64,000 nt of DNA from Aquabacterium sp. Its GTDB lineage: Bacteria > Pseudomonadota > Gammaproteobacteria > Burkholderiales > Burkholderiaceae_C. The DNA is taken from the NCBI RefSeq assembly GCF_016234775.1, contig NZ_JACRAH010000039.1:1-64000 (forward strand), read 5' to 3'. This document shows positions 1-64,000 of this stretch, one piece after another. A program made the position numbers and the translations under genes. Positions within the stretch are counted from its first letter, which is position 1; the number at the start of each line of letters is the position of its first letter. A model generated the notes under the pieces. It was not told where the DNA came from. It saw only the letters and a list, made by a program, of their open reading frames with translations, and made no database searches.

Positions 1-1164
1 ATCGAAGACCGCCCGCACCAGTACTACGGTGCCTTCCTGATCCTGTCGGGTCTGATGGTGGGTGTGTTCTCCGCGCTGGACGGCATGCTGTTCTACGTGT
101 TCTTCGAAGCAACCCTGATCCCGATGTACATCATCATCGGTATCTGGGGCGGTCCGCGTCGTGTGTACGCCGCGTTCAAGTTCTTCCTGTACACGCTGCT
201 GGGTTCGCTGCTGATGCTGGTGGCCCTGGTCTACCTGTACTACAAGTCGGGTGGCTCGTTCGACATCGCCACATGGCACAAGCTGCCATTGCCCGCCACG
301 CCGCAGGCCTTGCTGTTTGGCGCCTTCTTCGCCGCGTTTGCGGTGAAGGTTCCGATGTGGCCGGTGCATACATGGTTGCCTGATGCCCACGTGGAAGCGC
401 CTACCGGTGGCTCCGTCGTGCTGGCCGCGATCATGCTGAAGCTGGGTTGCTATGGCTTCCTGCGTTTCATGCTGCCCATCGTGCCCGATGCGTCGCACGA
501 GTTCGCGCCTGTGGTGATCACCTTGTCGCTGATCAGTGTGATCTACATCGGCCTGGTGGCCATGGTTCAGCAGGACATGAAGAAGCTGGTGGCGTATTCG
601 TCCATCGCCCACATGGGTTTCGTGACCCTGGGTTTCTTCATCTTCAATGAACTGGGTATCGCCGGTGGCATCGTGCAGATGATTGCCCACGGTTTCGTGT
701 CTGGCGCCATGTTCCTGAGCATTGGTGTGTTGTACGACCGCGTTCACTCGCGTGAAATCTCCAGCTACGGCGGCGTGGTCAACACCATGCCCAAGTTCGC
801 CGCGTTCGCGCTGCTGTTCTCCATGGCCAACTGCGGCCTGCCGGGTACCGCGGGCTTCGTGGGTGAGTGGATGGTGATCCTGGGTGCGGTTCAGTACAAC
901 TTCGTGATTGGTGCGCTGGCTGCCTCGGCGCTGATCTTCGGTGCCGCCTACACCCTGTGGATGTACAAGCGCGTGTACTTCGGTGAGGTGACCAACGACC
1001 ATGTGCGTGAGTTGACAGACATCAACGCCCGCGAATTCCTGATGCTGGCCATTCTGGCGGCAGCGGTGCTGTGGATGGGCATCCAGCCCAAGCCCTTCAC
1101 CGATGCGATGCATGTGTCCGTGACCGAGCTGATCAAGCACGTGTCCGTGAGCAAGTTGAACTAA
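1..1164 (+). CDS. nuoM: NADH-quinone oxidoreductase subunit M (partial, 5' end missing)
   Basis: Membrane antiporter-like subunit of respiratory complex I. The frame is open from base 1 (IEDRPHQYYG...), so the gene starts before the window; about 387 codons are visible, and roughly 100 residues of a usual 490-residue NuoM are missing. Many hydrophobic helices are present, and the Mrp/NuoL-M-N family motif HTWLPDAHVEAP is clear. Followed 12 bases later by nuoN, as expected for a nuo operon. Family identity is secure from the motif and position. Confidence 0.96.
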   Translation: MEDRPHQYYGAFLILSGLMVGVFSALDGMLFYVFFEATLIPMYIIIGIWGGPRRVYAAFKFFLYTLLGSLLMLVALVYLYYKSGGSFDIATWHKLPLPATPQALLFGAFFAAFAVKVPMWPVHTWLPDAHVEAPTGGSVVLAAIMLKLGCYGFLRFMLPIVPDASHEFAPVVITLSLISVIYIGLVAMVQQDMKKLVAYSSIAHMGFVTLGFFIFNELGIAGGIVQMIAHGFVSGAMFLSIGVLYDRVHSREISSYGGVVNTMPKFAAFALLFSMANCGLPGTAGFVGEWMVILGAVQYNFVIGALAASALIFGAAYTLWMYKRVYFGEVTNDHVRELTDINAREFLMLAILAAAVLWMGIQPKPFTDAMHVSVTELIKHVSVSKLN

Positions 1165-1176
1165 GGGCCGATCGAC

Positions 1177-2655
1177 ATGACTGATTTGAATTGGTGCGCA
1201 GTGACGCCCGAGATCGTGCTGCTGGGAATGGCCTGCCTGGTCTCCCTGGTTGATCTGTTTGTCACTTGCCCGAAACGCACAACCACCTATCTGTTGACGC
1301 TGGCTTCGCTGGCTGTCGTGGCAGGCCTGCACCTGACTGCGCTGGACAACGGCACCTCTGTGTACGCCATGCAGAAGATGGTGGTCACCGACGCCATGGG
1401 CCATCTGCTGTCCCTGTGCGCCACGCTGGCCGTCATGGGCTCGCTGGTGTATGCACAGACGTACGCGGCTGACCGCGAGATGCTCAAGGGCGAACTGTTC
1501 ACACTGAGCATGTTCGCGTTGCTGGGTATCTCGATCATGATCATCGGCAACAACTTCCTGAGCATCTACCTGGGCCTGGAATTGATGTCGCTGTCGCTGT
1601 ATGCCCTGGTGGCCCTGCGTCGTGACAACGCGCAAGCAACGGAAGCCGCCATGAAGTACTTCGTGCTGGGCGCGCTGGCTTCGGGCTTCCTGCTGTATGG
1701 CATGTCCATGATGTACGGTGCCACCGGTTCGCTGGATCTGGCTGAGGTGTACAAGGCCACGTTGGCTGGCGACATGAACAAGCAGGTGCTGGCATTCGGT
1801 CTGGTGTTCATCGTGGCCGGTCTGGCTTTCAAGCTGGGTGTCGTGCCTTTCCACATGTGGGTGCCTGACGTCTACCAAGGCGCTCCGACCGCGGTGACCC
1901 TGATGGTTGCGGGTGCGCCCAAGCTGGCCGCCTTTGCCATCACCGTTCGCCTGCTGGTGGAAGGTCTGATCAACACGGCAACCGACTGGCAGCAGATGCT
2001 GATGATCCTGGCGGTGCTGTCCATGACCGTGGGTAACCTGGCCGCGATTGCTCAGACCAACCTCAAGCGCATGCTGGCCTACTCCGGTATCGCCCAACTG
2101 GGCTTCATGCTGCTGGGCTTTGTGCCCAGCATCGTGGCGGGCAACACCGTGTCGGCTGGCAATGGCTACGGCTCGTCGCTGTTCTATGTGCTGACCTATG
2201 TGCTGACCACCATGGGTACCTTCGGTCTCATCATGGTGCTGTCTCGCCCTGGCTTCGAGTCCGAGCAGATCTCTGATCTGGCAGGCCTGAACAAGCGCAG
2301 CCCCGTGCTGGCTGGCGTGATGGCCGTGTTCATGTTCTCGCTGGCTGGCATTCCGCCTACCGTTGGCTTCTATGCCAAGCTGGCTGTGCTGCAGGCGCTG
2401 ATCACCACGAACTCGCCTTTGCTGCTGCAGATCTCGATCGCAGCCGTGATGTTGTCGCTGGTCGGTGCCTTCTATTACCTGCGCATTGTCAAGGTCATGT
2501 ACTTTGATGAGCCGTCCGACAACGCGCCTGTCGCCCAAGGTGGCGCACGCGTGCTGTTGTCGGTCAATGCGGTGGTGGTGCTGGCCTTGGGCATTCTGCC
2601 CAGCGGCTTGATGACCTTGTGCGCCAAGGCCATCACGCAGTCACTGGCTGGCTGA
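1177..2655 (+). CDS. nuoN: NADH-quinone oxidoreductase subunit N
   Basis: Antiporter-like membrane subunit of complex I, 492 aa, a normal full length. Repeated transmembrane helices cover the protein, and the family motif HMWVPDVYQGAPT (around residues 226-238) is intact. It starts at an ATG with an AAGGG-type site about nine bases upstream, just after the nuoM stop. It is the last nuo gene; the operon continues into small companion genes, an order common in Burkholderiales. Confidence 0.97.
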   Translation: MTDLNWCAVTPEIVLLGMACLVSLVDLFVTCPKRTTTYLLTLASLAVVAGLHLTALDNGTSVYAMQKMVVTDAMGHLLSLCATLAVMGSLVYAQTYAADREMLKGELFTLSMFALLGISIMIIGNNFLSIYLGLELMSLSLYALVALRRDNAQATEAAMKYFVLGALASGFLLYGMSMMYGATGSLDLAEVYKATLAGDMNKQVLAFGLVFIVAGLAFKLGVVPFHMWVPDVYQGAPTAVTLMVAGAPKLAAFAITVRLLVEGLINTATDWQQMLMILAVLSMTVGNLAAIAQTNLKRMLAYSGIAQLGFMLLGFVPSIVAGNTVSAGNGYGSSLFYVLTYVLTTMGTFGLIMVLSRPGFESEQISDLAGLNKRSPVLAGVMAVFMFSLAGIPPTVGFYAKLAVLQALITTNSPLLLQISIAAVMLSLVGAFYYLRIVKVMYFDEPSDNAPVAQGGARVLLSVNAVVVLALGILPSGLMTLCAKAITQSLAG

Positions 2656-2699
2656 TCTGACATGGCACAACGGTCTTCCTTGACTGAGAGATCCAGCTC

Positions 2700-3005
2700 A
2701 TGACGGGCCTCGTGCCCGTCTGGGCTGTCAGTGTGGTGCTCCTGGCCGCGGTGATCGCGGCCAATTTGCCCTTTGTGAACGAACGGCTGTTCGTGATGGG
2801 GCCACGCAGGGATGCGAAGCCGGTGGGCTGGCGCCTGCTTGAGTTGCTGGCCTACGCCTTTGCCGTGGCAGCCTTGGGGCGGGCCATCGAAGGGCATCTG
2901 GGCCAGGTGAGCCCCATGCGCTGGGAGTTCGTGGCCGTGTGGCTGTGCGTCTTCCTGACGCTGTCCTTCCCCGGCTTCGTGTGGCGCTACCTGCGCAAGC
3001 GTTGA
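2700..3005 (+). CDS. DUF2818 family inner membrane protein
   Basis: Small 101-aa protein with two or three hydrophobic segments: VWAVSVVLLAAVIAANLP near the N-terminus, LLELLAYAFAVAALG in the middle, and a segment near the C-terminus. The sequence and its position directly after nuoN match DUF2818, whose molecular role is not known. Its stop codon abuts the ATG of the next gene, so the two are probably translationally coupled. Confidence 0.8.
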   Translation: MTGLVPVWAVSVVLLAAVIAANLPFVNERLFVMGPRRDAKPVGWRLLELLAYAFAVAALGRAIEGHLGQVSPMRWEFVAVWLCVFLTLSFPGFVWRYLRKR

Positions 3006-3593
3006 ATGTCCCAATCCGATCTGCCCGACGCTCACCTGCGTGAAGAGACCATCGAGTCCAGCACGGTCTACAAGGGGCACTTCATTGAACTGCGCCGTGA
3101 TCGCGTGCAACTGCCCGATGGCCGTGAGGCGGCCCGCGAGTACGTGGTGCATCCTGGTGCGGTGATGATCGTGGCCATGCTGCCTGATGGCCAACTGGTG
3201 ATGGAGCGGCAGTACCGCTATCCGGTCAGGCAGACAATGATCGAGTTCCCCGCCGGCAAACTGGATGCGGGTGAGGGCGGTCTGGCCTGCGCTCAGCGCG
3301 AGTTGTGGGAAGAGACTGGTTACAAGGCTCGTCGCTGGGCCAAGGCCGGCATCATGCATCCTGTCATCGGTTACGCCACCGAGATCATCGAGATCTGGTT
3401 TGCCGATGAGTTGACACTGGGCGAACGCCATCTGGATGAAGGCGAGTTTCTGGACGTGTTCCAGGCCAGCCTGGATGAGCTGGAGAACTGGATGCGGGAT
3501 GGTCAACTCACGGATGTGAAGACCATCGTGGGCATGATGTGGCTGTCCAAATATCGCGCCGGGCTTTGGCCTCTTGAGTGGATCACGGGCTGA
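3006..3593 (+). CDS. NUDIX hydrolase, ADP-ribose pyrophosphatase-like
   Basis: A 195-aa NUDIX enzyme that probably hydrolyses ADP-ribose or related nucleoside diphosphate sugars. The Nudix box (Gx5Ex7REUxEExGU) lies at residues 84-106, with GKLDAGE followed by RELWEETG, so all metal-binding glutamates are present. The residues before it (RYPVRQTMIEFPAGK) are typical of the NudF/ADPRase subfamily. It starts immediately after the DUF2818 stop. Substrate is inferred from the subfamily only. Confidence 0.9.
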   Translation: MSQSDLPDAHLREETIESSTVYKGHFIELRRDRVQLPDGREAAREYVVHPGAVMIVAMLPDGQLVMERQYRYPVRQTMIEFPAGKLDAGEGGLACAQRELWEETGYKARRWAKAGIMHPVIGYATEIIEIWFADELTLGERHLDEGEFLDVFQASLDELENWMRDGQLTDVKTIVGMMWLSKYRAGLWPLEWITG

Positions 3594-3623
3594 GCCGGCG
3601 GTTCAGGTCAGGGCGGTTGTTTC

Positions 3624-4157
3624 ATGCTGGTGGTTGATCTTCATTGCGCGCAAGGGCATCACTTTGAGGGCTGGTTTGCCTCCGCTGATGAGCTCGCATC
3701 CCAGAAGGATCGCGGGCTGTTGACCTGTCCGGTTTGTGGCGATCATGATGTGACGCGACGCCCATCTGCGCCGCATCTCAATACGTCCGGGTTGAAAGAG
3801 CGTGCGCCTGTTGCCCCACGAGGCACCGCGCAACCCGCTTCACCGAGTGCCACACCAGCTTCTGCCCTGGCTCCGGTCGAATCTCGACCTGCGCACGACA
3901 GCCTGCCAACCGAGGCGCAGGAAGCCATGGCTGCCCTGCAGGCGCTCTACCTGAAAGCGGTGCGCCATGTGGTCGACAACACGGAGGACGTCGGAGAACG
4001 TTTCGTGGAAGAGGTGCGCAGCATCCATCACGGTGACGCGCCGGAGCGTGCCATACGTGGCCAGGCCACACCTGAGGAGCGGGCAGAACTGGCCGAGGAA
4101 GGCATCGACATCCTGACCATGCCATTGCCTGAGGCGATGAAGGGCCCCTTGCAGTAG
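3624..4157 (+). CDS. DUF1178 family protein with zinc-ribbon-like N-terminus
   Basis: A 177-aa cytoplasmic protein. The N-terminus has C8, paired histidines and a CPVC pair at 35-38, suggesting a zinc ribbon. A Pro/Ala-rich linker (about 50-90) joins a mostly helical acidic C-terminal half. This matches DUF1178, a widespread proteobacterial family without an assigned function that often follows this NUDIX gene. Probably the last gene of the nuo-linked transcript. Confidence 0.82.
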   Translation: MLVVDLHCAQGHHFEGWFASADELASQKDRGLLTCPVCGDHDVTRRPSAPHLNTSGLKERAPVAPRGTAQPASPSATPASALAPVESRPAHDSLPTEAQEAMAALQALYLKAVRHVVDNTEDVGERFVEEVRSIHHGDAPERAIRGQATPEERAELAEEGIDILTMPLPEAMKGPLQ

Positions 4158-4300
4158 TCCTGGACGGGTGAATGTTCTTGGCGTCACGCCATTTGGCTCA
4201 TCAGAAGCGGCGTACCTGTTCACGGTGCTGAAAGCCTGAGGTACTAACTTCGTTGTGACCGTCCCCTTGTCCAGGGCGGCGATAACCAACGGAGTCTTTC

Positions 4301-5752
4301 ATGAAGTATTCGATCATTGCCGCAGCCACCTTGTTGGTGTCGGCGTCCTCGGCCATGGCGGCCACTGATTTCAGCAATTTCACGCCGCTGAGTTCATCTG
4401 CCGGCCCCATTCCCGTGAACGGTGCAGGTGAGACCACCCCGATCACCCTTGGCAATTCAAGCTGGGGGCAAAAGACCCTGGCCGATCGCACCACACAGAA
4501 CACGCTTGTTCCTGGCTCCAACTCAGGTAACTGGGACATGATCGCAGCCAATGAAACGGGCCCACAAGCAGGCCGCTATCTGTTCATGCCCTTCGAAACC
4601 AGTGCAGGCGGTGTTCAGCGAGTCGACCTGTGGGACAACAACTACGCGACGCGCACGACCACGATTGTGGCGCCAGGCACCAGTGGGTTCGTCGCTGGCG
4701 ATGCCTCTCGCTGGACGCCCTGGGGCAGTTACCTGACTGGTGAAGAGTCCTGGGGAGCAGGTAGCACGAAGGGGCGCTTGTTCGAGGTCACGAATGCCAC
4801 CTCAGCAACGGCCAATGCCGGTACGCTGGTTCAGCGCAGCATCCTGCCCCGCGTCTCGCATGAAGGTCTGGCCTTTGACAAGGCCAATGCCATGTACTTT
4901 GTAGACGAACTCAACGGTGGCTCGATTTACAAGTACGTCTCGGCCAATCCGAACGCCACCACTGGCAATGACTACTTTGCTGCTGGTCAGACCTCCGTGT
5001 TGCGCGTCGGCGCCGGCGGGCAGTTTGAAGGCAACAACGGCCCCGCCATCACGGGCGCAGCGAGCTGGGTGGCGATCACCCAGGCCAATGGCGCGGCCAT
5101 TGCAGGGGTGTCTACCGTACTGGGTGACGGCACGATCGACGGCCGTGCGACAGCCGATCACGGCAGCATCCTGGGTACAGGCTACAACCGCCCAGAAGAT
5201 CTGGAGATCCAGACGCTGGCCGATGGCACCGAACTGGTCTACTTTGCAACCACCGACTCAGACACCAATGGCATTTCGTCGGATGGCACCAGCCGCGTCT
5301 ACCACTTCAACGTGTTGACCGGCGAGGTGGAACTGTTTGCCGATTCGACCACCATTGATCTGGCGACCGGCCTGGCCGTGGGGAGTGGCCTGCGTAGTGC
5401 CGACAACCTGGCCATTGATGCAGACGGCAACATCTACATCATCGAAGACCGTAATGGTGGTGTGGACGACGACATCTGGTTTGCCAAAGACCTCAACAAG
5501 GATGGCGACCTCAACGATGCGGGCGAAGGCCTGGCACGCTGGGCTTCGAATGGCACGCAGGGCTCCGAGTTCACGGGCCTGTACTTCAGCAAGACCAACC
5601 CCAACGTGGCGTATGTGAACATACAGCACCCCAGCAGTGGCAATGACCGTCTGATCGAAATCGCCGCGGTGCCAGAGCCTGAGTCCTATGGTCTGGCGCT
5701 GGTGGGCCTGCTCCTGGCTGGCGTGGTTTCCCGCCGCAACAAGCGCGCCTGA
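4301..5752 (+). CDS. DUF839/PhoX-like secreted protein with PEP-CTERM sorting signal
   Basis: A 483-aa exported protein with a signal peptide at about 1-20 (ending SSAMAA). The body resembles the DUF839 (PhoX-type phosphatase, beta-propeller) family, for example RYLFMPFETSAGGVQRVDLW and GNIYIIEDRNGG. The last 27 residues start VPEPESYG, followed by a hydrophobic helix and SRRNKRA, a textbook PEP-CTERM signal for exosortase processing. No exosortase gene is in the window. Enzymatic activity was not checked against catalytic residues. Start chosen at the ATG directly before the signal peptide. Confidence 0.85.
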   Translation: MKYSIIAAATLLVSASSAMAATDFSNFTPLSSSAGPIPVNGAGETTPITLGNSSWGQKTLADRTTQNTLVPGSNSGNWDMIAANETGPQAGRYLFMPFETSAGGVQRVDLWDNNYATRTTTIVAPGTSGFVAGDASRWTPWGSYLTGEESWGAGSTKGRLFEVTNATSATANAGTLVQRSILPRVSHEGLAFDKANAMYFVDELNGGSIYKYVSANPNATTGNDYFAAGQTSVLRVGAGGQFEGNNGPAITGAASWVAITQANGAAIAGVSTVLGDGTIDGRATADHGSILGTGYNRPEDLEIQTLADGTELVYFATTDSDTNGISSDGTSRVYHFNVLTGEVELFADSTTIDLATGLAVGSGLRSADNLAIDADGNIYIIEDRNGGVDDDIWFAKDLNKDGDLNDAGEGLARWASNGTQGSEFTGLYFSKTNPNVAYVNIQHPSSGNDRLIEIAAVPEPESYGLALVGLLLAGVVSRRNKRA

Positions 5753-5759
5753 GTCATTC

Positions 5760-7211
5760 TCAGGGCAGCACGCGACCCGGGTTGAGCACATTGCCCGGGT
5801 CGAGCGCGAGCTTGATGGCCTTCATCATGGCCAGGGCCGTTACCGACTGGCGGCGGCCCATTTCCTCGACACGCAGACGCCCCACGCCGTGTTCGGCCGA
5901 CAGGGTTCCGCCGTGGCGCATGACCTCGTCAAAAACCAGCCTGTTGACCTCGGATTCAAACGTGGTCAGGCCGATACCTTGACCCTGACTGGGCGGCGGC
6001 TGCACGTTGTAGTGCAAGTTGCCATCGCCCAGATGACCAAAACAGACGATGCGGGCTTGTGGCCAGCGTGTCTGAATGGCCTGGTCTGCCTCGCGCACGA
6101 AGTCCGGAATGGCCGAGGTCGGCACGCCGATGTCGTGCTTGACCATCAAACCCTCCGTGCGTTCTGCCAAAGGGATGGATTCTCTGAGTTGCCACATGGC
6201 TTGTTGCTGCGTCTGGTTGACGGCCAGCGTGGCCATCTGTACCAAGCCTGAATCCATGGCCATTTGCAGCACGGTCTGCATGCGTTGTTGCGCATGCTCG
6301 TCCGATTCGTTGCTGGCGTTTTCAAGCAGCACCGTCCAGGCCGCGGGCGTGGTGTCGCTGGTGGTGGCCTGCAAGCCGAGCAATACCTTGGCGGCATCCG
6401 GTTGATGGCCTTGCACCAATTGCAGCGGCAGGCGGCCCATGACTTCACAGGCTGTCAGTCCGGCATCCAGATCGGCACGGGCTGCTTGCAGGAGCTTGAT
6501 GGCATCCGACAAACTGGTGCATGACAGCAAGGCGGTGGTCTGGCCCTTGGGCTGGGGGTAGAGCCTCAGGGTGGCCGCCGTGATGATGCCCAGTGTGCCT
6601 TCGCTGCCAATCATCAGATCACGCAGGGCATAGCCGGAATTGTCCTTGCGCAGGCCCTTGAGGCCGCGCCAGATCTCGCCGTTGGCCGTGACAACCTCCA
6701 GGCCCAGACAGAGTTCACGCGCGGTACCGTAGCGCAGCACCTGTGTGCCGCCGGCATTGGTCGCCAGGTTGCCGCCGATGGTGCAACTTCCCTCGGAAGC
6801 GAGGCTCAAGGGGAACAGCAGCCCAGCCTCGGCCGCGGCTTGCTGCACCTCGGCGAGCAGGCAGCCTGCGTCTGCCGTCATGGAGAGATTGGCGGGGTCG
6901 ACCTCGCGAATCTGTCGCAGGCGCTGCAGGCTCAGCACGACCTGCCGGCCGCTCTCGTCGGGCACGCCACCGCCAACGAGGCCTGTGTTGCCGCCTTGCG
7001 GCACGATGCTGACACCATGCTGCGCGCACAGCCTGACGACGGCGGCCACTTCATCGGCATTCGCGGGCCGGACGATGGCCAGGGCATGGCCCTGGTAGCG
7101 GCCACGCCAGTCTGTCTGATAGCGGCTGAATTCGGCGTCAGTGGCGCGCTGCGGGATCAGCACCTGTGCCTGACCCAGCAAGTCGCGCAGCGCGTTCAGC
7201 AAGGTGGTCAT
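5760..7211 (-). CDS. FAD-binding oxidoreductase (GlcD/D-2-hydroxyacid dehydrogenase family)
   Basis: A 483-aa flavoenzyme of the FAD_binding_4/FAD-oxidase C family, which oxidises D-2-hydroxyacids such as D-lactate, glycolate or D-2-hydroxyglutarate. The FAD-binding loop VPQGGNTGLVGGGVPD is near residues 70-85. The C-terminal half has the metal-site segment CFGHLGDGNLHYN and the conserved TLSAEHGVGR. The start codon overlaps the end of the DUF2069 gene upstream by four bases (ATGA), so they share an mRNA. The exact substrate cannot be read from the sequence. Confidence 0.9.
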   Translation of the reverse strand: MTTLLNALRDLLGQAQVLIPQRATDAEFSRYQTDWRGRYQGHALAIVRPANADEVAAVVRLCAQHGVSIVPQGGNTGLVGGGVPDESGRQVVLSLQRLRQIREVDPANLSMTADAGCLLAEVQQAAAEAGLLFPLSLASEGSCTIGGNLATNAGGTQVLRYGTARELCLGLEVVTANGEIWRGLKGLRKDNSGYALRDLMIGSEGTLGIITAATLRLYPQPKGQTTALLSCTSLSDAIKLLQAARADLDAGLTACEVMGRLPLQLVQGHQPDAAKVLLGLQATTSDTTPAAWTVLLENASNESDEHAQQRMQTVLQMAMDSGLVQMATLAVNQTQQQAMWQLRESIPLAERTEGLMVKHDIGVPTSAIPDFVREADQAIQTRWPQARIVCFGHLGDGNLHYNVQPPPSQGQGIGLTTFESEVNRLVFDEVMRHGGTLSAEHGVGRLRVEEMGRRQSVTALAMMKAIKLALDPGNVLNPGRVLP

Positions 7212-7693
7212 GGCAGTGGTGCGTCTTTGGCCGCGGTGCCCTTTTTCTTGGGGGGCAGCACACGCAGGCGCAAGCGGATGTAGACGGAGCAGGCCGTGAA
7301 CAGCGCGGCACTGAGCGTAACCTCAATGCCCGCCAGCGCTTGCGAGATACCCGTGTCACTGGTGGCACGCATGGCGCCTTCGGTGAAGTACAGCCACACC
7401 AGCAGGGAAACCCAGCGGTAGGTGTAGAGCCTGTGCTTGAGCATGCCGGCAATCGCCAGCGTCAGTGGCAGAACCTTGATGGCCAGCGCACCGGTGCCGC
7501 CTTTGAGCGGCGCCAGCCACAACTCCCAGGCCAGGCCCAGGCCGATGAGCGACAGCAGCAGGGCGACATTGAGCAAACGCATGCGATCGATGCGGGCCAG
7601 GCGCTCGGTGGGGTGCAGGCCAACGAAGGCATCAGGATCGACGAGCGGTTCGTCCGATGGGGAGGGGGAGGGTGTGGAGGAGGGCGTGGTCAT
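7208..7693 (-). CDS. DUF2069 domain membrane protein
   Basis: A 161-aa protein with a Ser/Pro-rich N-terminal stretch (about 1-20) and four predicted membrane helices between about 42 and 142, then a basic tail (RLRLRVLPPKKKG). The pattern fits DUF2069, a small inner membrane family of unknown function. Overlaps the downstream FAD oxidoreductase by four bases. Divergent from the YihY-like gene. Confidence 0.75.
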   Translation of the reverse strand: MTTPSSTPSPSPSDEPLVDPDAFVGLHPTERLARIDRMRLLNVALLLSLIGLGLAWELWLAPLKGGTGALAIKVLPLTLAIAGMLKHRLYTYRWVSLLVWLYFTEGAMRATSDTGISQALAGIEVTLSAALFTACSVYIRLRLRVLPPKKKGTAAKDAPLP

Positions 7694-7760
7694 CTGGAAA
7701 ATTTCACAACGCGGGCTGAACCGGACGGCTCAGTGGCGCATGGCTGGCATCATAGCCAGC

Positions 7761-9002
7761 ATGACGTCGAATTGGACTTTCTGGGCAAATGCCCGTGAAC
7801 GCTGGGCACTGCTGGTGAGCACCTTGCAGCAGTGGCCCTGGGCTCAAACCTATCAAACCTTGCGGGCGCGCTTTCGGGAGGATCACCTGGGTGTGACTGC
7901 CGGCAGCCTGACTTTCACGACCACGATTGCCCTGGTGCCGCTGTTCACGGTGATGCTGGCCTTGTTCAGCGCCTTCCCGGTTTTTGCGCGCTTTCGCAAG
8001 GTGCTGGAGCAGCAGGTTCTGACGGGCATGGTTCCCGATGCCATTGCCAAGCCGGTTTTGCTGTCCTTGACCAAGTTTGCGACCAAGGCCAGTCAGATGG
8101 GGGGGCTGGGTCTGATCGCACTGGGCGTGACGGCCATGATGCTGATGTTGACCATCGACCACACGCTCAACGGGATCTGGCGGGTGCGCACAGTGCGACC
8201 GATTGCGCAGCGCGTGCTGGTGTACTGGGCGGCCCTGACCCTGGGCCCGTTTTTGGTGGGGGCCAGTCTGTCCTTGACGTCCTATCTCCTGTCGGCATCC
8301 GGTGGCCTGGTGGATGAGTTGCCAGGCGGTGTCAGTTTTCTGCTGGCTTTTATCGTGTTCATGCTGCAGACAGCCAGCTTTGCCGCGCTCTACAAATTTG
8401 TGCCCAACACCTTCGTACGTTGGGAGCATGCCTGGGGGGGCGGGATTTTCGCGTCCGTCGGCCTGGAGTTGGGGCAGAAGGGCCTGGCCATCTACCTGTC
8501 CAAGGCACCGGTCTACTCGACGATCTATGGCGCGTTTGCCGCCGTGCCGCTCTTTCTCATCTGGATCTATGTGAGCTGGCTGATCATCTTGCTGGGCGCC
8601 GTGATCACGGCCTATACGCCCAGCCTGCTGTCGCAGGTCAAGCGATGGCCAGACACGCCCGGCCATCGGTTTGCACTGGCGCTGGCCCTGTTGCGGGCAC
8701 TGGCGGCCGAGCAGCATGCGCCTCATCGCGGCCTCACGGGCGAGCAACTCGCGCATCGCCTGCGCACGGATCCGCTGCAGATCGAGCCTTTGCTTGAACT
8801 CCTGCAAGGCATGGACTGGGTGGGGCTGCTGGATGAGCCTCAGGCGGAGCACGGTGGTCGTTTCGTGTTGTTGTGTGACCCTGACAAGACGCTGGTGGCC
8901 CCTCTGGTGGGGGAGGCGTTGTTGCGCCCGGACGCGTTCACCGAGGGATTCTGGTCTAAAGCCGGCATGGAAAGCATGAGCTTGTCAGAAGCATTGGCGT
9001 GA
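7761..9002 (+). CDS. YihY/BrkB family inner membrane protein
   Basis: About 413 aa. The membrane core, from the segment SLTFTTTIALVPLFTVML to the last helix near LIILLGAVITAY, is typical of the YihY/virulence factor BrkB family (once called RNase BN). Six helices can be picked out. A soluble C-terminal extension of about 140 residues looks like a winged-helix-type domain (GLTGEQLAHRLRTDPLQIEPLLELL). The longer in-frame reading from 7437 lies antisense to the DUF2069 gene and was rejected. The ATG at 7761 (or 7740) precedes the family-like region; neither has a strong ribosome binding site. Function unknown. Confidence 0.82.
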   Translation: MTSNWTFWANARERWALLVSTLQQWPWAQTYQTLRARFREDHLGVTAGSLTFTTTIALVPLFTVMLALFSAFPVFARFRKVLEQQVLTGMVPDAIAKPVLLSLTKFATKASQMGGLGLIALGVTAMMLMLTIDHTLNGIWRVRTVRPIAQRVLVYWAALTLGPFLVGASLSLTSYLLSASGGLVDELPGGVSFLLAFIVFMLQTASFAALYKFVPNTFVRWEHAWGGGIFASVGLELGQKGLAIYLSKAPVYSTIYGAFAAVPLFLIWIYVSWLIILLGAVITAYTPSLLSQVKRWPDTPGHRFALALALLRALAAEQHAPHRGLTGEQLAHRLRTDPLQIEPLLELLQGMDWVGLLDEPQAEHGGRFVLLCDPDKTLVAPLVGEALLRPDAFTEGFWSKAGMESMSLSEALA

Positions 9003-9029
9003 AAGGCCAATCTCATCAGGGGGAACCCC

Positions 9030-9059
9030 TTGGCGAGACCCCGCTGATCGGTCTATATT
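9030..9059 (+). promoter_or_regulatory. putative sigma70 promoter for the CBS-domain gene
   Basis: TTGGCG at 9030-9035 and TATATT at 9054-9059 are separated by 18 bases and sit 50 bases before the ATG of the CBS gene, in a gene-free gap. Matched by eye only; no transcription start is known. Confidence 0.4.
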
Positions 9060-9109
9060 TAAAAGGCGCGTCCCTACATATTTTGTGCAACCGATCGAGG
9101 AGACAGACC

Positions 9110-9580
9110 ATGAAAGTCAGCGATATCCTGCGAGTCAAAGGCAGCACCTTGTTCACCGTCCAGCCGGAACAAGCTCTGGCTGAAGCCACCACCACCATGG
9201 CGGATCACGACATCGGCTCGCTGGTGGTGATGGAGCACGGCGATCTGGCGGGGATGCTCACCTTCCGCGAAGTGATCCAGGGCGTGGTCCGCAATGGCGG
9301 CTCGGTTGGCTCGCTCACCGTGCGTGCCGTGATGGACGACCATCCACTGACCTGCACGCCGGAGACGGAAATCGACGAAGTGCGCCGCATGATGCTCAAT
9401 CGCCATGCCCGCTACATGCCCGTCATGACGCAAAAGACCCTGATGGGGGTGATCTCTTTCTATGACGTGGCCAAGGCCGTGGTCGATGGTCAGGATTTCG
9501 AAAACCGCATGCTCAAGGCCTACATTCGCGATTGGCCGGTGGAAGAAGAAGCCGCCCGCGAGCGTCCGGCGCTGCTTTGA
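9110..9580 (+). CDS. tandem CBS-domain protein
   Basis: A 156-aa protein made almost entirely of two CBS domains: the first at about 1-60 (SDILRVKGSTLFTV, GSLVVMEHGDLAGMLTFRE), the second at about 75-135 (VRAVMDDHPLTCTPETEI, RYMPVMTQKTLMGVISFYDV). Such stand-alone CBS pairs bind adenine nucleotides and act as regulatory modules; the partner is not evident. The ATG at 9110 was chosen because of the strong GAGGAGA site just upstream and alignment with the family start. An intrinsic-terminator-like hairpin follows, so this is probably monocistronic. Confidence 0.88.
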   Translation: MKVSDILRVKGSTLFTVQPEQALAEATTTMADHDIGSLVVMEHGDLAGMLTFREVIQGVVRNGGSVGSLTVRAVMDDHPLTCTPETEIDEVRRMMLNRHARYMPVMTQKTLMGVISFYDVAKAVVDGQDFENRMLKAYIRDWPVEEEAARERPALL

Positions 9581-9611
9581 GCCGCCTGCCAGCTTGTTCC
9601 CGCTTGTGTTC

Positions 9612-9640
9612 AACGCCCGGTTTTTGCCGGGCGTTTCGCA
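9612..9640 (+). terminator. intrinsic terminator after the CBS gene
   Basis: Perfect 9-bp inverted repeat AACGCCCGG (9612-9620) / CCGGGCGTT (9627-9635) with a six-base T-rich loop and a short T-containing tail, 31 bases after the CBS gene stop. The U-tract after the stem is short, so efficiency may be moderate. Confidence 0.65.
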
Positions 9641-9725
9641 TTCTGGCGCCCGGTGATGGCATCAAGGACTGGCCGATAGGGGACAATAGCGGCTTCCGCT
9701 TTGGATGACACAGAATTTTGGCGCT

Positions 9726-10826
9726 ATGGCTGGCAGCACCCTTGGTCTCTTGTTCACCGTGACGAACTTTGGCGAATCGCATGGCCCGGCCATCGGTTGC
9801 GTGATCGACGGATGCCCTCCGGGCATGACGCTGTCCGAGGCCGACATTCAGCCCGACCTGGATCGCCGCCGCCCTGGTACCTCGCGCCACGTCACCCAGC
9901 GCAACGAGCCTGATGCCGTCGAAATCCTCAGTGGCGTCTACGAAGGCAAGACCACCGGCGCCCCCATTGCCCTGTTGATCCGCAACACGGACCAGCGCAG
10001 CAAGGACTACGGCAACATCATGCAGACGTTCCGGCCGGGCCACGCTGACTACACCTACTGGCACAAGTACGGCATCCGCGATCCGCGCGGTGGTGGCCGC
10101 TCTTCTGCCCGCATGACCGCGCCCATGGTGGCAGCCGGTGCCGTGGCCAAGAAGTGGTTGCGCGAACAGTTCGGTACCGAGATCCGCGCCTGCATGACCC
10201 AGCTGGGCACCATGCCCATCGCCTTCGAAGGTTGGGATCATGTGCCCAACAATCCCTTCTTCGCGCCCAATGTCAGCCAGATCGAAGCGCTGGAAGGTTA
10301 TATGGACGACTTGCGCAAGGATGGCGATTCCTGTGGTGCCAAGCTGATCGTGGAAGCCTCCGGCGTGCCCGTTGGCCTGGGTGAACCGCTGTTTGACAAG
10401 CTGGATGCCGACATCGCCTACGCCATGATGGGCATCAACGCCGTCAAGGGCGTGGAGATCGGCGCAGGCTTCGAGAGCGTGAGCCAGCGCGGTACCGTGC
10501 ATGGTGACGAGCTCTATCCGGACGGCTTTGCCTCCAACCATGCCGGTGGCGTGCTCGGTGGCATCTCCACCGGCCAGGACATCCGCGTGGCCATCGCCAT
10601 CAAGCCGACCAGCTCGATCCGTTCACCACGCCAGTCCATCGACCTCAACGGCCAGCCCGCCACGGTGGAAACTTTCGGCCGACATGATCCCTGCGTGGGC
10701 ATCCGCGCCACGCCGATCGCCGAAGCCATGCTGGCCCTGGTGCTGATCGATCACGCCTTGCGTCATCGCGCGCAGTGCGGTGACGTGGAGGTTGACACGC
10801 CCCGAATTGCGGCACAACGCCCCTGA
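9726..10826 (+). CDS. aroC: chorismate synthase
   Basis: Last step of the shikimate pathway: 5-enolpyruvylshikimate-3-phosphate to chorismate, using reduced FMN. The signature [15 protein letters not shown] is at the N-terminus, with [11 protein letters not shown] and RGTVHGDEL further on. Length from 9726 is 366 aa, the normal size; an in-frame ATG at 9705 would add seven residues (MTQNFGA) not usual in the family. Stands alone between the CBS gene and a chemoreceptor. Its product feeds pabB found later in the window. Confidence 0.96.
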
Positions 10827-11045
10827 AATTGCACCGCATTGGGTTGATGAGCATAGGCAAGGCACAAAGCCTGTGCATGCCCGATTCGGGTGCAAGCTAG
10901 TCTGGCGTAATTGGCCAATTGTTCAGAATTTCGGTCGCACTGATTCCTGTTGAAATGCCTGCACGTTCAACGTTTGTTGGTCGGGTAGGTTCGTGCGAAC
11001 CAGGTTCTACCCCTGAGCCCCTGACCAAGCTTAAAAGGGGTCACC
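10827..11045. other. intergenic region before the chemoreceptor
   Basis: 219 bases without an ORF. It contains a perfect 12-base palindrome AATTGGCCAATT at 10909-10920. The AAGGGG ribosome binding site of the next gene is at 11035-11040. No convincing sigma28 promoter was found. Confidence 0.5.
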
Positions 11046-13088
11046 ATGCGTTCCATATTCGGATCAGGGTCGGGGCATGTCTTGCTGGAAGCAGGATCAA
11101 GGCGTGCATCTTCTGGTGGCGTTGAAGCCTTCATGGCTTTTTTCAGGTACCACGGTATCTGGGCGCCCGGCGTTCGCCTCTTCAGGCGATTGAGTTTTCA
11201 GACCAAGGCCAGCATCGTGTCGCTGGCGTTTCTGGTGCCCTTGCTGGTGCTGGGTTGGTCCTTCAACATCAGCAAGCAGGCCGATCTGGATTTCGTGCAA
11301 TCGGAGCGTCAAGGCGTGGCGTATGCGCAGCCCTTGATCAGCCTCGGTGCGGCTTTGCTTCGCGAAGAGGCCATGGGTTGGGCGGACCGCAGGCCGGCGG
11401 AGGTGGGCGAGCGCCTGGCGGCATCGCGGCAACAGCGTGATCAGGTCTGGCAGCAGTTGAGTCAGACCCATCAGGCAGGTGGCGCAGCCTTGAGCGCGGG
11501 TGCAGCGTATGAGGCCTTGGCGCGGGCCATGCAGGGCGTGCCGACAGGTCAGGATGCCGGCGCACCAACCAGACAAGGCATGGACGAGACATTGAAGGCG
11601 CAGGCCGCTTTGCTGGACGTGGTGGTGGACAAGTCCAACCTTGCGCTGGACCCGGCCTTTGCCAGCTACTACGTGATGGATGCGGCGCTGATCGCTTCAC
11701 CCGACCTCATCTGGTGTGCGGGTCGTTTGCGCGGCCTGCTTGAGCGTGTGATACGCAGCGGGCATGCCAGTACGCAGGATCTGGTGGCCATTGACCGTGA
11801 AAGCGAAGCAGTTTCACGCAGGGTGGCGCAACTGGAGGTGTCCTTGGGCAAGGCGGCCAAGGATGTGCCTGGTTTGTTGGCGCGCGTGTCGCTTGATGCC
11901 GTCAGGCAAGCGTCCACCAGACTGGTTCGTATGGCCGACGATCTGGTGCAAGGGCATCCGATGCCTGCCAACACGCAGGCCATGTTGGAGGCCAGTGCGC
12001 AGACCATCGACGAAGCGGAAGCCTTGTCGCACAAAGGCATGAATGAACTCGACGGCATGCTGGCCGATCGAGAAGGCGGCCTGCGTGGCTCGCGGGCGTG
12101 GGTCAATGGCCTGACCAGCGTGTGCGTGGCGCTCGCCTTCTATCTCTTGCTGTGCTTTTACCGCGTGACCCGTGGCGGGATGGAGGAGGTGCGTCAGCAT
12201 CTGGTGGCCATGACCGCGGGCGACCTGACCACCCGGCCACGCCCATGGGGCTGTGACGAGGCCGCCAGCCTGATGTGCAGCCTGGCCGACATGCAGGGCG
12301 CCTTGCGCAGGGTGGTCAGTGAGGTCAGGGAGGCTTCGGAAATCATCGTGCATTCCAGCAGTGAAATCGCGGCGGGTTCCAACGACCTGTCCGCGCGCAC
12401 TGAGCGCACCGCCTCCAATCTGGAGGAGTCGGCCTCCTCCATGGAAGAGATCGCCGTGACGGTGAGGCAAACGGCCGACCATGCCGTGGAGGCAGCTGCG
12501 CTGGCACGCGGCAATGCCGATGTGGCCGAGACGGGCGGCGAGGTGATCGGTCAGGTCGTGCACACGATGCAGGACATCCATCAATCGTCCAACCAGATCG
12601 CCGACATCATCTCCGTGATCGATGGCATTGCCTTTCAGACCAACATCCTGGCGCTGAATGCGGCTGTGGAGGCGGCGAGGGCAGGTGAGCAAGGGCGCGG
12701 TTTTGCCGTGGTGGCAGGCGAGGTTCGGGCGTTGGCGCAACGCAGTGCATCGGCGGCGCACGAGATCAAGGCGCTCATCACGGACAGTGTGGCCCGCGTC
12801 AAGAGCGGTACGCGTGTGGTGGAGACGGCCGGGCACACCATGGGTGACATCCTGGCGAATGCGCAGCGCATGAACAGCCTGCTGTCGGAGATCGCCGTGG
12901 GTGCGCGCGAGCAGAGCGCGGGCGTGGAGCTGGTCGGGCAGTCGGTGCAGGATCTGGATCGCGTCACGCAGGAAAACGCCGCCTTGGTCGAGGAGACCGC
13001 CGCGGCGTCGGAGTCGCTCAAATTGCAGGCGCAGTCGCTGATGACCGCGGTGTCCGCGTTCAGGCTGCCCCAGCCTGCCGGGGCTTGA
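11046..13088 (+). CDS. methyl-accepting chemotaxis protein
   Basis: A 680-aa transmembrane chemoreceptor. TM1 is around residues 55-75 ([14 protein letters not shown]), followed by a periplasmic region of about 275 residues, TM2 near 350-370 ([15 protein letters not shown]), a HAMP segment and the cytoplasmic signalling helix. The highly conserved tip motif [17 protein letters not shown] is intact. The ATG at 11046 has a strong AAGGGG site five bases upstream; it leaves an unusual ~45-residue cytoplasmic N-terminus, and a second ATG at 11133 would give a conventional one. No recognisable ligand-binding motif. Confidence 0.93.
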
Positions 13089-13091
13089 GGC

Positions 13092-13508
13092 TCAGTTCAG
13101 TTCGCAGGCCTTTTCCGGGCGTTCGATCAGTTCGATCTTGTAGCCGTCTGGGTCGGCGATGAAGGCGATCACCGTGCTGCCACCCTTGATGGGGCCAGGC
13201 TCACGCGTGATCGCGCCACCCAGCGTGGCCAGCTTGGCGCGTGCGGCATCACACGTGGCCTGCACACTGGGCACACCCAATGCAATGTGGCCATAGGCGG
13301 TGCCCAGCTCGTATTCGGTGACGCCGTAGTTGTAGGTCAGTTCCAGCTCGGCGTGTTCAGGGTTGCGACCATAGCCCAGGAAGGCCAGGGTGTACTGCTG
13401 TTCCGGGCGATCCGTGGTGCGCAGCAGGGTCATGCCCAGCACCTGGGTGTAGAAGTCGATCGAGCGCTGGAGGTTGCCAACGCGCAGCATGGTGTGCAGC
13501 AGTCGCAT
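13092..13508 (-). CDS. gloA: lactoylglutathione lyase (glyoxalase I)
   Basis: A 138-aa VOC-fold enzyme that converts the methylglyoxal-glutathione hemithioacetal to S-lactoylglutathione. Metal-ligand positions of the Ni-type enzyme are present: H5 ([11 protein letters not shown]), Glu in HAELELTYN, His in AYGHIALGV and Glu in KIELIER. The start at 13508 matches the family N-terminus; the in-frame extension to 13616 adds 36 residues without homology-like features. Convergent with the chemoreceptor, whose stop is 3 bases away. Confidence 0.95.
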
Positions 13509-13626
13509 GAGTGTGTTCGCTTGAGTGGAGATGTCGACAGTGTGCTGCGCTGGTGTGGGCATGCCAGACAGCGCCGCAGGAAACCCCGCTTGGGCTGCTG
13601 GCATGTCGCTGCTCAAGTGGGATGGA

Positions 13627-14193
13627 TCACTTGAATTGTGGCAGCAAGACGCTGTCTATCAGCCAGACTGTGCCGTTGGTGGTCTTGACGCCTTTGCAAC
13701 TGGCGACCGACTGGTTGACGGTGGCACCCTCGGCCCCGAACGCCAGGAACAGGTTCTGGCCTTGCAGGCTGGGCACCTGGCTGGGGATCAGGCTGCGACG
13801 TGGGTCCGCGTTGCGGGTGGTCACGTGATAGGTCAGCACCTTGGTCAGCAATTTGGGGTCACTGCCAATGAGGTCCAGCAAGGGCGCAGGCACCTTGGCG
13901 AAGGCATCGTTGGTGGGCGCGAACACCGTCAGCGGGCCCTTGCCGGACAGGGCGCCCGTGAGGTCGGCGGCAACGACCAGCGAGACCAACGTGCTGAGTT
14001 GGGGCGTTGCAATGGCCGCGTCAACGATGGTGCCGGGGAACTCTGTCAGCTGGGCATGGCGGCAAGACAGGAACGCGTTGATATTGGTCAGCGATGCCTG
14101 GGCAGGGGCCATCACGACGAGCGCGGTCGCCAGGGCGGCGGCCTTGCCCAACTGGCGCAGCGCAGGGCGGGGAAAGCGAGTGAACTTGAACAT
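13627..14193 (-). CDS. secreted fasciclin-domain protein
   Basis: A 188-aa exported protein with a signal peptide (hydrophobic [17 protein letters not shown]) and one FAS1 domain: [25 protein letters not shown], and the C-terminal [14 protein letters not shown]1 domains mediate adhesion or matrix binding. A clean AGGAG site lies before the ATG. Its upstream region carries a striking tandem repeat (listed separately). Two cysteines outside the core could form a disulfide. Confidence 0.9.
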
Positions 14194-14248
14194 GGCTTGA
14201 ACTCCTGAGAGCGTTGGATGAGGGTGAATACCGGCCGGTTTCGGATGA

Positions 14249-14281
14249 GACTAATCGGTATGAAATGCGACTAATCGGTAT
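14249..14281 (-). promoter_or_regulatory. tandem 13-base operator-like repeat upstream of the fasciclin gene
   Basis: The 13-mer GACTAATCGGTAT occurs exactly at 14249-14261 and 14269-14281, a 20-base period or about two helical turns, 56-88 bases upstream of the fasciclin start. A perfect palindrome ACCGGCCGGT (14230-14239) sits between the repeats and the gene. This arrangement is typical of a cooperative activator or repressor site; the regulator is unknown. Confidence 0.5.
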
Positions 14282-14369
14282 TCATTGTGCAGTTTTTGGG
14301 CATTCCGTGCACATTGGCCCTGTTTTCATCCGGGGAACCGGGCACCTTGTGGTACCGGAGCAGGCGTTT

Positions 14370-16232
14370 TCAGTTAGTCGCGCGCTGAAGGGAGACGGGC
14401 AACCAACCGCGTACGCTGTTGAGCAGCGCAAGCCCTTGTGCCTGATCCAGGTCGGACAAGGTCAGGCGGCGTTCGGCCAGTTGGCCCTGGGCCAGCAAGC
14501 TGGTGCGCATCACGCCAGGCAGCAAGCCCACGGACAAGGGCGGCGTGTACCACTGGCCATCGAGCTTGAGCGCCAGGTTGCCGATCGTGAACTCGGTCAA
14601 CTCGCCCGCCTGGTTGAACAGCAGGGTGTCAAACACACCCTCGGGCGGTTTGAAGGCGGCATAGATGGCGCGCCGGGTGGTCTTGTGGCGGATGAAATCA
14701 TCCGCTGGCGGCATGGCGCGTTCTGCCAGTTGCACGGTCAGCATGGCTTGATCATCTGGCGCGGGACCGGATTTGGTGATCGAGCCAGGGCCGATGAGCG
14801 GGCTGGCCTGGGCGTCCACCTCGCCATCCACGGACAGCAGCAGGCGCACGCGATGCACCCCCGCCGGATGGGCGTGGCAAAGGTCGATCAGTGCCTGCTT
14901 CACGCGCTCGGCCAGCGCATCGTTCCAGGCCCAGCCGAAATGGCGGGCACTGCCAGCCAGACGCTGGATGTGCCAGTCCAGGCGGTCGATGCGTCCCTGG
15001 TCAATGCGCAGGGACTCCAGCAGGTGGAAGGGGCTGTCAGCGCGTGTCAGGAAGGCCTGCTTGGCCTTCCACTCGGCCACTTCACCGACTGGCGTGGCGT
15101 CCAGCGTGACGCCGCTGCCGATGCCGCAGTGTGCCGACCAGGGAGCGGGCGGAGGTGGCGTGTGAACACACACCGTGCGGATGGGCACGTTGAAGGTGAC
15201 GCGGCCGCCTGGGGCCATCAGGCCTACAGCGCCGCAATACACGCTGCGCGCAGTGCGCTCCAGTCGGGCAATGTGGTGCATGGCCTGGCGTTTGGGTGCA
15301 CCGGTGACCGAACCGCAGGGAAACAGGGCCCTGAACACCTCACTGAGCTTCACGCCGGCCTTGCTTCGGGCTGTGACCGTGGAGGTCATCTGCCAGACGG
15401 TAGGCAGGGCCTGCACATCAAACAGCGAGGGCACCTTGACGCTGCCGACTTCCGCCACGCGAGACAGGTCATTGCGCAGCAGGTCCACGATCATCAGGTT
15501 CTCGGCGCGCTCCTTGACGCTGGTGCGCAGGTGATTGGCGGCAGCGGCATCGCTGGTTGCATCCAGACCGCGTGCCGCCGTGCCTTTCATGGGGCGCGTG
15601 GTCAGCGTCTGGCCATCCCAGTCGAAGAACAGTTCGGGCGACACACTCAGCACGGCACCCGGTGCGCGGCAGGCGGCACGCGCATCCAGCATCAGGCCAT
15701 AGCCTTGTGGTTGGCTGCGTCGCAGGGCCATGAAGTAGGGCCACAGCGAGGCGGGCTCACCTTGATAGGGGGCGTGCAACTGCGTGGTCAGGTTGACCTG
15801 ATAGACCTCGCCGGCACGGATCAACTCGTGGATCTGTTCGACACGCTTTTGCGCCAGGTCGTCATCCAGGTCGGCTTGCCAGGGGCCTGCTGACCAGTCG
15901 ATATTGGCGGGAACGACGTCATCGCCCAGCCAGGGCTGCGCCTCATCGAACACGGCCCAGACGGCATAGGGCTGGCCGGGCGGCAAGGCCTTGACGGGCA
16001 GGTGGGCGTCCAGGCCCGGTGCGGCTTCATAGGCCACCCAGCCGACGCACCATTGGCCCTGGCGCGCGTGTTCATGGGCGGCATCCAGCAGCCCTGCTAC
16101 TTGCGAGGGATCGTGGGCCACCAGCCAGCGCACGGGGTGCTCGAAACGCCAGCGTTGACGGGGGGCATCGTGCCCTTCGTGCCCCGGAAAATCCAGCAGC
16201 GCGGTGGGCAGGTTCGGGTCTTGATCAAGCAC
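14370..16232 (-). CDS. pabB: aminodeoxychorismate synthase component I fused to aminodeoxychorismate lyase (PabB-PabC)
   Basis: A 620-aa bifunctional enzyme for p-aminobenzoate in folate synthesis. The N-terminal ~400 residues are the chorismate-binding domain, with FPCGSVTGAPKRQAM and RSVYCGAVGLM. The C-terminal ~210 residues are a PLP class IV aminotransferase (PabC-like) with NQAGELTEFTIGN and LLPGVMR. The fusion is common in Burkholderiales. The start overlaps the dsbB gene upstream by eight bases. Confidence 0.93.
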   Translation of the reverse strand: MLDQDPNLPTALLDFPGHEGHDAPRQRWRFEHPVRWLVAHDPSQVAGLLDAAHEHARQGQWCVGWVAYEAAPGLDAHLPVKALPPGQPYAVWAVFDEAQPWLGDDVVPANIDWSAGPWQADLDDDLAQKRVEQIHELIRAGEVYQVNLTTQLHAPYQGEPASLWPYFMALRRSQPQGYGLMLDARAACRAPGAVLSVSPELFFDWDGQTLTTRPMKGTAARGLDATSDAAAANHLRTSVKERAENLMIVDLLRNDLSRVAEVGSVKVPSLFDVQALPTVWQMTSTVTARSKAGVKLSEVFRALFPCGSVTGAPKRQAMHHIARLERTARSVYCGAVGLMAPGGRVTFNVPIRTVCVHTPPPPAPWSAHCGIGSGVTLDATPVGEVAEWKAKQAFLTRADSPFHLLESLRIDQGRIDRLDWHIQRLAGSARHFGWAWNDALAERVKQALIDLCHAHPAGVHRVRLLLSVDGEVDAQASPLIGPGSITKSGPAPDDQAMLTVQLAERAMPPADDFIRHKTTRRAIYAAFKPPEGVFDTLLFNQAGELTEFTIGNLALKLDGQWYTPPLSVGLLPGVMRTSLLAQGQLAERRLTLSDLDQAQGLALLNSVRGWLPVSLQRATN

Positions 16233-16713
16233 GGCGATCTGGCGTGACGGCGCTGTAGATCAAGGCGATGCCCACCACGGCGAACAAGGCCAGGCTCCAG
16301 AACTCGAAAGGCACACCCAGGATGCTCGCGGCAGCATCAGCACAGGAAGCGCGCACCTCGAACACATGGGGCCAACGCGTGTCGGCACCAAAGAAGGAGA
16401 TGATCTTGTCGGCAAAGGTCAGCGCACACGATGAGGACTTGGCGGCCACGAAGTGCTGCCACAGGGCAGCGCCGATGCCGCCCAGCGCCAAGGGTACCGC
16501 CAGCGCAGACAGGCCACGGCGCAGGGCTGCGGCAGGCAGGGCGGCTGCGAGCGGGCACAGCACGGCCAGGGCAATGAAGATCATGCGCTGGAGGATGCAC
16601 CAGGGGCAGGGCTCCATGCCGAACTTGTGCTGGGCCAGCAAGGCCAGGGCGACGGAGACGCCGCAGGCCAGGCCCATCAGGCTCAAGGCAAGGCGGGGGG
16701 GCAGCTTGACCAT
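16225..16713 (-). CDS. dsbB: disulfide bond formation protein B
   Basis: A 162-aa four-helix inner membrane protein that reoxidises DsbA and passes electrons to quinone. The first periplasmic loop has the CPWC pair (36-39); the second has cysteines in SSSCALTF and RASCADAA. The arginine following the CPWC helix (LQRM) is conserved. Overlaps pabBC at its 3' end; ridA lies just upstream on the same strand, so the three may be co-transcribed. Confidence 0.94.
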   Translation of the reverse strand: MVKLPPRLALSLMGLACGVSVALALLAQHKFGMEPCPWCILQRMIFIALAVLCPLAAALPAAALRRGLSALAVPLALGGIGAALWQHFVAAKSSSCALTFADKIISFFGADTRWPHVFEVRASCADAAASILGVPFEFWSLALFAVVGIALIYSAVTPDRRA

Positions 16714-16726
16714 GCCGGGACTCGCT

Positions 16727-17182
16727 TTAGCGAACTTCAGCGATCAACTCGATCTCGACGCAGGCCCCAAGCGGGATCTGGGCCACGCCGAAGGCGCTGC
16801 GCGCATGCACGCCGGCCTCGCCAAAAACTTCGCCCAGCAACTCGGAGCAGCCGTTGGTGACCAGGTGGTGTTCGGTGAAGTCAGGCGAGCTGTTGACCAG
16901 GCTCATGACCTTGACGATGCGCACGACCTTGTCCAGGCCACCGGCGGCGACGCTCAAGGTGCCCATCAGGTCGATGGCGACGCTGCGTGCGGCTTGCTTG
17001 CCCTCGGCGGTGTCCATCGTCTTGCCCAACTGGCCAGCCCAGACCTTGCCGTCTTTCTTGGCAATGTGGCCGGACAGAAAGACCAGGTTGCCCGTGCGAA
17101 CGAAAGGCACATAGGCGGCGGCGGGCACGGCCACGGGCGGCAGGGTGATGCCAAGGTCTTGGAGGCGTTGTTCGATGGACAT
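16727..17182 (-). CDS. RidA/YjgF family protein
   Basis: A 151-aa protein of the RidA (reactive imine/enamine deaminase) superfamily. It carries VFLSGHIA near the N-terminus and the C-terminal block ARSAFGVAQIPLGACVEIE, including the substrate-carboxylate-binding arginine. It starts MSIEQRLQDLGITLPP, like the longer RidA-like subgroup rather than the 128-aa archetype, so its exact substrate is uncertain. Confidence 0.88.
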   Translation of the reverse strand: MSIEQRLQDLGITLPPVAVPAAAYVPFVRTGNLVFLSGHIAKKDGKVWAGQLGKTMDTAEGKQAARSVAIDLMGTLSVAAGGLDKVVRIVKVMSLVNSSPDFTEHHLVTNGCSELLGEVFGEAGVHARSAFGVAQIPLGACVEIELIAEVR

Positions 17183-17269
17183 GGTCGGCGTTGAATCAAA
17201 GTCGGTCTGCGCCGCAGGCCGCGGCTTGAACTGGGAATGCTACACCGAGTGCCTGACGCGCGTCGTCGT

Positions 17270-17680
17270 TCAGGGCTTCGTGCCTTCTGGGTAGCGCGGC
17301 AGACCATCGTCAGGCACATCCCACCAACTGCACGCCGATTCGACGTAAGCGTGAAAGGCTGGCCTTGCCTGAATGGGCTCATCCACGGTGCCGATTCGCA
17401 CACGCAGCACGCCAGGCAAGCTGTCGCGTTCACTGTAGATGGGCGAGCCACAGCATTGGCAGAACCAGCGGCGCTTGCCGGGCGTGGCCTCATAGGCTTG
17501 CATCAGATGCTGCCCTGAGATGAGCTCGAAGTTGGCCGCGTGAACCGGCGCGTTGCTGGCGAACGCCGTGCCCTGGGCCTTGCGGCACTGGCTGCAATAG
17601 CAGACCTGGATGGGGGCGAGTTCACCCCGGATGCGGAACTGAATGCCCCCGCACAGGCAGCTTCCTGTATTCGTGTTCAT
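17270..17680 (-). CDS. GFA family (glutathione-dependent formaldehyde-activating enzyme-like) protein
   Basis: A 136-aa zinc protein of the GFA/CENP-V fold. Zinc cysteines are in GSCLCGGIQF (N-terminus), CYCSQCRKAQG and FCQCCGSPIYSE. The start at 17680 (MNTNTGSCLCGG) is fixed by the family; the in-frame reading to 17890 overlaps the divergent comEC gene and was dropped. Most family members have no proven substrate, so formaldehyde chemistry should not be assumed. Confidence 0.88.
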   Translation of the reverse strand: MNTNTGSCLCGGIQFRIRGELAPIQVCYCSQCRKAQGTAFASNAPVHAANFELISGQHLMQAYEATPGKRRWFCQCCGSPIYSERDSLPGVLRVRIGTVDEPIQARPAFHAYVESACSWWDVPDDGLPRYPEGTKP

Positions 17681-17815
17681 GAGCAGATTGTGCAGGCTGT
17701 CGTCTATCCCTCGTTTTTCGTCACCCCTCCGGGCGTCTTGAATGCGTTTAACGACCTCAAGACAATCTCGCAGCCATTGATACAGATGGCAACATAAAAA
17801 TACAGGTGGCAGGGA

Positions 17816-20416
17816 ATGGGTGTGAGCTTGGTGTGGGCCTTGGCCTGGCTGTTGGGGGTGTTCGCTCAAACCGGACAGACGGCACTGCATCCGATGTGGG
17901 TGGATGCCGTCTCGGCCGCGGTGTCATTGGGGATACTGGCGTGGACTTGGTTGAAACTGCGCACGCCTGTCGGCGCTGTCGGCACAGGATCACCTTGGTG
18001 GCGCTGGGCGTGCCTGGGTATGGGGAGCATGGCCATGCTGGCACTGGCCTGGTCGACCACCGGATGGCGAGCCAGCATGCGCATGCTGGAGGGTGTACCG
18101 GATGCATGGGCGGGGCACCCGGTGCAGGTGACCGTGCAAGTGGAGGGCTTGCCTTTGCCCGTGCCGGGTGGTGCGCTGCTGGACGCGCGCGTATTGAGGT
18201 GGGGGCCTGATGTCGGGGCGACCAACAACTGGCCCACCCATTTGAGCTTGCGCATGCCCCTGGCCGAGGGCGTCTTGCCCATGGCGGGCCAGCAGTGGCA
18301 GTTCACGGTGCAGTTGCATGCGCCAGACGGCTTGTCCAACCCCGGTGCTTACGATGGCACCTTGTCGTACTTCGAGCGGGGTGTGCGCGCCGTGGGCAGC
18401 GTTCGGCGCGCAGGCCAGCCGGCCCGCCTGCAGGATCTTGCGCCAGAGCGCCCCTGGCAGGGCGTGATCGATCGATGGCGCCAGCGCGTTCGCACGGCTG
18501 TCTTCTCACATGTGGCCGATCAGCGGGCGGCGGGCATTCTGACCGGCTTGTCCGTTGGCGATCAGTCCGCCATTGATCGCGAGGACTGGGATCTCTTTCG
18601 GCAGACGGGCGTGGCGCATCTGGTGAGCATCAGCGGCGCACACATCGCGATGTTTGGTTGGATGGCCGCCGTGATGGTGCGGCGAGCTTGGTCACTGTGG
18701 CCCACGGGCATGCATCGGTGGCCTGCGCCCGATGTGGCCATGTGGGTGGCCGTAGGCGCGAGCGGTTTGTATGCGCTGGTGTCAGGCTGGGGCATTCCGG
18801 CTCAACGCACCGTGTTCATGATGGCCCTGGTGTGCTGGCTACGATCTGGCGGCAGACGCTGGCCCTGGCCATTGGTCTGGCTGAGCAGCGCTGTGGTTCT
18901 GACCGCCCTTGATCCCTGGGCGATTCGGCAGGCGGGCTTCTGGTTGTCCTATGTGGCCGTTGGCGTCTTGTTGTCGTATGGCATGAAGGAGATCGGCTTG
19001 CCTGGCTCCCGCACATCACGAATCGAGGCCGGGGCCGCGCGTGTGTCTCAACGCGTCTCTGTCCTGGCAGGGCGGATGGCGATGGTGTGCGTGAACGTGA
19101 TGAAGCTCCAGTGCTTGATCACCCTGGCCCTGTTGCCCTTGAGTCTCGTGGTGTTCCAGCAAGCATCCCTCAGCAGCCTTTTGGCGAACCTGATCGCCAT
19201 ACCGGTTTTCACGATCGGCATCACCCCCTTGTCTTTGCTGGGTACGATCTGGGCGCCGAGTTGGGACCTGGGGGCCTGGGTGATCAGCGGGTTGATGAGC
19301 TTGCTGGCCCAGCTGGTGCTGACATGGCCCGCCATGGCCGAATCACCCGTGCTGCCTTGGCCCGTGGTCCTGTTCGGGGTTCTGGCGGGTGGGGCACTGG
19401 CTTTGCCCATGCACTGGCGCTGGCGTCTGGGTTTGTTGCCATTCGGACTGCCTTTGCTGTATGTGCCGCAAAGTTGGCATCTCTTGCCAGCGCCCAGGCC
19501 TGGCGCATTTGAGTTGCTGGCTGCCGATGTGGGGCAGGGCACGGCCGTGCTGATTCGAACCGCGCACCACAACTTGTTGTTTGACACAGGGCCGCGCATC
19601 GGCGAGCAGCTCAATGCCGGCGATCGTACTTTGCTGCCCCTGTTTCGTGCCCTGGGTGTCAGCAAACTCCATGCGCTGGTGATCAGCCATCAGGATACCG
19701 ACCACGTGGGCGGGGCAGACGCCATCCTCCATCAGATGCCGGTTGATCAGCTGGTGAGTTCCTTGGACGAGGCGCATGGCCTGCGACACACGGTCGGTGT
19801 CCATGGCCGCCCGGTATCTCATCAGGCATGTCAGGCAGGTATGCAATGGCAATGGGATGGTGTGCGCTTTGAGGTCTTGTATCCCGATGCGGGTGTCTAT
19901 GCGCACCGAGAGGGGCGCGCGCCCAACGCCATGTCGTGTGTGCTCAAAGTGAGTGCGTCTGACCAAGGGGCGCGCAGCGTCTTGCTGACGGGTGACATCG
20001 AGGCGGATCAGGAGGCAGCCTTGGTCCAGCGCGAGGCCGGCCGCTTGCGCAGCACGGTGCTCGTCGCGGCTCACCATGGCAGTCAGACCTCGTCAACTGC
20101 CCGCTTTCTGCAAGCGGTGCAGCCAGAACAGGTGGTGATCCAGGTTGGTCGGCGCAATCGCTACGGCCATCCGTCGCCATCGGTGCTGGCGCGCTACGAG
20201 GCCATGTCACTGAACTGGGTGGCCTCGCCCGCCTGTGGAGCCTATATCTGGTCCAGTAACGAGCAGCTCATGCCTGTGGCCGGCGCCACCTTGCGGGGGG
20301 GCACACCGCGCGTGGGGACGTGCTGGCGTCCGGCGCACCATCGCTATTGGGATGAACCGTCGCCCATGGCGTCGCCACATGTCTCAGTGGGGCGCAGGAG
20401 GTCAATGCGGGAGTGA
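17816..20416 (+). CDS. comEC: DNA internalization competence protein ComEC/Rec2
   Basis: An 866-aa inner membrane protein that carries single-stranded DNA across the membrane during natural transformation. The N-terminal part has membrane helices and a DUF4131-type domain. The central competence domain includes GILTGLSVGDQ and HLVSISGAHIAMFG. The C-terminal metallo-beta-lactamase domain has VGQGTAVLI, SHQDTDHVGG and AAHHGS. Length is normal, so transformation machinery is probably present. No pilus competence genes are nearby. Confidence 0.93.
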   Translation: MGVSLVWALAWLLGVFAQTGQTALHPMWVDAVSAAVSLGILAWTWLKLRTPVGAVGTGSPWWRWACLGMGSMAMLALAWSTTGWRASMRMLEGVPDAWAGHPVQVTVQVEGLPLPVPGGALLDARVLRWGPDVGATNNWPTHLSLRMPLAEGVLPMAGQQWQFTVQLHAPDGLSNPGAYDGTLSYFERGVRAVGSVRRAGQPARLQDLAPERPWQGVIDRWRQRVRTAVFSHVADQRAAGILTGLSVGDQSAIDREDWDLFRQTGVAHLVSISGAHIAMFGWMAAVMVRRAWSLWPTGMHRWPAPDVAMWVAVGASGLYALVSGWGIPAQRTVFMMALVCWLRSGGRRWPWPLVWLSSAVVLTALDPWAIRQAGFWLSYVAVGVLLSYGMKEIGLPGSRTSRIEAGAARVSQRVSVLAGRMAMVCVNVMKLQCLITLALLPLSLVVFQQASLSSLLANLIAIPVFTIGITPLSLLGTIWAPSWDLGAWVISGLMSLLAQLVLTWPAMAESPVLPWPVVLFGVLAGGALALPMHWRWRLGLLPFGLPLLYVPQSWHLLPAPRPGAFELLAADVGQGTAVLIRTAHHNLLFDTGPRIGEQLNAGDRTLLPLFRALGVSKLHALVISHQDTDHVGGADAILHQMPVDQLVSSLDEAHGLRHTVGVHGRPVSHQACQAGMQWQWDGVRFEVLYPDAGVYAHREGRAPNAMSCVLKVSASDQGARSVLLTGDIEADQEAALVQREAGRLRSTVLVAAHHGSQTSSTARFLQAVQPEQVVIQVGRRNRYGHPSPSVLARYEAMSLNWVASPACGAYIWSSNEQLMPVAGATLRGGTPRVGTCWRPAHHRYWDEPSPMASPHVSVGRRRSMRE

Positions 20417-20448
20417 GCCCTGAGGCTGGGGCAGCCCCATCAGCCCCA

Positions 20449-21744
20449 TCAGCCGCGACGTTCGCGCGTCTGACTGGCCAGGATCTTGTCGATGCGTTTG
20501 CCGTCCATGTCCACGACCTCGAAGCGCCAGCCCTCCCACTCCACGGAGTCCGTGGTCTGAGGCAGGCGTCCCAGCAAGAGCATCACCATGCCGGCCAGCG
20601 TGTTGTAGCGGCCACGGTCTTCGTCGGGCAGCGCCTTGATCTCCAGGCGGTCTTTCAGTTCGGGTACGGGGATGAGGCCGTCGATCAGCCAGGAGCCATC
20701 GTCACGCTGGATGGCCCAGGCGTCTTCGGCTTCGAGCGGTGTGAATTCACCGGTGATGGCTTCAAGCACGTCACGCAGGGTGATCACACCTTGCACTTCA
20801 CCATATTCATCGACCACGAAGACCATCTGCGTGTCCGACAGGCGGAAGTGCTCCAGCAATTCCATCCCTGACAAGGTTTCGGGCACGAACACCGCTGGCA
20901 GCAAGCCATCGTTGAGGTCATTGTCTTGCTGTTGGGTCAACTGATGGAGCAACTGCTGCGCCGTCATCACCCCAAGGACATCGTCCAGGCCGCCACGGCA
21001 CACTGGATAGCGGGAATAGCCATGCTGCGCGATCGTGGCCAGGTTGTCTGTCATGGGCACTTCAATGTTCAACCAGGCGATGTCGCTGCGGGGGATCATC
21101 ATCGAGCCGATCTGGCGGTCGTCCAGGCGGAACACATTGCGCACCATCTGGTGCTCGTGGGCCTCGATCACGCCGGCATCCAGGCCCTCTTCCAGTTGAG
21201 CAGCGATCTCTTCTTCCGTCACGCTGCGGTTGCCGTTGTCCTTGATGCCGATGAGCTTGAGGATGGCTTCCGTGGCCGCGGCAAGCATGCGCACGAAGGG
21301 GCGAGTCAGGCGCGATAGCCAGGTCATGGGCTGGGCCACCACACGGGCGACCGATTCCGGGTACATCTGGCCGACCCGTTTGGGCACGAGTTCACCGAAG
21401 ATGATGGAAATGAAGGTGATGATCAGCACGACCAGACCGGTGGCCGTGATGCTGGCGATCCGCTCCGTCATGGGGAAGTAGCCCTGCAGCCATTGGGCCA
21501 GCGGGGGCGAAAAAGCGGCTTCACCCACGATACCGTTGAGGATGCTGATGGAGGTGATGCCGATTTGAACCGTTGAGAGGAACTGGGTAGGGTTGTCGTG
21601 CAGCACCATGGCTGCTTGCGCGCCAGCGTCGCCGGTTTCGGCCATCACTTGCAGCCGCGCCTTGCGACTGGCGGCCAGGGCCATCTCGGACATGGCAAAG
21701 GCGCCGTTCAACAGAACCAGAAAAATGAGAAGGGCTAGATCCAT
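20449..21744 (-). CDS. hemolysin family protein (CNNM/DUF21, CBS, CorC_HlyC)
   Basis: A 431-aa membrane protein of the CorB/CorC/HlyC type, linked in other bacteria to Mg/Co efflux. The N-terminal DUF21 domain (about 1-200) has several helices. Two CBS units follow at about 210-330 (IPRSDIAWLN; FRLSDTQMVFVVDEYGEVQGVI). The C-terminal transporter-associated domain is about 345-425. The start at 21744 gives MDLALLIFLV, the usual N-terminus. Despite the family name, hemolysis is not implied. Confidence 0.9.
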   Translation of the reverse strand: MDLALLIFLVLLNGAFAMSEMALAASRKARLQVMAETGDAGAQAAMVLHDNPTQFLSTVQIGITSISILNGIVGEAAFSPPLAQWLQGYFPMTERIASITATGLVVLIITFISIIFGELVPKRVGQMYPESVARVVAQPMTWLSRLTRPFVRMLAAATEAILKLIGIKDNGNRSVTEEEIAAQLEEGLDAGVIEAHEHQMVRNVFRLDDRQIGSMMIPRSDIAWLNIEVPMTDNLATIAQHGYSRYPVCRGGLDDVLGVMTAQQLLHQLTQQQDNDLNDGLLPAVFVPETLSGMELLEHFRLSDTQMVFVVDEYGEVQGVITLRDVLEAITGEFTPLEAEDAWAIQRDDGSWLIDGLIPVPELKDRLEIKALPDEDRGRYNTLAGMVMLLLGRLPQTTDSVEWEGWRFEVVDMDGKRIDKILASQTRERRG

Positions 21745-21807
21745 AAAAGGCGCCGGCGAACTCGGGCCTTGCATTCAACACCGCGCAAGCGTAGCAGAAT
21801 CCATTCC

Positions 21808-22635
21808 ATGATCTATCTTGTTGGCGACCTGCAAGGTTGTTGCAATCCGTTCGAACGGCTGCTGCAAACCATTGATTTCTCTCCCTCGCGCGACCATGTC
21901 TACGTACTGGGCGACCTGGTGAACCGGGGGCCGGACTCCCTGGGCGTCCTGCGCCGGCTGCGCGCACTGGACAACGCTGCCACGTGCCTTCTGGGCAATC
22001 ACGATCTGCACCTGCTGGCCGTGGCGCATGGTGTGCGCAAGCCGCATCGAAGCGACACGCTCGACGAGATCCTGCATGCGCCTGATCGTGACGACTGGCT
22101 CAACTGGATCCGCCAGCGCCGCCTGGCCGTGCACGCACATGGCTGGCTGATGGTGCACGCGGGCGTCGTACCGCAGTGGGACGCATCGCAGACGGTGGCG
22201 CTGGCTGCCGAGGTGGAGGCCATGCTGGCCGGGCCGGATGTGGGCGAGTTCCTCACGCGCATGTACGGCAACGAGCCTGACAAGTGGGATGACAGCCTGC
22301 AGGGGGTGCCCCGCTGGCGTTGCGTGGTCAACAGCCTGACGCGGCTGCGCTTTTGTTCGGCAGACGGCACGATGGAGTTCACCACCAAGGAAGGGGCGGG
22401 CGGGGCGCCTGAGGGCTTCATGCCCTGGTTCGAGGTGCCCGGGCGGCGCACGGCGGGTACGCCCGTGGCTTTCGGGCATTGGTCCACCCTGGGCCTGATC
22501 AACCGGGATGATTTGATGTCGCTCGACACCGGGTGTGTCTGGGGCGGGCAGCTTACGGCGGTGCGTGTCGATGGCGCCACGCGCGAGCTCATTCAGATCG
22601 ATTGCCCGCAGGCGCAGAAGCCTGGCAAAGGCTGA
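21808..22635 (+). CDS. apaH: symmetrical bis(5'-nucleosyl)-tetraphosphatase
   Basis: A 275-aa calcineurin-type metallophosphatase that cleaves Ap4A to two ADP. Metal-binding motifs are intact: GDLQGC near the N-terminus, GDLVNRGPDS and GNHDLH. The start at 21808 (MIYLVGDLQG) matches the family. Divergent from the CorC-like gene, and followed 34 bases later by a tRNA gene. Confidence 0.95.
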   Translation: MIYLVGDLQGCCNPFERLLQTIDFSPSRDHVYVLGDLVNRGPDSLGVLRRLRALDNAATCLLGNHDLHLLAVAHGVRKPHRSDTLDEILHAPDRDDWLNWIRQRRLAVHAHGWLMVHAGVVPQWDASQTVALAAEVEAMLAGPDVGEFLTRMYGNEPDKWDDSLQGVPRWRCVVNSLTRLRFCSADGTMEFTTKEGAGGAPEGFMPWFEVPGRRTAGTPVAFGHWSTLGLINRDDLMSLDTGCVWGGQLTAVRVDGATRELIQIDCPQAQKPGKG

Positions 22636-22669
22636 TGGCCCGAAAGGCATCTACAATGGCGGCTTCAAA

Positions 22670-22759
22670 GGGTGTGTGGCCGAGCGGTTTAAGGCACCGG
22701 TCTTGAAAACCGGCGAGGGTTTATCCCCTCCGTGAGTTCGAATCTCACCGCACCCGCCA
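22670..22759 (+). tRNA. tRNA-Ser (anticodon TGA), CCA encoded
   Basis: A 90-base type II tRNA with a long variable arm. The acceptor stem GGGTGTG (22670-22676) pairs with CGCACCC (22749-22755) with one G-T pair. The anticodon loop CTTGAAA gives anticodon TGA. The variable arm runs GAGGGTTTATCCCCTC. The T arm is GTGAG-TTCGAAT-CTCAC, followed by a G discriminator and encoded CCA. TACAAT at 22652-22657 is a plausible -10 box. Confidence 0.95.
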
Positions 22760-22768
22760 TCCCAAGTC

Positions 22769-22800
22769 GTTGATCTCCCTAGGAAACTAGGCGAATCAAC
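22769..22800 (+). other. inverted repeat downstream of tRNA-Ser
   Basis: GTTGAT ... CCTAG-GAAA-CTAGG ... ATCAAC forms a near-symmetric hairpin (6 bp, a 3x3 internal loop, 5 bp, GAAA loop) ten bases after the tRNA. It may be the tRNA terminator or processing hairpin, or part of an old attachment core. There is no T-run. Confidence 0.5.
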
Positions 22801-22867
22801 CACTTAGGAGCGGCGACTGTGACACTTGGGTGTGACATTTTGGTATCTTCACAGGATGAAGGACGAA

Positions 22868-23185
22868 ATGGCAAAACCCCTTGGACTGACCCAGCGCAGG
22901 GGCTCCTTCCAACTCCGAATCGTTATCCCCAAGGACCTGCGTGGCCACTATGGGGGCCGCACAGATTTCCGCATTTCGCTTGGCAAGTTGGACAAGGCGC
23001 TGGCCTATCCATTGGCTCACCGACTTCGTGCAGAGAATGAGTCCGAGTTCGCCCAGAAGCGCCTTGAGCTGAACCCGCACAAGGTCACAGAGGTCACGCC
23101 ACAGTTGGCTCAGGCTATCGCCTCCCAGGTGCATGCACTGGTTCTGAAGCAAGACGATGCAGCGCGGGATGAGCCTGAAAGCTGA
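22868..23185 (+). pseudogene. truncated tyrosine-recombinase (phage integrase) N-terminus, DUF6538-like
   Basis: An open frame of 105 codons from the ATG at 22868, which follows an AAGGAC site. The start MAKPLGLTQRRGSFQLRI, then VIPKDLRGHYGGRTDFRISL, is the usual N-terminal arm-binding region of phage-type integrases. It stops after about 105 residues with no catalytic R..H-R..Y region, so it is a remnant. Directly downstream of tRNA-Ser, a classic integration site, in the orientation of an element inserted there. Confidence 0.7.
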
Positions 23186-23527
23186 CTTCTTGGCAGTCTC
23201 AAGCTTGGCCCGCAAATCGGACTCGTCGATCTTCAAGGCCTCCGCCTGCGCCTCTTGCTCTTGAAGCACGTCCGGCAGCTTGCGGTATCAGCCACTTGCG
23301 CGCACCTGGAGCCGTGCAAAGTCACTTTTTGTACTGACCATGGCCTTCACAGGCGTTGGACTGTCGTGGGCAACTGAGCCTCGCATTGATATTTCAAAGA
23401 TCTTTGGACAGCACGTGCACCTGGCCAAAGCTGGCGGCGATTCGTTGAAGCTGATGCAAGTGACCTTGCCCGGGTCTAGCAAGCTGCGGGACCAGGTGAA
23501 GGCGCTTCTTAAAGCATATGAGTGAGG
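23186..23527. other. decayed mobile-element sequence
   Basis: No intact gene. On the minus strand, about 23175-23290 reads YRKLPDVLQEQEAQAEAL then KIDESDLRAKLE, a coiled-coil fragment without a proper start or end. On the plus strand a TTG-started frame (23280-23525, with an ATG at 23340) encodes MAFTGVGLSWATEPRIDISK and continues to VKALLKAYE. I do not recognise that protein, and it may be a scrap of a longer gene. The region separates the integrase stump from the hip operon. Confidence 0.5.
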
Positions 23528-24880
23528 TCAGAGCCAGTCGGGCTTGATGGCCTTTACCTGCGTGGCTGCGGTACGGTGCCTGTCGCACGCTTCAATGACG
23601 TGCTGTGAGATGGCATCGATCGTGTCTTGGCCCACGCGATGCCTTTGGGCAATTTCACCGGTTAATTTGAGTGCCTCCGTGACCTTGCCGATCAAGCCTT
23701 TCATTTGTTGTGCCATGGCAGAGGGCCGCAGCCCCGCTTGTTGACCCAGTTGCGCCCAGTCGAACGGCGTGATCTCGGCCTCGGTGAAGGCGTCGCCCAC
23801 GGCCATGGCCAGCGTGCCAGATAACTGTGCGTCCTTCAGTGCCGGTATGCACACCATGTCGTAAGCCGGTGCAAGGCGGACGCCCGAGGGTTGAACGAAG
23901 AACGACAAGTTCTTGCCATGGGCGTCGGTGTTGCCGATCAGCACCTGGAAGATGGCCCAGCGCAGCAGGGCCAGGCGGTCCACGGCAGGCTGCAGACTGT
24001 GCTGATTGATCGCCTGAAAGAGTGCGCGCAGGCTGGCACCATCACGGATGTTGCGCACGTCTGGCCCGTCCCCATAGGGACGCTCGTACTTCAGTCCGAC
24101 CGACAGGCCCAGCAATTGACAGCCATCGATCAGGTGCTGGCGCTCGACGCCTGTGGGCGTCTCCCTGCGGTCGAAGCGCTTCACGAACAGCACGGGCTCG
24201 GGTACGTGCTCAAGCCAGGCTTCGGCCACGGGCAGCCCCGCCGCGCGGGCCAGTTGCATGCACATGAGCTCGTTGCCCGGTAACGAGGCGAGGGCAGGGC
24301 GTGTCGGCACCGGCTTGAGGATCACGGTGGAGGCCTTGGGGCCGCCATTCACTAAAAACAACCTGCCATCATGCTCGTAGACCGCAATCTTGTCCTGGTA
24401 GCCCGCGATCGACAGACGCACCTGTTGATCCCAGACGGAGAAGGGCAGTTGCGCGCGCTGGCGAATGCGTTGCGAGAGCTCTTCGCGGGTGATCTCGCGC
24501 AACTGCTCAGGCTCTTCTGTGGGTGTCACCACATCGCCAGCAGTCAGACGGATCGCGCCCGCCGTCTCTCGCCCCAGCGCATGGATGAGACCCAGCAGGT
24601 TGGACTTGGAGACGCCGTGTGCTTGCGCCGCGTGGTCAAGCGCATTTCCTTCGGGAAGCAGGTTCTCGAAAAACTGGCGCACGATGGCGCTGTGTTGGTC
24701 TGGCGACTGATCGTCGGGTGCCTTCAATGGCAGTTGCGGACCCAAGGCGAATGCATCGCGAGCCTCGCGCCAGGCGTCTGCATAGGCAAATGCAAATCTG
24801 TTGGTGGTGGGGTGGTGGTGGAGGTTGCCTGCCACCTGATCCCCAATCCAGACCGTGAGCGTGTGGCCAGGGCCGTTCAT
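23528..24880 (-). CDS. hipA: HipA-family serine/threonine kinase toxin
   Basis: A 450-aa type II toxin-antitoxin kinase of the HipA fold. The N-terminal subdomain (about 7-110) includes LTVWIGDQVAG and FFENLLPEG. The kinase core has VILKP and FVKRFDR, catalytic loop NTDAHGKNLS (Asp319, Asn324) and the metal motif APAYDM (Asp341). The region is complete and should be active. It overlaps the antitoxin gene by four bases (ATGA). E. coli HipA phosphorylates GltX; the target here is unknown. The antisense plus-strand ORFs were ignored. Confidence 0.9.
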   Translation of the reverse strand: MNGPGHTLTVWIGDQVAGNLHHHPTTNRFAFAYADAWREARDAFALGPQLPLKAPDDQSPDQHSAIVRQFFENLLPEGNALDHAAQAHGVSKSNLLGLIHALGRETAGAIRLTAGDVVTPTEEPEQLREITREELSQRIRQRAQLPFSVWDQQVRLSIAGYQDKIAVYEHDGRLFLVNGGPKASTVILKPVPTRPALASLPGNELMCMQLARAAGLPVAEAWLEHVPEPVLFVKRFDRRETPTGVERQHLIDGCQLLGLSVGLKYERPYGDGPDVRNIRDGASLRALFQAINQHSLQPAVDRLALLRWAIFQVLIGNTDAHGKNLSFFVQPSGVRLAPAYDMVCIPALKDAQLSGTLAMAVGDAFTEAEITPFDWAQLGQQAGLRPSAMAQQMKGLIGKVTEALKLTGEIAQRHRVGQDTIDAISQHVIEACDRHRTAATQVKAIKPDWL

Positions 24881-25185
24881 GCGTCGTCCTCAAGTGACGG
24901 CGCATGGAGTAGCAAGGCTTGTCGGGCGGCCTCCCGTTGGGGGGGCTGCACGGCAAAGACCCCGACGCCCAACTCACGTGCCACGCGTAGGGCGATGGCC
25001 AGGCCTACCGAGCCGGTGGCCTTCTCCAGGTCGCCGAGTGTCTGCTTGGATACGCCCATCATCGCTGCAGCATCGATCATGGTCATGCCTGCCGCTGTGC
25101 GAGCAGCCCGAATCGCCTGACCGAATGATTGGGGGTCCACGGTCAAGGGATCGGCAGGGGGAGGTGAGGGGACAACGCGCTTCAT
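24877..25185 (-). CDS. hipB: HipB-like helix-turn-helix antitoxin
   Basis: A 102-aa Xre-type DNA-binding protein and predicted partner and repressor of the HipA kinase gene downstream. The HTH is at about 30-75 (RAARTAAGMTMIDAAAMMGV, then SKQTLGDLEKATG). A C-terminal tail of about 25 residues includes a hydrophobic patch typical of HipB capping. The start at 25185 was chosen over 25242 because the extra 19 residues lie within the operator region. Confidence 0.88.
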   Translation of the reverse strand: MKRVVPSPPPADPLTVDPQSFGQAIRAARTAAGMTMIDAAAMMGVSKQTLGDLEKATGSVGLAIALRVARELGVGVFAVQPPQREAARQALLLHAPSLEDDA

Positions 25186-25197
25186 AAGATCCACATT

Positions 25198-25256
25198 AGC
25201 AGGATTTATGGATGTTGGCACGCTGTCGCGCATATAAAGCATAGGAAAGCAGGATT
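25198..25256 (-). promoter_or_regulatory. putative HipB operator: two direct repeats
   Basis: AGCAGGATT occurs exactly at 25198-25206 and 25248-25256, 50 bases apart, upstream of hipB and bracketing the AT-rich stretch where a promoter for hipBA would lie. Spaced repeats of a GGATT-like core resemble in layout the repeated TATCC/GGATA operators of E. coli hipBA. Inferred by eye. Confidence 0.45.
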
Positions 25257-25311
25257 AAAAAGAAATTCAAGTCATGAATTTAATAAAAAGCTGCCTTGGT
25301 AGGACATTACG

Positions 25312-25590
25312 TCAATAGCACAAGAAGTGGGGTATCGCTTTCGCGTCACACCACAACACAGCGTTTTGGTGGAAACGCATGCCTAGGCGCTTACAGCCAT
25401 CCAGCGGCAGGTTGGGCGCCAAGACACTGGGCTCGGCAGGCCAGTTGCCTGACGGGTGGCACCCCTCGCCGAGAAAGTAAACCACCTTGTGCTGATCCAA
25501 GGTCTGAAGCAGCGATGCTTGGCGTGTCTCGTTGTCCTGCCCAGGCTCTCCTGACCTCAAGCTCTCGAACCGCCCGGTGTGGACCCTCAT
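25312..25590 (-). pseudogene. DUF3293 protein C-terminal remnant
   Basis: About 92 codons. The reading NETRQASLLQTLDQHKVVYF, then GEGCHPSGNWPAEPSVLA and RFHQNAVLW matches the C-terminal part of DUF3293, a small family of unknown function. The usual N-terminal half is absent in any minus frame up to 25740. The ATG at 25590 is therefore probably not a natural start, and I regard it as a truncated relic. Confidence 0.5.
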
Positions 25591-25738
25591 GCCGGGTGGT
25601 GTGGCAGGGGTGCCTCCCAGAATGGGGGCCCCCTATGCCGATTGCGCAGACGAGGTTGGAGGCCTTGTCCGCCATGCCGCTTGTCAAGCATTTTTTCTGG
25701 CATCGGGCATTCCCTGAAGGGCTACACAAAACGCTTTG

Positions 25739-25758
25739 TACTGTATAAAATCACAGTA
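25739..25758 (+). promoter_or_regulatory. LexA (SOS) box
   Basis: The 20-base TACTGTATAAAATCACAGTA matches the gamma/betaproteobacterial LexA consensus CTGT-N8-ACAG with both flanking TA steps. It overlaps a TATAAA -10-like element (25744-25749) and touches the ATG of the 62-codon ORF, an ideal place to block transcription. Confidence 0.65.
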
Positions 25759-25946
25759 TGGAAGCGCCCCTCAAATCTGCCTGGATAGCCCGCTGCATCA
25801 AGCGTCTGGCCGAGCTTCAGCCTGGTCTGATGCCGGCTGTGGCGGCCCGTGCAGCGGAGCGTCTGTGGCAGGACGAGCGGGGCCATGTGCCGCCCGAAGA
25901 GTGGGCGGAGATTGAGGTCAGAAGCTGGGCCCGCCAGGGACCTTGA
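25758..25946 (+). CDS. 62-aa ORF under a LexA box
   Basis: Unrecognised small protein, mostly helical by eye, rich in Ala/Arg/Glu/Trp (AWIARCIKRLAELQPG; ERLWQDERGHVPPEEWAEI), with no signal peptide or membrane helix. The ATG is immediately after the SOS palindrome; with the -10-like TATAAA at 25744 the message could be leaderless, since no ribosome binding site fits. A second in-frame ATG lies at codon 25. A DNA-damage-induced role is inference from the operator only. Confidence 0.5.
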   Translation: MEAPLKSAWIARCIKRLAELQPGLMPAVAARAAERLWQDERGHVPPEEWAEIEVRSWARQGP

Positions 25947-26081
25947 GCCCGTACCTCCTTCCCGATCTTTGACGTCATGAGCCCAGGCTGTCGCGGCATG
26001 TTGTGCGCGACGGGCCGGGCATGACGCCTTCGTTTCCTTCTCTCTCGACCGAACCTTCATCCAAACAGACAGGAGCGCGCC

Positions 26082-26231
26082 ATGATGAGCGTGAAGCCAC
26101 CGCATTGCCTTTTCAACCGTGTCAACCGGGCGCTGGACCGGGTACTGGAAGCCCTGCTGGGCGACTGGTGGATCGATCTGATCCTCATGTTATTCATCGT
26201 GGGCACGATGCTCTACAACCACTACCACTGA
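26082..26231 (+). CDS. 49-aa single-helix membrane protein
   Basis: ATG with an excellent AGGAG site six bases upstream (26071-26075). It encodes MMSVKPPHCLFNRVNRAL, an amphipathic stretch to DWW, then one hydrophobic helix IDLILMLFIVGTMLY and a NHYH end. Codon use looks coding. I do not recognise the family. It faces the convergent GMC oxidoreductase, whose stop is 16 bases away. Function unknown; small toxins, regulators of membrane enzymes and plain spurious translation are alternatives. Confidence 0.55.
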   Translation: MMSVKPPHCLFNRVNRALDRVLEALLGDWWIDLILMLFIVGTMLYNHYH

Positions 26232-26246
26232 GGTGCTCGGTCTGCA

Positions 26247-27854
26247 TCAGCCAGTTTGTGAGCGCAGGATCATGTCGGCCGCCTTCTCCGCGATCATGAC
26301 CGTGGGCGCATTGGTGTTGCCCGAGGTGATGGTGGGCATGGCTGACGCATCCACCACCCGCAAGCGATGGACGCCACGTACGCGCAGTTGCGGATCGAGT
26401 ACGGCCCCCGCGTCCCCATCCGGCCCCATGCGGCAGGTGCTCACAGGATGGAAGATGGTGGTGCCGATGCGGCCGGCGGCCTCCACCAGTTGCGCGGGGC
26501 TTTGGGCCTCGGGGCCGGGCATGAATTCCTGCGGCTGGTACGGGGCCAGTGCGGGTTGCGCAACGATGCGGCGCGTCAGTTCGATGGCCTCGACGGCCAC
26601 CTGCCTGTCTCGCTCGGTGCTCAGGTAGTGGGGCGTGATACGTGGCGCGCTGTCTGGCTGGGCATCGCGGATGTGGATGTGGCCGCGTGATGAAGGCTGC
26701 AGGTCACATACGGAGGCCGTGAAAGCCGGAAAGGCATGCAGCGGTTCACCGAACTTGTCGAGCGACAAGGGCTGCACGTGGTACTCGACATTCGTGCGAT
26801 GCGGGCTGCTGGCCGTGCGCGCAAAACACCCCAGCTGGCTGGGTGACATCGACAAAGGACCGCTGCGATCGAGCAGGTATTGCAGCCCCATGCGCGCCTT
26901 GCCCCACAGCGAATGCACCTGCGCATTGAGCGTGGGCACACCTTGCACCTTGAACGCCAGACGCAGTTGCAGGTGATCCTGCAGGTTCTCGCCCACCCCG
27001 CGCGCATCCAGCAGGCAGGGCACACCGGCGGCTTGCAGGACCTCGCCACGGCCGATGCCCGATCGCTCGAGGATCGCTGGTGAGTTGACGGCCCCGGCGC
27101 ACGAGATCACTTCACGTGCGGCCTTGAAGTGCTGGCGCTGACCTTTGATGATGGCGTGCACGCCCTGGCAGACGAGTTGGGCATCGATGTCCAGTCTGTC
27201 GACCATGGCGCCGGTCACGATGTGCAGATTGCGGCGGTGCCGGACAGGTTTGATGAAGGCCTTGCTCGCGTTCCAGCGCACGCCACGTTTCTGGTTGACC
27301 TCGAAGTAGCTGCAGCCGAAGTTGTCACCGCGGTTGAAATCATCGACGGTGGGGATGCCGGCTTGCGCAGCGGCGGCCTGAAAGGCATCCAGGATGGTCC
27401 ACGACAGGCGCTGCCTTTCCACGCGCAGTTCATGGCCCGCACCATGCCATTCGGAGCCGCCACCGTGATGGTCTTCGGATGCCAGGAACCAGGGCAGCAC
27501 GCTGGCCCAGTCCCATCCCTCGCAACCCATGGCGGCCCAGTTGTCATAGTCGGCCTGTTGGCCGCGCATGTAGATCATGCCGTTGATCGACGAACAGCCA
27601 CCCATGACCTTGCCGCGCGGGTAGAGCAGGCTGCGGCCATTCAGGCCGGGTTCGGCCTCGGTGCGGTAACGCCAGTCGGTGCGCGGGTTGTCGATGCAGT
27701 ACAGATAGCCCACGGGGATGTGGATCCAGATGTAGTCATCCGGCGTGCCGGCTTCCAGCAGCAACACCGAGTGCGCAGGGTTGGCCGACAGCCGGTTGGC
27801 CATGACGCAACCAGCCGTGCCGCCGCCAATGACGATGTAGTCGTATGTCTGCAT
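26247..27854 (-). CDS. GMC family oxidoreductase (choline/alcohol dehydrogenase-like)
   Basis: A 535-aa FAD enzyme. The ADP-binding motif YIVIGGGTAGCVMANRL is at the N-terminus, the GMC signature GKVMGGCSSINGMIYMRG at about 80-98, and the second signature GAVNSPAILERSGIG near 260. The C-terminus has the catalytic region HPVSTCRMG and ASAMPTITSGNTNAP. Such enzymes oxidise alcohols (BetA, AlkJ, PEG dehydrogenase types); the substrate is undetermined. Divergent from mmsA with a 102-base shared upstream region, which hints at coregulated alcohol/aldehyde or valine catabolism. The start at 27854 begins MQTYDYIVIGGG. Confidence 0.9.
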   Translation of the reverse strand: MQTYDYIVIGGGTAGCVMANRLSANPAHSVLLLEAGTPDDYIWIHIPVGYLYCIDNPRTDWRYRTEAEPGLNGRSLLYPRGKVMGGCSSINGMIYMRGQQADYDNWAAMGCEGWDWASVLPWFLASEDHHGGGSEWHGAGHELRVERQRLSWTILDAFQAAAAQAGIPTVDDFNRGDNFGCSYFEVNQKRGVRWNASKAFIKPVRHRRNLHIVTGAMVDRLDIDAQLVCQGVHAIIKGQRQHFKAAREVISCAGAVNSPAILERSGIGRGEVLQAAGVPCLLDARGVGENLQDHLQLRLAFKVQGVPTLNAQVHSLWGKARMGLQYLLDRSGPLSMSPSQLGCFARTASSPHRTNVEYHVQPLSLDKFGEPLHAFPAFTASVCDLQPSSRGHIHIRDAQPDSAPRITPHYLSTERDRQVAVEAIELTRRIVAQPALAPYQPQEFMPGPEAQSPAQLVEAAGRIGTTIFHPVSTCRMGPDGDAGAVLDPQLRVRGVHRLRVVDASAMPTITSGNTNAPTVMIAEKAADMILRSQTG

Positions 27855-27956
27855 ATCGGGGAGCCATGTTGAGGCCTGTGGGCTCGTCTGCGTGTCAGTG
27901 TTGTCCACTATGGCTGACAATGGCAGCGTTGATTTCAAGCGTAGAAGGCCTACATC

Positions 27957-29459
27957 GTGAACGCTCCGACTGTCATTCCCCATTGGCTCAACGGCCAGGC
28001 CCAGATCCGTTCAGGCAACGTCTTGCAGGATGTTTTCAACCCTGCCACAGGCGAGGTGACACGCAAGGTGCAGCTGGCGACAAGCGATGAGGTCAACGAG
28101 GCCGTGGCCAGTGCGAAGCAAGCCTTCCCGGACTGGGCCGAGACCCCACCGATCCACCGCGCTCGCATCATGAACCGCTTTCTGGCCTTGCTCAACGAGC
28201 GCAAGGACGAGCTGGCCGCCATCATCACGCGCGAGCACGGCAAGGTCTTCAGCGATGCGCAAGGTGAGGTCATGCGTGGCATCGACATCGTCGAGTTCGC
28301 CTGCGGCATTCCGCAATTGCTCAAAGGCGACTACACCGACCAGGTGTCCACCGGCATCGACAACTGGACCCTGCGCCAGCCCTTGGGTGTGGTGGCGGGC
28401 GTCACGCCGTTCAACTTTCCGTGCATGGTGCCCTGCTGGATGTTCCCGGTGGCCATTGCCTGTGGCAATACCTTTGTGCTCAAGCCCAGCGAGCGAGATC
28501 CGTCTGCGGCGATCTTCATGGCCGAGTTGATGGCCGAGGCTGGTTTGCCTGCGGGCGTGTTCAACGTGGTGCACGGGGATCGACTGGCGGTGGAAGCCTT
28601 GCTGGATCACGATGATGTGAAGGCGCTGAGCTTCGTGGGGTCGACGCCGATTGCGCATGGCCTGTACCGGCGTGGTGCGCAACTGGGCAAGCGTGTACAG
28701 GCCCTGGGCGGCGCCAAGAACCACATGGTGGTGATGCCCGACGCGGATCTGGATCTGGCTGTGGATGCCTTGATCGGCTCGGCATATGGCTCGGCCGGCG
28801 AGCGCTGCATGGCGATCTCGGTGGCCGTGTTGGTGGGCGATGTGGCCGATCGCATCATGCCCAGGCTGATCGAACGCACGAAGGCGCTCAAGATCAAGGA
28901 TGGCATGGAAGCCGATGCCGAGATGGGCCCCATCGTGACGCGCCAGGCGCTGGAGCGTATCGAGGGCTATATCGCATTGGGGGAGCAAGAAGGCGCTTCG
29001 CTCTTGGTGGATGGGCGCGGGCTCAAGGTACCTGGCCGTGAAAACGGTTTCTTCACCGGTGGCACCTTGTTCGACCATGTGACGCCGAGCATGCGCATCT
29101 ACCAGGAAGAGATCTTCGGGCCGGTGTTGTCATGCGTGCGGGTGAAGGATCTGGCGCAGGCTGTGGCGCTGATCAACGCGCACGAGTTTGGCAATGGCGT
29201 GGCGTGCTTCACCAGCGACGGGCAGGTGGCGCGCGAGTTCAGCCGCCAGATCGAGGTGGGGATGGTGGGCATCAATGTGCCGATCCCGGTGCCCATGGCC
29301 TGGCATGGCTTCGGTGGCTGGAAGCGCAGCCTGTTTGGCGACATGCATGCCTATGGGGAAGAGGGTGTGCGCTTTTATACGCGGCAGAAGTCGGTGATGC
29401 AGCGCTGGGCCTCGTCCATCCCCAAGGGGCCTGAGTTCGTGATGCCGACGGCGAAGTAA
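27957..29459 (+). CDS. mmsA: CoA-acylating methylmalonate-semialdehyde dehydrogenase
   Basis: A 500-aa aldehyde dehydrogenase converting methylmalonate semialdehyde to propionyl-CoA (and malonate semialdehyde to acetyl-CoA) in valine and inositol breakdown. MmsA-type marks: [20 protein letters not shown], the glycine-rich FVGSTPIA, the catalytic cysteine in [12 protein letters not shown], and the C-terminal [18 protein letters not shown]. Full length. The ORF begins just after the divergent GMC gene region. Confidence 0.94.
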
Positions 29460-29767
29460 GCGCCACGTCTGTCGTTCGCCGCCTCTATGGGCTTGGCATG
29501 TTTTGGTGCCTGACCTCGATCGAGGTGATGTGCGTCATCGACCCCGTCAACTCGGCGTAAATTGTTTCCAATTGCGACGAGGGTGGGTTTCCGCGCATTC
29601 GTTGGCGACCGCTCCCCTACAATCCGGCGCATAACACAGGGCTGCGATTGGTGCGGTCAGGCTTCAGACCTGCACGCCAGCCCGCAAATCAGGGAACGAC
29701 GCCCATGTGATGGGCACTGGACGTGCGTGATGGTGCGTCTTGATCACGATAAACCGCACGGGAATCC
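29460..29767. other. 308-base gap between mmsA and the lipoprotein gene
   Basis: No convincing ORF. It contains the perfect 14-base palindrome ACCTCGATCGAGGT (29513-29526) and a TACAAT -10-like box at 29618-29623 without a good -35. Probably carries the promoter of the lipoprotein gene. I see no terminator with a T-run after mmsA. Confidence 0.5.
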
Positions 29768-30832
29768 ATGAAACAGCTCGACACCAGGGGGCGCTGGCTC
29801 CGCTCTGCCTTGCCTCATTTTTTGGCAGTTGCACTAGTGGCCTGTGGTGGCGGTGGTTCGCCAGACACCCAGACGCAAGCCGCACCGCGCTCCACGCCTG
29901 TCACAGTTTATGCGTCACTGGCTGATCCAGCCGGTGACTTGTGCGCCAAGCGTGAAACAAGCGCCGACTTTGGCGTGGAGTACTGCATTGAGCCTACATC
30001 GTCCTCAGCTGGTGTGGATGGGCTTTGGGCCGAGTTGCAAAAGCCGGCGGGCAACTTCATCAAGCTGACGATCACGGGCATGAATGTCAACCAACCACCT
30101 GGCGGCGCTGGTGACCAATACCAGGGTTTGAGTTCGAGGACCTTTTATGCCGGTCAAGGTTTGATTCATCAAGGCGGGGAAACCTACCATGCGGTCGCCA
30201 TGCCGGTCACGCCGTCTGGGGTGGGTGATCTTGTTTATGCTGGCGCGACACAGACCATGTTGAAAATATCCGGCGTGAATCCGGGTGCTCAGGAGAGCGT
30301 GCTGCAGGCGTATTGGACACGGACAATAGGGGATATATCTATTCCTGGGGGTGTCGAGCTGGATACATGGGCTTCATTCTTTGGTATTCGTACGGACTGG
30401 ATGGATGCGCCAGAGAATCCCGACCTTGTTTTCTCTGGAAGCATCGTGGTGGCGGCTGGTGACAATACATACCAGGAGGATGTGAAAGCTCAACGGTTTT
30501 CAACAGCCAGTTGTCCGATTACTTTGCAGATGAATTTGGTTTCAGGTGAAATTCGCACAATGCAGCCTGTTGTGGAGTGTGCTGACGCGGATACGGGTGC
30601 TGTATTCGTGGCAGATATAAATAGTGCGAAGCTCATCTCAAAGGGCGCGCGCATCCAGGCTACGAAGACAGGCAGTGTTTCATATGCTGACAGCAGCAAG
30701 GGTGTCGTGTTTGAAGGCGAGGCACTGAGTCAGGTTTCTGGTGGCGTGTATGGGCACGGGGCGCATGACCTGGTCATCCATGGCGTGACGTCGCAAGGTT
30801 ATATTTTGATACAAGCAATCAAGACGAATTAA
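29768..30832 (+). CDS. lipoprotein of unknown function
   Basis: A 354-aa protein with a lipoprotein signal peptide: lipobox LVAC with Cys26, followed by GGGGSPD, so it is predicted to be anchored in the outer membrane. The mature part looks beta-rich (many Gly/Thr/Val strands), with a final SGGVYGHGAHDLVIHG and YILIQAIKTN. No family recognised. It precedes the tad locus by about 230 bases and is more AT-rich than the housekeeping genes, like the pilin genes after it. Confidence 0.8.
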   Translation: MKQLDTRGRWLRSALPHFLAVALVACGGGGSPDTQTQAAPRSTPVTVYASLADPAGDLCAKRETSADFGVEYCIEPTSSSAGVDGLWAELQKPAGNFIKLTITGMNVNQPPGGAGDQYQGLSSRTFYAGQGLIHQGGETYHAVAMPVTPSGVGDLVYAGATQTMLKISGVNPGAQESVLQAYWTRTIGDISIPGGVELDTWASFFGIRTDWMDAPENPDLVFSGSIVVAAGDNTYQEDVKAQRFSTASCPITLQMNLVSGEIRTMQPVVECADADTGAVFVADINSAKLISKGARIQATKTGSVSYADSSKGVVFEGEALSQVSGGVYGHGAHDLVIHGVTSQGYILIQAIKTN

Positions 30833-31065
30833 TCCCGTCTCGTTATGTAATGACATGTAAGCTTTTTGCGGGATGCATGGGCTTTGTTTTCATGTTGTTG
30901 CACTTGTCTGGCCTGGTTCCCCCGTAATGGGTGGTTTCATGGCTGCATCGAATTGATAAAATCCAGATACGGTTCGCGCATTCAGGGAGAAGTATCCAAG
31001 GGTGCCATTAATTAAAAGTGCCGACTGTTGAGCCGTCAGCGGTTTTCAATATCTGGAAAATTATC

Positions 31066-31320
31066 ATGTCGATGAAGAAGCAACAACGTGGTCAGGGGAT
31101 GACTGAATACATCGTGATCGTGGCACTGATTGCAGTGTCTGCTATCGCAACGTACCAATTCTTCGGTCAAACCATCCGTACTCAAACGGCGGGTCTGGCG
31201 CAAGAAATTTCCGGTACCAATGCAGCTACTACCATCACTGCAGCGAAGACTAACTCTGCCGCTGCGCTGACTGAAGGTAACCGCAAGAAGAGCCTGTCCA
31301 ACTACGACAACAATCAGTGA
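31066..31320 (+). CDS. Flp/TadE-type class III pilin (probable major subunit)
   Basis: An 84-aa prepilin. A short basic leader (MSMKKQQRG) is followed by QGMTEYIVIVALIAVSAIAT; cleavage after Gly9 would place Glu at +5 and Tyr at +6, as in Flp pilins processed by TadV-type peptidases. A hydrophilic Ala/Thr-rich tail of about 45 residues follows. The ATG at 31066 has a GGAAA site upstream; an ATG two codons on is possible. First gene of the tad locus, as expected for the main pilin. Confidence 0.8.
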   Translation: MSMKKQQRGQGMTEYIVIVALIAVSAIATYQFFGQTIRTQTAGLAQEISGTNAATTITAAKTNSAAALTEGNRKKSLSNYDNNQ

Positions 31321-31348
31321 TCATTTGTTGTTTGGTTGAAAGAACATA

Positions 31349-32821
31349 ATGAAAAACGCCAGCCCGAAAATGGGTTGGCCGTCGTTCCAGGGGGGGCGGC
31401 ATCAACGCGGTCAGGCCATGATCTATGGCATATTCATTCTGGCCGTTGGGTTGGTGTCGACATTTTTCCTGTTTAATGCCGGTCAGCTCGTTCAAGAAAA
31501 AGATCGCCTGATCACGGCGGCAGATGCAACCGCGTACAGTGCCGGTGTGTTGCATGCTCGGGCTCTGAATTATTCGGCGTATATCAATCGCGCGCTCATT
31601 GCCAATGAGATAACCGTTGCGCAAACGGTTAGCGTTGCATCCTGGGTTCGATATACACAGAGTCACGTGAATACTGCGGTATCGGAGGGTTGTAACTATT
31701 ACATCAATGTGCCGGGTGGGCTGACTTTTTTGCGTTATACGCCTCTTTGCATGGGGTTGGCGTATGGTGGGGCCTATATTTCAAGTGCCTCTGGTTGGGT
31801 TGATACTGGTGGGCAGGCAGTGATTGCTGCTGCAGAGATTGCAAAAAAAATATTGCAAGGCGCTCAGATATTCATGATGGCGGAGCTCGCGTTAAAGCGA
31901 GATGACATCCTGACTGAGGTGGCTAAGGCGAATTTCAAAGGCGATGGCAATGTCAGTGTCATGACCATGCCTATACCTGGTGATCATCCAATTGAAACCA
32001 GTGTGAAGCTCCGGGCTGGCAAGGACAGGCAAAGATTTGCCAATGTGGCAGTGGAGTCCGCCTACCGAGATCCCTTCATTCCCAGTCGAAGTTGGAATGA
32101 AAAGGCTTTGCTGCCGGAAACATCTTGCTTGAAAATATTAAAGGTGGAGTACGACTACGCGACACGTGCAGGTGGCACGAGTTTGATTGGTCTGGATGAG
32201 TGGAAGGCCATGGATACCTTCGAAATCCACAAGCGTATGCTGAAATTCAAGACCAAGAAAATTGGTTTCATCAAGATCAAGATCCCATATTGCGGAGACG
32301 CGGAGTGGTATCCGGCTGCGGGGCTCAAGGCCAGTTATGCACTCAAGGAGGCAGATAAAGGTTCTGCTGCTTATTTTGCCGGAGCGAGAAGCATCAACAA
32401 CCTGGCCAGCAAAACGCCTACAAACAGCACCTATTCGGGCTATCAAGGCATGCCCGCATCCTGGGAGTTGACGGACGATGCACTTAGCTACGTGCCCAAC
32501 CATGCAGACGTCAACCACCGTGAGTTCAAGATCCGCTACTCCATTCTGGTGACGCGCAAAGAGGATCAGACGCGTACGAGTGAAGGGCGCTCTGATGTCA
32601 AGTCAGCAACGGGGCCTTATGGCTTGAACAAGTTTGATGGCAAGCCTGCCGCCGGTGAGTACTCGGCTGTCTCGACGGCTGAGATCTTTTTTGATCGCCC
32701 GGTGGCTCGCGAAGATGGCAAGACGGAGATTGCCAGCCTTTACAACCCCTATTGGCAGGTTCGCCTGGTTCAATCCAAGGCGGCCATTGCTGCTGGTATG
32801 GCTATACAGGGGCTGAAGTAA
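31349..32821 (+). CDS. TadG-like pilus assembly protein
   Basis: A 490-aa protein with an N-terminal basic region, one helix (AMIYGIFILAVGLVSTFFLF) and then the TadE/G signature (QEKDRLITAADATAYSAGVL, HARALNYSAYINRALIANE) followed by a long periplasmic domain. The RGQAM step resembles a prepilin site but lacks the +5 glutamate (Tyr there). Its stop overlaps the next start by one base (TAATG), so the genes are coupled. Role: pseudopilin-like component of the Tad machine. Confidence 0.8.
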   Translation: MKNASPKMGWPSFQGGRHQRGQAMIYGIFILAVGLVSTFFLFNAGQLVQEKDRLITAADATAYSAGVLHARALNYSAYINRALIANEITVAQTVSVASWVRYTQSHVNTAVSEGCNYYINVPGGLTFLRYTPLCMGLAYGGAYISSASGWVDTGGQAVIAAAEIAKKILQGAQIFMMAELALKRDDILTEVAKANFKGDGNVSVMTMPIPGDHPIETSVKLRAGKDRQRFANVAVESAYRDPFIPSRSWNEKALLPETSCLKILKVEYDYATRAGGTSLIGLDEWKAMDTFEIHKRMLKFKTKKIGFIKIKIPYCGDAEWYPAAGLKASYALKEADKGSAAYFAGARSINNLASKTPTNSTYSGYQGMPASWELTDDALSYVPNHADVNHREFKIRYSILVTRKEDQTRTSEGRSDVKSATGPYGLNKFDGKPAAGEYSAVSTAEIFFDRPVAREDGKTEIASLYNPYWQVRLVQSKAAIAAGMAIQGLK

Positions 32822-33630
32822 TGACTGGCTCCTTTGCAACTGGTCGTCAAGGCGGGCAGGCCTTGCCGGAGTTCCTGGTCGCCGCCGTGGCCATCATCCC
32901 GCTGTTCCTGCTCTTGCCCATGTTGGGCAAGTACCAGGATATGGCGCACAGCACCATGCTGGCCAGCAGGTATGTGGCGTTCGAGGCCATGACCAGAAAT
33001 GACATCCTCAACTCGTTCAAGCCGGAGGCAGAGCAAGCGCGTGATGTTCGCCGGCGCTTCTTCAGCAACTCCGACGCGCCCATCAAGACGGGTGATGCCG
33101 CTGGCAGTTTCGAGGCACACCAGAACCAGTTCTGGCGGGATCCATTTGGTAATCGCCTTGTCAAGAGTCTGGATGACGATGTGACGGTTCACTATGGTTT
33201 CAGCCATGGTGCCACGCACGCCGAAGGCTTTTCGGGCATGAGCGATGGCGCGCCTTTCGATCTGAAAGGCAACTTCAAACTGAGCACGAAGGGCCTCTAC
33301 ACGGCCAGCGTTTCGGTCACGATCGCCAATTTGCCTGATGGCCTCAAATTCGTGGAGCCTTTCAACAAGCTCAACCTGTCCATGACGCGCAGCACCAGTC
33401 TGCTGCTGGATCCTTGGACGGGACGCGATCCCCACAACGTTCAGGATCGCTTGGGCAACGCTTTGATCAACCCTGCCAGCGCGGGCCTGTTTGATCCAGT
33501 GAAGACGGTCATGAACATCGCTGTTCAGGCTTTGGATGGCAAGGCACTGGGCTTGGGCAACATCACAGGGCCCAAGCTTGGCGAGTTGCAGTATTGGCGC
33601 GATGTTGTACCGGCGGACCGGTTGAAATAA
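32821..33630 (+). CDS. TadE-like minor pilin
   Basis: A 269-aa protein. The N-terminus RQGGQALPEFLVAAVAIIPL is a class III prepilin motif (cleavage after Gly gives Glu +5, Phe +6) with one helix, then a periplasmic domain of about 230 residues. Translationally coupled to the TadG-like gene. The longer in-frame start at 32752 lies within the previous gene and was rejected. Confidence 0.78.
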   Translation: MTGSFATGRQGGQALPEFLVAAVAIIPLFLLLPMLGKYQDMAHSTMLASRYVAFEAMTRNDILNSFKPEAEQARDVRRRFFSNSDAPIKTGDAAGSFEAHQNQFWRDPFGNRLVKSLDDDVTVHYGFSHGATHAEGFSGMSDGAPFDLKGNFKLSTKGLYTASVSVTIANLPDGLKFVEPFNKLNLSMTRSTSLLLDPWTGRDPHNVQDRLGNALINPASAGLFDPVKTVMNIAVQALDGKALGLGNITGPKLGELQYWRDVVPADRLK

Positions 33631-33651
33631 AAGAAAGTTCAGGGAGTTGAC

Positions 33652-34398
33652 GTGAAGAAATTGGTCAGCGCCAGGGCTGGGGCCTTGGCATGCGTGACGC
33701 TTTGCCTGGCGCTTTTCGCTGGCTTTGCCTCCGCAGGATCGCTCAAGACCGGGCCTACGTTTGCCTTGCCTGACAGGGCGAGGTTGCAGCCCATGGATGG
33801 CGAGAATGTGATCAATGGCGTGCCCACGCGCATCACGGTGTTTTCAAGTCCAGACACGCTTGAGTCGACCGCGGCATGGTTTCGAAAGACGCTGACGCAG
33901 CCCTACACCGAAGACACGCGTGGTGGCGACATCATTTTTGGGAAGCCAGCTGAGCACCATTTCTCGACCATCAAATTGAGCGCGGTGCCTGGTGGAACCA
34001 GAGGTGTAGTAGCTGTGGCGGACCTCGAGCAAGGGGCGAAGCGCAGCAAGATCACCGAGGCTCGCATCAAGGATTGGCTGGCCGATCTGGGTGTGGAAAG
34101 CAAGGTGCTGAGCTTCAACGAGTCAGTCACGCTCGGTACTGATGCGCAAACCCTCTTGCTGGTCAATGACCGATCCCCCGCGGGCAACATCAAGGCAGTT
34201 CATCGTCTGATGGACAAGCGCGGCTTTGAGTTCGAGCGTGAGTTGTCAGATTCTAGCAAGCAGGTGGGCAGCGAGCAGGGCACAAGGACTTTGATGTTTC
34301 GTGGTCAAGCTCGCGAAGCTGTGGTCATGGTGCGTCCGCAAGCCGGGGGCCAGACGCAAGTGCTCATCAACGTGACCGTCCAGACAAAACGAGGTTGA
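33652..34398 (+). CDS. exported protein of unknown function in the tad locus
   Basis: A 248-aa protein that starts at GTG (33652), supported by an AGGGAG site five bases upstream. A signal peptide covers about residues 1-28 (ACVTLCLALFAGFASAG). The mature domain has alternating strands (RITVFSSPDTLESTAAWF, TRTLMFRGQAREAVVMV). I do not recognise a family. Between two pilin genes with short gaps, so it is probably a periplasmic part of this Tad machine. Confidence 0.72.
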   Translation: MKKLVSARAGALACVTLCLALFAGFASAGSLKTGPTFALPDRARLQPMDGENVINGVPTRITVFSSPDTLESTAAWFRKTLTQPYTEDTRGGDIIFGKPAEHHFSTIKLSAVPGGTRGVVAVADLEQGAKRSKITEARIKDWLADLGVESKVLSFNESVTLGTDAQTLLLVNDRSPAGNIKAVHRLMDKRGFEFERELSDSSKQVGSEQGTRTLMFRGQAREAVVMVRPQAGGQTQVLINVTVQTKRG

Positions 34399-34402
34399 GA
34401 CG

Positions 34403-34645
34403 ATGAAGCCTATTCGCACCGAAGACGGTCGCCCATTTCGTACTGACAGAACGTCGCGCGCGCGCTCGCAAGGGCAGGCGATGTTGGAGTACCTGGTGGT
34501 GTCAGCCGTTCTCGTCTTTGCCTTGTTTGTGCCCATCAAGGATGAGGCCAGTACAGACAAGCCGCGCACCGCGGTAGAGGTTGTTGTTCACAACTTCCAA
34601 GTCGCCTATGAGCGCATGAGTTTTTCTCTCTCCATTCCCGAGTAG
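34403..34645 (+). CDS. small pilin-like protein (second class III pilin)
   Basis: An 80-aa protein with a 24-residue leader ending SQG, then QAMLEYLVVSAVLVFALFVP: cleavage after Gly24 gives Glu +5, Tyr +6. A short hydrophilic tail follows. Only four bases separate it from the previous gene. Could be a minor pilin or initiator; its leader is longer than in typical Flp. Confidence 0.75.
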   Translation: MKPIRTEDGRPFRTDRTSRARSQGQAMLEYLVVSAVLVFALFVPIKDEASTDKPRTAVEVVVHNFQVAYERMSFSLSIPE

Positions 34646-34656
34646 TCCGTAGTCCC

Positions 34657-35646
34657 ATGAAAATCCCGAAACTGCCGAGCGTCAAGCTCAAGAAGAGCAC
34701 GGTCATCTTGCTGGTTGCCTTGTCGGTCGGCTTGCTTGCTGCATTCGCCGCACGAAGCTATCTCAGCAACCGTATGCAGGAAATCGAGGTCAAGGCCAAA
34801 GGGCGCCTGATCGACATGGTGGTGGCCAAAGTGGATCTCGACAAGGGGTCTGTTCTCGATGAAGACAGCGTGGCCGTTCGACCCATTCCCGAAGAGTTCG
34901 CGCACGCGTCCGGGATCTTGCCTCAGGACTTCGACAAGGCCTCGGGAGAGCGGCTTGCCTTCCCAGCCAAGGCGGGGCAGATCCTCATCTGGAGCATGCT
35001 TGAAAGCAAGAAGGCCCCTACGTTTTCAACGCGTGTGGAGGTCGGGCATCGTGCGATGACGGTGCCTGTTGATGAGATCAGTTCCATCTCTGGCATGTTG
35101 GAACCCGGAGACATCATCGACCTGATCGTGACAGTGGATCGTGACGGCCAGAAATACACCTTGCCCTTGCTGCAAGGTGTGACGGTGATGGCCACTGGCC
35201 AGCGCTCCACCGATGACCCTGAAGGTGCCAGTGGCCGACGCGAATATTCGACAGTCACGCTCGACACCACGCCTGAACAGGCCAAGCGCGTGATTGCCGC
35301 CAGAGAGGGTGGAAAGATCACCGCCTTGCTGCGCAATCCACAAGACAACGAGCGCATGAAGGATGGTGCCATGCAGTTGGCCGATCTGCTCATGAAGGGG
35401 CGAGCTTCTCAAGGAGGCACTGCCTTGGCTGATGGAGATGGCGTACCGATCCTGTATGGGGGCTCATCGAACAAGTTCACGCCTGAACAGCTGGAGCTGT
35501 CGCGCGCTCGTGGCAACAAGCAAAAAGAAGATGAGCCTGCAAAGGAATCAGATGCCAAGGCCAGCGGTGCGACTGACAAGTCATCACCGCAGAGTGGCCA
35601 TGACAACAAGGACAACTTGTCGAATCGAAGGTCAGAAAAGAAATAA
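34657..35646 (+). CDS. cpaB: Flp pilus assembly protein CpaB/RcpC
   Basis: A 329-aa protein with one N-terminal membrane helix (about 14-32), a SAF-type domain (about 48-115: VVAKVDLDKGSVLDEDSVAV, AGQILIW) and an RcpC/CpaB domain (about 120-235: GHRAMTVPVDEISSISGMLE, PGDIIDLIVTV). The C-terminal 60 residues are charged and disordered-looking. CpaB sits in the periplasm and works with the secretin; it directly precedes the secretin gene, the usual order. Confidence 0.9.
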   Translation: MKIPKLPSVKLKKSTVILLVALSVGLLAAFAARSYLSNRMQEIEVKAKGRLIDMVVAKVDLDKGSVLDEDSVAVRPIPEEFAHASGILPQDFDKASGERLAFPAKAGQILIWSMLESKKAPTFSTRVEVGHRAMTVPVDEISSISGMLEPGDIIDLIVTVDRDGQKYTLPLLQGVTVMATGQRSTDDPEGASGRREYSTVTLDTTPEQAKRVIAAREGGKITALLRNPQDNERMKDGAMQLADLLMKGRASQGGTALADGDGVPILYGGSSNKFTPEQLELSRARGNKQKEDEPAKESDAKASGATDKSSPQSGHDNKDNLSNRRSEKK

Positions 35647-35691
35647 CACGTCCTTCAAGCTTGAAGCAGTAACAAATCAGGTTCGCACAAC

Positions 35692-38040
35692 ATGACTACC
35701 CCAAGAGTCCTCCCGTTTTCCAAAGGCCATTTCAACGCGATTGCATTGGCCTGCATAGCCATGCTGGCGTGTCATGGCCATGTCGTGATGGCGCAAACCG
35801 TGCCTGCGGCTTCCACAGACGCCGCACAAGCCAATGTGCAGACGGTCACATCAGATACCGCCAAGAACGGTTTTGCGCCGCATCTGGATGCGAAGACAAA
35901 GGCCCGTGCAGTACGCAAGAACGGTGGCTACAGCCCGGTCAAGGCACTGGAAGAGCCAGGCAATGTGCCGGAAATTGAGATGTTCGTGGGTGAATCTCGG
36001 GTGCTGCCTGCACCAGGCGTTGGCCGTATTGCGGTTGGTAACGGGCGCATCCTGACGGCCGCTGTGCTGGATAAAAAGGAAGTGCTCGTCTTCGCCAACG
36101 AGGCCGGTATTTCTTCCTTGTTTATCTGGAACGAAGACGGTCGCTACCAACGTCTGAAGATCAACATCGTGCCCGGCGACACATCACGTGTTGGCCGAGA
36201 GATCGCGGCCTTTGTTGCGGCCATTCCGGGCGCCAAGGCTTCGATCGTGGGCGACAAGGTCATCGTCGAAGGTGATCGACTTTCCGATCAGGATCTCGGC
36301 AAGATCAAGTCGTTGGAAAAGATCTACCCACAGCTTCTGAATTTCACCAACCCAAGAGGCTGGGATCAGATGGTGATGATGGATGTGAAGGTCGTGGAGT
36401 TTCCCAAGACCAAGCTCAACGAGTTGGGGCTGAAGTGGTCTCCTGTTGGCGGCGCTGCGGTTGGTGCCGTCTGGATGCCATTCCGTCATGGCAACCAAGG
36501 CCCCTATCAGATTCAGATCCCTGTTGGAGGCAGTGGCGGCAAGCCCCCTCTGGTGGACATCGATACCTCTACTGGTACGGCAAAGGACTCAACATCGCTG
36601 TACGGCGGCATCAATGCGCTGTCCGGGGTCAATATTGGTTTAAGCGCTTTGCTCCAGGCGTTGGCGCAAGAGGGCTCAGCGGCCGTGCTGGCCGAACCTC
36701 AATTGTCGACACGCAGCGGAACAGAATCGACGTTCTTGTCGGGCGGTGAGTATCCGTATACGGTTCAATCGATAGAGGGACCGCACGTCGAGTTCAAAAA
36801 GTACGGTATCTCGCTTCAGATCAAGCCCTTGGTTGACAAGGATGGTTTCATCCGAGCCGAGATCAAGAGTGAAGTGAGTTCCATTGATCCTTCCGTTAGC
36901 ACGGTTTCTGGCCCCGCAATTCGGACTAGAAGAACCGAGACCGAGTTCAACGTCAAGAGCGGTCAGACCATCGTGTTGAGTGGCCTGTTGTCGCGTGACA
37001 TGAGCACCAATTTTGACAAGGTGCCGTTCCTGGGAGATATCCCGATTCTGGGCGCTTTGTTCCGGTCGAAGCGCTACATGAACAATGAAACCGAGTTGGT
37101 GGTGTTTGTGACGCCCACGGTGGTGGACACCACAGCACCAGGTCTGGTTGATCGCGTCAACAAGACCCATGAGCGCTTGAAAGAGGCCTTTGGTGAGAAG
37201 CCTTATCTGAGCGAGCCCTTGCAACCTGCGCGCGATCTCAAGGAAGTCAATGCGCCAGTAAGTGTTTCAACTGATGCGCCGTCTGCCGATACATCTGGTC
37301 AAGGCGGATCGCGCAGTTCAACTGCGCGAGCATTGCCGGCACCAATGCCTGTGAAGCAGGTTGAGGCTGCCAAACCTCTGCCTGCAGACAATGGTGCGTT
37401 GGTCAAGCCAAACGATAATCCTCTTGTGGCTAAGAAGCCTGCCTCTACGGCTCAACCGGCCGCGATCGAAGGCAAGAGCATCGAGCAGCAGGTCACCCTG
37501 GAGGGCCTGGCGTTGCGCGCCAACCCCGATATCAACGCCCCCATCCTGATGCATCTGGGGCAAGGTGCCATCGTGCGTGTCAGTGAGTCAGGCACGGCAG
37601 GTAGTGGTGATGATGCGTGGCGCCGAGTGACAGTGGGCGCCGTTACCGGATGGTCCGCAGCGCGATGGCTGGCCCCGGTCGCCAATGTTGCACAAGCAGT
37701 TCCAGGCAAAGCAAGCAGCAATATCGGCAAGTCAGCGCAACAAGGTAAGCGCATCGAGCCGTTGAAGGCTTCCACCAAGCTTGTCGCTCGGCCATTGAGT
37801 GCGGAAGTCCCTGCGACTGCCGACACGCCGGTTGAGAAGGCTTCGCCCAAGTATCGCGTGGTCCTGCCCAAGCTGGCTCTGCGCGTGTCACCCGACGTCA
37901 ATGCCTTGATCGTGATGCAAGTACAAGAAGGCGCCATTGTGGAAGGTTTGCCTCAAGGCTCAGTCGGTGGGTGGACCGCCGTTCAGGCCGGAGATGCAAG
38001 CGGCTGGGTCGATTCCCAGTGGATCACACAGACTCGATAA
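35692..38040 (+). CDS. cpaC: CpaC/RcpA-type secretin with two C-terminal SH3b domains
   Basis: A 782-aa outer membrane secretin of the Tad apparatus. A signal peptide ends near VVMAQ. A pilus/BON-type N-terminal domain is at about 95-210. The secretin domain is about 220-490, with GLLSRDMSTNFDKVPFLGDI then PILGALFRS, and ELVVFVTPTV at its end. After a Pro/Ala-rich linker come two SH3-like modules at about 601-662 (LEGLALRANPDINAPI, GWSAARWL) and 721-782 (LPKLALRVSPDVNALI, GWVDSQWI). Usual CpaC proteins end soon after the secretin domain, so the repeats are an addition, likely for peptidoglycan or protein binding. Confidence 0.9.
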   Translation: MTTPRVLPFSKGHFNAIALACIAMLACHGHVVMAQTVPAASTDAAQANVQTVTSDTAKNGFAPHLDAKTKARAVRKNGGYSPVKALEEPGNVPEIEMFVGESRVLPAPGVGRIAVGNGRILTAAVLDKKEVLVFANEAGISSLFIWNEDGRYQRLKINIVPGDTSRVGREIAAFVAAIPGAKASIVGDKVIVEGDRLSDQDLGKIKSLEKIYPQLLNFTNPRGWDQMVMMDVKVVEFPKTKLNELGLKWSPVGGAAVGAVWMPFRHGNQGPYQIQIPVGGSGGKPPLVDIDTSTGTAKDSTSLYGGINALSGVNIGLSALLQALAQEGSAAVLAEPQLSTRSGTESTFLSGGEYPYTVQSIEGPHVEFKKYGISLQIKPLVDKDGFIRAEIKSEVSSIDPSVSTVSGPAIRTRRTETEFNVKSGQTIVLSGLLSRDMSTNFDKVPFLGDIPILGALFRSKRYMNNETELVVFVTPTVVDTTAPGLVDRVNKTHERLKEAFGEKPYLSEPLQPARDLKEVNAPVSVSTDAPSADTSGQGGSRSSTARALPAPMPVKQVEAAKPLPADNGALVKPNDNPLVAKKPASTAQPAAIEGKSIEQQVTLEGLALRANPDINAPILMHLGQGAIVRVSESGTAGSGDDAWRRVTVGAVTGWSAARWLAPVANVAQAVPGKASSNIGKSAQQGKRIEPLKASTKLVARPLSAEVPATADTPVEKASPKYRVVLPKLALRVSPDVNALIVMQVQEGAIVEGLPQGSVGGWTAVQAGDASGWVDSQWITQTR

Positions 38041-38049
38041 GGCCAGACC

Positions 38050-39942
38050 ATGCGCATTGAAGTTGAAGACTCGGATGGTGGCAAGCAGCTGCTCGAAGCG
38101 CCAGATGACTCGATTGTGGGCAAGGGCGCACAAAGCGAGATCAGGCTCAGTAGCTGGCGCGTGTCCAAAGAACACGCTCGTTTGTTCAAGACGCCTTCAG
38201 GCATCCTTGTCGAAGACATGGGTGCATTCGGCGGCGTCACGGTCAATGGCAAGCGCATCGACATTCAACATGGTCCGTTGAGGTCCACCGATGTCATTGG
38301 CGTTGGCCCCTATAAGTTGCGTGTGCTGTCTGCTCAGGATGATCGCGGGATGGCCGCTGGCCCAGCCGTCTCTGCAGCGCATGCCCAGTCTCGTTCGGAT
38401 ACGGTCGGCACGCGAAACCGCAGGGCTTCCGAGAGCCTGCAGGAGTCGCGCAACGCCGCTCTGCGAGCCCAGTCTGAGATCTATCAACGTGAGGCGCCTC
38501 GTGCTCAACCAGAGCCGCTAGAGCCCCCCAAGGCAGCTGACTTTGCAGTGATCCTGGTGCCAAGCAAGGAAGAGATCGAGCTGGAATTCGAGTGGCGCAA
38601 GAAGATTCACGATGCCCTGCTGGAGAAGATGGACCTGCGGCGTCAGGACGTCTCTCGCATGACGGACGAGCAATTGAAGCAGGAAACAGAAAGGCTGATC
38701 AAAGGCATCCTGCAAGACAAGGCAGGTGAGATTCCTCCGAGCATCAACAGGGAAGAGTTGTGTCTTCGCGTGTTGAACGAGGCTGTCGGTCTGGGGCCGC
38801 TTGAGGAATTGCTTGGTGACGATTCCGTGTCGGAAGTGATGGTCAATCGTCACGACGAAATCTTCATCGAACGTGGCGGGCAACTGCAGAAGTATCCGAT
38901 TGCCTTCACCAATGACAAGGCCGTCATGGGTGTGATCGAGCGCATTGTGGCGCCGCTGGGCCGACGGATCGACGAATCCTCGCCCATGGTGGACGCTCGT
39001 TTGAAGGATGGTTCACGTGTGAACGCGATCATCCCGCCTTTGGCGCTGAAGGGGCCGACGATCACGATCCGGAAGTTCTCCAAGAAAAAGCTGAATGCGG
39101 GTGACCTGGTCAAGTTCGGTTCCATCGACGAACAGATGGCAGAGTTCTTGAAGATCTGCGTGGAGTCCCGCAAGAACATCGTGGTGTCGGGCGGTACAGG
39201 TTCCGGCAAGACAACCCTGTTGAACATCCTGTCCAACTTCATCCCCAGGGGGGAGCGGATCATCACGGTTGAAGATGCGGCCGAGTTGCAGCTGTCTCAC
39301 GAACACCTGATCAATCTGGAATCACGTCCATCCAACGTTGAAGGGCGAGGCGGCGTGTCCATTCGCGAATTGGTCAAGAACACCTTGCGTATGCGCCCCG
39401 ACCGCATCGTGGTGGGCGAGTGCCGCGGTGCCGAGGCGCTGGACATGCTTCAGGCCATGAACACGGGTCACGAAGGCTCGCTCACCACGCTTCACGCCAA
39501 TACGCCGCGAGACGCCTTGGCGCGTCTGGAAACCATGATCCTGATGGCAGGCATGGAGTTGCCACTATCGGCCATTCGCGAACAGATCGCCTCAGCCGTG
39601 GACATCATCGTCCAGCAGACCCGATTCCACTGCGGTAGCCGTCGTGTCACCTACATCGTCGAGATCACCGGTATCGAAAGCGGGAAGCTCCAGATGCAGG
39701 AGCTGTTCCGATTCATCCCTCGTGGACATGACCCCATCACGGGCAAGACAACGGGCTTTTTCACCGGTTGCAACATGGTCCCGAGCTTCTACGAGGAACT
39801 CTCGCAGACATCGCATGGACTGGACGTCAACATCTTCAAGGCCATCGATCCTGAAAGTCTTGAACAGTTGTCGGGACATCGAATGGGTGATCGAAGCAAT
39901 TCGAGTGGCAGAGATGGTCTGGCCATGGACCTGTCCCACTGA
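38050..39942 (+). CDS. tadA: TadA/CpaF-family ATPase with N-terminal FHA domain
   Basis: A 630-aa cytoplasmic motor ATPase for pilus assembly or secretion. Residues about 1-95 form an FHA domain (DDSIVGKGAQSEIRLSSWRV, SKEHARLF, VTVNGKRI), which normally binds phosphothreonine. A linker leads to the CpaF ATPase: Walker A GGTGSGKTT at 381-389, Asp box ITVEDAAELQL, RMRPDRIVVGECRG (Walker B region) and SLTTLHANTPRDAL. FHA is not part of the canonical TadA. Confidence 0.92.
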   Translation: MRIEVEDSDGGKQLLEAPDDSIVGKGAQSEIRLSSWRVSKEHARLFKTPSGILVEDMGAFGGVTVNGKRIDIQHGPLRSTDVIGVGPYKLRVLSAQDDRGMAAGPAVSAAHAQSRSDTVGTRNRRASESLQESRNAALRAQSEIYQREAPRAQPEPLEPPKAADFAVILVPSKEEIELEFEWRKKIHDALLEKMDLRRQDVSRMTDEQLKQETERLIKGILQDKAGEIPPSINREELCLRVLNEAVGLGPLEELLGDDSVSEVMVNRHDEIFIERGGQLQKYPIAFTNDKAVMGVIERIVAPLGRRIDESSPMVDARLKDGSRVNAIIPPLALKGPTITIRKFSKKKLNAGDLVKFGSIDEQMAEFLKICVESRKNIVVSGGTGSGKTTLLNILSNFIPRGERIITVEDAAELQLSHEHLINLESRPSNVEGRGGVSIRELVKNTLRMRPDRIVVGECRGAEALDMLQAMNTGHEGSLTTLHANTPRDALARLETMILMAGMELPLSAIREQIASAVDIIVQQTRFHCGSRRVTYIVEITGIESGKLQMQELFRFIPRGHDPITGKTTGFFTGCNMVPSFYEELSQTSHGLDVNIFKAIDPESLEQLSGHRMGDRSNSSGRDGLAMDLSH

Positions 39943-39959
39943 ACCGAGGCAGGTCAAAG

Positions 39960-40820
39960 ATGAATGGATCACAAGTAGTTATTGTGTTGTCGCTGGTCAT
40001 CGCTTTGTCGGTGGCCTTGCTGGCCTGGTTCATCGTGGATGTCGGTACAGCTGGTGTGGCACGTTATCGAGCCAGGTTCACTGAGCGGGTCAAGTTCCAG
40101 GCTCGGGAGTTCTTTCTCTTCATTGATCCGGGCCAACTGTTCCTGGCCAATATCGCCATCATGGCCCTGGGCAGCGCCTTGGCATGGATGATGTCGGAGA
40201 GCCTGGTAGTTGTGCTTATCGTGCTGGGCCTGTTGGGCGCGATGCCCCGCGTGTTGTACGCCCTCATGCGCAAACGACGCTTGCAGCGCTTCGAAGAGCA
40301 GTTGCCTGACTCCTTGATGATCCTGGCTGGTGGTTTGCGCGCAGGTCTTGGTCTGACCGCCGCGCTGCACCAGTTGGTGGCCGAAGCGCGTGCCCCTCTG
40401 GCGCAAGAGTTTTCCTTGATGTTGCGTGAACAGCGTCTGGGCGTGACGCTGGAGCAAAGCCTCAACAACCTGACCCGACGTGTGCCGGTTCAGACCGTGG
40501 TGCTGGTTGTGTCCGCCATGCGTGTGGCCATCGAGACAGGTGGTGGTTTGGCTGAAACATTAGAGCGCACCTCCGTGATGATCCGCAATCGCATGCAGAT
40601 GGAAGGGAAGATTCAAGCGCTGACAGCACAAGGAAAGATGCAGTTGTGGGTGGTCGGATTCCTGCCAATCGGCTTGATGCTGATTCTTAACAAAATGGAA
40701 CCTGAGGCCATGGCCAACCTCTGGCATACGCCCCTGGGTTGGGGCGTGCTGGCCGTGCTGACATTCCTGGAGTGCATGGGTGTCTACATGGTCCGCAAGA
40801 TCGTCACGATCGATGTTTGA
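39960..40820 (+). CDS. tadB: TadB inner membrane platform protein
   Basis: A 286-aa T2SSF/TadB-type membrane protein. Helices are near the N-terminus (VIVLSLVIALSVALLAWFIV), around 60-95, and at the C-terminus. The T2SSF core SLMILAGGLRAGLGLTAALH and LAETLERTSVMIRNR is clear. Partner of TadC in the inner membrane platform driven by TadA. Eighteen bases after tadA. Confidence 0.88.
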   Translation: MNGSQVVIVLSLVIALSVALLAWFIVDVGTAGVARYRARFTERVKFQAREFFLFIDPGQLFLANIAIMALGSALAWMMSESLVVVLIVLGLLGAMPRVLYALMRKRRLQRFEEQLPDSLMILAGGLRAGLGLTAALHQLVAEARAPLAQEFSLMLREQRLGVTLEQSLNNLTRRVPVQTVVLVVSAMRVAIETGGGLAETLERTSVMIRNRMQMEGKIQALTAQGKMQLWVVGFLPIGLMLILNKMEPEAMANLWHTPLGWGVLAVLTFLECMGVYMVRKIVTIDV

Positions 40821-40834
40821 TCGAGGTTGTCTTC

Positions 40835-41749
40835 ATGGATCAGATCATCAATAACCCCTCGACCGTCTTCTTTGGCATTGCCCTGGCAGTGGGTATGAGC
40901 GTGGCCGCTTGTGTCTGGCTGCTCAGCAAGGTGATTGCGGATGTGCCACTGGAAGATCGGGAGTTCAAGGATCCTCCGCCTGTTGGCTTCCGCCTGTTGT
41001 GGTGGCCCATTCAATTGGTGAGCCATTTCATTTCGCCCTTGATCAATGAGGCACGTTGGAACAAGGTGGCCAGTTCGTTGATACGGGCCGGCCTGGAATT
41101 TTGCTTGACGCCCGGCCAGTTCACCGCCTCACGGTGGGTCGGTGCTGTGGTCGTGGCGCTCTTCATGTGCCTGGTTCTGAGCATCCTCCCGTTCGCAAGC
41201 ATCGGGCCAACGACGTATGTCTATACCTCGCTGTTTGCTGGCGTGTTTGGTTGGATTTATCCGGCCATCTGGCTCAGCGAGCGCATCACGGCCCGCAAGA
41301 AGGAATTGCTCAAGACCTTGCCTTTCGTGCTGGATCTGGTCACCTTGTGCGTGGAGGCCGGCCTGAACATTCAAGGCGCCATGGCTCAGGCTGTCGCCAA
41401 GGGCCCGCATGGCGTGCTGCGCGACGAGTTCATGCGTGTGCTGAGAGACATTCGTGCGGGCAAGCAGCGTGCTGACTCTTTGCGAAGGATGACGGCGCGA
41501 CTGCGTGAACCCGGCGTGACGTCGTTCGTGACAGCGGTGATCCAGGCAGAAGCGATGGGCATGAGCCTGGGCCCGGTCTTGCGGGCGCAGGCAGATCAAC
41601 GACGAAGCGAACGGTTCTTGCGTGCAGAGAAGGCCGCCATGGAAGCGCCAATCAAGATGCTGTTTCCGCTGATTGTCTTCATCTTTCCTTGCACGTTCAT
41701 TGTGTTGTTCTTCCCCATCGTCATCAAGTTCATGGCGTCCGGTTTTTGA
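40835..41749 (+). CDS. tadC: TadC inner membrane platform protein
   Basis: A 304-aa paralogue of TadB with T2SSF core LPFVLDLVTLCVEAGLNIQG and SFVTAVIQAEAMGMSLGPVL and terminal helix FPLIVFIFPCTFIVLFFPIV. The ATG at 40835 (MDQIINNPS) was chosen: the longer reading from 40739 begins inside tadB. Fifteen bases after tadB. Confidence 0.88.
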   Translation: MDQIINNPSTVFFGIALAVGMSVAACVWLLSKVIADVPLEDREFKDPPPVGFRLLWWPIQLVSHFISPLINEARWNKVASSLIRAGLEFCLTPGQFTASRWVGAVVVALFMCLVLSILPFASIGPTTYVYTSLFAGVFGWIYPAIWLSERITARKKELLKTLPFVLDLVTLCVEAGLNIQGAMAQAVAKGPHGVLRDEFMRVLRDIRAGKQRADSLRRMTARLREPGVTSFVTAVIQAEAMGMSLGPVLRAQADQRRSERFLRAEKAAMEAPIKMLFPLIVFIFPCTFIVLFFPIVIKFMASGF

Positions 41750-41796
41750 TGAATAAACGGCGAGCTCAAGCCGTGTTCAATCTTCAGGTGAGTTAA

Positions 41797-43509
41797 ATGG
41801 GAATATCGCGTCGCGCCTCTGGCGCCATTCGGACCGTCAGCGGTTCACACGCGCTCGACATCCGTATTGCTGACAGCTTCTGGTCTCGGTTCAAAGGTCT
41901 GATGCTGACCCGTGAGCTGAAGGACGATGCTGGCCTGCTGTTGAAAAAGTGCAGCAGCATCCACACAGCGTTCATGCTGTACCCGATTGACCTGCTTTAT
42001 GTCGATGACTCGGGCGTTGTGCTTCAGACATCGGGAACCATTCGTCCCTGGTCGACGGACAGGTTCAGAGGTCAGGGCTTGTTTGTCTTGCCTTGGCGCC
42101 GTACGCGTGTACACGCGGTGGAGTTGCCCGCTGGCACGATCTCGGGGCTGTCGATTCGGCCAGGCGATGTGCTGAACGATGGCACATCTTCACCAAGCGA
42201 TGTGACATTGGCTTCCCAGCCTTCCAAGCTGGCGCATTCAAAAGAGCGCGGAGCGGCCTTGGTCGAGTTCGCAGTGGTAGGGCCACTGATCACGCTCTTT
42301 GGTTTGGGCACAGCGCAGTATGGCTTGTTGTTCAACGCCAAGAACATGGTCAATCACTCTGCCTTCATGGCCGCTCGCGCTGGATCCTTTGGCAATGCCA
42401 ATATCGACACCATTCGAACAGCGTATATCCGTGGCTTGATCCCGCTTTATGGTGGTGTCAAGAACGTAGGCGACATTGCTCCTTTGTTGACGAAAATTGG
42501 TGAAGACACAGTTGGGCATATCAAGATAGAGGTGCTCAGCCCAACGAAGGAGAGCTTCGAGGACTGGAACGACCCACGTTTGCAGAAGCTGTTGGATACC
42601 AAGGGCAAGCGAGTCATCCCCAACCGTAACCTCGCTCGTAATCTGTCTGACAAGAGCGCGTTGATGGCGCTTGGTGTCAACCACACGGTCTCGAACATCG
42701 AGAACAACTGGGTGAAGTCCAAGTCTGGCCAAAGTCTGCAGGATGCGAACATTCTGAAGTTGCGCATCACCCATGGTTATGAGCCCAAGGTGCCGGTGAT
42801 GAAGACCATCTACATGGCCTACCTCCGTTGGCTCAATACGGAGCCTGCTGCAGATTTTCGAACGCTGCAAATTGAATCCGGCCGCATCCCGATCGTGTCC
42901 CACGTGACGGTGCAAATGCAGACGGATGCGATTGAGTCTGATAACACCTCCATTCCTGGCATGGGCAATGCGGGCAAGCCCAAGGATCCTGGTGTACCAC
43001 CCAAGCCCAAGAACGAGCCACCCAAGTGCCAGACCATTCTTTGTTCTGATCCTGAGCAGTCTTTGGAGCCTATCGTTGATGGTGGCGGCCCCTCGGACGG
43101 CGGTTCGTGCCCTATTCCCAAAACCGAGGTGTCTCTGGACTCGGACGTGCTGTTTGCGTTCGGCAAGTCGGATCTCACGGCGGATGGCAAAGCGAAACTG
43201 GACAAACTGATTGCCGACGCCAAGGCAGCCAAGGACAAGGGCGAGACCTATGCCAGCGTGAACGTGATTGGCCATACCGATCAACTCGGCAGCCCGGCGA
43301 TCAATGACCCGCTGTCTCTGGCGCGCGCCAAGGCGGTCAAGGACTATCTCGTGTCCAAGGGCTTCCCAACCGGGCAATACACGATCGAAGGGAAGGGCTC
43401 CAGAGCGCCTGTGGTGTCCATGTCGGCCTGCGAGGGTAAGACGGATGCCGCGTTGAAGGACTGCCTGGCGCCTAACCGCCGTGTGGTCATCGAGTTGATC
43501 AAAGGTTGA
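41797..43509 (+). CDS. DUF192-TadE-OmpA fusion protein
   Basis: A 570-aa three-part protein in one uninterrupted frame. Residues about 8-126 are a DUF192 domain (SRFKGLMLTREL, SIHTAFMLYPIDLLYVDD, RTRVHAVELPAGT). Residues 150-195 are a TadE-like stem: KERG, then AALVEFAVVGPLITLFGLGT, and a pseudopilin-type domain to about 380. A Pro-rich hinge (390-440) leads to an OmpA C-terminal domain (443-570: FAFGKSDLTADGKAKLD, IGHTDQLGSPAINDPLSLAR, NRRVVIEL). Cleavage after Gly152 would give Glu +5, Phe +6, so prepilin peptidase could release DUF192. The TadE-OmpA half suits a peptidoglycan-anchored minor pilin. The role of DUF192 is unknown. Confidence 0.85.
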   Translation: MGISRRASGAIRTVSGSHALDIRIADSFWSRFKGLMLTRELKDDAGLLLKKCSSIHTAFMLYPIDLLYVDDSGVVLQTSGTIRPWSTDRFRGQGLFVLPWRRTRVHAVELPAGTISGLSIRPGDVLNDGTSSPSDVTLASQPSKLAHSKERGAALVEFAVVGPLITLFGLGTAQYGLLFNAKNMVNHSAFMAARAGSFGNANIDTIRTAYIRGLIPLYGGVKNVGDIAPLLTKIGEDTVGHIKIEVLSPTKESFEDWNDPRLQKLLDTKGKRVIPNRNLARNLSDKSALMALGVNHTVSNIENNWVKSKSGQSLQDANILKLRITHGYEPKVPVMKTIYMAYLRWLNTEPAADFRTLQIESGRIPIVSHVTVQMQTDAIESDNTSIPGMGNAGKPKDPGVPPKPKNEPPKCQTILCSDPEQSLEPIVDGGGPSDGGSCPIPKTEVSLDSDVLFAFGKSDLTADGKAKLDKLIADAKAAKDKGETYASVNVIGHTDQLGSPAINDPLSLARAKAVKDYLVSKGFPTGQYTIEGKGSRAPVVSMSACEGKTDAALKDCLAPNRRVVIELIKG

Positions 43510-43550
43510 CGGTGCGAGTCCCCGAGAAATTGAATCAGGGTGAAGACAGA

Positions 43551-46500
43551 ATGAACGAAAAACGAATTCAAGGTAAGGGCCGATTCCTCAACCTGCTGGC
43601 GAGTGCATCGCTTGTTTTGGCAGCTCTGCAATCGGTGCATGCGCAAAGCTCTTCACCGTCATCAAGTTCCGCCTCCTCGTCCTCATGTGGTGCGCCGGCC
43701 ACCGGCCCTGGTGCGTGCGTAGCGGACCAGCCCGCGAGCAAACCTGACCCCAGTCCGACTGCGTCAGCAAGCAATCCCATCAACACGATAACGGGCAACA
43801 AGTATCAGCGAGAGGTTGACTTACCTGCATTGCCAGGCGTGCTGGGCCTCGAGATTGTTCGCCACTACAACAGCGACTTCAGTGGCCTCAAGAACACCAA
43901 CGGGATCATGGGGCGGGGGTGGAAACTGTCCTACGAGACGCGACTGTCCGTTCAGGGGGCTCACCTGGAGGTGATTCAGGCTGACGGTCGGCGTATTGCC
44001 TTCCAAAAGGAGTTGATGACAGGGCAAGCCGGTGGAGCCAGTCCAAGCGACGGCAAGATCGTTATTCGCGCCGGTAACCAAGGACCTGAGTACACGTGGG
44101 TGTGGCCCAGTGGCAGAAAGCTGACCTTTGACGCACAAGGCAAGTTGCTGCAGATCGCTGCACCGACGGGTGAGTTCGTCACGCTTCAATATGATCCGAA
44201 GGGCCTGTTGATTCAAGTGATCGACCCACAGGGGCGTCGTTTGAAGTTGAACTACCCCGAACGGAGCGTGGCAGAGGCTGGCCGCTTCAAGGGCGTGCAA
44301 AGCGTCGACTCACCCGTTGGCCGCTTTGTGTACGAGTACGGCAGCCCGATACCCAAGGAGGCGAAGGTTGCTGTGCATCAACTGGCGGCCAACCTTGTTC
44401 GGGTTCAGATTCCGACACAGTACAACGCAGATACACCTGCACACGGTTTGACAAGTCGCGGAGCGAGCAGCAGTGACCTTGCACGTATCTACCACTATGA
44501 AGATGCGCGCTTTCCCACCTTGCTGACGGGGATCAGCGTTCAAGGCAAGGACGGGAAATCGAAAGCTGACCGTATCGAACGACTGGCTACCTACGGCTAC
44601 GATGAACGTGGCTGGGCCGTTCGATCCGTGCATGGTTATGGCATTGAGTTGGCTCACATCGATAGAGCGGATGAGCGCAATGCTGGTCACGCAGTTCTGG
44701 TTCACAGCAAGTCGGCACAGTCTCCTCAAGGGCAGAAGCTGGAAATATGGAGCCGGCAGATTGCCGGGGCCTATCGCATCACCGAAACACGTGGTGTGGC
44801 TTGTCCTACTGTCGTACCTTGTCCTGAAGCCAACATGCGCTATCGGTACGACGATCGCGGTCTGGTGATTGAGGCCATCAAGCTGGATGCGCAAGGTTTG
44901 GCGTTGCAGGGCACGCGTACTGAATACGATGTCGTGGCCCGCCCTGTGAGAGTGACGAAGGTTGAGTACCAGAACGGAAAGCCGGTTGGCGAGCACATGC
45001 GTGTTCGCTATGAGTATGGTGGTTTGCCTGCCAATCACAGACAACAACGCGACGAGCCAGTCAACGTTTACAGCGACAAGCCTGTATTGATCGCCGTGCC
45101 CAGCGTAGTACCTGGGCAGGAGCACAAGCTACATATCGAATACAACGAATTCGGTCAGCCCACCCGGATCACAGATACGGGTTGGTCTCCCGCGGTAGCT
45201 GATCAAGCTTCAACGCTGCTGCAGCGTGTGACCACGAACCGGTATGCCCGTATCAATGGACGGAGCGTGTTGCGTGCATCCGATGGCCCTTTGCCAGGTG
45301 ACAAGGACACCACGCAATTCGAGTGGGAAGAGCACGCCAATTTCGTGGTGCAAACGCAGTATCCCAATGGCATGCGAGTACGGATGGAGCGAGATGAGGC
45401 AGGACGGCCCACGGTTCAATCATTGATGGACGCGAATCGCCGAATTCAGTACGTCAACACCTATCTCCCTTCAGGCAAGATCGCCAAGTCGGTGCGATCA
45501 GCCATGTTTGACCAGGGCACCGAACTGAGAGAAGAAGTTGTTCAGTCTTTCGACGTGTTTGGTGGCCTTGCCAGCTTTCAGGACTCGCAGACAGGCCCGT
45601 GGCAGATTCAAGCAGATGAGCGTGGTCGCATGACTTCGATTCAAGACGTGCGTGGCAGGGAATTGGCGTTCGTCCATAACGAGCAAGACCAGTTAATGGC
45701 TTGGATTGCTCGTGATGTCGACAAATCAGTACGAGATGGTCGTTGGAATTTCTTCGGTCAACAAGGTGAGTTGCTCGATGCGACGGTGCCGCGACAGGGG
45801 AACGCGGCGGAAGCCGTGCTTTCGGGCTTTGAGTATGGGGAGAATCTGTCTCGGCCGAAGTTTCAGCACATTGCTTATCAGGCAGAAGAACCCTCCACTC
45901 AGCCCGAAGCCGCTCGCTTCAAGCCGCGCAGTTTCAAAGCGGCATTCGATGACTTTGGACGAGTCGTCCGCGATTCCAGCCCCGTAGAGGGTGATATTCG
46001 GTATCACTTCGGGATGAACCAGACCGGATCCTGGCGCGAAAAGATTCATACAGATCTGGGGGGGCAGTCGAGCCAGCGAGAGCGGCTTGAGTTTGATCAT
46101 GCAGGGCGGCTGACCAAACGTATCAGGGGTGACTGTGTTGAGCGATTGGTCTACGAGGGGCAGTTGGTTCGAGAACTGCTTGGCTGTGGCGCCCGAACCG
46201 TGTATTCGAGAGACGCATGGGGGCGCATCACCGAGCAAGTCAAGCACGTTGGCGAAAAGGTGTTCACGGAGCGCTTTGCCTACGACGCCTCTGGCTGGAT
46301 GAACAAGCGGCAGTTGGTGGGGGGCGATGTACTCTATTACGAACGCTTGCCGCAGTCTTCGGAATTGAAAGGCGTATTTTTGGAGTCGCCGTGGTTGAAG
46401 TCGATTCGTCTGCACGTGAGCGATGCACTGGCTGATGCCATGGTCCAGGCGCTTCCCAGGGGATGGACACAGACCACGGTCATGGACATGCGCGTCGCGC

Positions 46501-48563
46501 GCTTCTGGGACAGTCAGCCTGTCAAATGGCAAACGGTCGGCGGCGCAGTGATAGAACACTTGCACACGCGAGAAGGTCGGGTTGGTCGTATCACGGCGTC
46601 GGATGCTTCCAGCAAAGAACTGGTCTCCATGTCTTACAGGTACGATGAACTCGGTTTGACGAGATCCGTCGAGGCGCAAAACTGGAGCCTGAATCAGGGG
46701 GCAAAGCCGCAGCCTTCGGTTTTCCAATATGGTCCGCAGCGTGGCGCGCTGATACGTGCGGGCATGTCGGCTTCAGTGCGGGCGTCTGTCAATGTCGTCG
46801 CTGCCGGTACGCCGGAGCGATTCGATGGATTTGGTCGTGTTGTCGAGCGCACAACGAGGAAAGCTGGCAAGCCGGTCTTGCAAGGGTTTGACTATGACGC
46901 TGCTGGCCGATTGTCTGCTGTCAAAGAAGGTGGCTCGGTTGTAGCCACCTATCAATATGACGCTCATGGGGACCGCGTCGCCAAGTCAGTTTGGGCTCAT
47001 GGCAAGTCCAGCACAACCTACTTCGTTTATGACAGCAAGCACAGACTGTCAGCAGAGGTCTTGCCTGATGGGCATGTCAATCAATATTTATATGATGGAT
47101 ACGCGCCATATGCGATGCTGTCGAACGGCGAACCCTTGGCCGTGCATACGGATGCACGCGGTATGCCAGTTGCCTTGAGTGATGTGCGTCAGCAGGTGGT
47201 GTGGCGGGGAGAATTTGATCCAGACGGCAACGTGTTGCGTGAAGAGGGTTCCGGATCCGTCAAGCTGAGGATGCCTGGCCAGGTGTTCGATGAGGAGACC
47301 GGGCTCTACTTCAACGTCAACAGGTACTACGATCCGTCATCGGGTCGCTATATCACCCCTGACCCATTGGGGTGGACCCACGGTGAGGGGGCATACGATT
47401 ATGTTGGCGGTCATCCTTTGGATGGTAGTGACCCACTGGGGCTCTTCGAAATTCCGACATTGGATTTCTTTGGCATCAGTTCGGCGCCGCTAACTGATGA
47501 GGGGCATGGCGATATTGTCAGAGTCGCATTTCAATTGTATGCGGCCCAGAATCATGAGCAAAGGTTCTCCCAGGAGATTATTGATCAGATTGTGTTGAAT
47601 AACTATCACACGGATGCGGCTTCATCGATTTTTGGTGGCGGCGGTGGACAGTTTGTGGCCAAGAATCACTTCGATAATCCAAATGACGGACCGATGTATC
47701 TGGACAAGGAGATGACCAAGTTGAATCCTGATTACAATAATCTGTCCTGGATAAAGAATTCGGTGGATCAACTTAATGCTAATCGAGGGGGTTACGGTCT
47801 TGTTGTTGCTTATAAATCGGGGGTGGGTGATATTTCAGAGATCATGTCCAGTTTTGGTCGAAGCACACACACGCTGGCAGACTTTTACGCCCACACCAAT
47901 TGGGTTGATGATCCCAGTCGCGGAGGCTGCGTGGATAACAAGCGTCTTATCGGCAAGAACGAAGTGGGTTATGTGCCGTATGGGCTTGGCAAGACAGAGG
48001 TTTGGAATGAGGATGTGTCGGACTCCGCCTTGAAGGTGCTATACAGTGGAACGGTGAGTTTGGAGCCGAGTGCGGCTTTGGGTTGTATCAATGACATCAG
48101 TTGCTCGGAGGATAAGACCACTCATGGTTATTGGGCAAAGGATGCGGATGGTCCATCAGTTTTTACTGATGATCAGATCAAGAAGTATGCAGCCAAAGGT
48201 TTGAAGTTTTATGGTGTTCATGAATACGAGCCTGGCATGAGTGTTGATGGTCAGGCTTTGGTGCCAGAAGATTATGGGGTTTCCTGGTGGGCGGAAGATG
48301 CTGCGACGGGCGTCCGTAAGAACGCATTTGCTGACGTGAAGAAGGGTGATCGCATATATGTCAAGCAAGACATCTATAATTCCCATCGTTTGGCCAAGGC
48401 GCTGGCCATTCAGGCTACCATCAACGAAATTGATAAGTTGTACAAGGCGGCCGCGGGAGTTAAAGTGGGTAGTCTGCTTTTGACGGATGTTTTCAAGATG
48501 GAAAAAGCTAGGCTGGATAAAGAGAAGGTAGAGTACGACAGATATCCGGCAAAGAATAACTGA
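43551..48563 (+). CDS. secreted RHS-repeat protein with HET-C-like C-terminal domain
   Basis: 1670 aa from the ATG at 43551 (the TTG at 43506 overlaps the previous gene). A Sec-type signal peptide ends near SVHAQ, then a Ser-rich segment and a DUF6531-like start (NTITGNKYQREVDLPALPG). Many YD/RHS repeats (YDYDAAGRL-type, for example FDYDAAGRLSAVKEGG) build the shell. The RHS core ends with ETGLYFNVNRYYDPSSGRY, ITPDPLGW and DPLGL (residues 1294-1298). The last ~370 residues are unlike the core and contain HGDI, YHTDA, NHFDN and HTLADFYAH (His1440, Asp1444, His1448), resembling HET-C/zinc phospholipase C-type domains. Lower GC in this tail. Probably a toxin or adhesin; identity of the tail is tentative. 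Confidence 0.85.
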   Translation: MNEKRIQGKGRFLNLLASASLVLAALQSVHAQSSSPSSSSASSSSCGAPATGPGACVADQPASKPDPSPTASASNPINTITGNKYQREVDLPALPGVLGLEIVRHYNSDFSGLKNTNGIMGRGWKLSYETRLSVQGAHLEVIQADGRRIAFQKELMTGQAGGASPSDGKIVIRAGNQGPEYTWVWPSGRKLTFDAQGKLLQIAAPTGEFVTLQYDPKGLLIQVIDPQGRRLKLNYPERSVAEAGRFKGVQSVDSPVGRFVYEYGSPIPKEAKVAVHQLAANLVRVQIPTQYNADTPAHGLTSRGASSSDLARIYHYEDARFPTLLTGISVQGKDGKSKADRIERLATYGYDERGWAVRSVHGYGIELAHIDRADERNAGHAVLVHSKSAQSPQGQKLEIWSRQIAGAYRITETRGVACPTVVPCPEANMRYRYDDRGLVIEAIKLDAQGLALQGTRTEYDVVARPVRVTKVEYQNGKPVGEHMRVRYEYGGLPANHRQQRDEPVNVYSDKPVLIAVPSVVPGQEHKLHIEYNEFGQPTRITDTGWSPAVADQASTLLQRVTTNRYARINGRSVLRASDGPLPGDKDTTQFEWEEHANFVVQTQYPNGMRVRMERDEAGRPTVQSLMDANRRIQYVNTYLPSGKIAKSVRSAMFDQGTELREEVVQSFDVFGGLASFQDSQTGPWQIQADERGRMTSIQDVRGRELAFVHNEQDQLMAWIARDVDKSVRDGRWNFFGQQGELLDATVPRQGNAAEAVLSGFEYGENLSRPKFQHIAYQAEEPSTQPEAARFKPRSFKAAFDDFGRVVRDSSPVEGDIRYHFGMNQTGSWREKIHTDLGGQSSQRERLEFDHAGRLTKRIRGDCVERLVYEGQLVRELLGCGARTVYSRDAWGRITEQVKHVGEKVFTERFAYDASGWMNKRQLVGGDVLYYERLPQSSELKGVFLESPWLKSIRLHVSDALADAMVQALPRGWTQTTVMDMRVARFWDSQPVKWQTVGGAVIEHLHTREGRVGRITASDASSKELVSMSYRYDELGLTRSVEAQNWSLNQGAKPQPSVFQYGPQRGALIRAGMSASVRASVNVVAAGTPERFDGFGRVVERTTRKAGKPVLQGFDYDAAGRLSAVKEGGSVVATYQYDAHGDRVAKSVWAHGKSSTTYFVYDSKHRLSAEVLPDGHVNQYLYDGYAPYAMLSNGEPLAVHTDARGMPVALSDVRQQVVWRGEFDPDGNVLREEGSGSVKLRMPGQVFDEETGLYFNVNRYYDPSSGRYITPDPLGWTHGEGAYDYVGGHPLDGSDPLGLFEIPTLDFFGISSAPLTDEGHGDIVRVAFQLYAAQNHEQRFSQEIIDQIVLNNYHTDAASSIFGGGGGQFVAKNHFDNPNDGPMYLDKEMTKLNPDYNNLSWIKNSVDQLNANRGGYGLVVAYKSGVGDISEIMSSFGRSTHTLADFYAHTNWVDDPSRGGCVDNKRLIGKNEVGYVPYGLGKTEVWNEDVSDSALKVLYSGTVSLEPSAALGCINDISCSEDKTTHGYWAKDADGPSVFTDDQIKKYAAKGLKFYGVHEYEPGMSVDGQALVPEDYGVSWWAEDAATGVRKNAFADVKKGDRIYVKQDIYNSHRLAKALAIQATINEIDKLYKAAAGVKVGSLLLTDVFKMEKARLDKEKVEYDRYPAKNN

Positions 48564-48571
48564 GGGTATCT

Positions 48572-49441
48572 ATGTTGAAAATGGTGAGCTCGATTTTCAA
48601 GTCCACGAGGATTCCGCAGCGTTTTGGTGTGAGCGCCGCCATGTTGACGTTTGCCTCCTGTGCATGCGCCATTGAACGATCAGACGTGATGGTTTGTGGT
48701 TTCGAAGATGGCAGTGAGGCCACACTGAAAGCAACGCATGATTGGTCCCCTGTGGGGGCCTTGGCGGGCCTCATTGGGGATGTGTCGAGTAGAAGAAATC
48801 AAAGCGGGTACACCGCTTACTTCCAAGCGGGTAATGGCAAGTCAAGCAAGGCGCCGCGCGGCGCCATGTTTGGCATTCCAATCGATCAGGGCAAGTTGGT
48901 CCAGTCGATCGGTGTGCGCTTGTGCTCGGAGGTGGCCGTGTGGCGTGGCCGGCCCTTGGTCAATGGCGCTTTTTTAGCCGATGAGGGGGGGTGGCAGGAC
49001 ATGGCATTCTCGGCTCGCCGATTGCCACTGCATTTCGAAGATATGCCTGGCTGGGTGAGTGCTTATCTTCGTAAATACGATGGATGGCCGGCGCGTGGCG
49101 GTAATTTTGTTGCGCCGGTCGGCGATGTGTTGGTCAGCGAGCAACCCATTGGGGATGCAAAGGCCAAATACGTGGTTAGCGCTGTCTACCAAAGTATTTC
49201 CAGGGATGGTGGAAAAACCTGGGATGCTCCGGTCCTGACACCACATGCCTATATTTTTGAGATCGGGCGGGTCATGGTGGATCAGAGCTTTGTGGGGCGC
49301 CCATTGACGTATGAAGGACAAAAATTCCAAGCGCCCAAATTCACACGTCCTCAAACGCAGGAAGAGAGGAACGAAGCGATTCAGAAGTTACCCGTGCATT
49401 GGCAAAGGGTGATCTCTGGCTCGGGCACCCCAGGCGGGTAG
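48572..49441 (+). CDS. exported protein downstream of the RHS gene; candidate immunity protein
   Basis: A 289-aa protein with an apparent signal peptide (SAAMLTFASCACA, cleavage near residue 33). The mature part has no family I know; it holds several aromatic-rich segments (LPLHFEDMPGWVSAYLRKYD) and two or three cysteines. The GAGGG ribosome binding site overlaps the RHS stop region, so translation is likely coupled. Position directly after a polymorphic toxin-type tail, plus a signal peptide, fits a periplasmic immunity protein, but it could equally be an accessory protein. Confidence 0.65.
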   Translation: MLKMVSSIFKSTRIPQRFGVSAAMLTFASCACAIERSDVMVCGFEDGSEATLKATHDWSPVGALAGLIGDVSSRRNQSGYTAYFQAGNGKSSKAPRGAMFGIPIDQGKLVQSIGVRLCSEVAVWRGRPLVNGAFLADEGGWQDMAFSARRLPLHFEDMPGWVSAYLRKYDGWPARGGNFVAPVGDVLVSEQPIGDAKAKYVVSAVYQSISRDGGKTWDAPVLTPHAYIFEIGRVMVDQSFVGRPLTYEGQKFQAPKFTRPQTQEERNEAIQKLPVHWQRVISGSGTPGG

Positions 49442-49464
49442 CTCTGTTTTGACCTGCGAATGAA

Positions 49465-50448
49465 ATGCGCAATTGGCTTCGGATTTCTTTGGCGCTCCTG
49501 CCGCTCATATGTGCTCACGCGGTCATGGCGGCTTGCGGACCTGTTTCTGTCGAGCGCACCCAATTCGAGGTGGCGCACTCCGGACCTGTTTGCCTCGGTC
49601 ACGACATCACTCGGCCAGGCGAAATCTTTGCCTGGATGAATGGTGGCGAAACATCAGCCGGTGGTGCCGTGGGTTACCTTGGTGCCTCTAAGGTTGAACT
49701 GGACCTGCGGGGGCACACCATCTTGGCGAAGAGGGTAGGCGTGAGCGCCTTGCACGACGCCGCAAAGCGATTGACGTCTGACGACTATCCCGTTGGGCTG
49801 GTGATTCGCAATGGCAAGTTGATCAGCGCGACCGCCAGCGGCGTTGTACTGGACGATTTATTTGGTGATGTCTTTCTGAGCTTGAAGAGTGAGGTTGAGC
49901 GTTTCTGTGCCGACGGCAGGTCTTCAGATTACGTGAAGGCTTGCGTGAAAGATTGGTACGAAGATGAGCTGGGCGTCCTTCAGCGCATGAAGCGTAATGT
50001 TCCCCGTACCGGGCATCGCCTGGAGCAGTTGGATGTGTCTGCCGAGCGTGTTGCCGTGGCGATCAAGGGCAGTGGCAATGTGGTGCGCCAGAACCAGTTG
50101 AAGGTGACCGGGTGCGGCGTCAACATCTACCTGATTGGTGGCAATCAGGTGATCGAGGGCAACACCATCGTGGTCAGTGGCGCACGTTGCAGCCCTGCAG
50201 ACGCCCCGATCAGGCTGCATGTGGGCGACAACAGCGTGATTCGCAACAACACGATCATCATTGAAGGTTGGGGCGACAGGCCTGACGCGGCGATCAGCGT
50301 CATTGACAGCCAGAACGTCCTGATCGAGAACAACAAGGTCGTTGGGGCCAAGACGCTTTACAAGATCTGGGACGAGGATTCTGGTCAGAAGAGTTCCGTG
50401 ACGGAGCGCGGCAACGAAATGAAGTCCTCGTGGCTTGGCTGGAAATAG
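49465..50448 (+). CDS. secreted right-handed parallel beta-helix protein
   Basis: A 327-aa protein with a signal peptide (RISLALLPLICAHAVMA). The C-terminal two thirds show short repeated rungs (VVRQNQLKVTGCG, NQVIEGNTIVVSGA, SVIRNNTIIIEGWG, NVLIENNKVVGA), the hallmark of right-handed beta-helix (NosD/pectate-lyase-like) proteins. No catalytic motif seen. A few cysteines may form disulfides. Last gene before a strand change; 23 bases after the previous gene. Confidence 0.75.
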   Translation: MRNWLRISLALLPLICAHAVMAACGPVSVERTQFEVAHSGPVCLGHDITRPGEIFAWMNGGETSAGGAVGYLGASKVELDLRGHTILAKRVGVSALHDAAKRLTSDDYPVGLVIRNGKLISATASGVVLDDLFGDVFLSLKSEVERFCADGRSSDYVKACVKDWYEDELGVLQRMKRNVPRTGHRLEQLDVSAERVAVAIKGSGNVVRQNQLKVTGCGVNIYLIGGNQVIEGNTIVVSGARCSPADAPIRLHVGDNSVIRNNTIIIEGWGDRPDAAISVIDSQNVLIENNKVVGAKTLYKIWDEDSGQKSSVTERGNEMKSSWLGWK

Positions 50449-50456
50449 CGTACCCC

Positions 50457-50494
50457 AAAGAAAACAGCCCATCGGCCTAGGAGCGACGGGCTGT
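50457..50494 (-). terminator. intrinsic terminator on the minus strand
   Basis: ACAGCCC (50464-50470) and GGGCTGT (50488-50494) form a stem, extended inward by four more pairs including one G-T. On the minus strand the stem is followed by TTTCTTT (complement of 50457-50463), a proper U-tract. The plus side has no T-run. No minus-strand protein gene lies upstream before 52393, which is separated by nnr. Confidence 0.65.
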
Positions 50495-50670
50495 GTGGTC
50501 GGTCATCCCTACCGGAAGACCTGATCCAGTGGGGCGATCCCCGGATCTACCCCTGCGAAGGGGAGCCACCAGATCGGTGGCGTGGTGCAGCAAGATCGCC
50601 TTGCCTGCCTGATCAAAGTCAGGCCGAGCACCCATTGATGGCGCCGTTACCCGGCTACCCTGTCTGGCGT
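50464..50670 (-). ncRNA. candidate structured small RNA ending at the minus-strand terminator
   Basis: The 394-base gap before nnr has several perfect hairpins: GCCTGA/TCAGGC (50607-50612, 50619-50624), GCCACC/GGTGGC (50565-50570, 50576-50581) and CCCCT/AGGGG (50550-50554, 50559-50563), then the terminator. Not 6S, 4.5S, tmRNA or RNase P RNA as far as I can see. The 5' end and promoter could not be placed; an nnr leader element on the other strand is an alternative. Confidence 0.35.
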
Positions 50671-50842
50671 TGATTACCTCAACGTGTCGACGGGATTCAG
50701 TATCTCGCTTCTCGCCCTTTTTGTGGCGTGAATTTGCACGCAGATCAAAGGCAAAGCGCTTTTCGAGCCTTGGGCGTGAGAAAGTTGGCGGCACACTGTG
50801 TACCCATGCGATGGCACCGCGCCAGACGAAGGCGCTTTCAAT

Positions 50843-52369
50843 ATGGTTTGTGAACTTTTGACGGTCGGCCAGATGGCGCAAGCCGATGCCGCCACCATCC
50901 AGGCCGGTACCCCCGGCTTCACCTTGATGCAGGCCGCGGGTGATGCCGTGGTGCGCGCCATCACGCAACGCTGGTCCGCACGCGACACGGTGGTGCTGTG
51001 CGGCCCTGGCAACAATGGTGGCGATGGCTTCATCGTGGCGGCGCGCTTGCGCGAACTTGGGTGGCCCGTGCGTGTGGCCTGCCTCGGGGGCGCAGATGCG
51101 CTCAAAGGCGATGCCGCGCTGGCGGCCCAGGCGTGGTTGCAAGGCAGCGAAGGGGCGGCCGACATCGGCGCGCTGCAGCCCGCTTGTCTGGATGGCGCGC
51201 AACTGATCGTCGATGCGCTGTTTGGCGCCGGCTTGACGCGCCCCCTGGATGGCGCTGCCGCCGATGTGCTCATGCGTGCCAGCGGCAAGGCGCTGCCCAT
51301 CGTGGCAGTGGACGTGCCCAGTGGCGTGTGGGGCGATACAGGCGAAGCCTCAGGCGCCGTGCCTTGCCAGCTCACCGTGACTTTTTTCAGACTCAAACCG
51401 GCTCACGCCTTGATGCCCGGCCGAGCTTTGTGCGGCGAGGTGGTGCTGGCCGACATCGGCATCGAGCCCACGGTGTTGCCCGCCCTGAAAGTGCAGACCT
51501 ATGACAACCAGCCAGCGGTGTGGCGTGACGTGTGGCCGCACATGGATGCAGCGGGCCACAAATACCACCGTGGCCACGCCTTGATCTGGGGCGGGCCCGA
51601 GATGACCGGCGCGGCTCGCCTGGCGGCGAGATCGTGCGCACGCATTGGTTCCGGGCTGACAACCGTGTGCACCCCTCGGCGTGCCTGGCCTGTTTACGCC
51701 GCGGCGCTGGAGTGCATCATGGTCCACCCGCTGGATGGTGAGGCCGCCGCCAGCTGGCAGATGGGGCTGGAAGGCCTGCTGGATGACGATCGCCTGTCAG
51801 CCATGCTGATGGGGCCGGGCGCCATGGGTGGCACCAATGCAGCGGGTATCCGCGGCGTGGTGTTGACCATGCTGGCCAGTGGTCGCCCGGTGGTGCTGGA
51901 CGCCGACGCCATCTCGGCCTTTCATGAAGACCCGTCCTTGCTGTTTGCCGCCATCAAGGGGCACAGCCGCCCGGTGGTGCTGACGCCGCATGGTGGCGAG
52001 TTCGTGCGCCTGTTCAAGGCGCCGGAGGTGTCTGTGGCGAGCAGCAAGCTGGACAAGACTCGCGCGGCGGCCAGGCTCAGCGGGGCGGTGGTGCTGTTCA
52101 AGGGGGCCGATACGGTCATCGCGGCGCCGGATGGGCGCGCAGCCATCAACCGCCATGCGCCATCCACCTTGGCGACCGCCGGGGCAGGCGACGTGCTGGC
52201 CGGCATGATCGTCGGGCTGCTGGCGCAAGGCATGCCGGCCTGGCAGGCTGCCTGCGCTGCATCCTGGTTGCATGGCGATGCCGCGCAGCACTTCGGCCTG
52301 GGTTTGATCGCCGATGACCTGCCTGACCTGATCCCGGCCGCGCTCCAGCGTCTGGCTGCCTCGCACTGA
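50843..52369 (+). CDS. nnr: bifunctional NAD(P)H-hydrate repair enzyme (epimerase and ADP-dependent dehydratase)
   Basis: A 508-aa fusion that repairs hydrated NAD(P)H. The N-terminal YjeF_N epimerase domain (about 1-215) has GPGNNGGDGFIVAARL and VDVPSGV. The C-terminal CARKD dehydratase domain (about 225-505) has LTPHGGEFVRLF, VVLFKGADTVIAAPDG and TAGAGDVLAGMIVG. The ATG at 50843 was chosen; an upstream GTG frame from 50798 adds 15 residues unlike the family. Convergent with the diguanylate cyclase gene. Confidence 0.93.
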   Translation: MVCELLTVGQMAQADAATIQAGTPGFTLMQAAGDAVVRAITQRWSARDTVVLCGPGNNGGDGFIVAARLRELGWPVRVACLGGADALKGDAALAAQAWLQGSEGAADIGALQPACLDGAQLIVDALFGAGLTRPLDGAAADVLMRASGKALPIVAVDVPSGVWGDTGEASGAVPCQLTVTFFRLKPAHALMPGRALCGEVVLADIGIEPTVLPALKVQTYDNQPAVWRDVWPHMDAAGHKYHRGHALIWGGPEMTGAARLAARSCARIGSGLTTVCTPRRAWPVYAAALECIMVHPLDGEAAASWQMGLEGLLDDDRLSAMLMGPGAMGGTNAAGIRGVVLTMLASGRPVVLDADAISAFHEDPSLLFAAIKGHSRPVVLTPHGGEFVRLFKAPEVSVASSKLDKTRAAARLSGAVVLFKGADTVIAAPDGRAAINRHAPSTLATAGAGDVLAGMIVGLLAQGMPAWQAACAASWLHGDAAQHFGLGLIADDLPDLIPAALQRLAASH

Positions 52370-52392
52370 ACAGCTCAGGCAAGGCCTGTGCC

Positions 52393-54204
52393 TCAGTTCA
52401 TGCAGGTGCGATTCTTGCCGGTGCGTTTGGCCTCGTACAAGGCCACGTCCGAGCGGTCCAGCGTGGCTTCGATGGGCTCACCCGATCGGTAGAGTGTGAC
52501 GCCCGCCGAGAAGGTGATGAACACCTTCTTGTCTTCGTGCTCGAAGAACTCCGCACTCAGCGTGCGTTGCAGCCGTGTCAATACCTGCTGGGCTTCTTCC
52601 AGGCCGGTTGCCGGCAGCATGACCACAAACTCCTCACCACCGTAGCGGGCCACCACGTCAATGGGGCGCAGGCATTCGCCCACCCGCCGTGAGAGGAACT
52701 TCAAGGCCTCGTCACCGGTCTGGTGGCCCAGGGTGTCGTTGAGCTTCTTGAAGTTGTCCACGTCCAGCAGGCCCACGGCCAGCGTGGTGCCGTCGCGTTC
52801 CATCTTGGCCTGTTCGATCTCGAAGGCGCGCATCATGCCGCGGCGGTTGGCGATCTGCGTGAGCGGGTCAGTCGACACCTCGTCAGACAGCTTGCGGATC
52901 TCGTCTTCGAGGTGGCGAACACGTTCGCTGAGTTCGCTGGCTCGTGCGTGTTCGTCGTTCAAACGCGCCTGCGTTTGCGACACCACACCTTGTACCGCGC
53001 GGCTTTCTTCCACCAGTTCGCGCACCACACTGGTGAGGCTCTCCAGGCTGTCTGCCTGGCCGATGGTATCGGCGTAGCGGCCCAAATTGTTCTGGAAGCG
53101 GTCTGTGGTCATGCCCAGTTCGGCGATTTCCTGCAGCATCTGGTGAATCAGTTGCTTCAGCGCCTGGCGGGCTGCTTCGCGCTCTTTCTTGAGCTCCTGC
53201 TGCTTCTGGCGTGTCTGCTCCAGCAATTGCTGGATGTGACGCACGCCTCTGCTGTTGAGTCCCTCGTCCAATTGATGGCGCATGGCCTGACATTGGCCTT
53301 GCACCCAGCTGTCATCTTCAGACAGGTCGGTCAGGCTGTCGGTGAGTGACAGACACAGGTCCATCAACTGGTCGATCAGGTGATGGCGGTGTTCAACGAT
53401 GCGGCGGGCCTGATCACAAGCCTGGCTGATCTCGGTCTTGATCAGCTCGTATTGCGCTTCGGGCACGGCGGTGTCCCGGCTTGGTGCCAGGGCCGAGCGC
53501 ATGGCCTGATTGGCTTCGGTGGATTGCGCTTGCTGGGGCGGCAGGGCTGCTTCAATGGTGTCGGCGAGCTGGTCGATGGCGTGCAAGGCCAGTTGTGGCC
53601 ACGCTGATGCCTGCGCCCGCTCTGCCGTCGCTGTAGGCGGGCTTGTTTCCGCGCCGCCGTCGGCCTGTGCGGCCGTCTGGCCAGCCTTGGCAGGTTCGAT
53701 CGATGATCCTGTTTCGGTCGGGGCGGAAGACTCGCCTGTGGAGGCCTGCACGTCCTCGCCTTCCAGCGAGCTGCTGTCCAGCGTGTCGCTGTCCCAACTG
53801 CTGACCAGTTGGCTCAGTCTCTGGTGCAGGCGGTTGGCCGAACTTTTGCTGCCATCCAGCACGCGTTTGAGGCTGTCCTTCTTGCGCGCCGATGTCCATT
53901 GGCGGCCACCTCGCTCTGCACCGCGCAAGATGCGCGTGATCAAGGTGGACCAGCGCTCCCCATCGTCGTTGTTCTGATTGGCCTCATCGCTTGCTGCAGG
54001 CTTATCGGCGGGCTTCTCCGGTGCCTGTGCCAATACCACCCCACCTTCGGCTTCATAGGCCTTGCGGTAGTTGTCAGGGGTGGGTTCCAGTCGCTGCTCG
54101 GCCAGGCGTTTCAGCGCGGCCTTGGCCAGTTGAGCTGGTGTGGGCTCGGCTGGCGTGGTGGACTTGGCAGCAGAAGGCGTGGAGGTGCTTTTGGACGTGG
54201 CCAT
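52393..54204 (-). CDS. diguanylate cyclase (GGDEF) with coiled-coil N-terminal region
   Basis: A 603-aa soluble protein. A Pro/Ala/Ser-rich N-terminal ~200 residues and a long helical/coiled-coil middle (about 250-430, with LEQTRQKQQELKKEREAARQ) lead to a GGDEF domain at about 430-600. It has the active motif RYGGEEFVVML and an RxxD inhibitory site (RPID) five residues before it, so c-di-GMP synthesis with product inhibition is predicted. Three bases after the GGDEF-EAL gene; last of a three-gene minus-strand operon. Confidence 0.92.
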   Translation of the reverse strand: MATSKSTSTPSAAKSTTPAEPTPAQLAKAALKRLAEQRLEPTPDNYRKAYEAEGGVVLAQAPEKPADKPAASDEANQNNDDGERWSTLITRILRGAERGGRQWTSARKKDSLKRVLDGSKSSANRLHQRLSQLVSSWDSDTLDSSSLEGEDVQASTGESSAPTETGSSIEPAKAGQTAAQADGGAETSPPTATAERAQASAWPQLALHAIDQLADTIEAALPPQQAQSTEANQAMRSALAPSRDTAVPEAQYELIKTEISQACDQARRIVEHRHHLIDQLMDLCLSLTDSLTDLSEDDSWVQGQCQAMRHQLDEGLNSRGVRHIQQLLEQTRQKQQELKKEREAARQALKQLIHQMLQEIAELGMTTDRFQNNLGRYADTIGQADSLESLTSVVRELVEESRAVQGVVSQTQARLNDEHARASELSERVRHLEDEIRKLSDEVSTDPLTQIANRRGMMRAFEIEQAKMERDGTTLAVGLLDVDNFKKLNDTLGHQTGDEALKFLSRRVGECLRPIDVVARYGGEEFVVMLPATGLEEAQQVLTRLQRTLSAEFFEHEDKKVFITFSAGVTLYRSGEPIEATLDRSDVALYEAKRTGKNRTCMN

Positions 54205-54207
54205 GGT

Positions 54208-56439
54208 TCAACGTGAGCCGCTGATCCGGGGGGCTGTCGGGTCGCTGACCAGTGCGGCGCTGGCGATGCGAGGCAGTGTCTGGCCTGATTGCGTGTCGAT
54301 CAGCCATTGTTCAACTTGTGCCGCTGGCATCGGGCGCGCAAACAGGAAGCCCTGGCAGATGTGGCAGCCCAGGTTGTAGAGCACTTCCATCTGCGTCACG
54401 TTCTCGACGCCTTCGGCGATCACACGCAGGCCCAGTGCACGAGCCAGGGCGATGATGGCCGAGACCACGGCGCCGCTTTGTGGCGTGTCACCCAGATCCT
54501 GCACGAAGGATCGGTCGATCTTGAGTTCGCTGATGGGCAGCGTGGTCAGATAGGACAGCGAGGAGTAGCCAGTGCCGAAATCGTCGATGGAGATTTCGGT
54601 TCCCAGCTGGTTGAGGCGATGCAGCGAAGGCACGACACCCTGCAGATCCTTCATCAGGCCGGTTTCCGTGATTTCCAGCTCGATGGCGCGCGGCTCGACA
54701 CCCAGGCGCGACAGAATGGATTCGATCTTTTCGACCAGATCGCCTTGTTCGAACAGGCGGCTGGGCAGGTTGACGGCAATGGAGGCGTCAAAGCCAAACT
54801 TCTTTTCCCATTCCTTGGATTGGCGGGCGGCCTCTTCAATGGCCCACAGGCTCATCTCGTTGATCAGACCGGTGGCTTCCGCCAGCGGAATGAAGTCACC
54901 CGGCGGCACGAGCTGGCCGCCACGTTGCCAGCGCATCAACGCTTCGGCGCCCACCATGCGGCTGGTGCGCACATCGATCTTGGGCTGGTAGTACAGCACC
55001 AGTTCCTTGCGCTCCAAGGCCTTGTGCAAAGCGGTGTCCAGATCCAGGCGCACACGGCCCTTGCTGGCCAGCAGCGGGTCATACAGTTGTGCGGTGTTGC
55101 GGCCCTGGCTCTTGGCCAGGTCCATGGCCACATCGGCGTTGCGCAGCAGGTCAGCCACGTTCAGGCCGTGAGCTGGGTACACGGCGACGCCCACGGAGGC
55201 TGTGATGAAGCACTCCTGACCAGCGGCGATCATGGGTTCACGCAGCGCATCCAGGATGCGGCGGGCGGTCTCCATGGCTTCCTGGTCATTGGCCACCTCA
55301 GGCAGCAGCACGACGAATTCATCCGCACCCAGGCGCCCCACGGCTTCCAGCGTGCGATGCGTGCGCTGGCCGGGAATGTCCATGCTGCCTTCCATCACCT
55401 GCTCGGAATGGCGCACGCAGGTGCGCAGGCGGCGCGAGACTTCGACCAGCAGTTCGTCACCCGCATGGTGGCCAAGGTTCTCGTTGATGATCTTGAAGCG
55501 GTCCAGGCCGACCTGCAGCATGGCTACGCAGTGGTTCAGGCGCTTGGCATGTTCGATGGCGCGTTCGCTTCGCCAGAACAGCTGACGGCGGTTGGGCAGG
55601 CCGGTGAGCGTGTCAAAGTTGGCCAGGTGCTTGATCTTGTCTTCTGCCACGCGGCGATCCGTGACGTCCTGCACGATACCGGTGTAGCCGATCAGATTGG
55701 CCTGCTCGTTGAACTCGGGCTCGGCTTCCACGTGCAGGATGCGCTGACGGCCATCTGCCAGGGCGACCTGGACGTCATTGCACAAGACAGTGCCGTGGTG
55801 CAGAACTTCACGCAGAACGCGTTGAAAGGCCTGACGCTCCTCTGCGGGCATCATGCGCACGATCTGGCGCAGGCCCAACCTGTCATTGGCACCCATGCCG
55901 AACACGCGCAGGCCTTCGAGCGAGAAGGCAATGTCGCCAATGCCTTTGCGCCAATCGAAACTGCCCATGCGGGCCAGGTCCTGGGCGCGTGCCAGCTTGG
56001 CCTTGCTGCGCTCCAGTTCATAGCGGGTGCGCGAAGCGCGCAGCAGATAGCGCAAACGACCCGCCAGCAGGCTCCATTGCGTGCATTTCACGAAAAAGTC
56101 GGTGGCGCCGACTTCATAGGCGCGGGTGATCGAGGCTTCGTCGTCCAGGCCGGTCAGCATCAGGACGGGCAGCGACTCAAAGCCGGGCAGGTGGCGCAGC
56201 TCCTGGCAGGTCGCAAAACCGTCCAGCCCCGGCATCACGGCATCCAGCACCACCACGTCGGGCAGCAAATCGGCCATCAGTTGCAGGGCCTGTTCGCCGG
56301 AACTCGCCTCCGTGATGGCGAAGCCTCGCTCGCGCAAGGCGATCGAGGTCAGCAAGAGATTGACCTCATCGTCGTCAACCAGCAGGACTTTGGGCTGATC
56401 TTCCGCGTTCTGGGCGGCCATGAGGGCGTCAGGGCTCAT
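54208..56439 (-). CDS. response regulator with PAS, GGDEF and EAL domains
   Basis: A 743-aa protein. Residues about 18-135 are a receiver domain (LLVDDDEVNLLL, VVVLDAVMPGLDG, lysine in FFVKC), then a PAS-like region (about 155-275), a GGDEF domain with degenerate GADEF in place of GGDEF, and an EAL domain with full catalytic set (GAEALMRW, LEITE, SIDDFGTGYSSLSYL, KIDRSFV, AEGVEN, QGFLFARP). Predicted c-di-GMP phosphodiesterase under phosphorelay control. Start and stop are within four bases of neighbouring genes; it is the natural partner of the hybrid kinase upstream. Confidence 0.93.
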   Translation of the reverse strand: MSPDALMAAQNAEDQPKVLLVDDDEVNLLLTSIALRERGFAITEASSGEQALQLMADLLPDVVVLDAVMPGLDGFATCQELRHLPGFESLPVLMLTGLDDEASITRAYEVGATDFFVKCTQWSLLAGRLRYLLRASRTRYELERSKAKLARAQDLARMGSFDWRKGIGDIAFSLEGLRVFGMGANDRLGLRQIVRMMPAEERQAFQRVLREVLHHGTVLCNDVQVALADGRQRILHVEAEPEFNEQANLIGYTGIVQDVTDRRVAEDKIKHLANFDTLTGLPNRRQLFWRSERAIEHAKRLNHCVAMLQVGLDRFKIINENLGHHAGDELLVEVSRRLRTCVRHSEQVMEGSMDIPGQRTHRTLEAVGRLGADEFVVLLPEVANDQEAMETARRILDALREPMIAAGQECFITASVGVAVYPAHGLNVADLLRNADVAMDLAKSQGRNTAQLYDPLLASKGRVRLDLDTALHKALERKELVLYYQPKIDVRTSRMVGAEALMRWQRGGQLVPPGDFIPLAEATGLINEMSLWAIEEAARQSKEWEKKFGFDASIAVNLPSRLFEQGDLVEKIESILSRLGVEPRAIELEITETGLMKDLQGVVPSLHRLNQLGTEISIDDFGTGYSSLSYLTTLPISELKIDRSFVQDLGDTPQSGAVVSAIIALARALGLRVIAEGVENVTQMEVLYNLGCHICQGFLFARPMPAAQVEQWLIDTQSGQTLPRIASAALVSDPTAPRISGSR

Positions 56440-56442
56440 GGC

Positions 56443-59400
56443 TCAGGCCTCCAGCAACTGGCGCAGGCCATGGAGCACGCGGTCAGCCTCAATGGGTACC
56501 TCGTGGATGCGTGAGCTCAAGTCTTCTCCTGTCTGGCGCCGGATCATGGTTTCAATTTCGGCACACATTTGTGACAACTTGAGTGCGCCGATGCTGGCCG
56601 AGGACGACTTCAGTGTATGCGCAACATGCATGATGGCCGCGCTATCGTTCATCTTGAACGCTTCGTCGAGTTGAGGCAACAGGCGTCCTACCGATGTTTC
56701 AAAGGCCTTGGCCACACGTTCGAGCAGGCGGTTGTCGCCGCGTGGATCGAGCTCACGCAGGCGACGCAGGGCTTCAGCGTCAAAAATCTCGTCGTTGGCC
56801 GAGGGCGTATCGGTCAGCAGCGGGGCGGGCGCGGATGCAACACTGTGTGGTTCGGGTGCAAGGGAATCTGCGGTGCTGGACGATGAGTCGCTTGTGGCCT
56901 GGGCCGCTGGCGCCGGTGTCAGCGCCGCCGGGACGGTGGTCGCGCCCACGTCATCGGGCAACTCACGCAGGGCCATGGGCACGGTCGCGGGTTCGTCATC
57001 ACCGGGCTCGTGTGTGAGGTCTTCACCATGCAGGCCTTCAGGGTGGGTGTGCTCGATCAGGATCTTCTGCAACTGGCTTTGGCGGAAGGGTTTGGACAGG
57101 TAGTCGTCAAAGCCCAGATCCAGGAAGCGTTCCTCGTCGCCCTCCAGCGCGTTGGCCGTGACGGCGATCACGGGTGTGCTCGGTGGCGTCTGGAACTTGA
57201 AGCGAGAGGTGGAGCCACGGCGGAACCAGGTGAGGGCTTCCACGCCATCCATGCCCGGCATCTGGATGTCCATGAGGACCAGATCGAAGTTGAATTCACC
57301 CAGTTTGCGCAACCCCTCCAGGGCCGAACTGGCGACCTTCACGTCGCATCCCAGTCTGCGCAGCATCTGGCTGCAGACTTCCTGGTTGACGGAGTTGTCT
57401 TCCACCACCAGCACGCTCTTGCTGATGCGGATGGCCTCATGCTGCACATCGCTGCCCAGTTCGGCCGAGATGCCCAGAATGGCCTGACGCAATTCGGCCT
57501 TGCGCAGGGGCTTGGCCACAAAGCGCTGGAAGCCGGCTTCTTGGGCGCGGCGCACGTCGTCCGGTGAGGACACCGACGACAGCAGGATCATCTTGAGGTT
57601 GGGGTAGCGGCCGCTGGTGCGCAGGGCTTCGGCCAGTCCCAGGCCGTCCAGCTCAGGCATGTTCATGTCGACCAGGGCGAGCTCGAACTCAGCGTCCTGG
57701 GTGCGGTGGGCCATGAGGATGTCGAGGGCTTCGCGGCCATTGTTGGCTTGCGTCACCTTCATGCCCCAGGCGCTCAGCATGTTTTCGATCACCGTGCGGT
57801 TGGTGTCGTTGTCGTCCACGACCAGCACGTTGAATGAAGGCATCTCGGGCTCTTCCAGCATGGCCATGTCGACCTGGGTGTCGCCCACCCGAACCGGGAC
57901 GCGGAAAACGAACTCCGAGCCCACGCCAGGTGCACTGTGTGCCTCGATCTGGCCGCCCATGAGTTCGACCAGTTGCTTGGAGATGGCCAGACCCAGGCCG
58001 GTGCCGCCATAGCGACGGGCCATGCCGCCGTTGGCCTGCACGAAGGCACTGAACAGGCGGGGGATGACATCCGAAGGGATACCGATGCCGGTGTCGCGCA
58101 CCATGAATTCCAGCTCGATGGCAGAGGCGCCTTCGGCCAGGTCGACGCCACCAGATGCCCCGCTCATCACCCCACCAATGCCGCGGCGGATGTCCACCAC
58201 GACCTCACCGTGTTCGGTGAACTTGATCGCATTGGCCACGAGGTTGGTCAGGATCTGACGCAGGCGCAGCGGGTCGCCGTGGATGACGGCAGGCAGCCCG
58301 GGTTGCTCGCGGAAGCTCAGCTCCAGGCCCTTCTCGTGGGCGCGTGGTGCCATCAGCTCCAGGGTGTCCTCCACCAGGGTGCGCAGCACGAAATCGCAGG
58401 TGGCCAGTTCGAGCTTGCCGGCTTCGATCTTGGCGAAGTCCAGGATGTCGTTGATGATTTCCAGCAGGCTCTCGCCCGAGCGGTACACGGCCTGGGCAAA
58501 GCGGCGCTGCTTGTCGTTGAGCGGCGTGCCCAGCAGCAGCTCCGTCATGCCCAGAATGCCGTTCATGGGCGTGCGGATCTCATGGCTCATATTGGCCATG
58601 AACTGGCTCTTGGCCTGGCTGGCGGCTTCGGCCAGGTCGCGGGCGCGTTGCAACTCCAGGGCCTGGTTGTGGTCGTCCGTCACGTCGGAGACCAGACCGT
58701 AGATGCGGGACTGGCCGTCTGGCAGCAGGCGGGCACGGGTGCGGTGGCGGATCCAGCGCAGGCCCTTGCCGGGCACGTCCAGGCGCAGCAGCGCATCGCT
58801 GGCCTCGTTGGCTTTTTCGTGTTCTTCCTGCGCGGCAAACAGATGGCGGTCTTCCGGCACGATCATGTCGCGCACCCGGTTGGGGTTGGCGCGCATGTCC
58901 TCGGCGTTCATGCCCAGCAAGTCCTGGGTGCGGGGGCTGAGGTAGAGGTAGTGCTCGCGGGCTTGCGTGGCCACATAGACCGAGTCGTCCATGGACTCGA
59001 CCAGCTCGCGGAAGCGGCGCTCAGATTCCTCCAGATCGGCCTGAGCCTGCCTGGAGGATGTGATGTCTCGCACCAGCGAGATCAGCAGGCGAGGGCGGCC
59101 ATTGCTGTGACGCAGCGCGAAGTGCCGGGCGTTGACCACGCGTGTGCCGTCTTCGCCCAGCCAGGTGAAGTCGTGCTCGACGGTCTGGCCGGTCTCGATG
59201 GCCTGCTGCATGTACGGGTTGGTCATGCCCAGCACGGACTTGCCCAGCGCGTGTTCGATCGATCGGCCTACGACGCGGTCGCGCTGCAGGTTGAACTCGA
59301 TCTCGGTGTAGCGGTTGATGGCCACCACGTTCAGGTTGACCGGGTCCAGCACGAACAGGCTGACGGGCAGGTTGCCCAACAGGGCTTCCAGGAACTCGCG

Positions 59401-60603
59401 CTCCTGATCGCGGATGTGCTCTTGCGACTTGCGCTTGGTGATGTCGTTGAACAGGCAGACGTACTGACTGCGGCCACCCGTCTCATCCAGCATCTGGATG
59501 GCGTCGATTTCGCCCCAGTAGCGGGTGATGCTTTGTGTGCCTTGGCGTCCAGCCTCGTAGGACAGGCGGAACGGGACGCCGCGCGACAGGTGGTCTTCCA
59601 GTTCCACGACCGTGTTGCCATCGCTGACCTCCTGAGCCAGCAAGTCGGTCAGGCGGCGGCCAATGACACGGTCTTCCGGCCAGCCGGTCAGCGCCACAAA
59701 AGCGCTGTTGATCCACTCGATGGTGCCATTGCGGTTTGTGATGGCCACGCCACTGCTGATGCGTGATGCCACGAGCGTGAGTCGGCTCAGGTGCTCGGCG
59801 TTGGTGGCCATGTGGGCCAGGTTGGCGTCGCGCTGGGCCACAAAACCCAACTGAATGGCAGCGATTTCGAGCACGGCCTGGCAATCGGTGCGGTTGGCCT
59901 TGGGGTCATCAAACTCCAACAAGGCCAGTGGCCAGCCTTCGATGGACACGGGCAGGGCCACCACGCGGCGTGTGCCGGTGTGCCGCCAGGGGTAATGGGT
60001 AGCCGGGCCGGGAGGCAGATCCGACATCTGCGGGGACAGCTTGCTCAGCGCCTCACCCAGGGGGCGCTCGTCCCGGTGCGTGGCGGCAATCGTCGACACG
60101 TCGATCATGTCGTTGCCGTCTGCGCCGGTATCTGTCCAGGGACGCAACAGCGCCGATTCGCCGTTCCAGCCTTCCACACGCAGGCAGATCCACGACTGGC
60201 TGCCCAGGTGCTCGTGCAGGGCTTCGCCCACTCTGCGCAAGGCCTGGGCCAGATTGGGCGCACCGTGCGCGGCCTCGGCGATCTTCTGGCTGAGTTGGAG
60301 TTGACGCTCGGCGTCGGCCAAAGCATCGTGCGTGGCAGCTGCGGGAACGGGGATCGTGGCAACCGCCTCCGTATCCTGAGGCAATTGGGTGGCTTGTGGC
60401 GCTTGCGTGCTGCTGGGTTGATCACCGGCCGGGCGCAATGGCCTGCGCGCCAGCACGCCAATGCCGGTGGAGGCCAGCACGGTCAACGTCAACCCCAGGC
60501 CGCTGAGGCCCCAGTTCCAGGTCGCGGCAGCAATGGCTGCCGTGGCCAGAAGGAGCATCGTCACGGTCCACGGATTACGCTTTGAATACGGCTTTTGAGG
60601 CAT
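56443..60603 (-). CDS. hybrid sensor histidine kinase (PAS/HisKA/HATPase/REC/REC/HPt)
   Basis: About 1386 aa from the ATG at 60603, which has an AAGGAA site; an in-frame GTG at 60630 is less likely. Order: two close N-terminal membrane helices (to ~60), a GAF-like region (95-265), three PAS domains (about 270-650; SSGVAITNRNGTIEWINSAF), HisKA with MSHEIRTPMNGILGM, HATPase (ITNLVANAIKF, YGGTGLGLAI), two receiver domains (VVDDNDTNRTV...LVDMNMPELDG; VVEDNSVNQEV...LMDIQMPGMDG) and a C-terminal HPt (VAHTLKSSSASIGA). A complete BarA/TorS-like phosphorelay. Sensed signal unknown. Confidence 0.93.
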   Translation of the reverse strand: MPQKPYSKRNPWTVTMLLLATAAIAAATWNWGLSGLGLTLTVLASTGIGVLARRPLRPAGDQPSSTQAPQATQLPQDTEAVATIPVPAAATHDALADAERQLQLSQKIAEAAHGAPNLAQALRRVGEALHEHLGSQSWICLRVEGWNGESALLRPWTDTGADGNDMIDVSTIAATHRDERPLGEALSKLSPQMSDLPPGPATHYPWRHTGTRRVVALPVSIEGWPLALLEFDDPKANRTDCQAVLEIAAIQLGFVAQRDANLAHMATNAEHLSRLTLVASRISSGVAITNRNGTIEWINSAFVALTGWPEDRVIGRRLTDLLAQEVSDGNTVVELEDHLSRGVPFRLSYEAGRQGTQSITRYWGEIDAIQMLDETGGRSQYVCLFNDITKRKSQEHIRDQEREFLEALLGNLPVSLFVLDPVNLNVVAINRYTEIEFNLQRDRVVGRSIEHALGKSVLGMTNPYMQQAIETGQTVEHDFTWLGEDGTRVVNARHFALRHSNGRPRLLISLVRDITSSRQAQADLEESERRFRELVESMDDSVYVATQAREHYLYLSPRTQDLLGMNAEDMRANPNRVRDMIVPEDRHLFAAQEEHEKANEASDALLRLDVPGKGLRWIRHRTRARLLPDGQSRIYGLVSDVTDDHNQALELQRARDLAEAASQAKSQFMANMSHEIRTPMNGILGMTELLLGTPLNDKQRRFAQAVYRSGESLLEIINDILDFAKIEAGKLELATCDFVLRTLVEDTLELMAPRAHEKGLELSFREQPGLPAVIHGDPLRLRQILTNLVANAIKFTEHGEVVVDIRRGIGGVMSGASGGVDLAEGASAIELEFMVRDTGIGIPSDVIPRLFSAFVQANGGMARRYGGTGLGLAISKQLVELMGGQIEAHSAPGVGSEFVFRVPVRVGDTQVDMAMLEEPEMPSFNVLVVDDNDTNRTVIENMLSAWGMKVTQANNGREALDILMAHRTQDAEFELALVDMNMPELDGLGLAEALRTSGRYPNLKMILLSSVSSPDDVRRAQEAGFQRFVAKPLRKAELRQAILGISAELGSDVQHEAIRISKSVLVVEDNSVNQEVCSQMLRRLGCDVKVASSALEGLRKLGEFNFDLVLMDIQMPGMDGVEALTWFRRGSTSRFKFQTPPSTPVIAVTANALEGDEERFLDLGFDDYLSKPFRQSQLQKILIEHTHPEGLHGEDLTHEPGDDEPATVPMALRELPDDVGATTVPAALTPAPAAQATSDSSSSTADSLAPEPHSVASAPAPLLTDTPSANDEIFDAEALRRLRELDPRGDNRLLERVAKAFETSVGRLLPQLDEAFKMNDSAAIMHVAHTLKSSSASIGALKLSQMCAEIETMIRRQTGEDLSSRIHEVPIEADRVLHGLRQLLEA

Positions 60604-60748
60604 TGCCTGGAAATTCCTTGGGAAAGTCACTCAGTTGCCGCTAGAAAATACACGGGCATACTGTGACCTTCGTCAGATATTTCACGAACTTTACAGGCTA
60701 CGTGGAAACTTCAACCAGCAGAAGAAACCCCTTGCAGGCCTCCTTACA

Positions 60749-62191
60749 ATGGTTTGGATGCGCAGCGACGTAGATTCTTCCTCCCCGCTTGATTCCGGTT
60801 TTCGGCATTCGAAGGCCTGGTTTTGGCGTTGGGCGCTGGGTGGCGTGGGCGCCGTGTGCCTGTTGGCACTCATCGGTGCACCGATCTGGGCTTTTGCCTT
60901 GGCCGTGGTGGCTTGGAGCATTGCGGGGGCGGTGTGGTTTCAAAGCGACGCGGTGGCAGTTTTGCGTCAATTTGATGACGCATGCGTCAATTCGCGAGCC
61001 TCAAATGAAAGTCATGCCTGGCAAAACTGGATCGCTGGCTGGTATTGGGAGACCGATGCAAGCGGGCATTTGCAGTTGTTCAATCAAGGCGGCAACTTGC
61101 CTCAAGGCATTTCCATCAACTGGTCGGATTTGTCCGAATATGTAGGTGAATCGCCAGCTTTGCTGGCCTTGTGGTCAGCGCAAGGTGGCGAGCAAGACGA
61201 TTTGGGGCGTCTGGCTTATTGCCTGGATCAGAAAGTGGCCTGGGGAAACTCGCTGAATTTGCCCATGCCTGGTGGCCTCAGAGGGTTGCACGCGGACGGT
61301 GAGGGATGGCGCAGCGTGGTGTCGGGCGAGCCGCTTTGGGATGTCAGTGGGCAGTTTCGTGGCTTCCGTGGGGTCTTGCAGTTTGTGCCGCCAGTTGCGA
61401 CCGGTCAGGACGCTGCAGCGGTATCCAGGGCCTTGTCCAAGGTCGAGGCCGAGGTGGTGGCTCAGCATGCCCAGATGAGGGAGGCTGAGCAGGAGGTCCT
61501 GCGATATGCCTTGTCGCATGACTTGCGCGCACCCTTGCGCGTGGTCGAGGGGTTCACACGCATCGTCAAGGAAGACTACGGTGCGGCCATTGACAAGCTG
61601 GGCAATGACCACCTGGAGCGGGTGCTGACCGCCGCTGCACGCATGAACGGCATGATCGACGCCATCCTGGCGCAGGCGCAATTGGCTGCTGAGCCCCTGC
61701 AGCGGGTGGCGATCGATTTGTCGGCCATGGCGCATGAGATCGGTGCCGAGCAATGTGCGGCATCAGCCCATGGTCGCCCGCCCATACAGTTGGTGGTGGC
61801 GGAGGGCCTGTCGATCGACGCTGATCCGGAACTGGTGCACCGCGTGATGGAAAACCTGATCAGCAATGCGCTCAAGTACAGCGGCAAGGTGGCCGCGCCG
61901 CGCGTGGAGGTCGGGGTCATGCCTGCGACCAATCCTGCCGTGTTCTTCGTGCGTGACAACGGCGCAGGTTTTGACATGCAACACGCTGACAAGCTCTTTG
62001 GCATGTTCCAGCGCTTGCACAGCGCCAAGGAGTTTCCGGGAACGGGTGTCGGGTTGGCTGGCGTGCAGAACATCGTGCGTCGCCATGGTGGACGGATCTG
62101 GGCCGAGGCCAAACAAGGCGAGGGCGCCTGCTTCTATTTCACCTTGATGGACACGGTTGAGGCGCAACAGCGCGCCGCACGTTCAAGCTGA
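60749..62191 (+). CDS. membrane sensor histidine kinase
   Basis: About 480 aa. Two adjacent helices near the N-terminus (WALGGVGAVCLLALIGAPIW, AFALAVVAWSIAGAVWF), a PAS-like segment (WYWETDASGHLQLFN), HisKA (ALSHDLRAPLRVVEGFTRIV) and HATPase (ENLISNALKYS, VRDNGAGFDM, GTGVGLAGVQNIVRRHGGRI), resembling kinases of the bacteriophytochrome/Cph1 type without the photosensor. The reading from 60635 starts at TTG without support; ATGs at 60749 and 60758 are both possible. Divergent from the hybrid kinase; its 3' end overlaps the convergent ANTAR regulator by nine bases. Confidence 0.87.
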   Translation: MVWMRSDVDSSSPLDSGFRHSKAWFWRWALGGVGAVCLLALIGAPIWAFALAVVAWSIAGAVWFQSDAVAVLRQFDDACVNSRASNESHAWQNWIAGWYWETDASGHLQLFNQGGNLPQGISINWSDLSEYVGESPALLALWSAQGGEQDDLGRLAYCLDQKVAWGNSLNLPMPGGLRGLHADGEGWRSVVSGEPLWDVSGQFRGFRGVLQFVPPVATGQDAAAVSRALSKVEAEVVAQHAQMREAEQEVLRYALSHDLRAPLRVVEGFTRIVKEDYGAAIDKLGNDHLERVLTAAARMNGMIDAILAQAQLAAEPLQRVAIDLSAMAHEIGAEQCAASAHGRPPIQLVVAEGLSIDADPELVHRVMENLISNALKYSGKVAAPRVEVGVMPATNPAVFFVRDNGAGFDMQHADKLFGMFQRLHSAKEFPGTGVGLAGVQNIVRRHGGRIWAEAKQGEGACFYFTLMDTVEAQQRAARSS

Positions 62192-62881
62192 GCCCAGGCT
62201 GGCCAGTACTTCCTGTGCGCCGAGCAGGCGCTCGCATTGAGCTTCCAGGCTGCGGCCTTCCTGCTGAGCCTGTTGGGACAGCTTCTCGATCGCACCCTTG
62301 CGGTCCAGCGAGTTGCGGTGCATCACGATGCCGACAGCCAGCGCGATGGTCTGGATCAGCGGGTCTGCGGGCGCCGGGGTTGGCCGAGGAGCGAGTTCTA
62401 CCTGACCAGAGGTTGGTGGCGGTGTTTCCGTGGCGCTTGGTGCGGCGGGTAGGGGCTCTGCGGTGGTGGCAGCCGTTTCCGGTTGCTCCGCCAGCGAGCG
62501 AGCCTTGGCCCGATTGGCAAAAGCCGCCTCGACAGCAGGCACGATCTGCTGGATGTCCAGGGGCTTGACCAGATAGGTCAGCGCACCCAGTTCCTTCACC
62601 TGCTTGATGGTGGCTTCGTCGGCAAAGGCCGACAGGAACATGAAGGGGATCTGGAGGTACTCGCGCAGATAGGCCGCCACGTCAAAACCGGACTTGCCTT
62701 CCATTCGGATATCGAGCAATGCCAGTTCGGGCTTGTGCTGGCGGGCCAGCAAGATGGCATCGTCGCCGTTGTCGGCGTCAATGACTTCGTAGCCTGCCTG
62801 GGCCAGGCCATGGGTCAACGTGGCCAATACCAGCCTGTCGTCGTCCACTACCAGAATCTTGCCTTTTTGATTCACGCCCAT
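62183..62881 (-). CDS. response regulator with ANTAR RNA-binding domain
   Basis: A 232-aa protein. Receiver domain at about 8-125 (ILVVDDDRLVLATL, phosphoacceptor Asp in LALLDIRMEGKSG, lysine in TYLVKPLD), a Pro/Ala/Thr-rich linker (about 130-175), and a C-terminal ANTAR domain (IQTIALAVGIVMHRNSL, KGAIEKLSQQAQQEGRSLEA). ANTAR regulators bind paired hairpins in mRNA leaders to prevent termination. The natural partner is the HisKA_2 kinase upstream on the same strand. Confidence 0.9.
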   Translation of the reverse strand: MGVNQKGKILVVDDDRLVLATLTHGLAQAGYEVIDADNGDDAILLARQHKPELALLDIRMEGKSGFDVAAYLREYLQIPFMFLSAFADEATIKQVKELGALTYLVKPLDIQQIVPAVEAAFANRAKARSLAEQPETAATTAEPLPAAPSATETPPPTSGQVELAPRPTPAPADPLIQTIALAVGIVMHRNSLDRKGAIEKLSQQAQQEGRSLEAQCERLLGAQEVLASLGSA

Positions 62882-62966
62882 GTCCTTTTAGGGTACCTGC
62901 CCAGCTTGTGTAAGACCTGCTTGTGGCCTGCACCTCTCACCCAGTGCTCATTTTTAGTGCGAGCGG

Positions 62967-64000
62967 CTATTGTGGCCAAAGAGCGATCTGCTGACCAGTA
63001 GGCTCACCCAATACATGGGGGGGTGGTATCAAATTGATACCCGGCGGTGTCAGATCCACCTGAGTCAACACGTCTGTTCCTTCCTGTTGCAAAGCCAGTT
63101 TGGCACTGCGCCTGGGCAGCAAGGCCCGCACCAACCCCAGGCCTGAAACCCCGCCAGGAACGCGATCAACATTGAATCCCGGCGGTAACTGGCCCGGGCT
63201 GCGAATGCGAATGGAGACGCCTTGATCGCTTGATTGCAGGGTGCAAGTCAGGGTCGAGGTGCCAGGCCCGTGTTTGTGGGCATTTGTCAACAGTTCGTTG
63301 AGGCAAAGCGCAATCGGGATGGATTCGGCCTCCGGCAACTGCCAGTCGCCGGCATGTGTGCCCTCCATATTGAGGGTGATGGTGCGACCAAATGTGCGTT
63401 GAACCGAAGCAGCAATCGCTTCAACCACCGACTTGAGTCGCAGGGGGCCGCCTGCGCCAACCTGAAGTCCGTAAACCTGGGCAATGGCCTGAACCTGGCC
63501 GACCACTTCCGAGATGGCGGGTGCGACTTCCGGCTTGCGCATGGCGATCTGCTGCAGCAGCCCCGCCACGCCCTGCAGGTTGTTCTTGATGCGGTGGTGC
63601 ACTTCCTTGACCAGCATTTCGCGCTGGGCAATGGCGGCATCCAGGCGAGCCTGTTCGGCCGCGCGCTGCTCGGTGATGTCGGAGGCGACCACCAGCAACT
63701 GATCAGCCACTTCACCATCGCGTGCCAAGGGCAGGTAGTTGACGTCCCAGAACTGCTGGCCACCTTTGTGCGGGCGGCTGTATTCGCGATGAACGCCCTG
63801 GCCGCTGTCGAGCGCCTGTTGCATGTCGGCGCGCAGCAAGCGGGCGCGGTCGGCGTCGTACAAGGCTTCGGGCGGTTTGCCCACGGCCTTGGCGGGCTCG
63901 ATGTTCATGTAGCTGGACGCGGCCTGGTTGGCCTGCACCAGGGTGAGCTGTCTGGCGTCGATCAGGTGGATGGCCATGGGCGCCATCTCGATGATGCGTT
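62967..64000 (-). CDS. PAS-HisKA_2 sensor histidine kinase (partial, 5' end off the window)
   Basis: About 344 codons are visible; the frame continues upstream past base 64000 (RIIE before the internal ATG at 63986). A PAS domain (AIHLIDARQLTLVQANQAA) leads into HisKA_2 with EVHHRIKNNLQGVAGLLQQI and an HATPase with LCLNELLTNAHKHG and VSGLGLVRALL. Such kinases typically pair with ANTAR or stand-alone receivers, and one lies 86 bases downstream. Confidence 0.88.
   Translation of the reverse strand, partial: RIIEMAPMAIHLIDARQLTLVQANQAASSYMNIEPAKAVGKPPEALYDADRARLLRADMQQALDSGQGVHREYSRPHKGGQQFWDVNYLPLARDGEVADQLLVVASDITEQRAAEQARLDAAIAQREMLVKEVHHRIKNNLQGVAGLLQQIAMRKPEVAPAISEVVGQVQAIAQVYGLQVGAGGPLRLKSVVEAIAASVQRTFGRTITLNMEGTHAGDWQLPEAESIPIALCLNELLTNAHKHGPGTSTLTCTLQSSDQGVSIRIRSPGQLPPGFNVDRVPGGVSGLGLVRALLPRRSAKLALQQEGTDVLTQVDLTPPGINLIPPPHVLGEPTGQQIALWPQ

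Follow-up and report, generated by a model that had tools for sequence, protein, structure and literature searches.

An RHS protein with a toxin-like tip and immunity-like genes at the end of a Tad operon in Aquabacterium, and its probable coupling to a Kil-like Tad machine

The window, i.e., the whole analysed stretch of 64,000 nucleotides (G000:C23:1-64000), belongs to an Aquabacterium genome of 4.27 Mb in 68 contigs. It carries a set of Tad genes, an RHS gene and two further downstream genes, which form a single run on the plus strand. The run opens with a Flp/Fap-like pilin (31066..31320), whose match to PF04964 (E 4.2e-4) lies below the cut-off and which has positional homologues in relatives, followed by a TadG-like protein (31349..32821; PF13400 Tad). 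A TadE/F-like protein of uncertain start (32803..33630), a protein of no named family with a signal-like start (33652..34398) and a small protein that appears pilin-like by eye (34403..34645) are devoid of Pfam matches and have positional homologues in relatives. Next come CpaB/RcpC (34657..35646; TIGR03177 at E 2.9e-45, PF16976), a secretin with a C-terminal SH3 domain (35692..38040; PF00263 at E 2.1e-44, PF08239), a TadA ATPase with an N-terminal FHA domain (38050..39942; PF00437 at E 4.1e-67, PF00498 at E 2.7e-9), TadB (39960..40820) and TadC (40829..41749), both matching PF00482, and a DUF192-TadE-OmpA fusion (41797..43509; Pfam matches to all three). In terms of Pfam and NCBIfam families this is the component set of a Tad (type IVc) system: Flp pilin (below cut-off), CpaB, secretin, TadA, TadB, TadC, and TadE/G. 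The single prepilin peptidase found in the genome (PF01478) is located outside the operon, on contig C68.

The TadE part of the fusion protein was modelled as a long N-terminal helix with an alpha/beta head (pLDDT 71.8), and this model fits a minor pilin; a comparison with the PDB returned nothing at 1e-3 (best E 0.74). Two of ten other TadE proteins scanned also carry the peptidoglycan-binding OmpA domain, and these two (L102 8106-9833; L106 8053-9771) come from the two Aquabacterium loci in the scan. A lipoprotein-like gene at 29768-30832 precedes the operon, and its relatives are situated in or beside other tad-RHS loci (L102 16321-17355; L162 3576-4622; L063 6526-7656). Possibly, it represents an accessory part of such loci.

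The RHS gene (43551..48563, plus strand) starts with an ATG at 43551 and its stop codon ends at 48563, giving a protein of 1,670 amino acids. As the initial annotation had stated, it lies on the same strand as the DUF192-TadE-OmpA gene, which stops at 43509, and begins 41 nucleotides further on. Neither a promoter-like nor a terminator-like site was found in this gap, a scan that says little because its counts do not exceed those of shuffled sequences. From start to end, the protein is composed of a signal, a two-cysteine linker, an RHS shell, a core end and a toxin-like tip, with Pfam and NCBIfam matches to DUF6531, RHS_repeat (E 1.6e-30), YD_repeat_2x, and Rhs_assc_core (E 4.8e-17). The Sec signal claimed earlier is borne out by the predicted peptide at 43551..43643, which by eye shows a basic start, a hydrophobic core and the junction VHA/Q, and by the relatives: 41 of 43 tad-linked RHS genes with an intact start passed a crude signal test, as did 19 of 22 unlinked and 7 of 10 unplaced ones.

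Between signal and shell, alignment with the relatives delimits a linker with two cysteines (43644..43772), which we conjecture to be a docking tail. The corresponding pattern, a cysteine pair followed by GNP, occurs in 42 of 50 tad-linked named genes and misses the window's own protein, since the window has SNP. The linker was considered as a mark of tad linkage and rejected as such, the pattern being just as common in named RHS genes that are unlinked or unplaced (30 of 32). At the core end, D[PA]xG motifs occur as a pair, and 74 of 80 complete relatives share them, including 37 of the 41 tad-linked ones. In Rhs proteins of the type VI secretion system (T6SS), an aspartyl autoprotease with the DPLGL motif is described to release the tip (PMC8636562). 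In a tree of RHS N-termini (89 rows, quick method), the window groups with four Aquabacterium loci at an SH-aLRT support of 100. With tandem second copies scored as unlinked, tad linkage is clustered on this tree without forming one clade (20 changes versus 29.2 for shuffled labels).

Beyond the core-end motif, the window protein extends by about 370 residues. When 82 proteins or pieces were compared over their 230 C-terminal residues, the tips sorted into six clusters and seven singletons, and ten tips were run against Pfam. Cluster A (41 members) resembles Tle1-like phospholipases (L110, E 1.1e-19), while clusters B (12) and E (4) both match DUF6765 (L102, E 2.9e-15; L112, E 2.8e-12). Among the tested tips of cluster C (10), cluster F (4) and three singletons, no match to a toxin-naming Pfam family was found. 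Cluster D comprises four members including the window, whose tip (47439..48560) matches VWA7_N at 27.3 bits (cut-off 27.5) and Het-C at 14.5 bits (cut-off 21), i.e., under both curated cut-offs. HxD and HxxxDxxxH are invariant across three homologues, and these are two of the Het-C motifs given in PMC3482391. An AlphaFold model from three sequences reached a pLDDT of 36.6, and a search against PDB sequences gave two chance-level matches and nothing of note. We would expect the window tip to act as a metal hydrolase of the Het-C-like kind, either a phospholipase or a nuclease. The 41 complete tad-linked genes are distributed over tips A (25), B (7), F (3), D (2), E (1), C (1), and two singletons; as far as sequence clusters can tell, the tad-linked RHS gene is one kind of slot that receives different tips.

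Two genes with signal-like starts follow the RHS gene at gaps of 8 and 23 nucleotides. The first (48572..49441, plus strand) is probably the cognate immunity gene. All three further loci with a type-D tip (L109, L160, G512) have a homologue, and the formal association reaches a p value of just 0.018 because only one of these three entered the count. The second (49465..50448, plus strand) encodes a beta-helix protein (PF13229) and is probably an orphan immunity gene for tip type B. Among genes with 700 nucleotides of downstream sequence, a homologue directly follows 9 of 9 tip-B genes versus 0 of 47 others (p 1.3e-10). Outside this formal count, the tip-B gene of G532 and a piece from G512 that ends close to the edge of its own stretch show no such homologue downstream. 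Since homologues of the two genes accompany tip-D and tip-B genes, respectively, the window seems to hold a cognate immunity gene followed by an orphan one. Along the same line, members of two families stand downstream of 26 of 33 tip-A genes versus 0 of 31 others (p 7e-12), and 21 of these 26 downstream genes contain a lipobox-like motif. The first genes downstream of F tips and of the tips of L107 and L111 reveal no clear signal, which would suit tips that act in the cytoplasm. On these grounds the RHS protein and its downstream immunity gene very probably constitute a polymorphic toxin system. As a separate observation, at three loci (L120 7095-9846; L125 15014-19964; L138 14998-21603) the tip-B RHS gene is followed by an array of three to five genes homologous to 49465-50448, which resembles an immunity bank.

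The initial annotation had proposed comparative genomics to check for a conserved adjacency of tad and RHS genes, and this adjacency recurs. In a family sample of 299 genomes, where most matches to the upstream gene fall on its OmpA part, the TadE part was matched in 11 other genomes among the matches listed. Five of these 11 carry an RHS gene directly after TadE on the same strand (G013, G027, G115, G238, G251). In G219, a signal-bearing ORF whose last residues are GNPIH occupies the RHS place and is interrupted by the contig end. Of ten TadE neighbourhoods inspected (G102 was left out), four (G240, G076, G010, G259) consist of a tad operon without an RHS gene at that place. A search with the RHS N-terminus, in which four candidates were scored per genome, found matches in 9 of the 299 genomes, G239, G067 and G152 among them: in G239 a tad operon lies upstream, with 3.4 kb from TadE to RHS, the match in G067 is located at a contig start, and that in G152 has no tad genes. 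The window's genus is represented in this sample by three further genomes, none of which gave an RHS N-terminal match.

At higher taxonomic levels, the order sample of 300 genomes shows the tad-RHS arrangement also in G512 and G353. In the class sample, with three candidates scored per genome, the RHS profile matched 23 of 369 genomes, and 20 stretches from 19 genomes, out of 24 listed places, were taken as neighbourhoods. G625 has a tad operon with DUF192 approximately 0.6 kb ahead of the RHS gene, where TadE was not detected, and G862 has TadE immediately before the RHS gene with no other tad gene detected. No tad gene was found ahead of the RHS gene in the remaining stretches, several of which are short contigs.

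For the named genomes, we used the best 80 (76 loci) of 181 stretches confirmed by a profile of the RHS N-terminus, and 79 RHS genes were parsed from them. TadE lies upstream on the same strand in 38 of the 60 RHS genes with at least 3 kb of upstream sequence, a share biased upward because the profile was built mostly from tad-linked genes. In 37 of these 38, the TadE stop precedes the conserved LGLE motif by a few hundred nucleotides, and in L162 it is 3 kb away. A separate count placed TadA, TadB or TadC within 8 kb of 37 of the 60 genes. The hosts in which TadE precedes the RHS gene include Aquabacterium, Massilia, Duganella, Janthinobacterium, and Collimonas, and further Noviherbaspirillum, Herminiimonas, Thiobacillus, Thauera, and Solimonas. 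Two irregular loci were noted. In L117 (8244-13195) the start of the RHS gene lies not behind TadE but within the last part of the secretin gene, and the contig stops before the RHS gene is complete; L143 (1-3932) is a short contig of a Chloroflexi-labelled metagenome-assembled genome whose RHS gene is close to the remaining, mostly betaproteobacterial ones and which is possibly mis-binned.

Both gene families also tend to occur in the same genomes when their genes are apart. The order sample, treated as one draw, was scanned with one profile for RHS and another for TadE. With the RHS cut-off at its preset value of 1e-15, this type of TadE was found in 16 of 40 RHS genomes versus 20 of 260 others (p 6e-7), and at a cut-off of 1e-35, chosen post hoc, in 12 of 13 strong-RHS genomes versus 24 of 287 others (p 1.7e-11); these p values are indicative only, because the genomes are related (7 of the 12 belong to one family) and the window's genome is included. 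In the 12 genomes with both, RHS adjoins tad in three, stands apart in seven, and is unplaced in two. Genomes picked for an unlinked or unplaced RHS copy possess this type of TadE in 19 of 22 cases and no TadE match in three; as G397 and G966 are apparently one genome, the count becomes 18 of 21. Two genomes of this set, G957 and G963, contain another RHS copy right after TadE.

One could read the adjacency as hitchhiking, with RHS cassettes landing at the end of the operon without a functional tie. Such an origin would be in line with the tandem and broken copies in G512 and with a linkage that does not form one clade in the tree, but order and strand are kept at 33-48% sequence identity and the two families co-occur in trans, which makes mere hitchhiking very improbable. 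Since the adjacency recurs at this level of divergence and co-occurrence extends to genes that are apart, there is good support for a functional link of this RHS type with this Tad type, which we consider highly likely on comparative grounds. The G512 locus (L079 844-18370) deserves separate mention: tandem RHS genes follow the tad operon there, and some of them are split into several frames.

Both the RHS shell and the Tle1-like tip are frequent features of T6SS effectors, so an effector of that system sitting by chance beside a tad operon had to be considered. The initial annotation had reported no T6SS markers. This holds for the locus, where neither the RHS protein nor the operon proteins scanned match the PAAR, VgrG or Tap families in Pfam and NCBIfam, and does not hold for the genome as a whole: two VipB/TssC genes are present on contigs C34 and C35 (L178, L179), so T6SS genes exist elsewhere in it. 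VipB was likewise found in five of nine other tad-RHS genomes. The remaining four have no VipB, however, and the signal-like start (41 of 43 tad-linked relatives), the missing PAAR match and the recurrent tad adjacency all speak against a T6SS carrier. Carriage by the T6SS was therefore rejected as the main reading, and a chance neighbour of this kind appears hardly credible.

With respect to gene architecture, T6SS Rhs effectors nevertheless offer a close comparison, sharing the RHS shell, the aspartyl autoprotease at the core end, the C-terminal toxin and the immunity gene (PMC8636562). In place of their PAAR region, the window protein has a Sec-type signal and a short linker, and its neighbourhood is a tad operon. 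The claim that a Tad-RHS link was undescribed can be kept in part only. Bdellovibrio has Bd0109, an RHS-family protein that bears a signal and whose gene is co-transcribed with those of a type IVb/Tad system, and the authors of that work associate homologues of Bd0109 with Tad pili of other bacteria (PMC3818213); encoded at the hit/Tad locus, Bd0109 has 62.5 kDa and binds Bd0108 (PMC3818213, PMC4267844, PMC5430801). By description, the window likewise holds a signal-bearing RHS protein in a Tad operon, but one of full length with a core-end motif, a toxin-like tip, and immunity-like genes. In the open-licence PMC literature, no paper was found that describes toxin tips and immunity genes for RHS genes linked to tad. 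Relative to the published descriptions of Bd0109, the tips and the immunity-like genes are what differs here, the presence of an RHS protein in a Tad operon being already known. The initial annotation mentions neither the toxin-like tip and these genes nor the FHA domain of TadA.

Bd0109 was proposed to regulate pilus extrusion (PMC3818213). Transferred to the window, the RHS protein would be a periplasmic or wall-associated regulator or a structural part of the pilus, with the tips as a secondary matter, and the Bdellovibrio protein, with its signal and its co-transcription with type IVb/Tad genes, lends this some weight. Bd0109 is described without a protease and without a variable end (PMC4267844), however, while several unrelated tips and tip-specific downstream genes are found here, and some Tad operons lack an RHS gene next to them. 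We thus regard a primarily regulatory or structural role as quite unlikely.

The Kil system of Myxococcus xanthus is a Tad-like machine for contact-dependent killing, whose hexameric ATPase KilF is fused to an FHA domain (PMC8460266). The TadA of the window is FHA-fused in the same manner, with PF00498 and PF00437 on one protein. The minor-pilin tips of Kil filaments are exchangeable (PMC12075869), and killing requires T3SS* (PMC8460266, PMC12075869); according to the authors, the toxin is yet to be discovered and it is unclear whether Kil secretes (PMC8460266). The main texts of both papers do not mention Rhs. Kil is tied to contact-dependent killing, for which the window system is a candidate. 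A second parallel is TcpF, the secreted protein of the toxin-coregulated pilus operon, whose N-terminus hooks the minor pilin TcpB (PMC9565799). Both are cases of a pilus operon that also codes for an exported protein, with the difference that TcpF is not an RHS protein and that minor-pilin binding is only conjectured for the window RHS.

Taken with the FHA-fused TadA, the gene content makes us favour a polymorphic RHS toxin-immunity cassette that is coupled to a Kil-like Tad machine and delivered by it, a reading to which we attach a modest preponderance of belief. The RHS protein would cross the inner membrane via Sec, and Tad-dependent display or delivery is inferred to follow. Its shell would fold in the periplasm and enclose the C-terminal toxin. 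The Tad filament or the TadE minor pilin may then capture the protein, perhaps through the two-cysteine N-terminal linker; loading on TadE is deduced from the minor-pilin tips of Kil (PMC12075869) and the TcpF-TcpB hooking (PMC9565799). Subsequently, the protein would pass the secretin and reach either the cell surface or a bacterium in contact with it, and passage over the outer membrane by means of Tad is somewhat probable in our estimation. At its destination the aspartyl-protease motif at the core end would release the tip, and the product of 48572-49441 would restrain the window tip in the producer's periplasm. Several points stand against this reading: a large RHS shell would have to pass the Tad secretin, Tad operons without RHS and RHS copies apart from tad exist, the three genomes of the same genus in the family sample gave no RHS match and three of the 22 RHS genomes no TadE match, the tip-B gene of G532 is not followed by a homologue of 49465-50448, the Pfam matches of the window tip stay under their cut-offs and its structure model is of low confidence, and the window's genome contains VipB.

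An exit other than Tad has to be weighed at this point. The RHS protein could be a surface-located or secreted toxin that leaves through type II secretion or unaided in a CDI-like manner, the tad operon contributing shared expression or an adhesive pilus. The myxobacterial Rhs4 and Rhs5 are likewise large, signal-bearing, T6SS-independent RHS proteins; they act in kin discrimination and are thought to be surface-located, and the account in PMC10433427 mentions no Tad linkage for them, a difference from the window RHS. Unlinked RHS copies are common, and adhesion is the best-known role of Tad pili (PMC8460266). Against this, the co-occurrence with TadE when the genes are apart exceeds what shared expression would call for, although it could also arise if both depend on cell contact. 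On balance we consider another exit unlikely.

A more specific form of Tad delivery, and one that we advance tentatively and would not bet on, sees the Tad filament as a toxin launcher: the RHS warhead would sit on the TadE tip via its linker and be driven through the secretin upon contact, gated by FHA signalling. The OmpA domain fused to TadE might grip the peptidoglycan of the target. If the launcher reading were true, polymorphic toxins would have a delivery route of a separate kind, and there would be a hint at the sort of effector used by Kil-type machines, with Bd0109 as a tipless relative.

In general, the combination of a tad operon, a polymorphic toxin and immunity-like genes makes the question of Tad-mediated killing testable in environmental isolates, for which Aquabacterium, Massilia, Duganella, Janthinobacterium, and Collimonas are suited genera. 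If Tad delivery holds true, Tad would be one more carrier of RHS toxins besides those already known, and the RHS protein encoded at the hit locus of Bdellovibrio, which has no tip, would gain a context. Further along the window, three signalling genes of ordinary kind are located on the minus strand (52393-60630), encoding a GGDEF protein, a receiver-PAS-GGDEF-EAL protein, and a hybrid histidine kinase.
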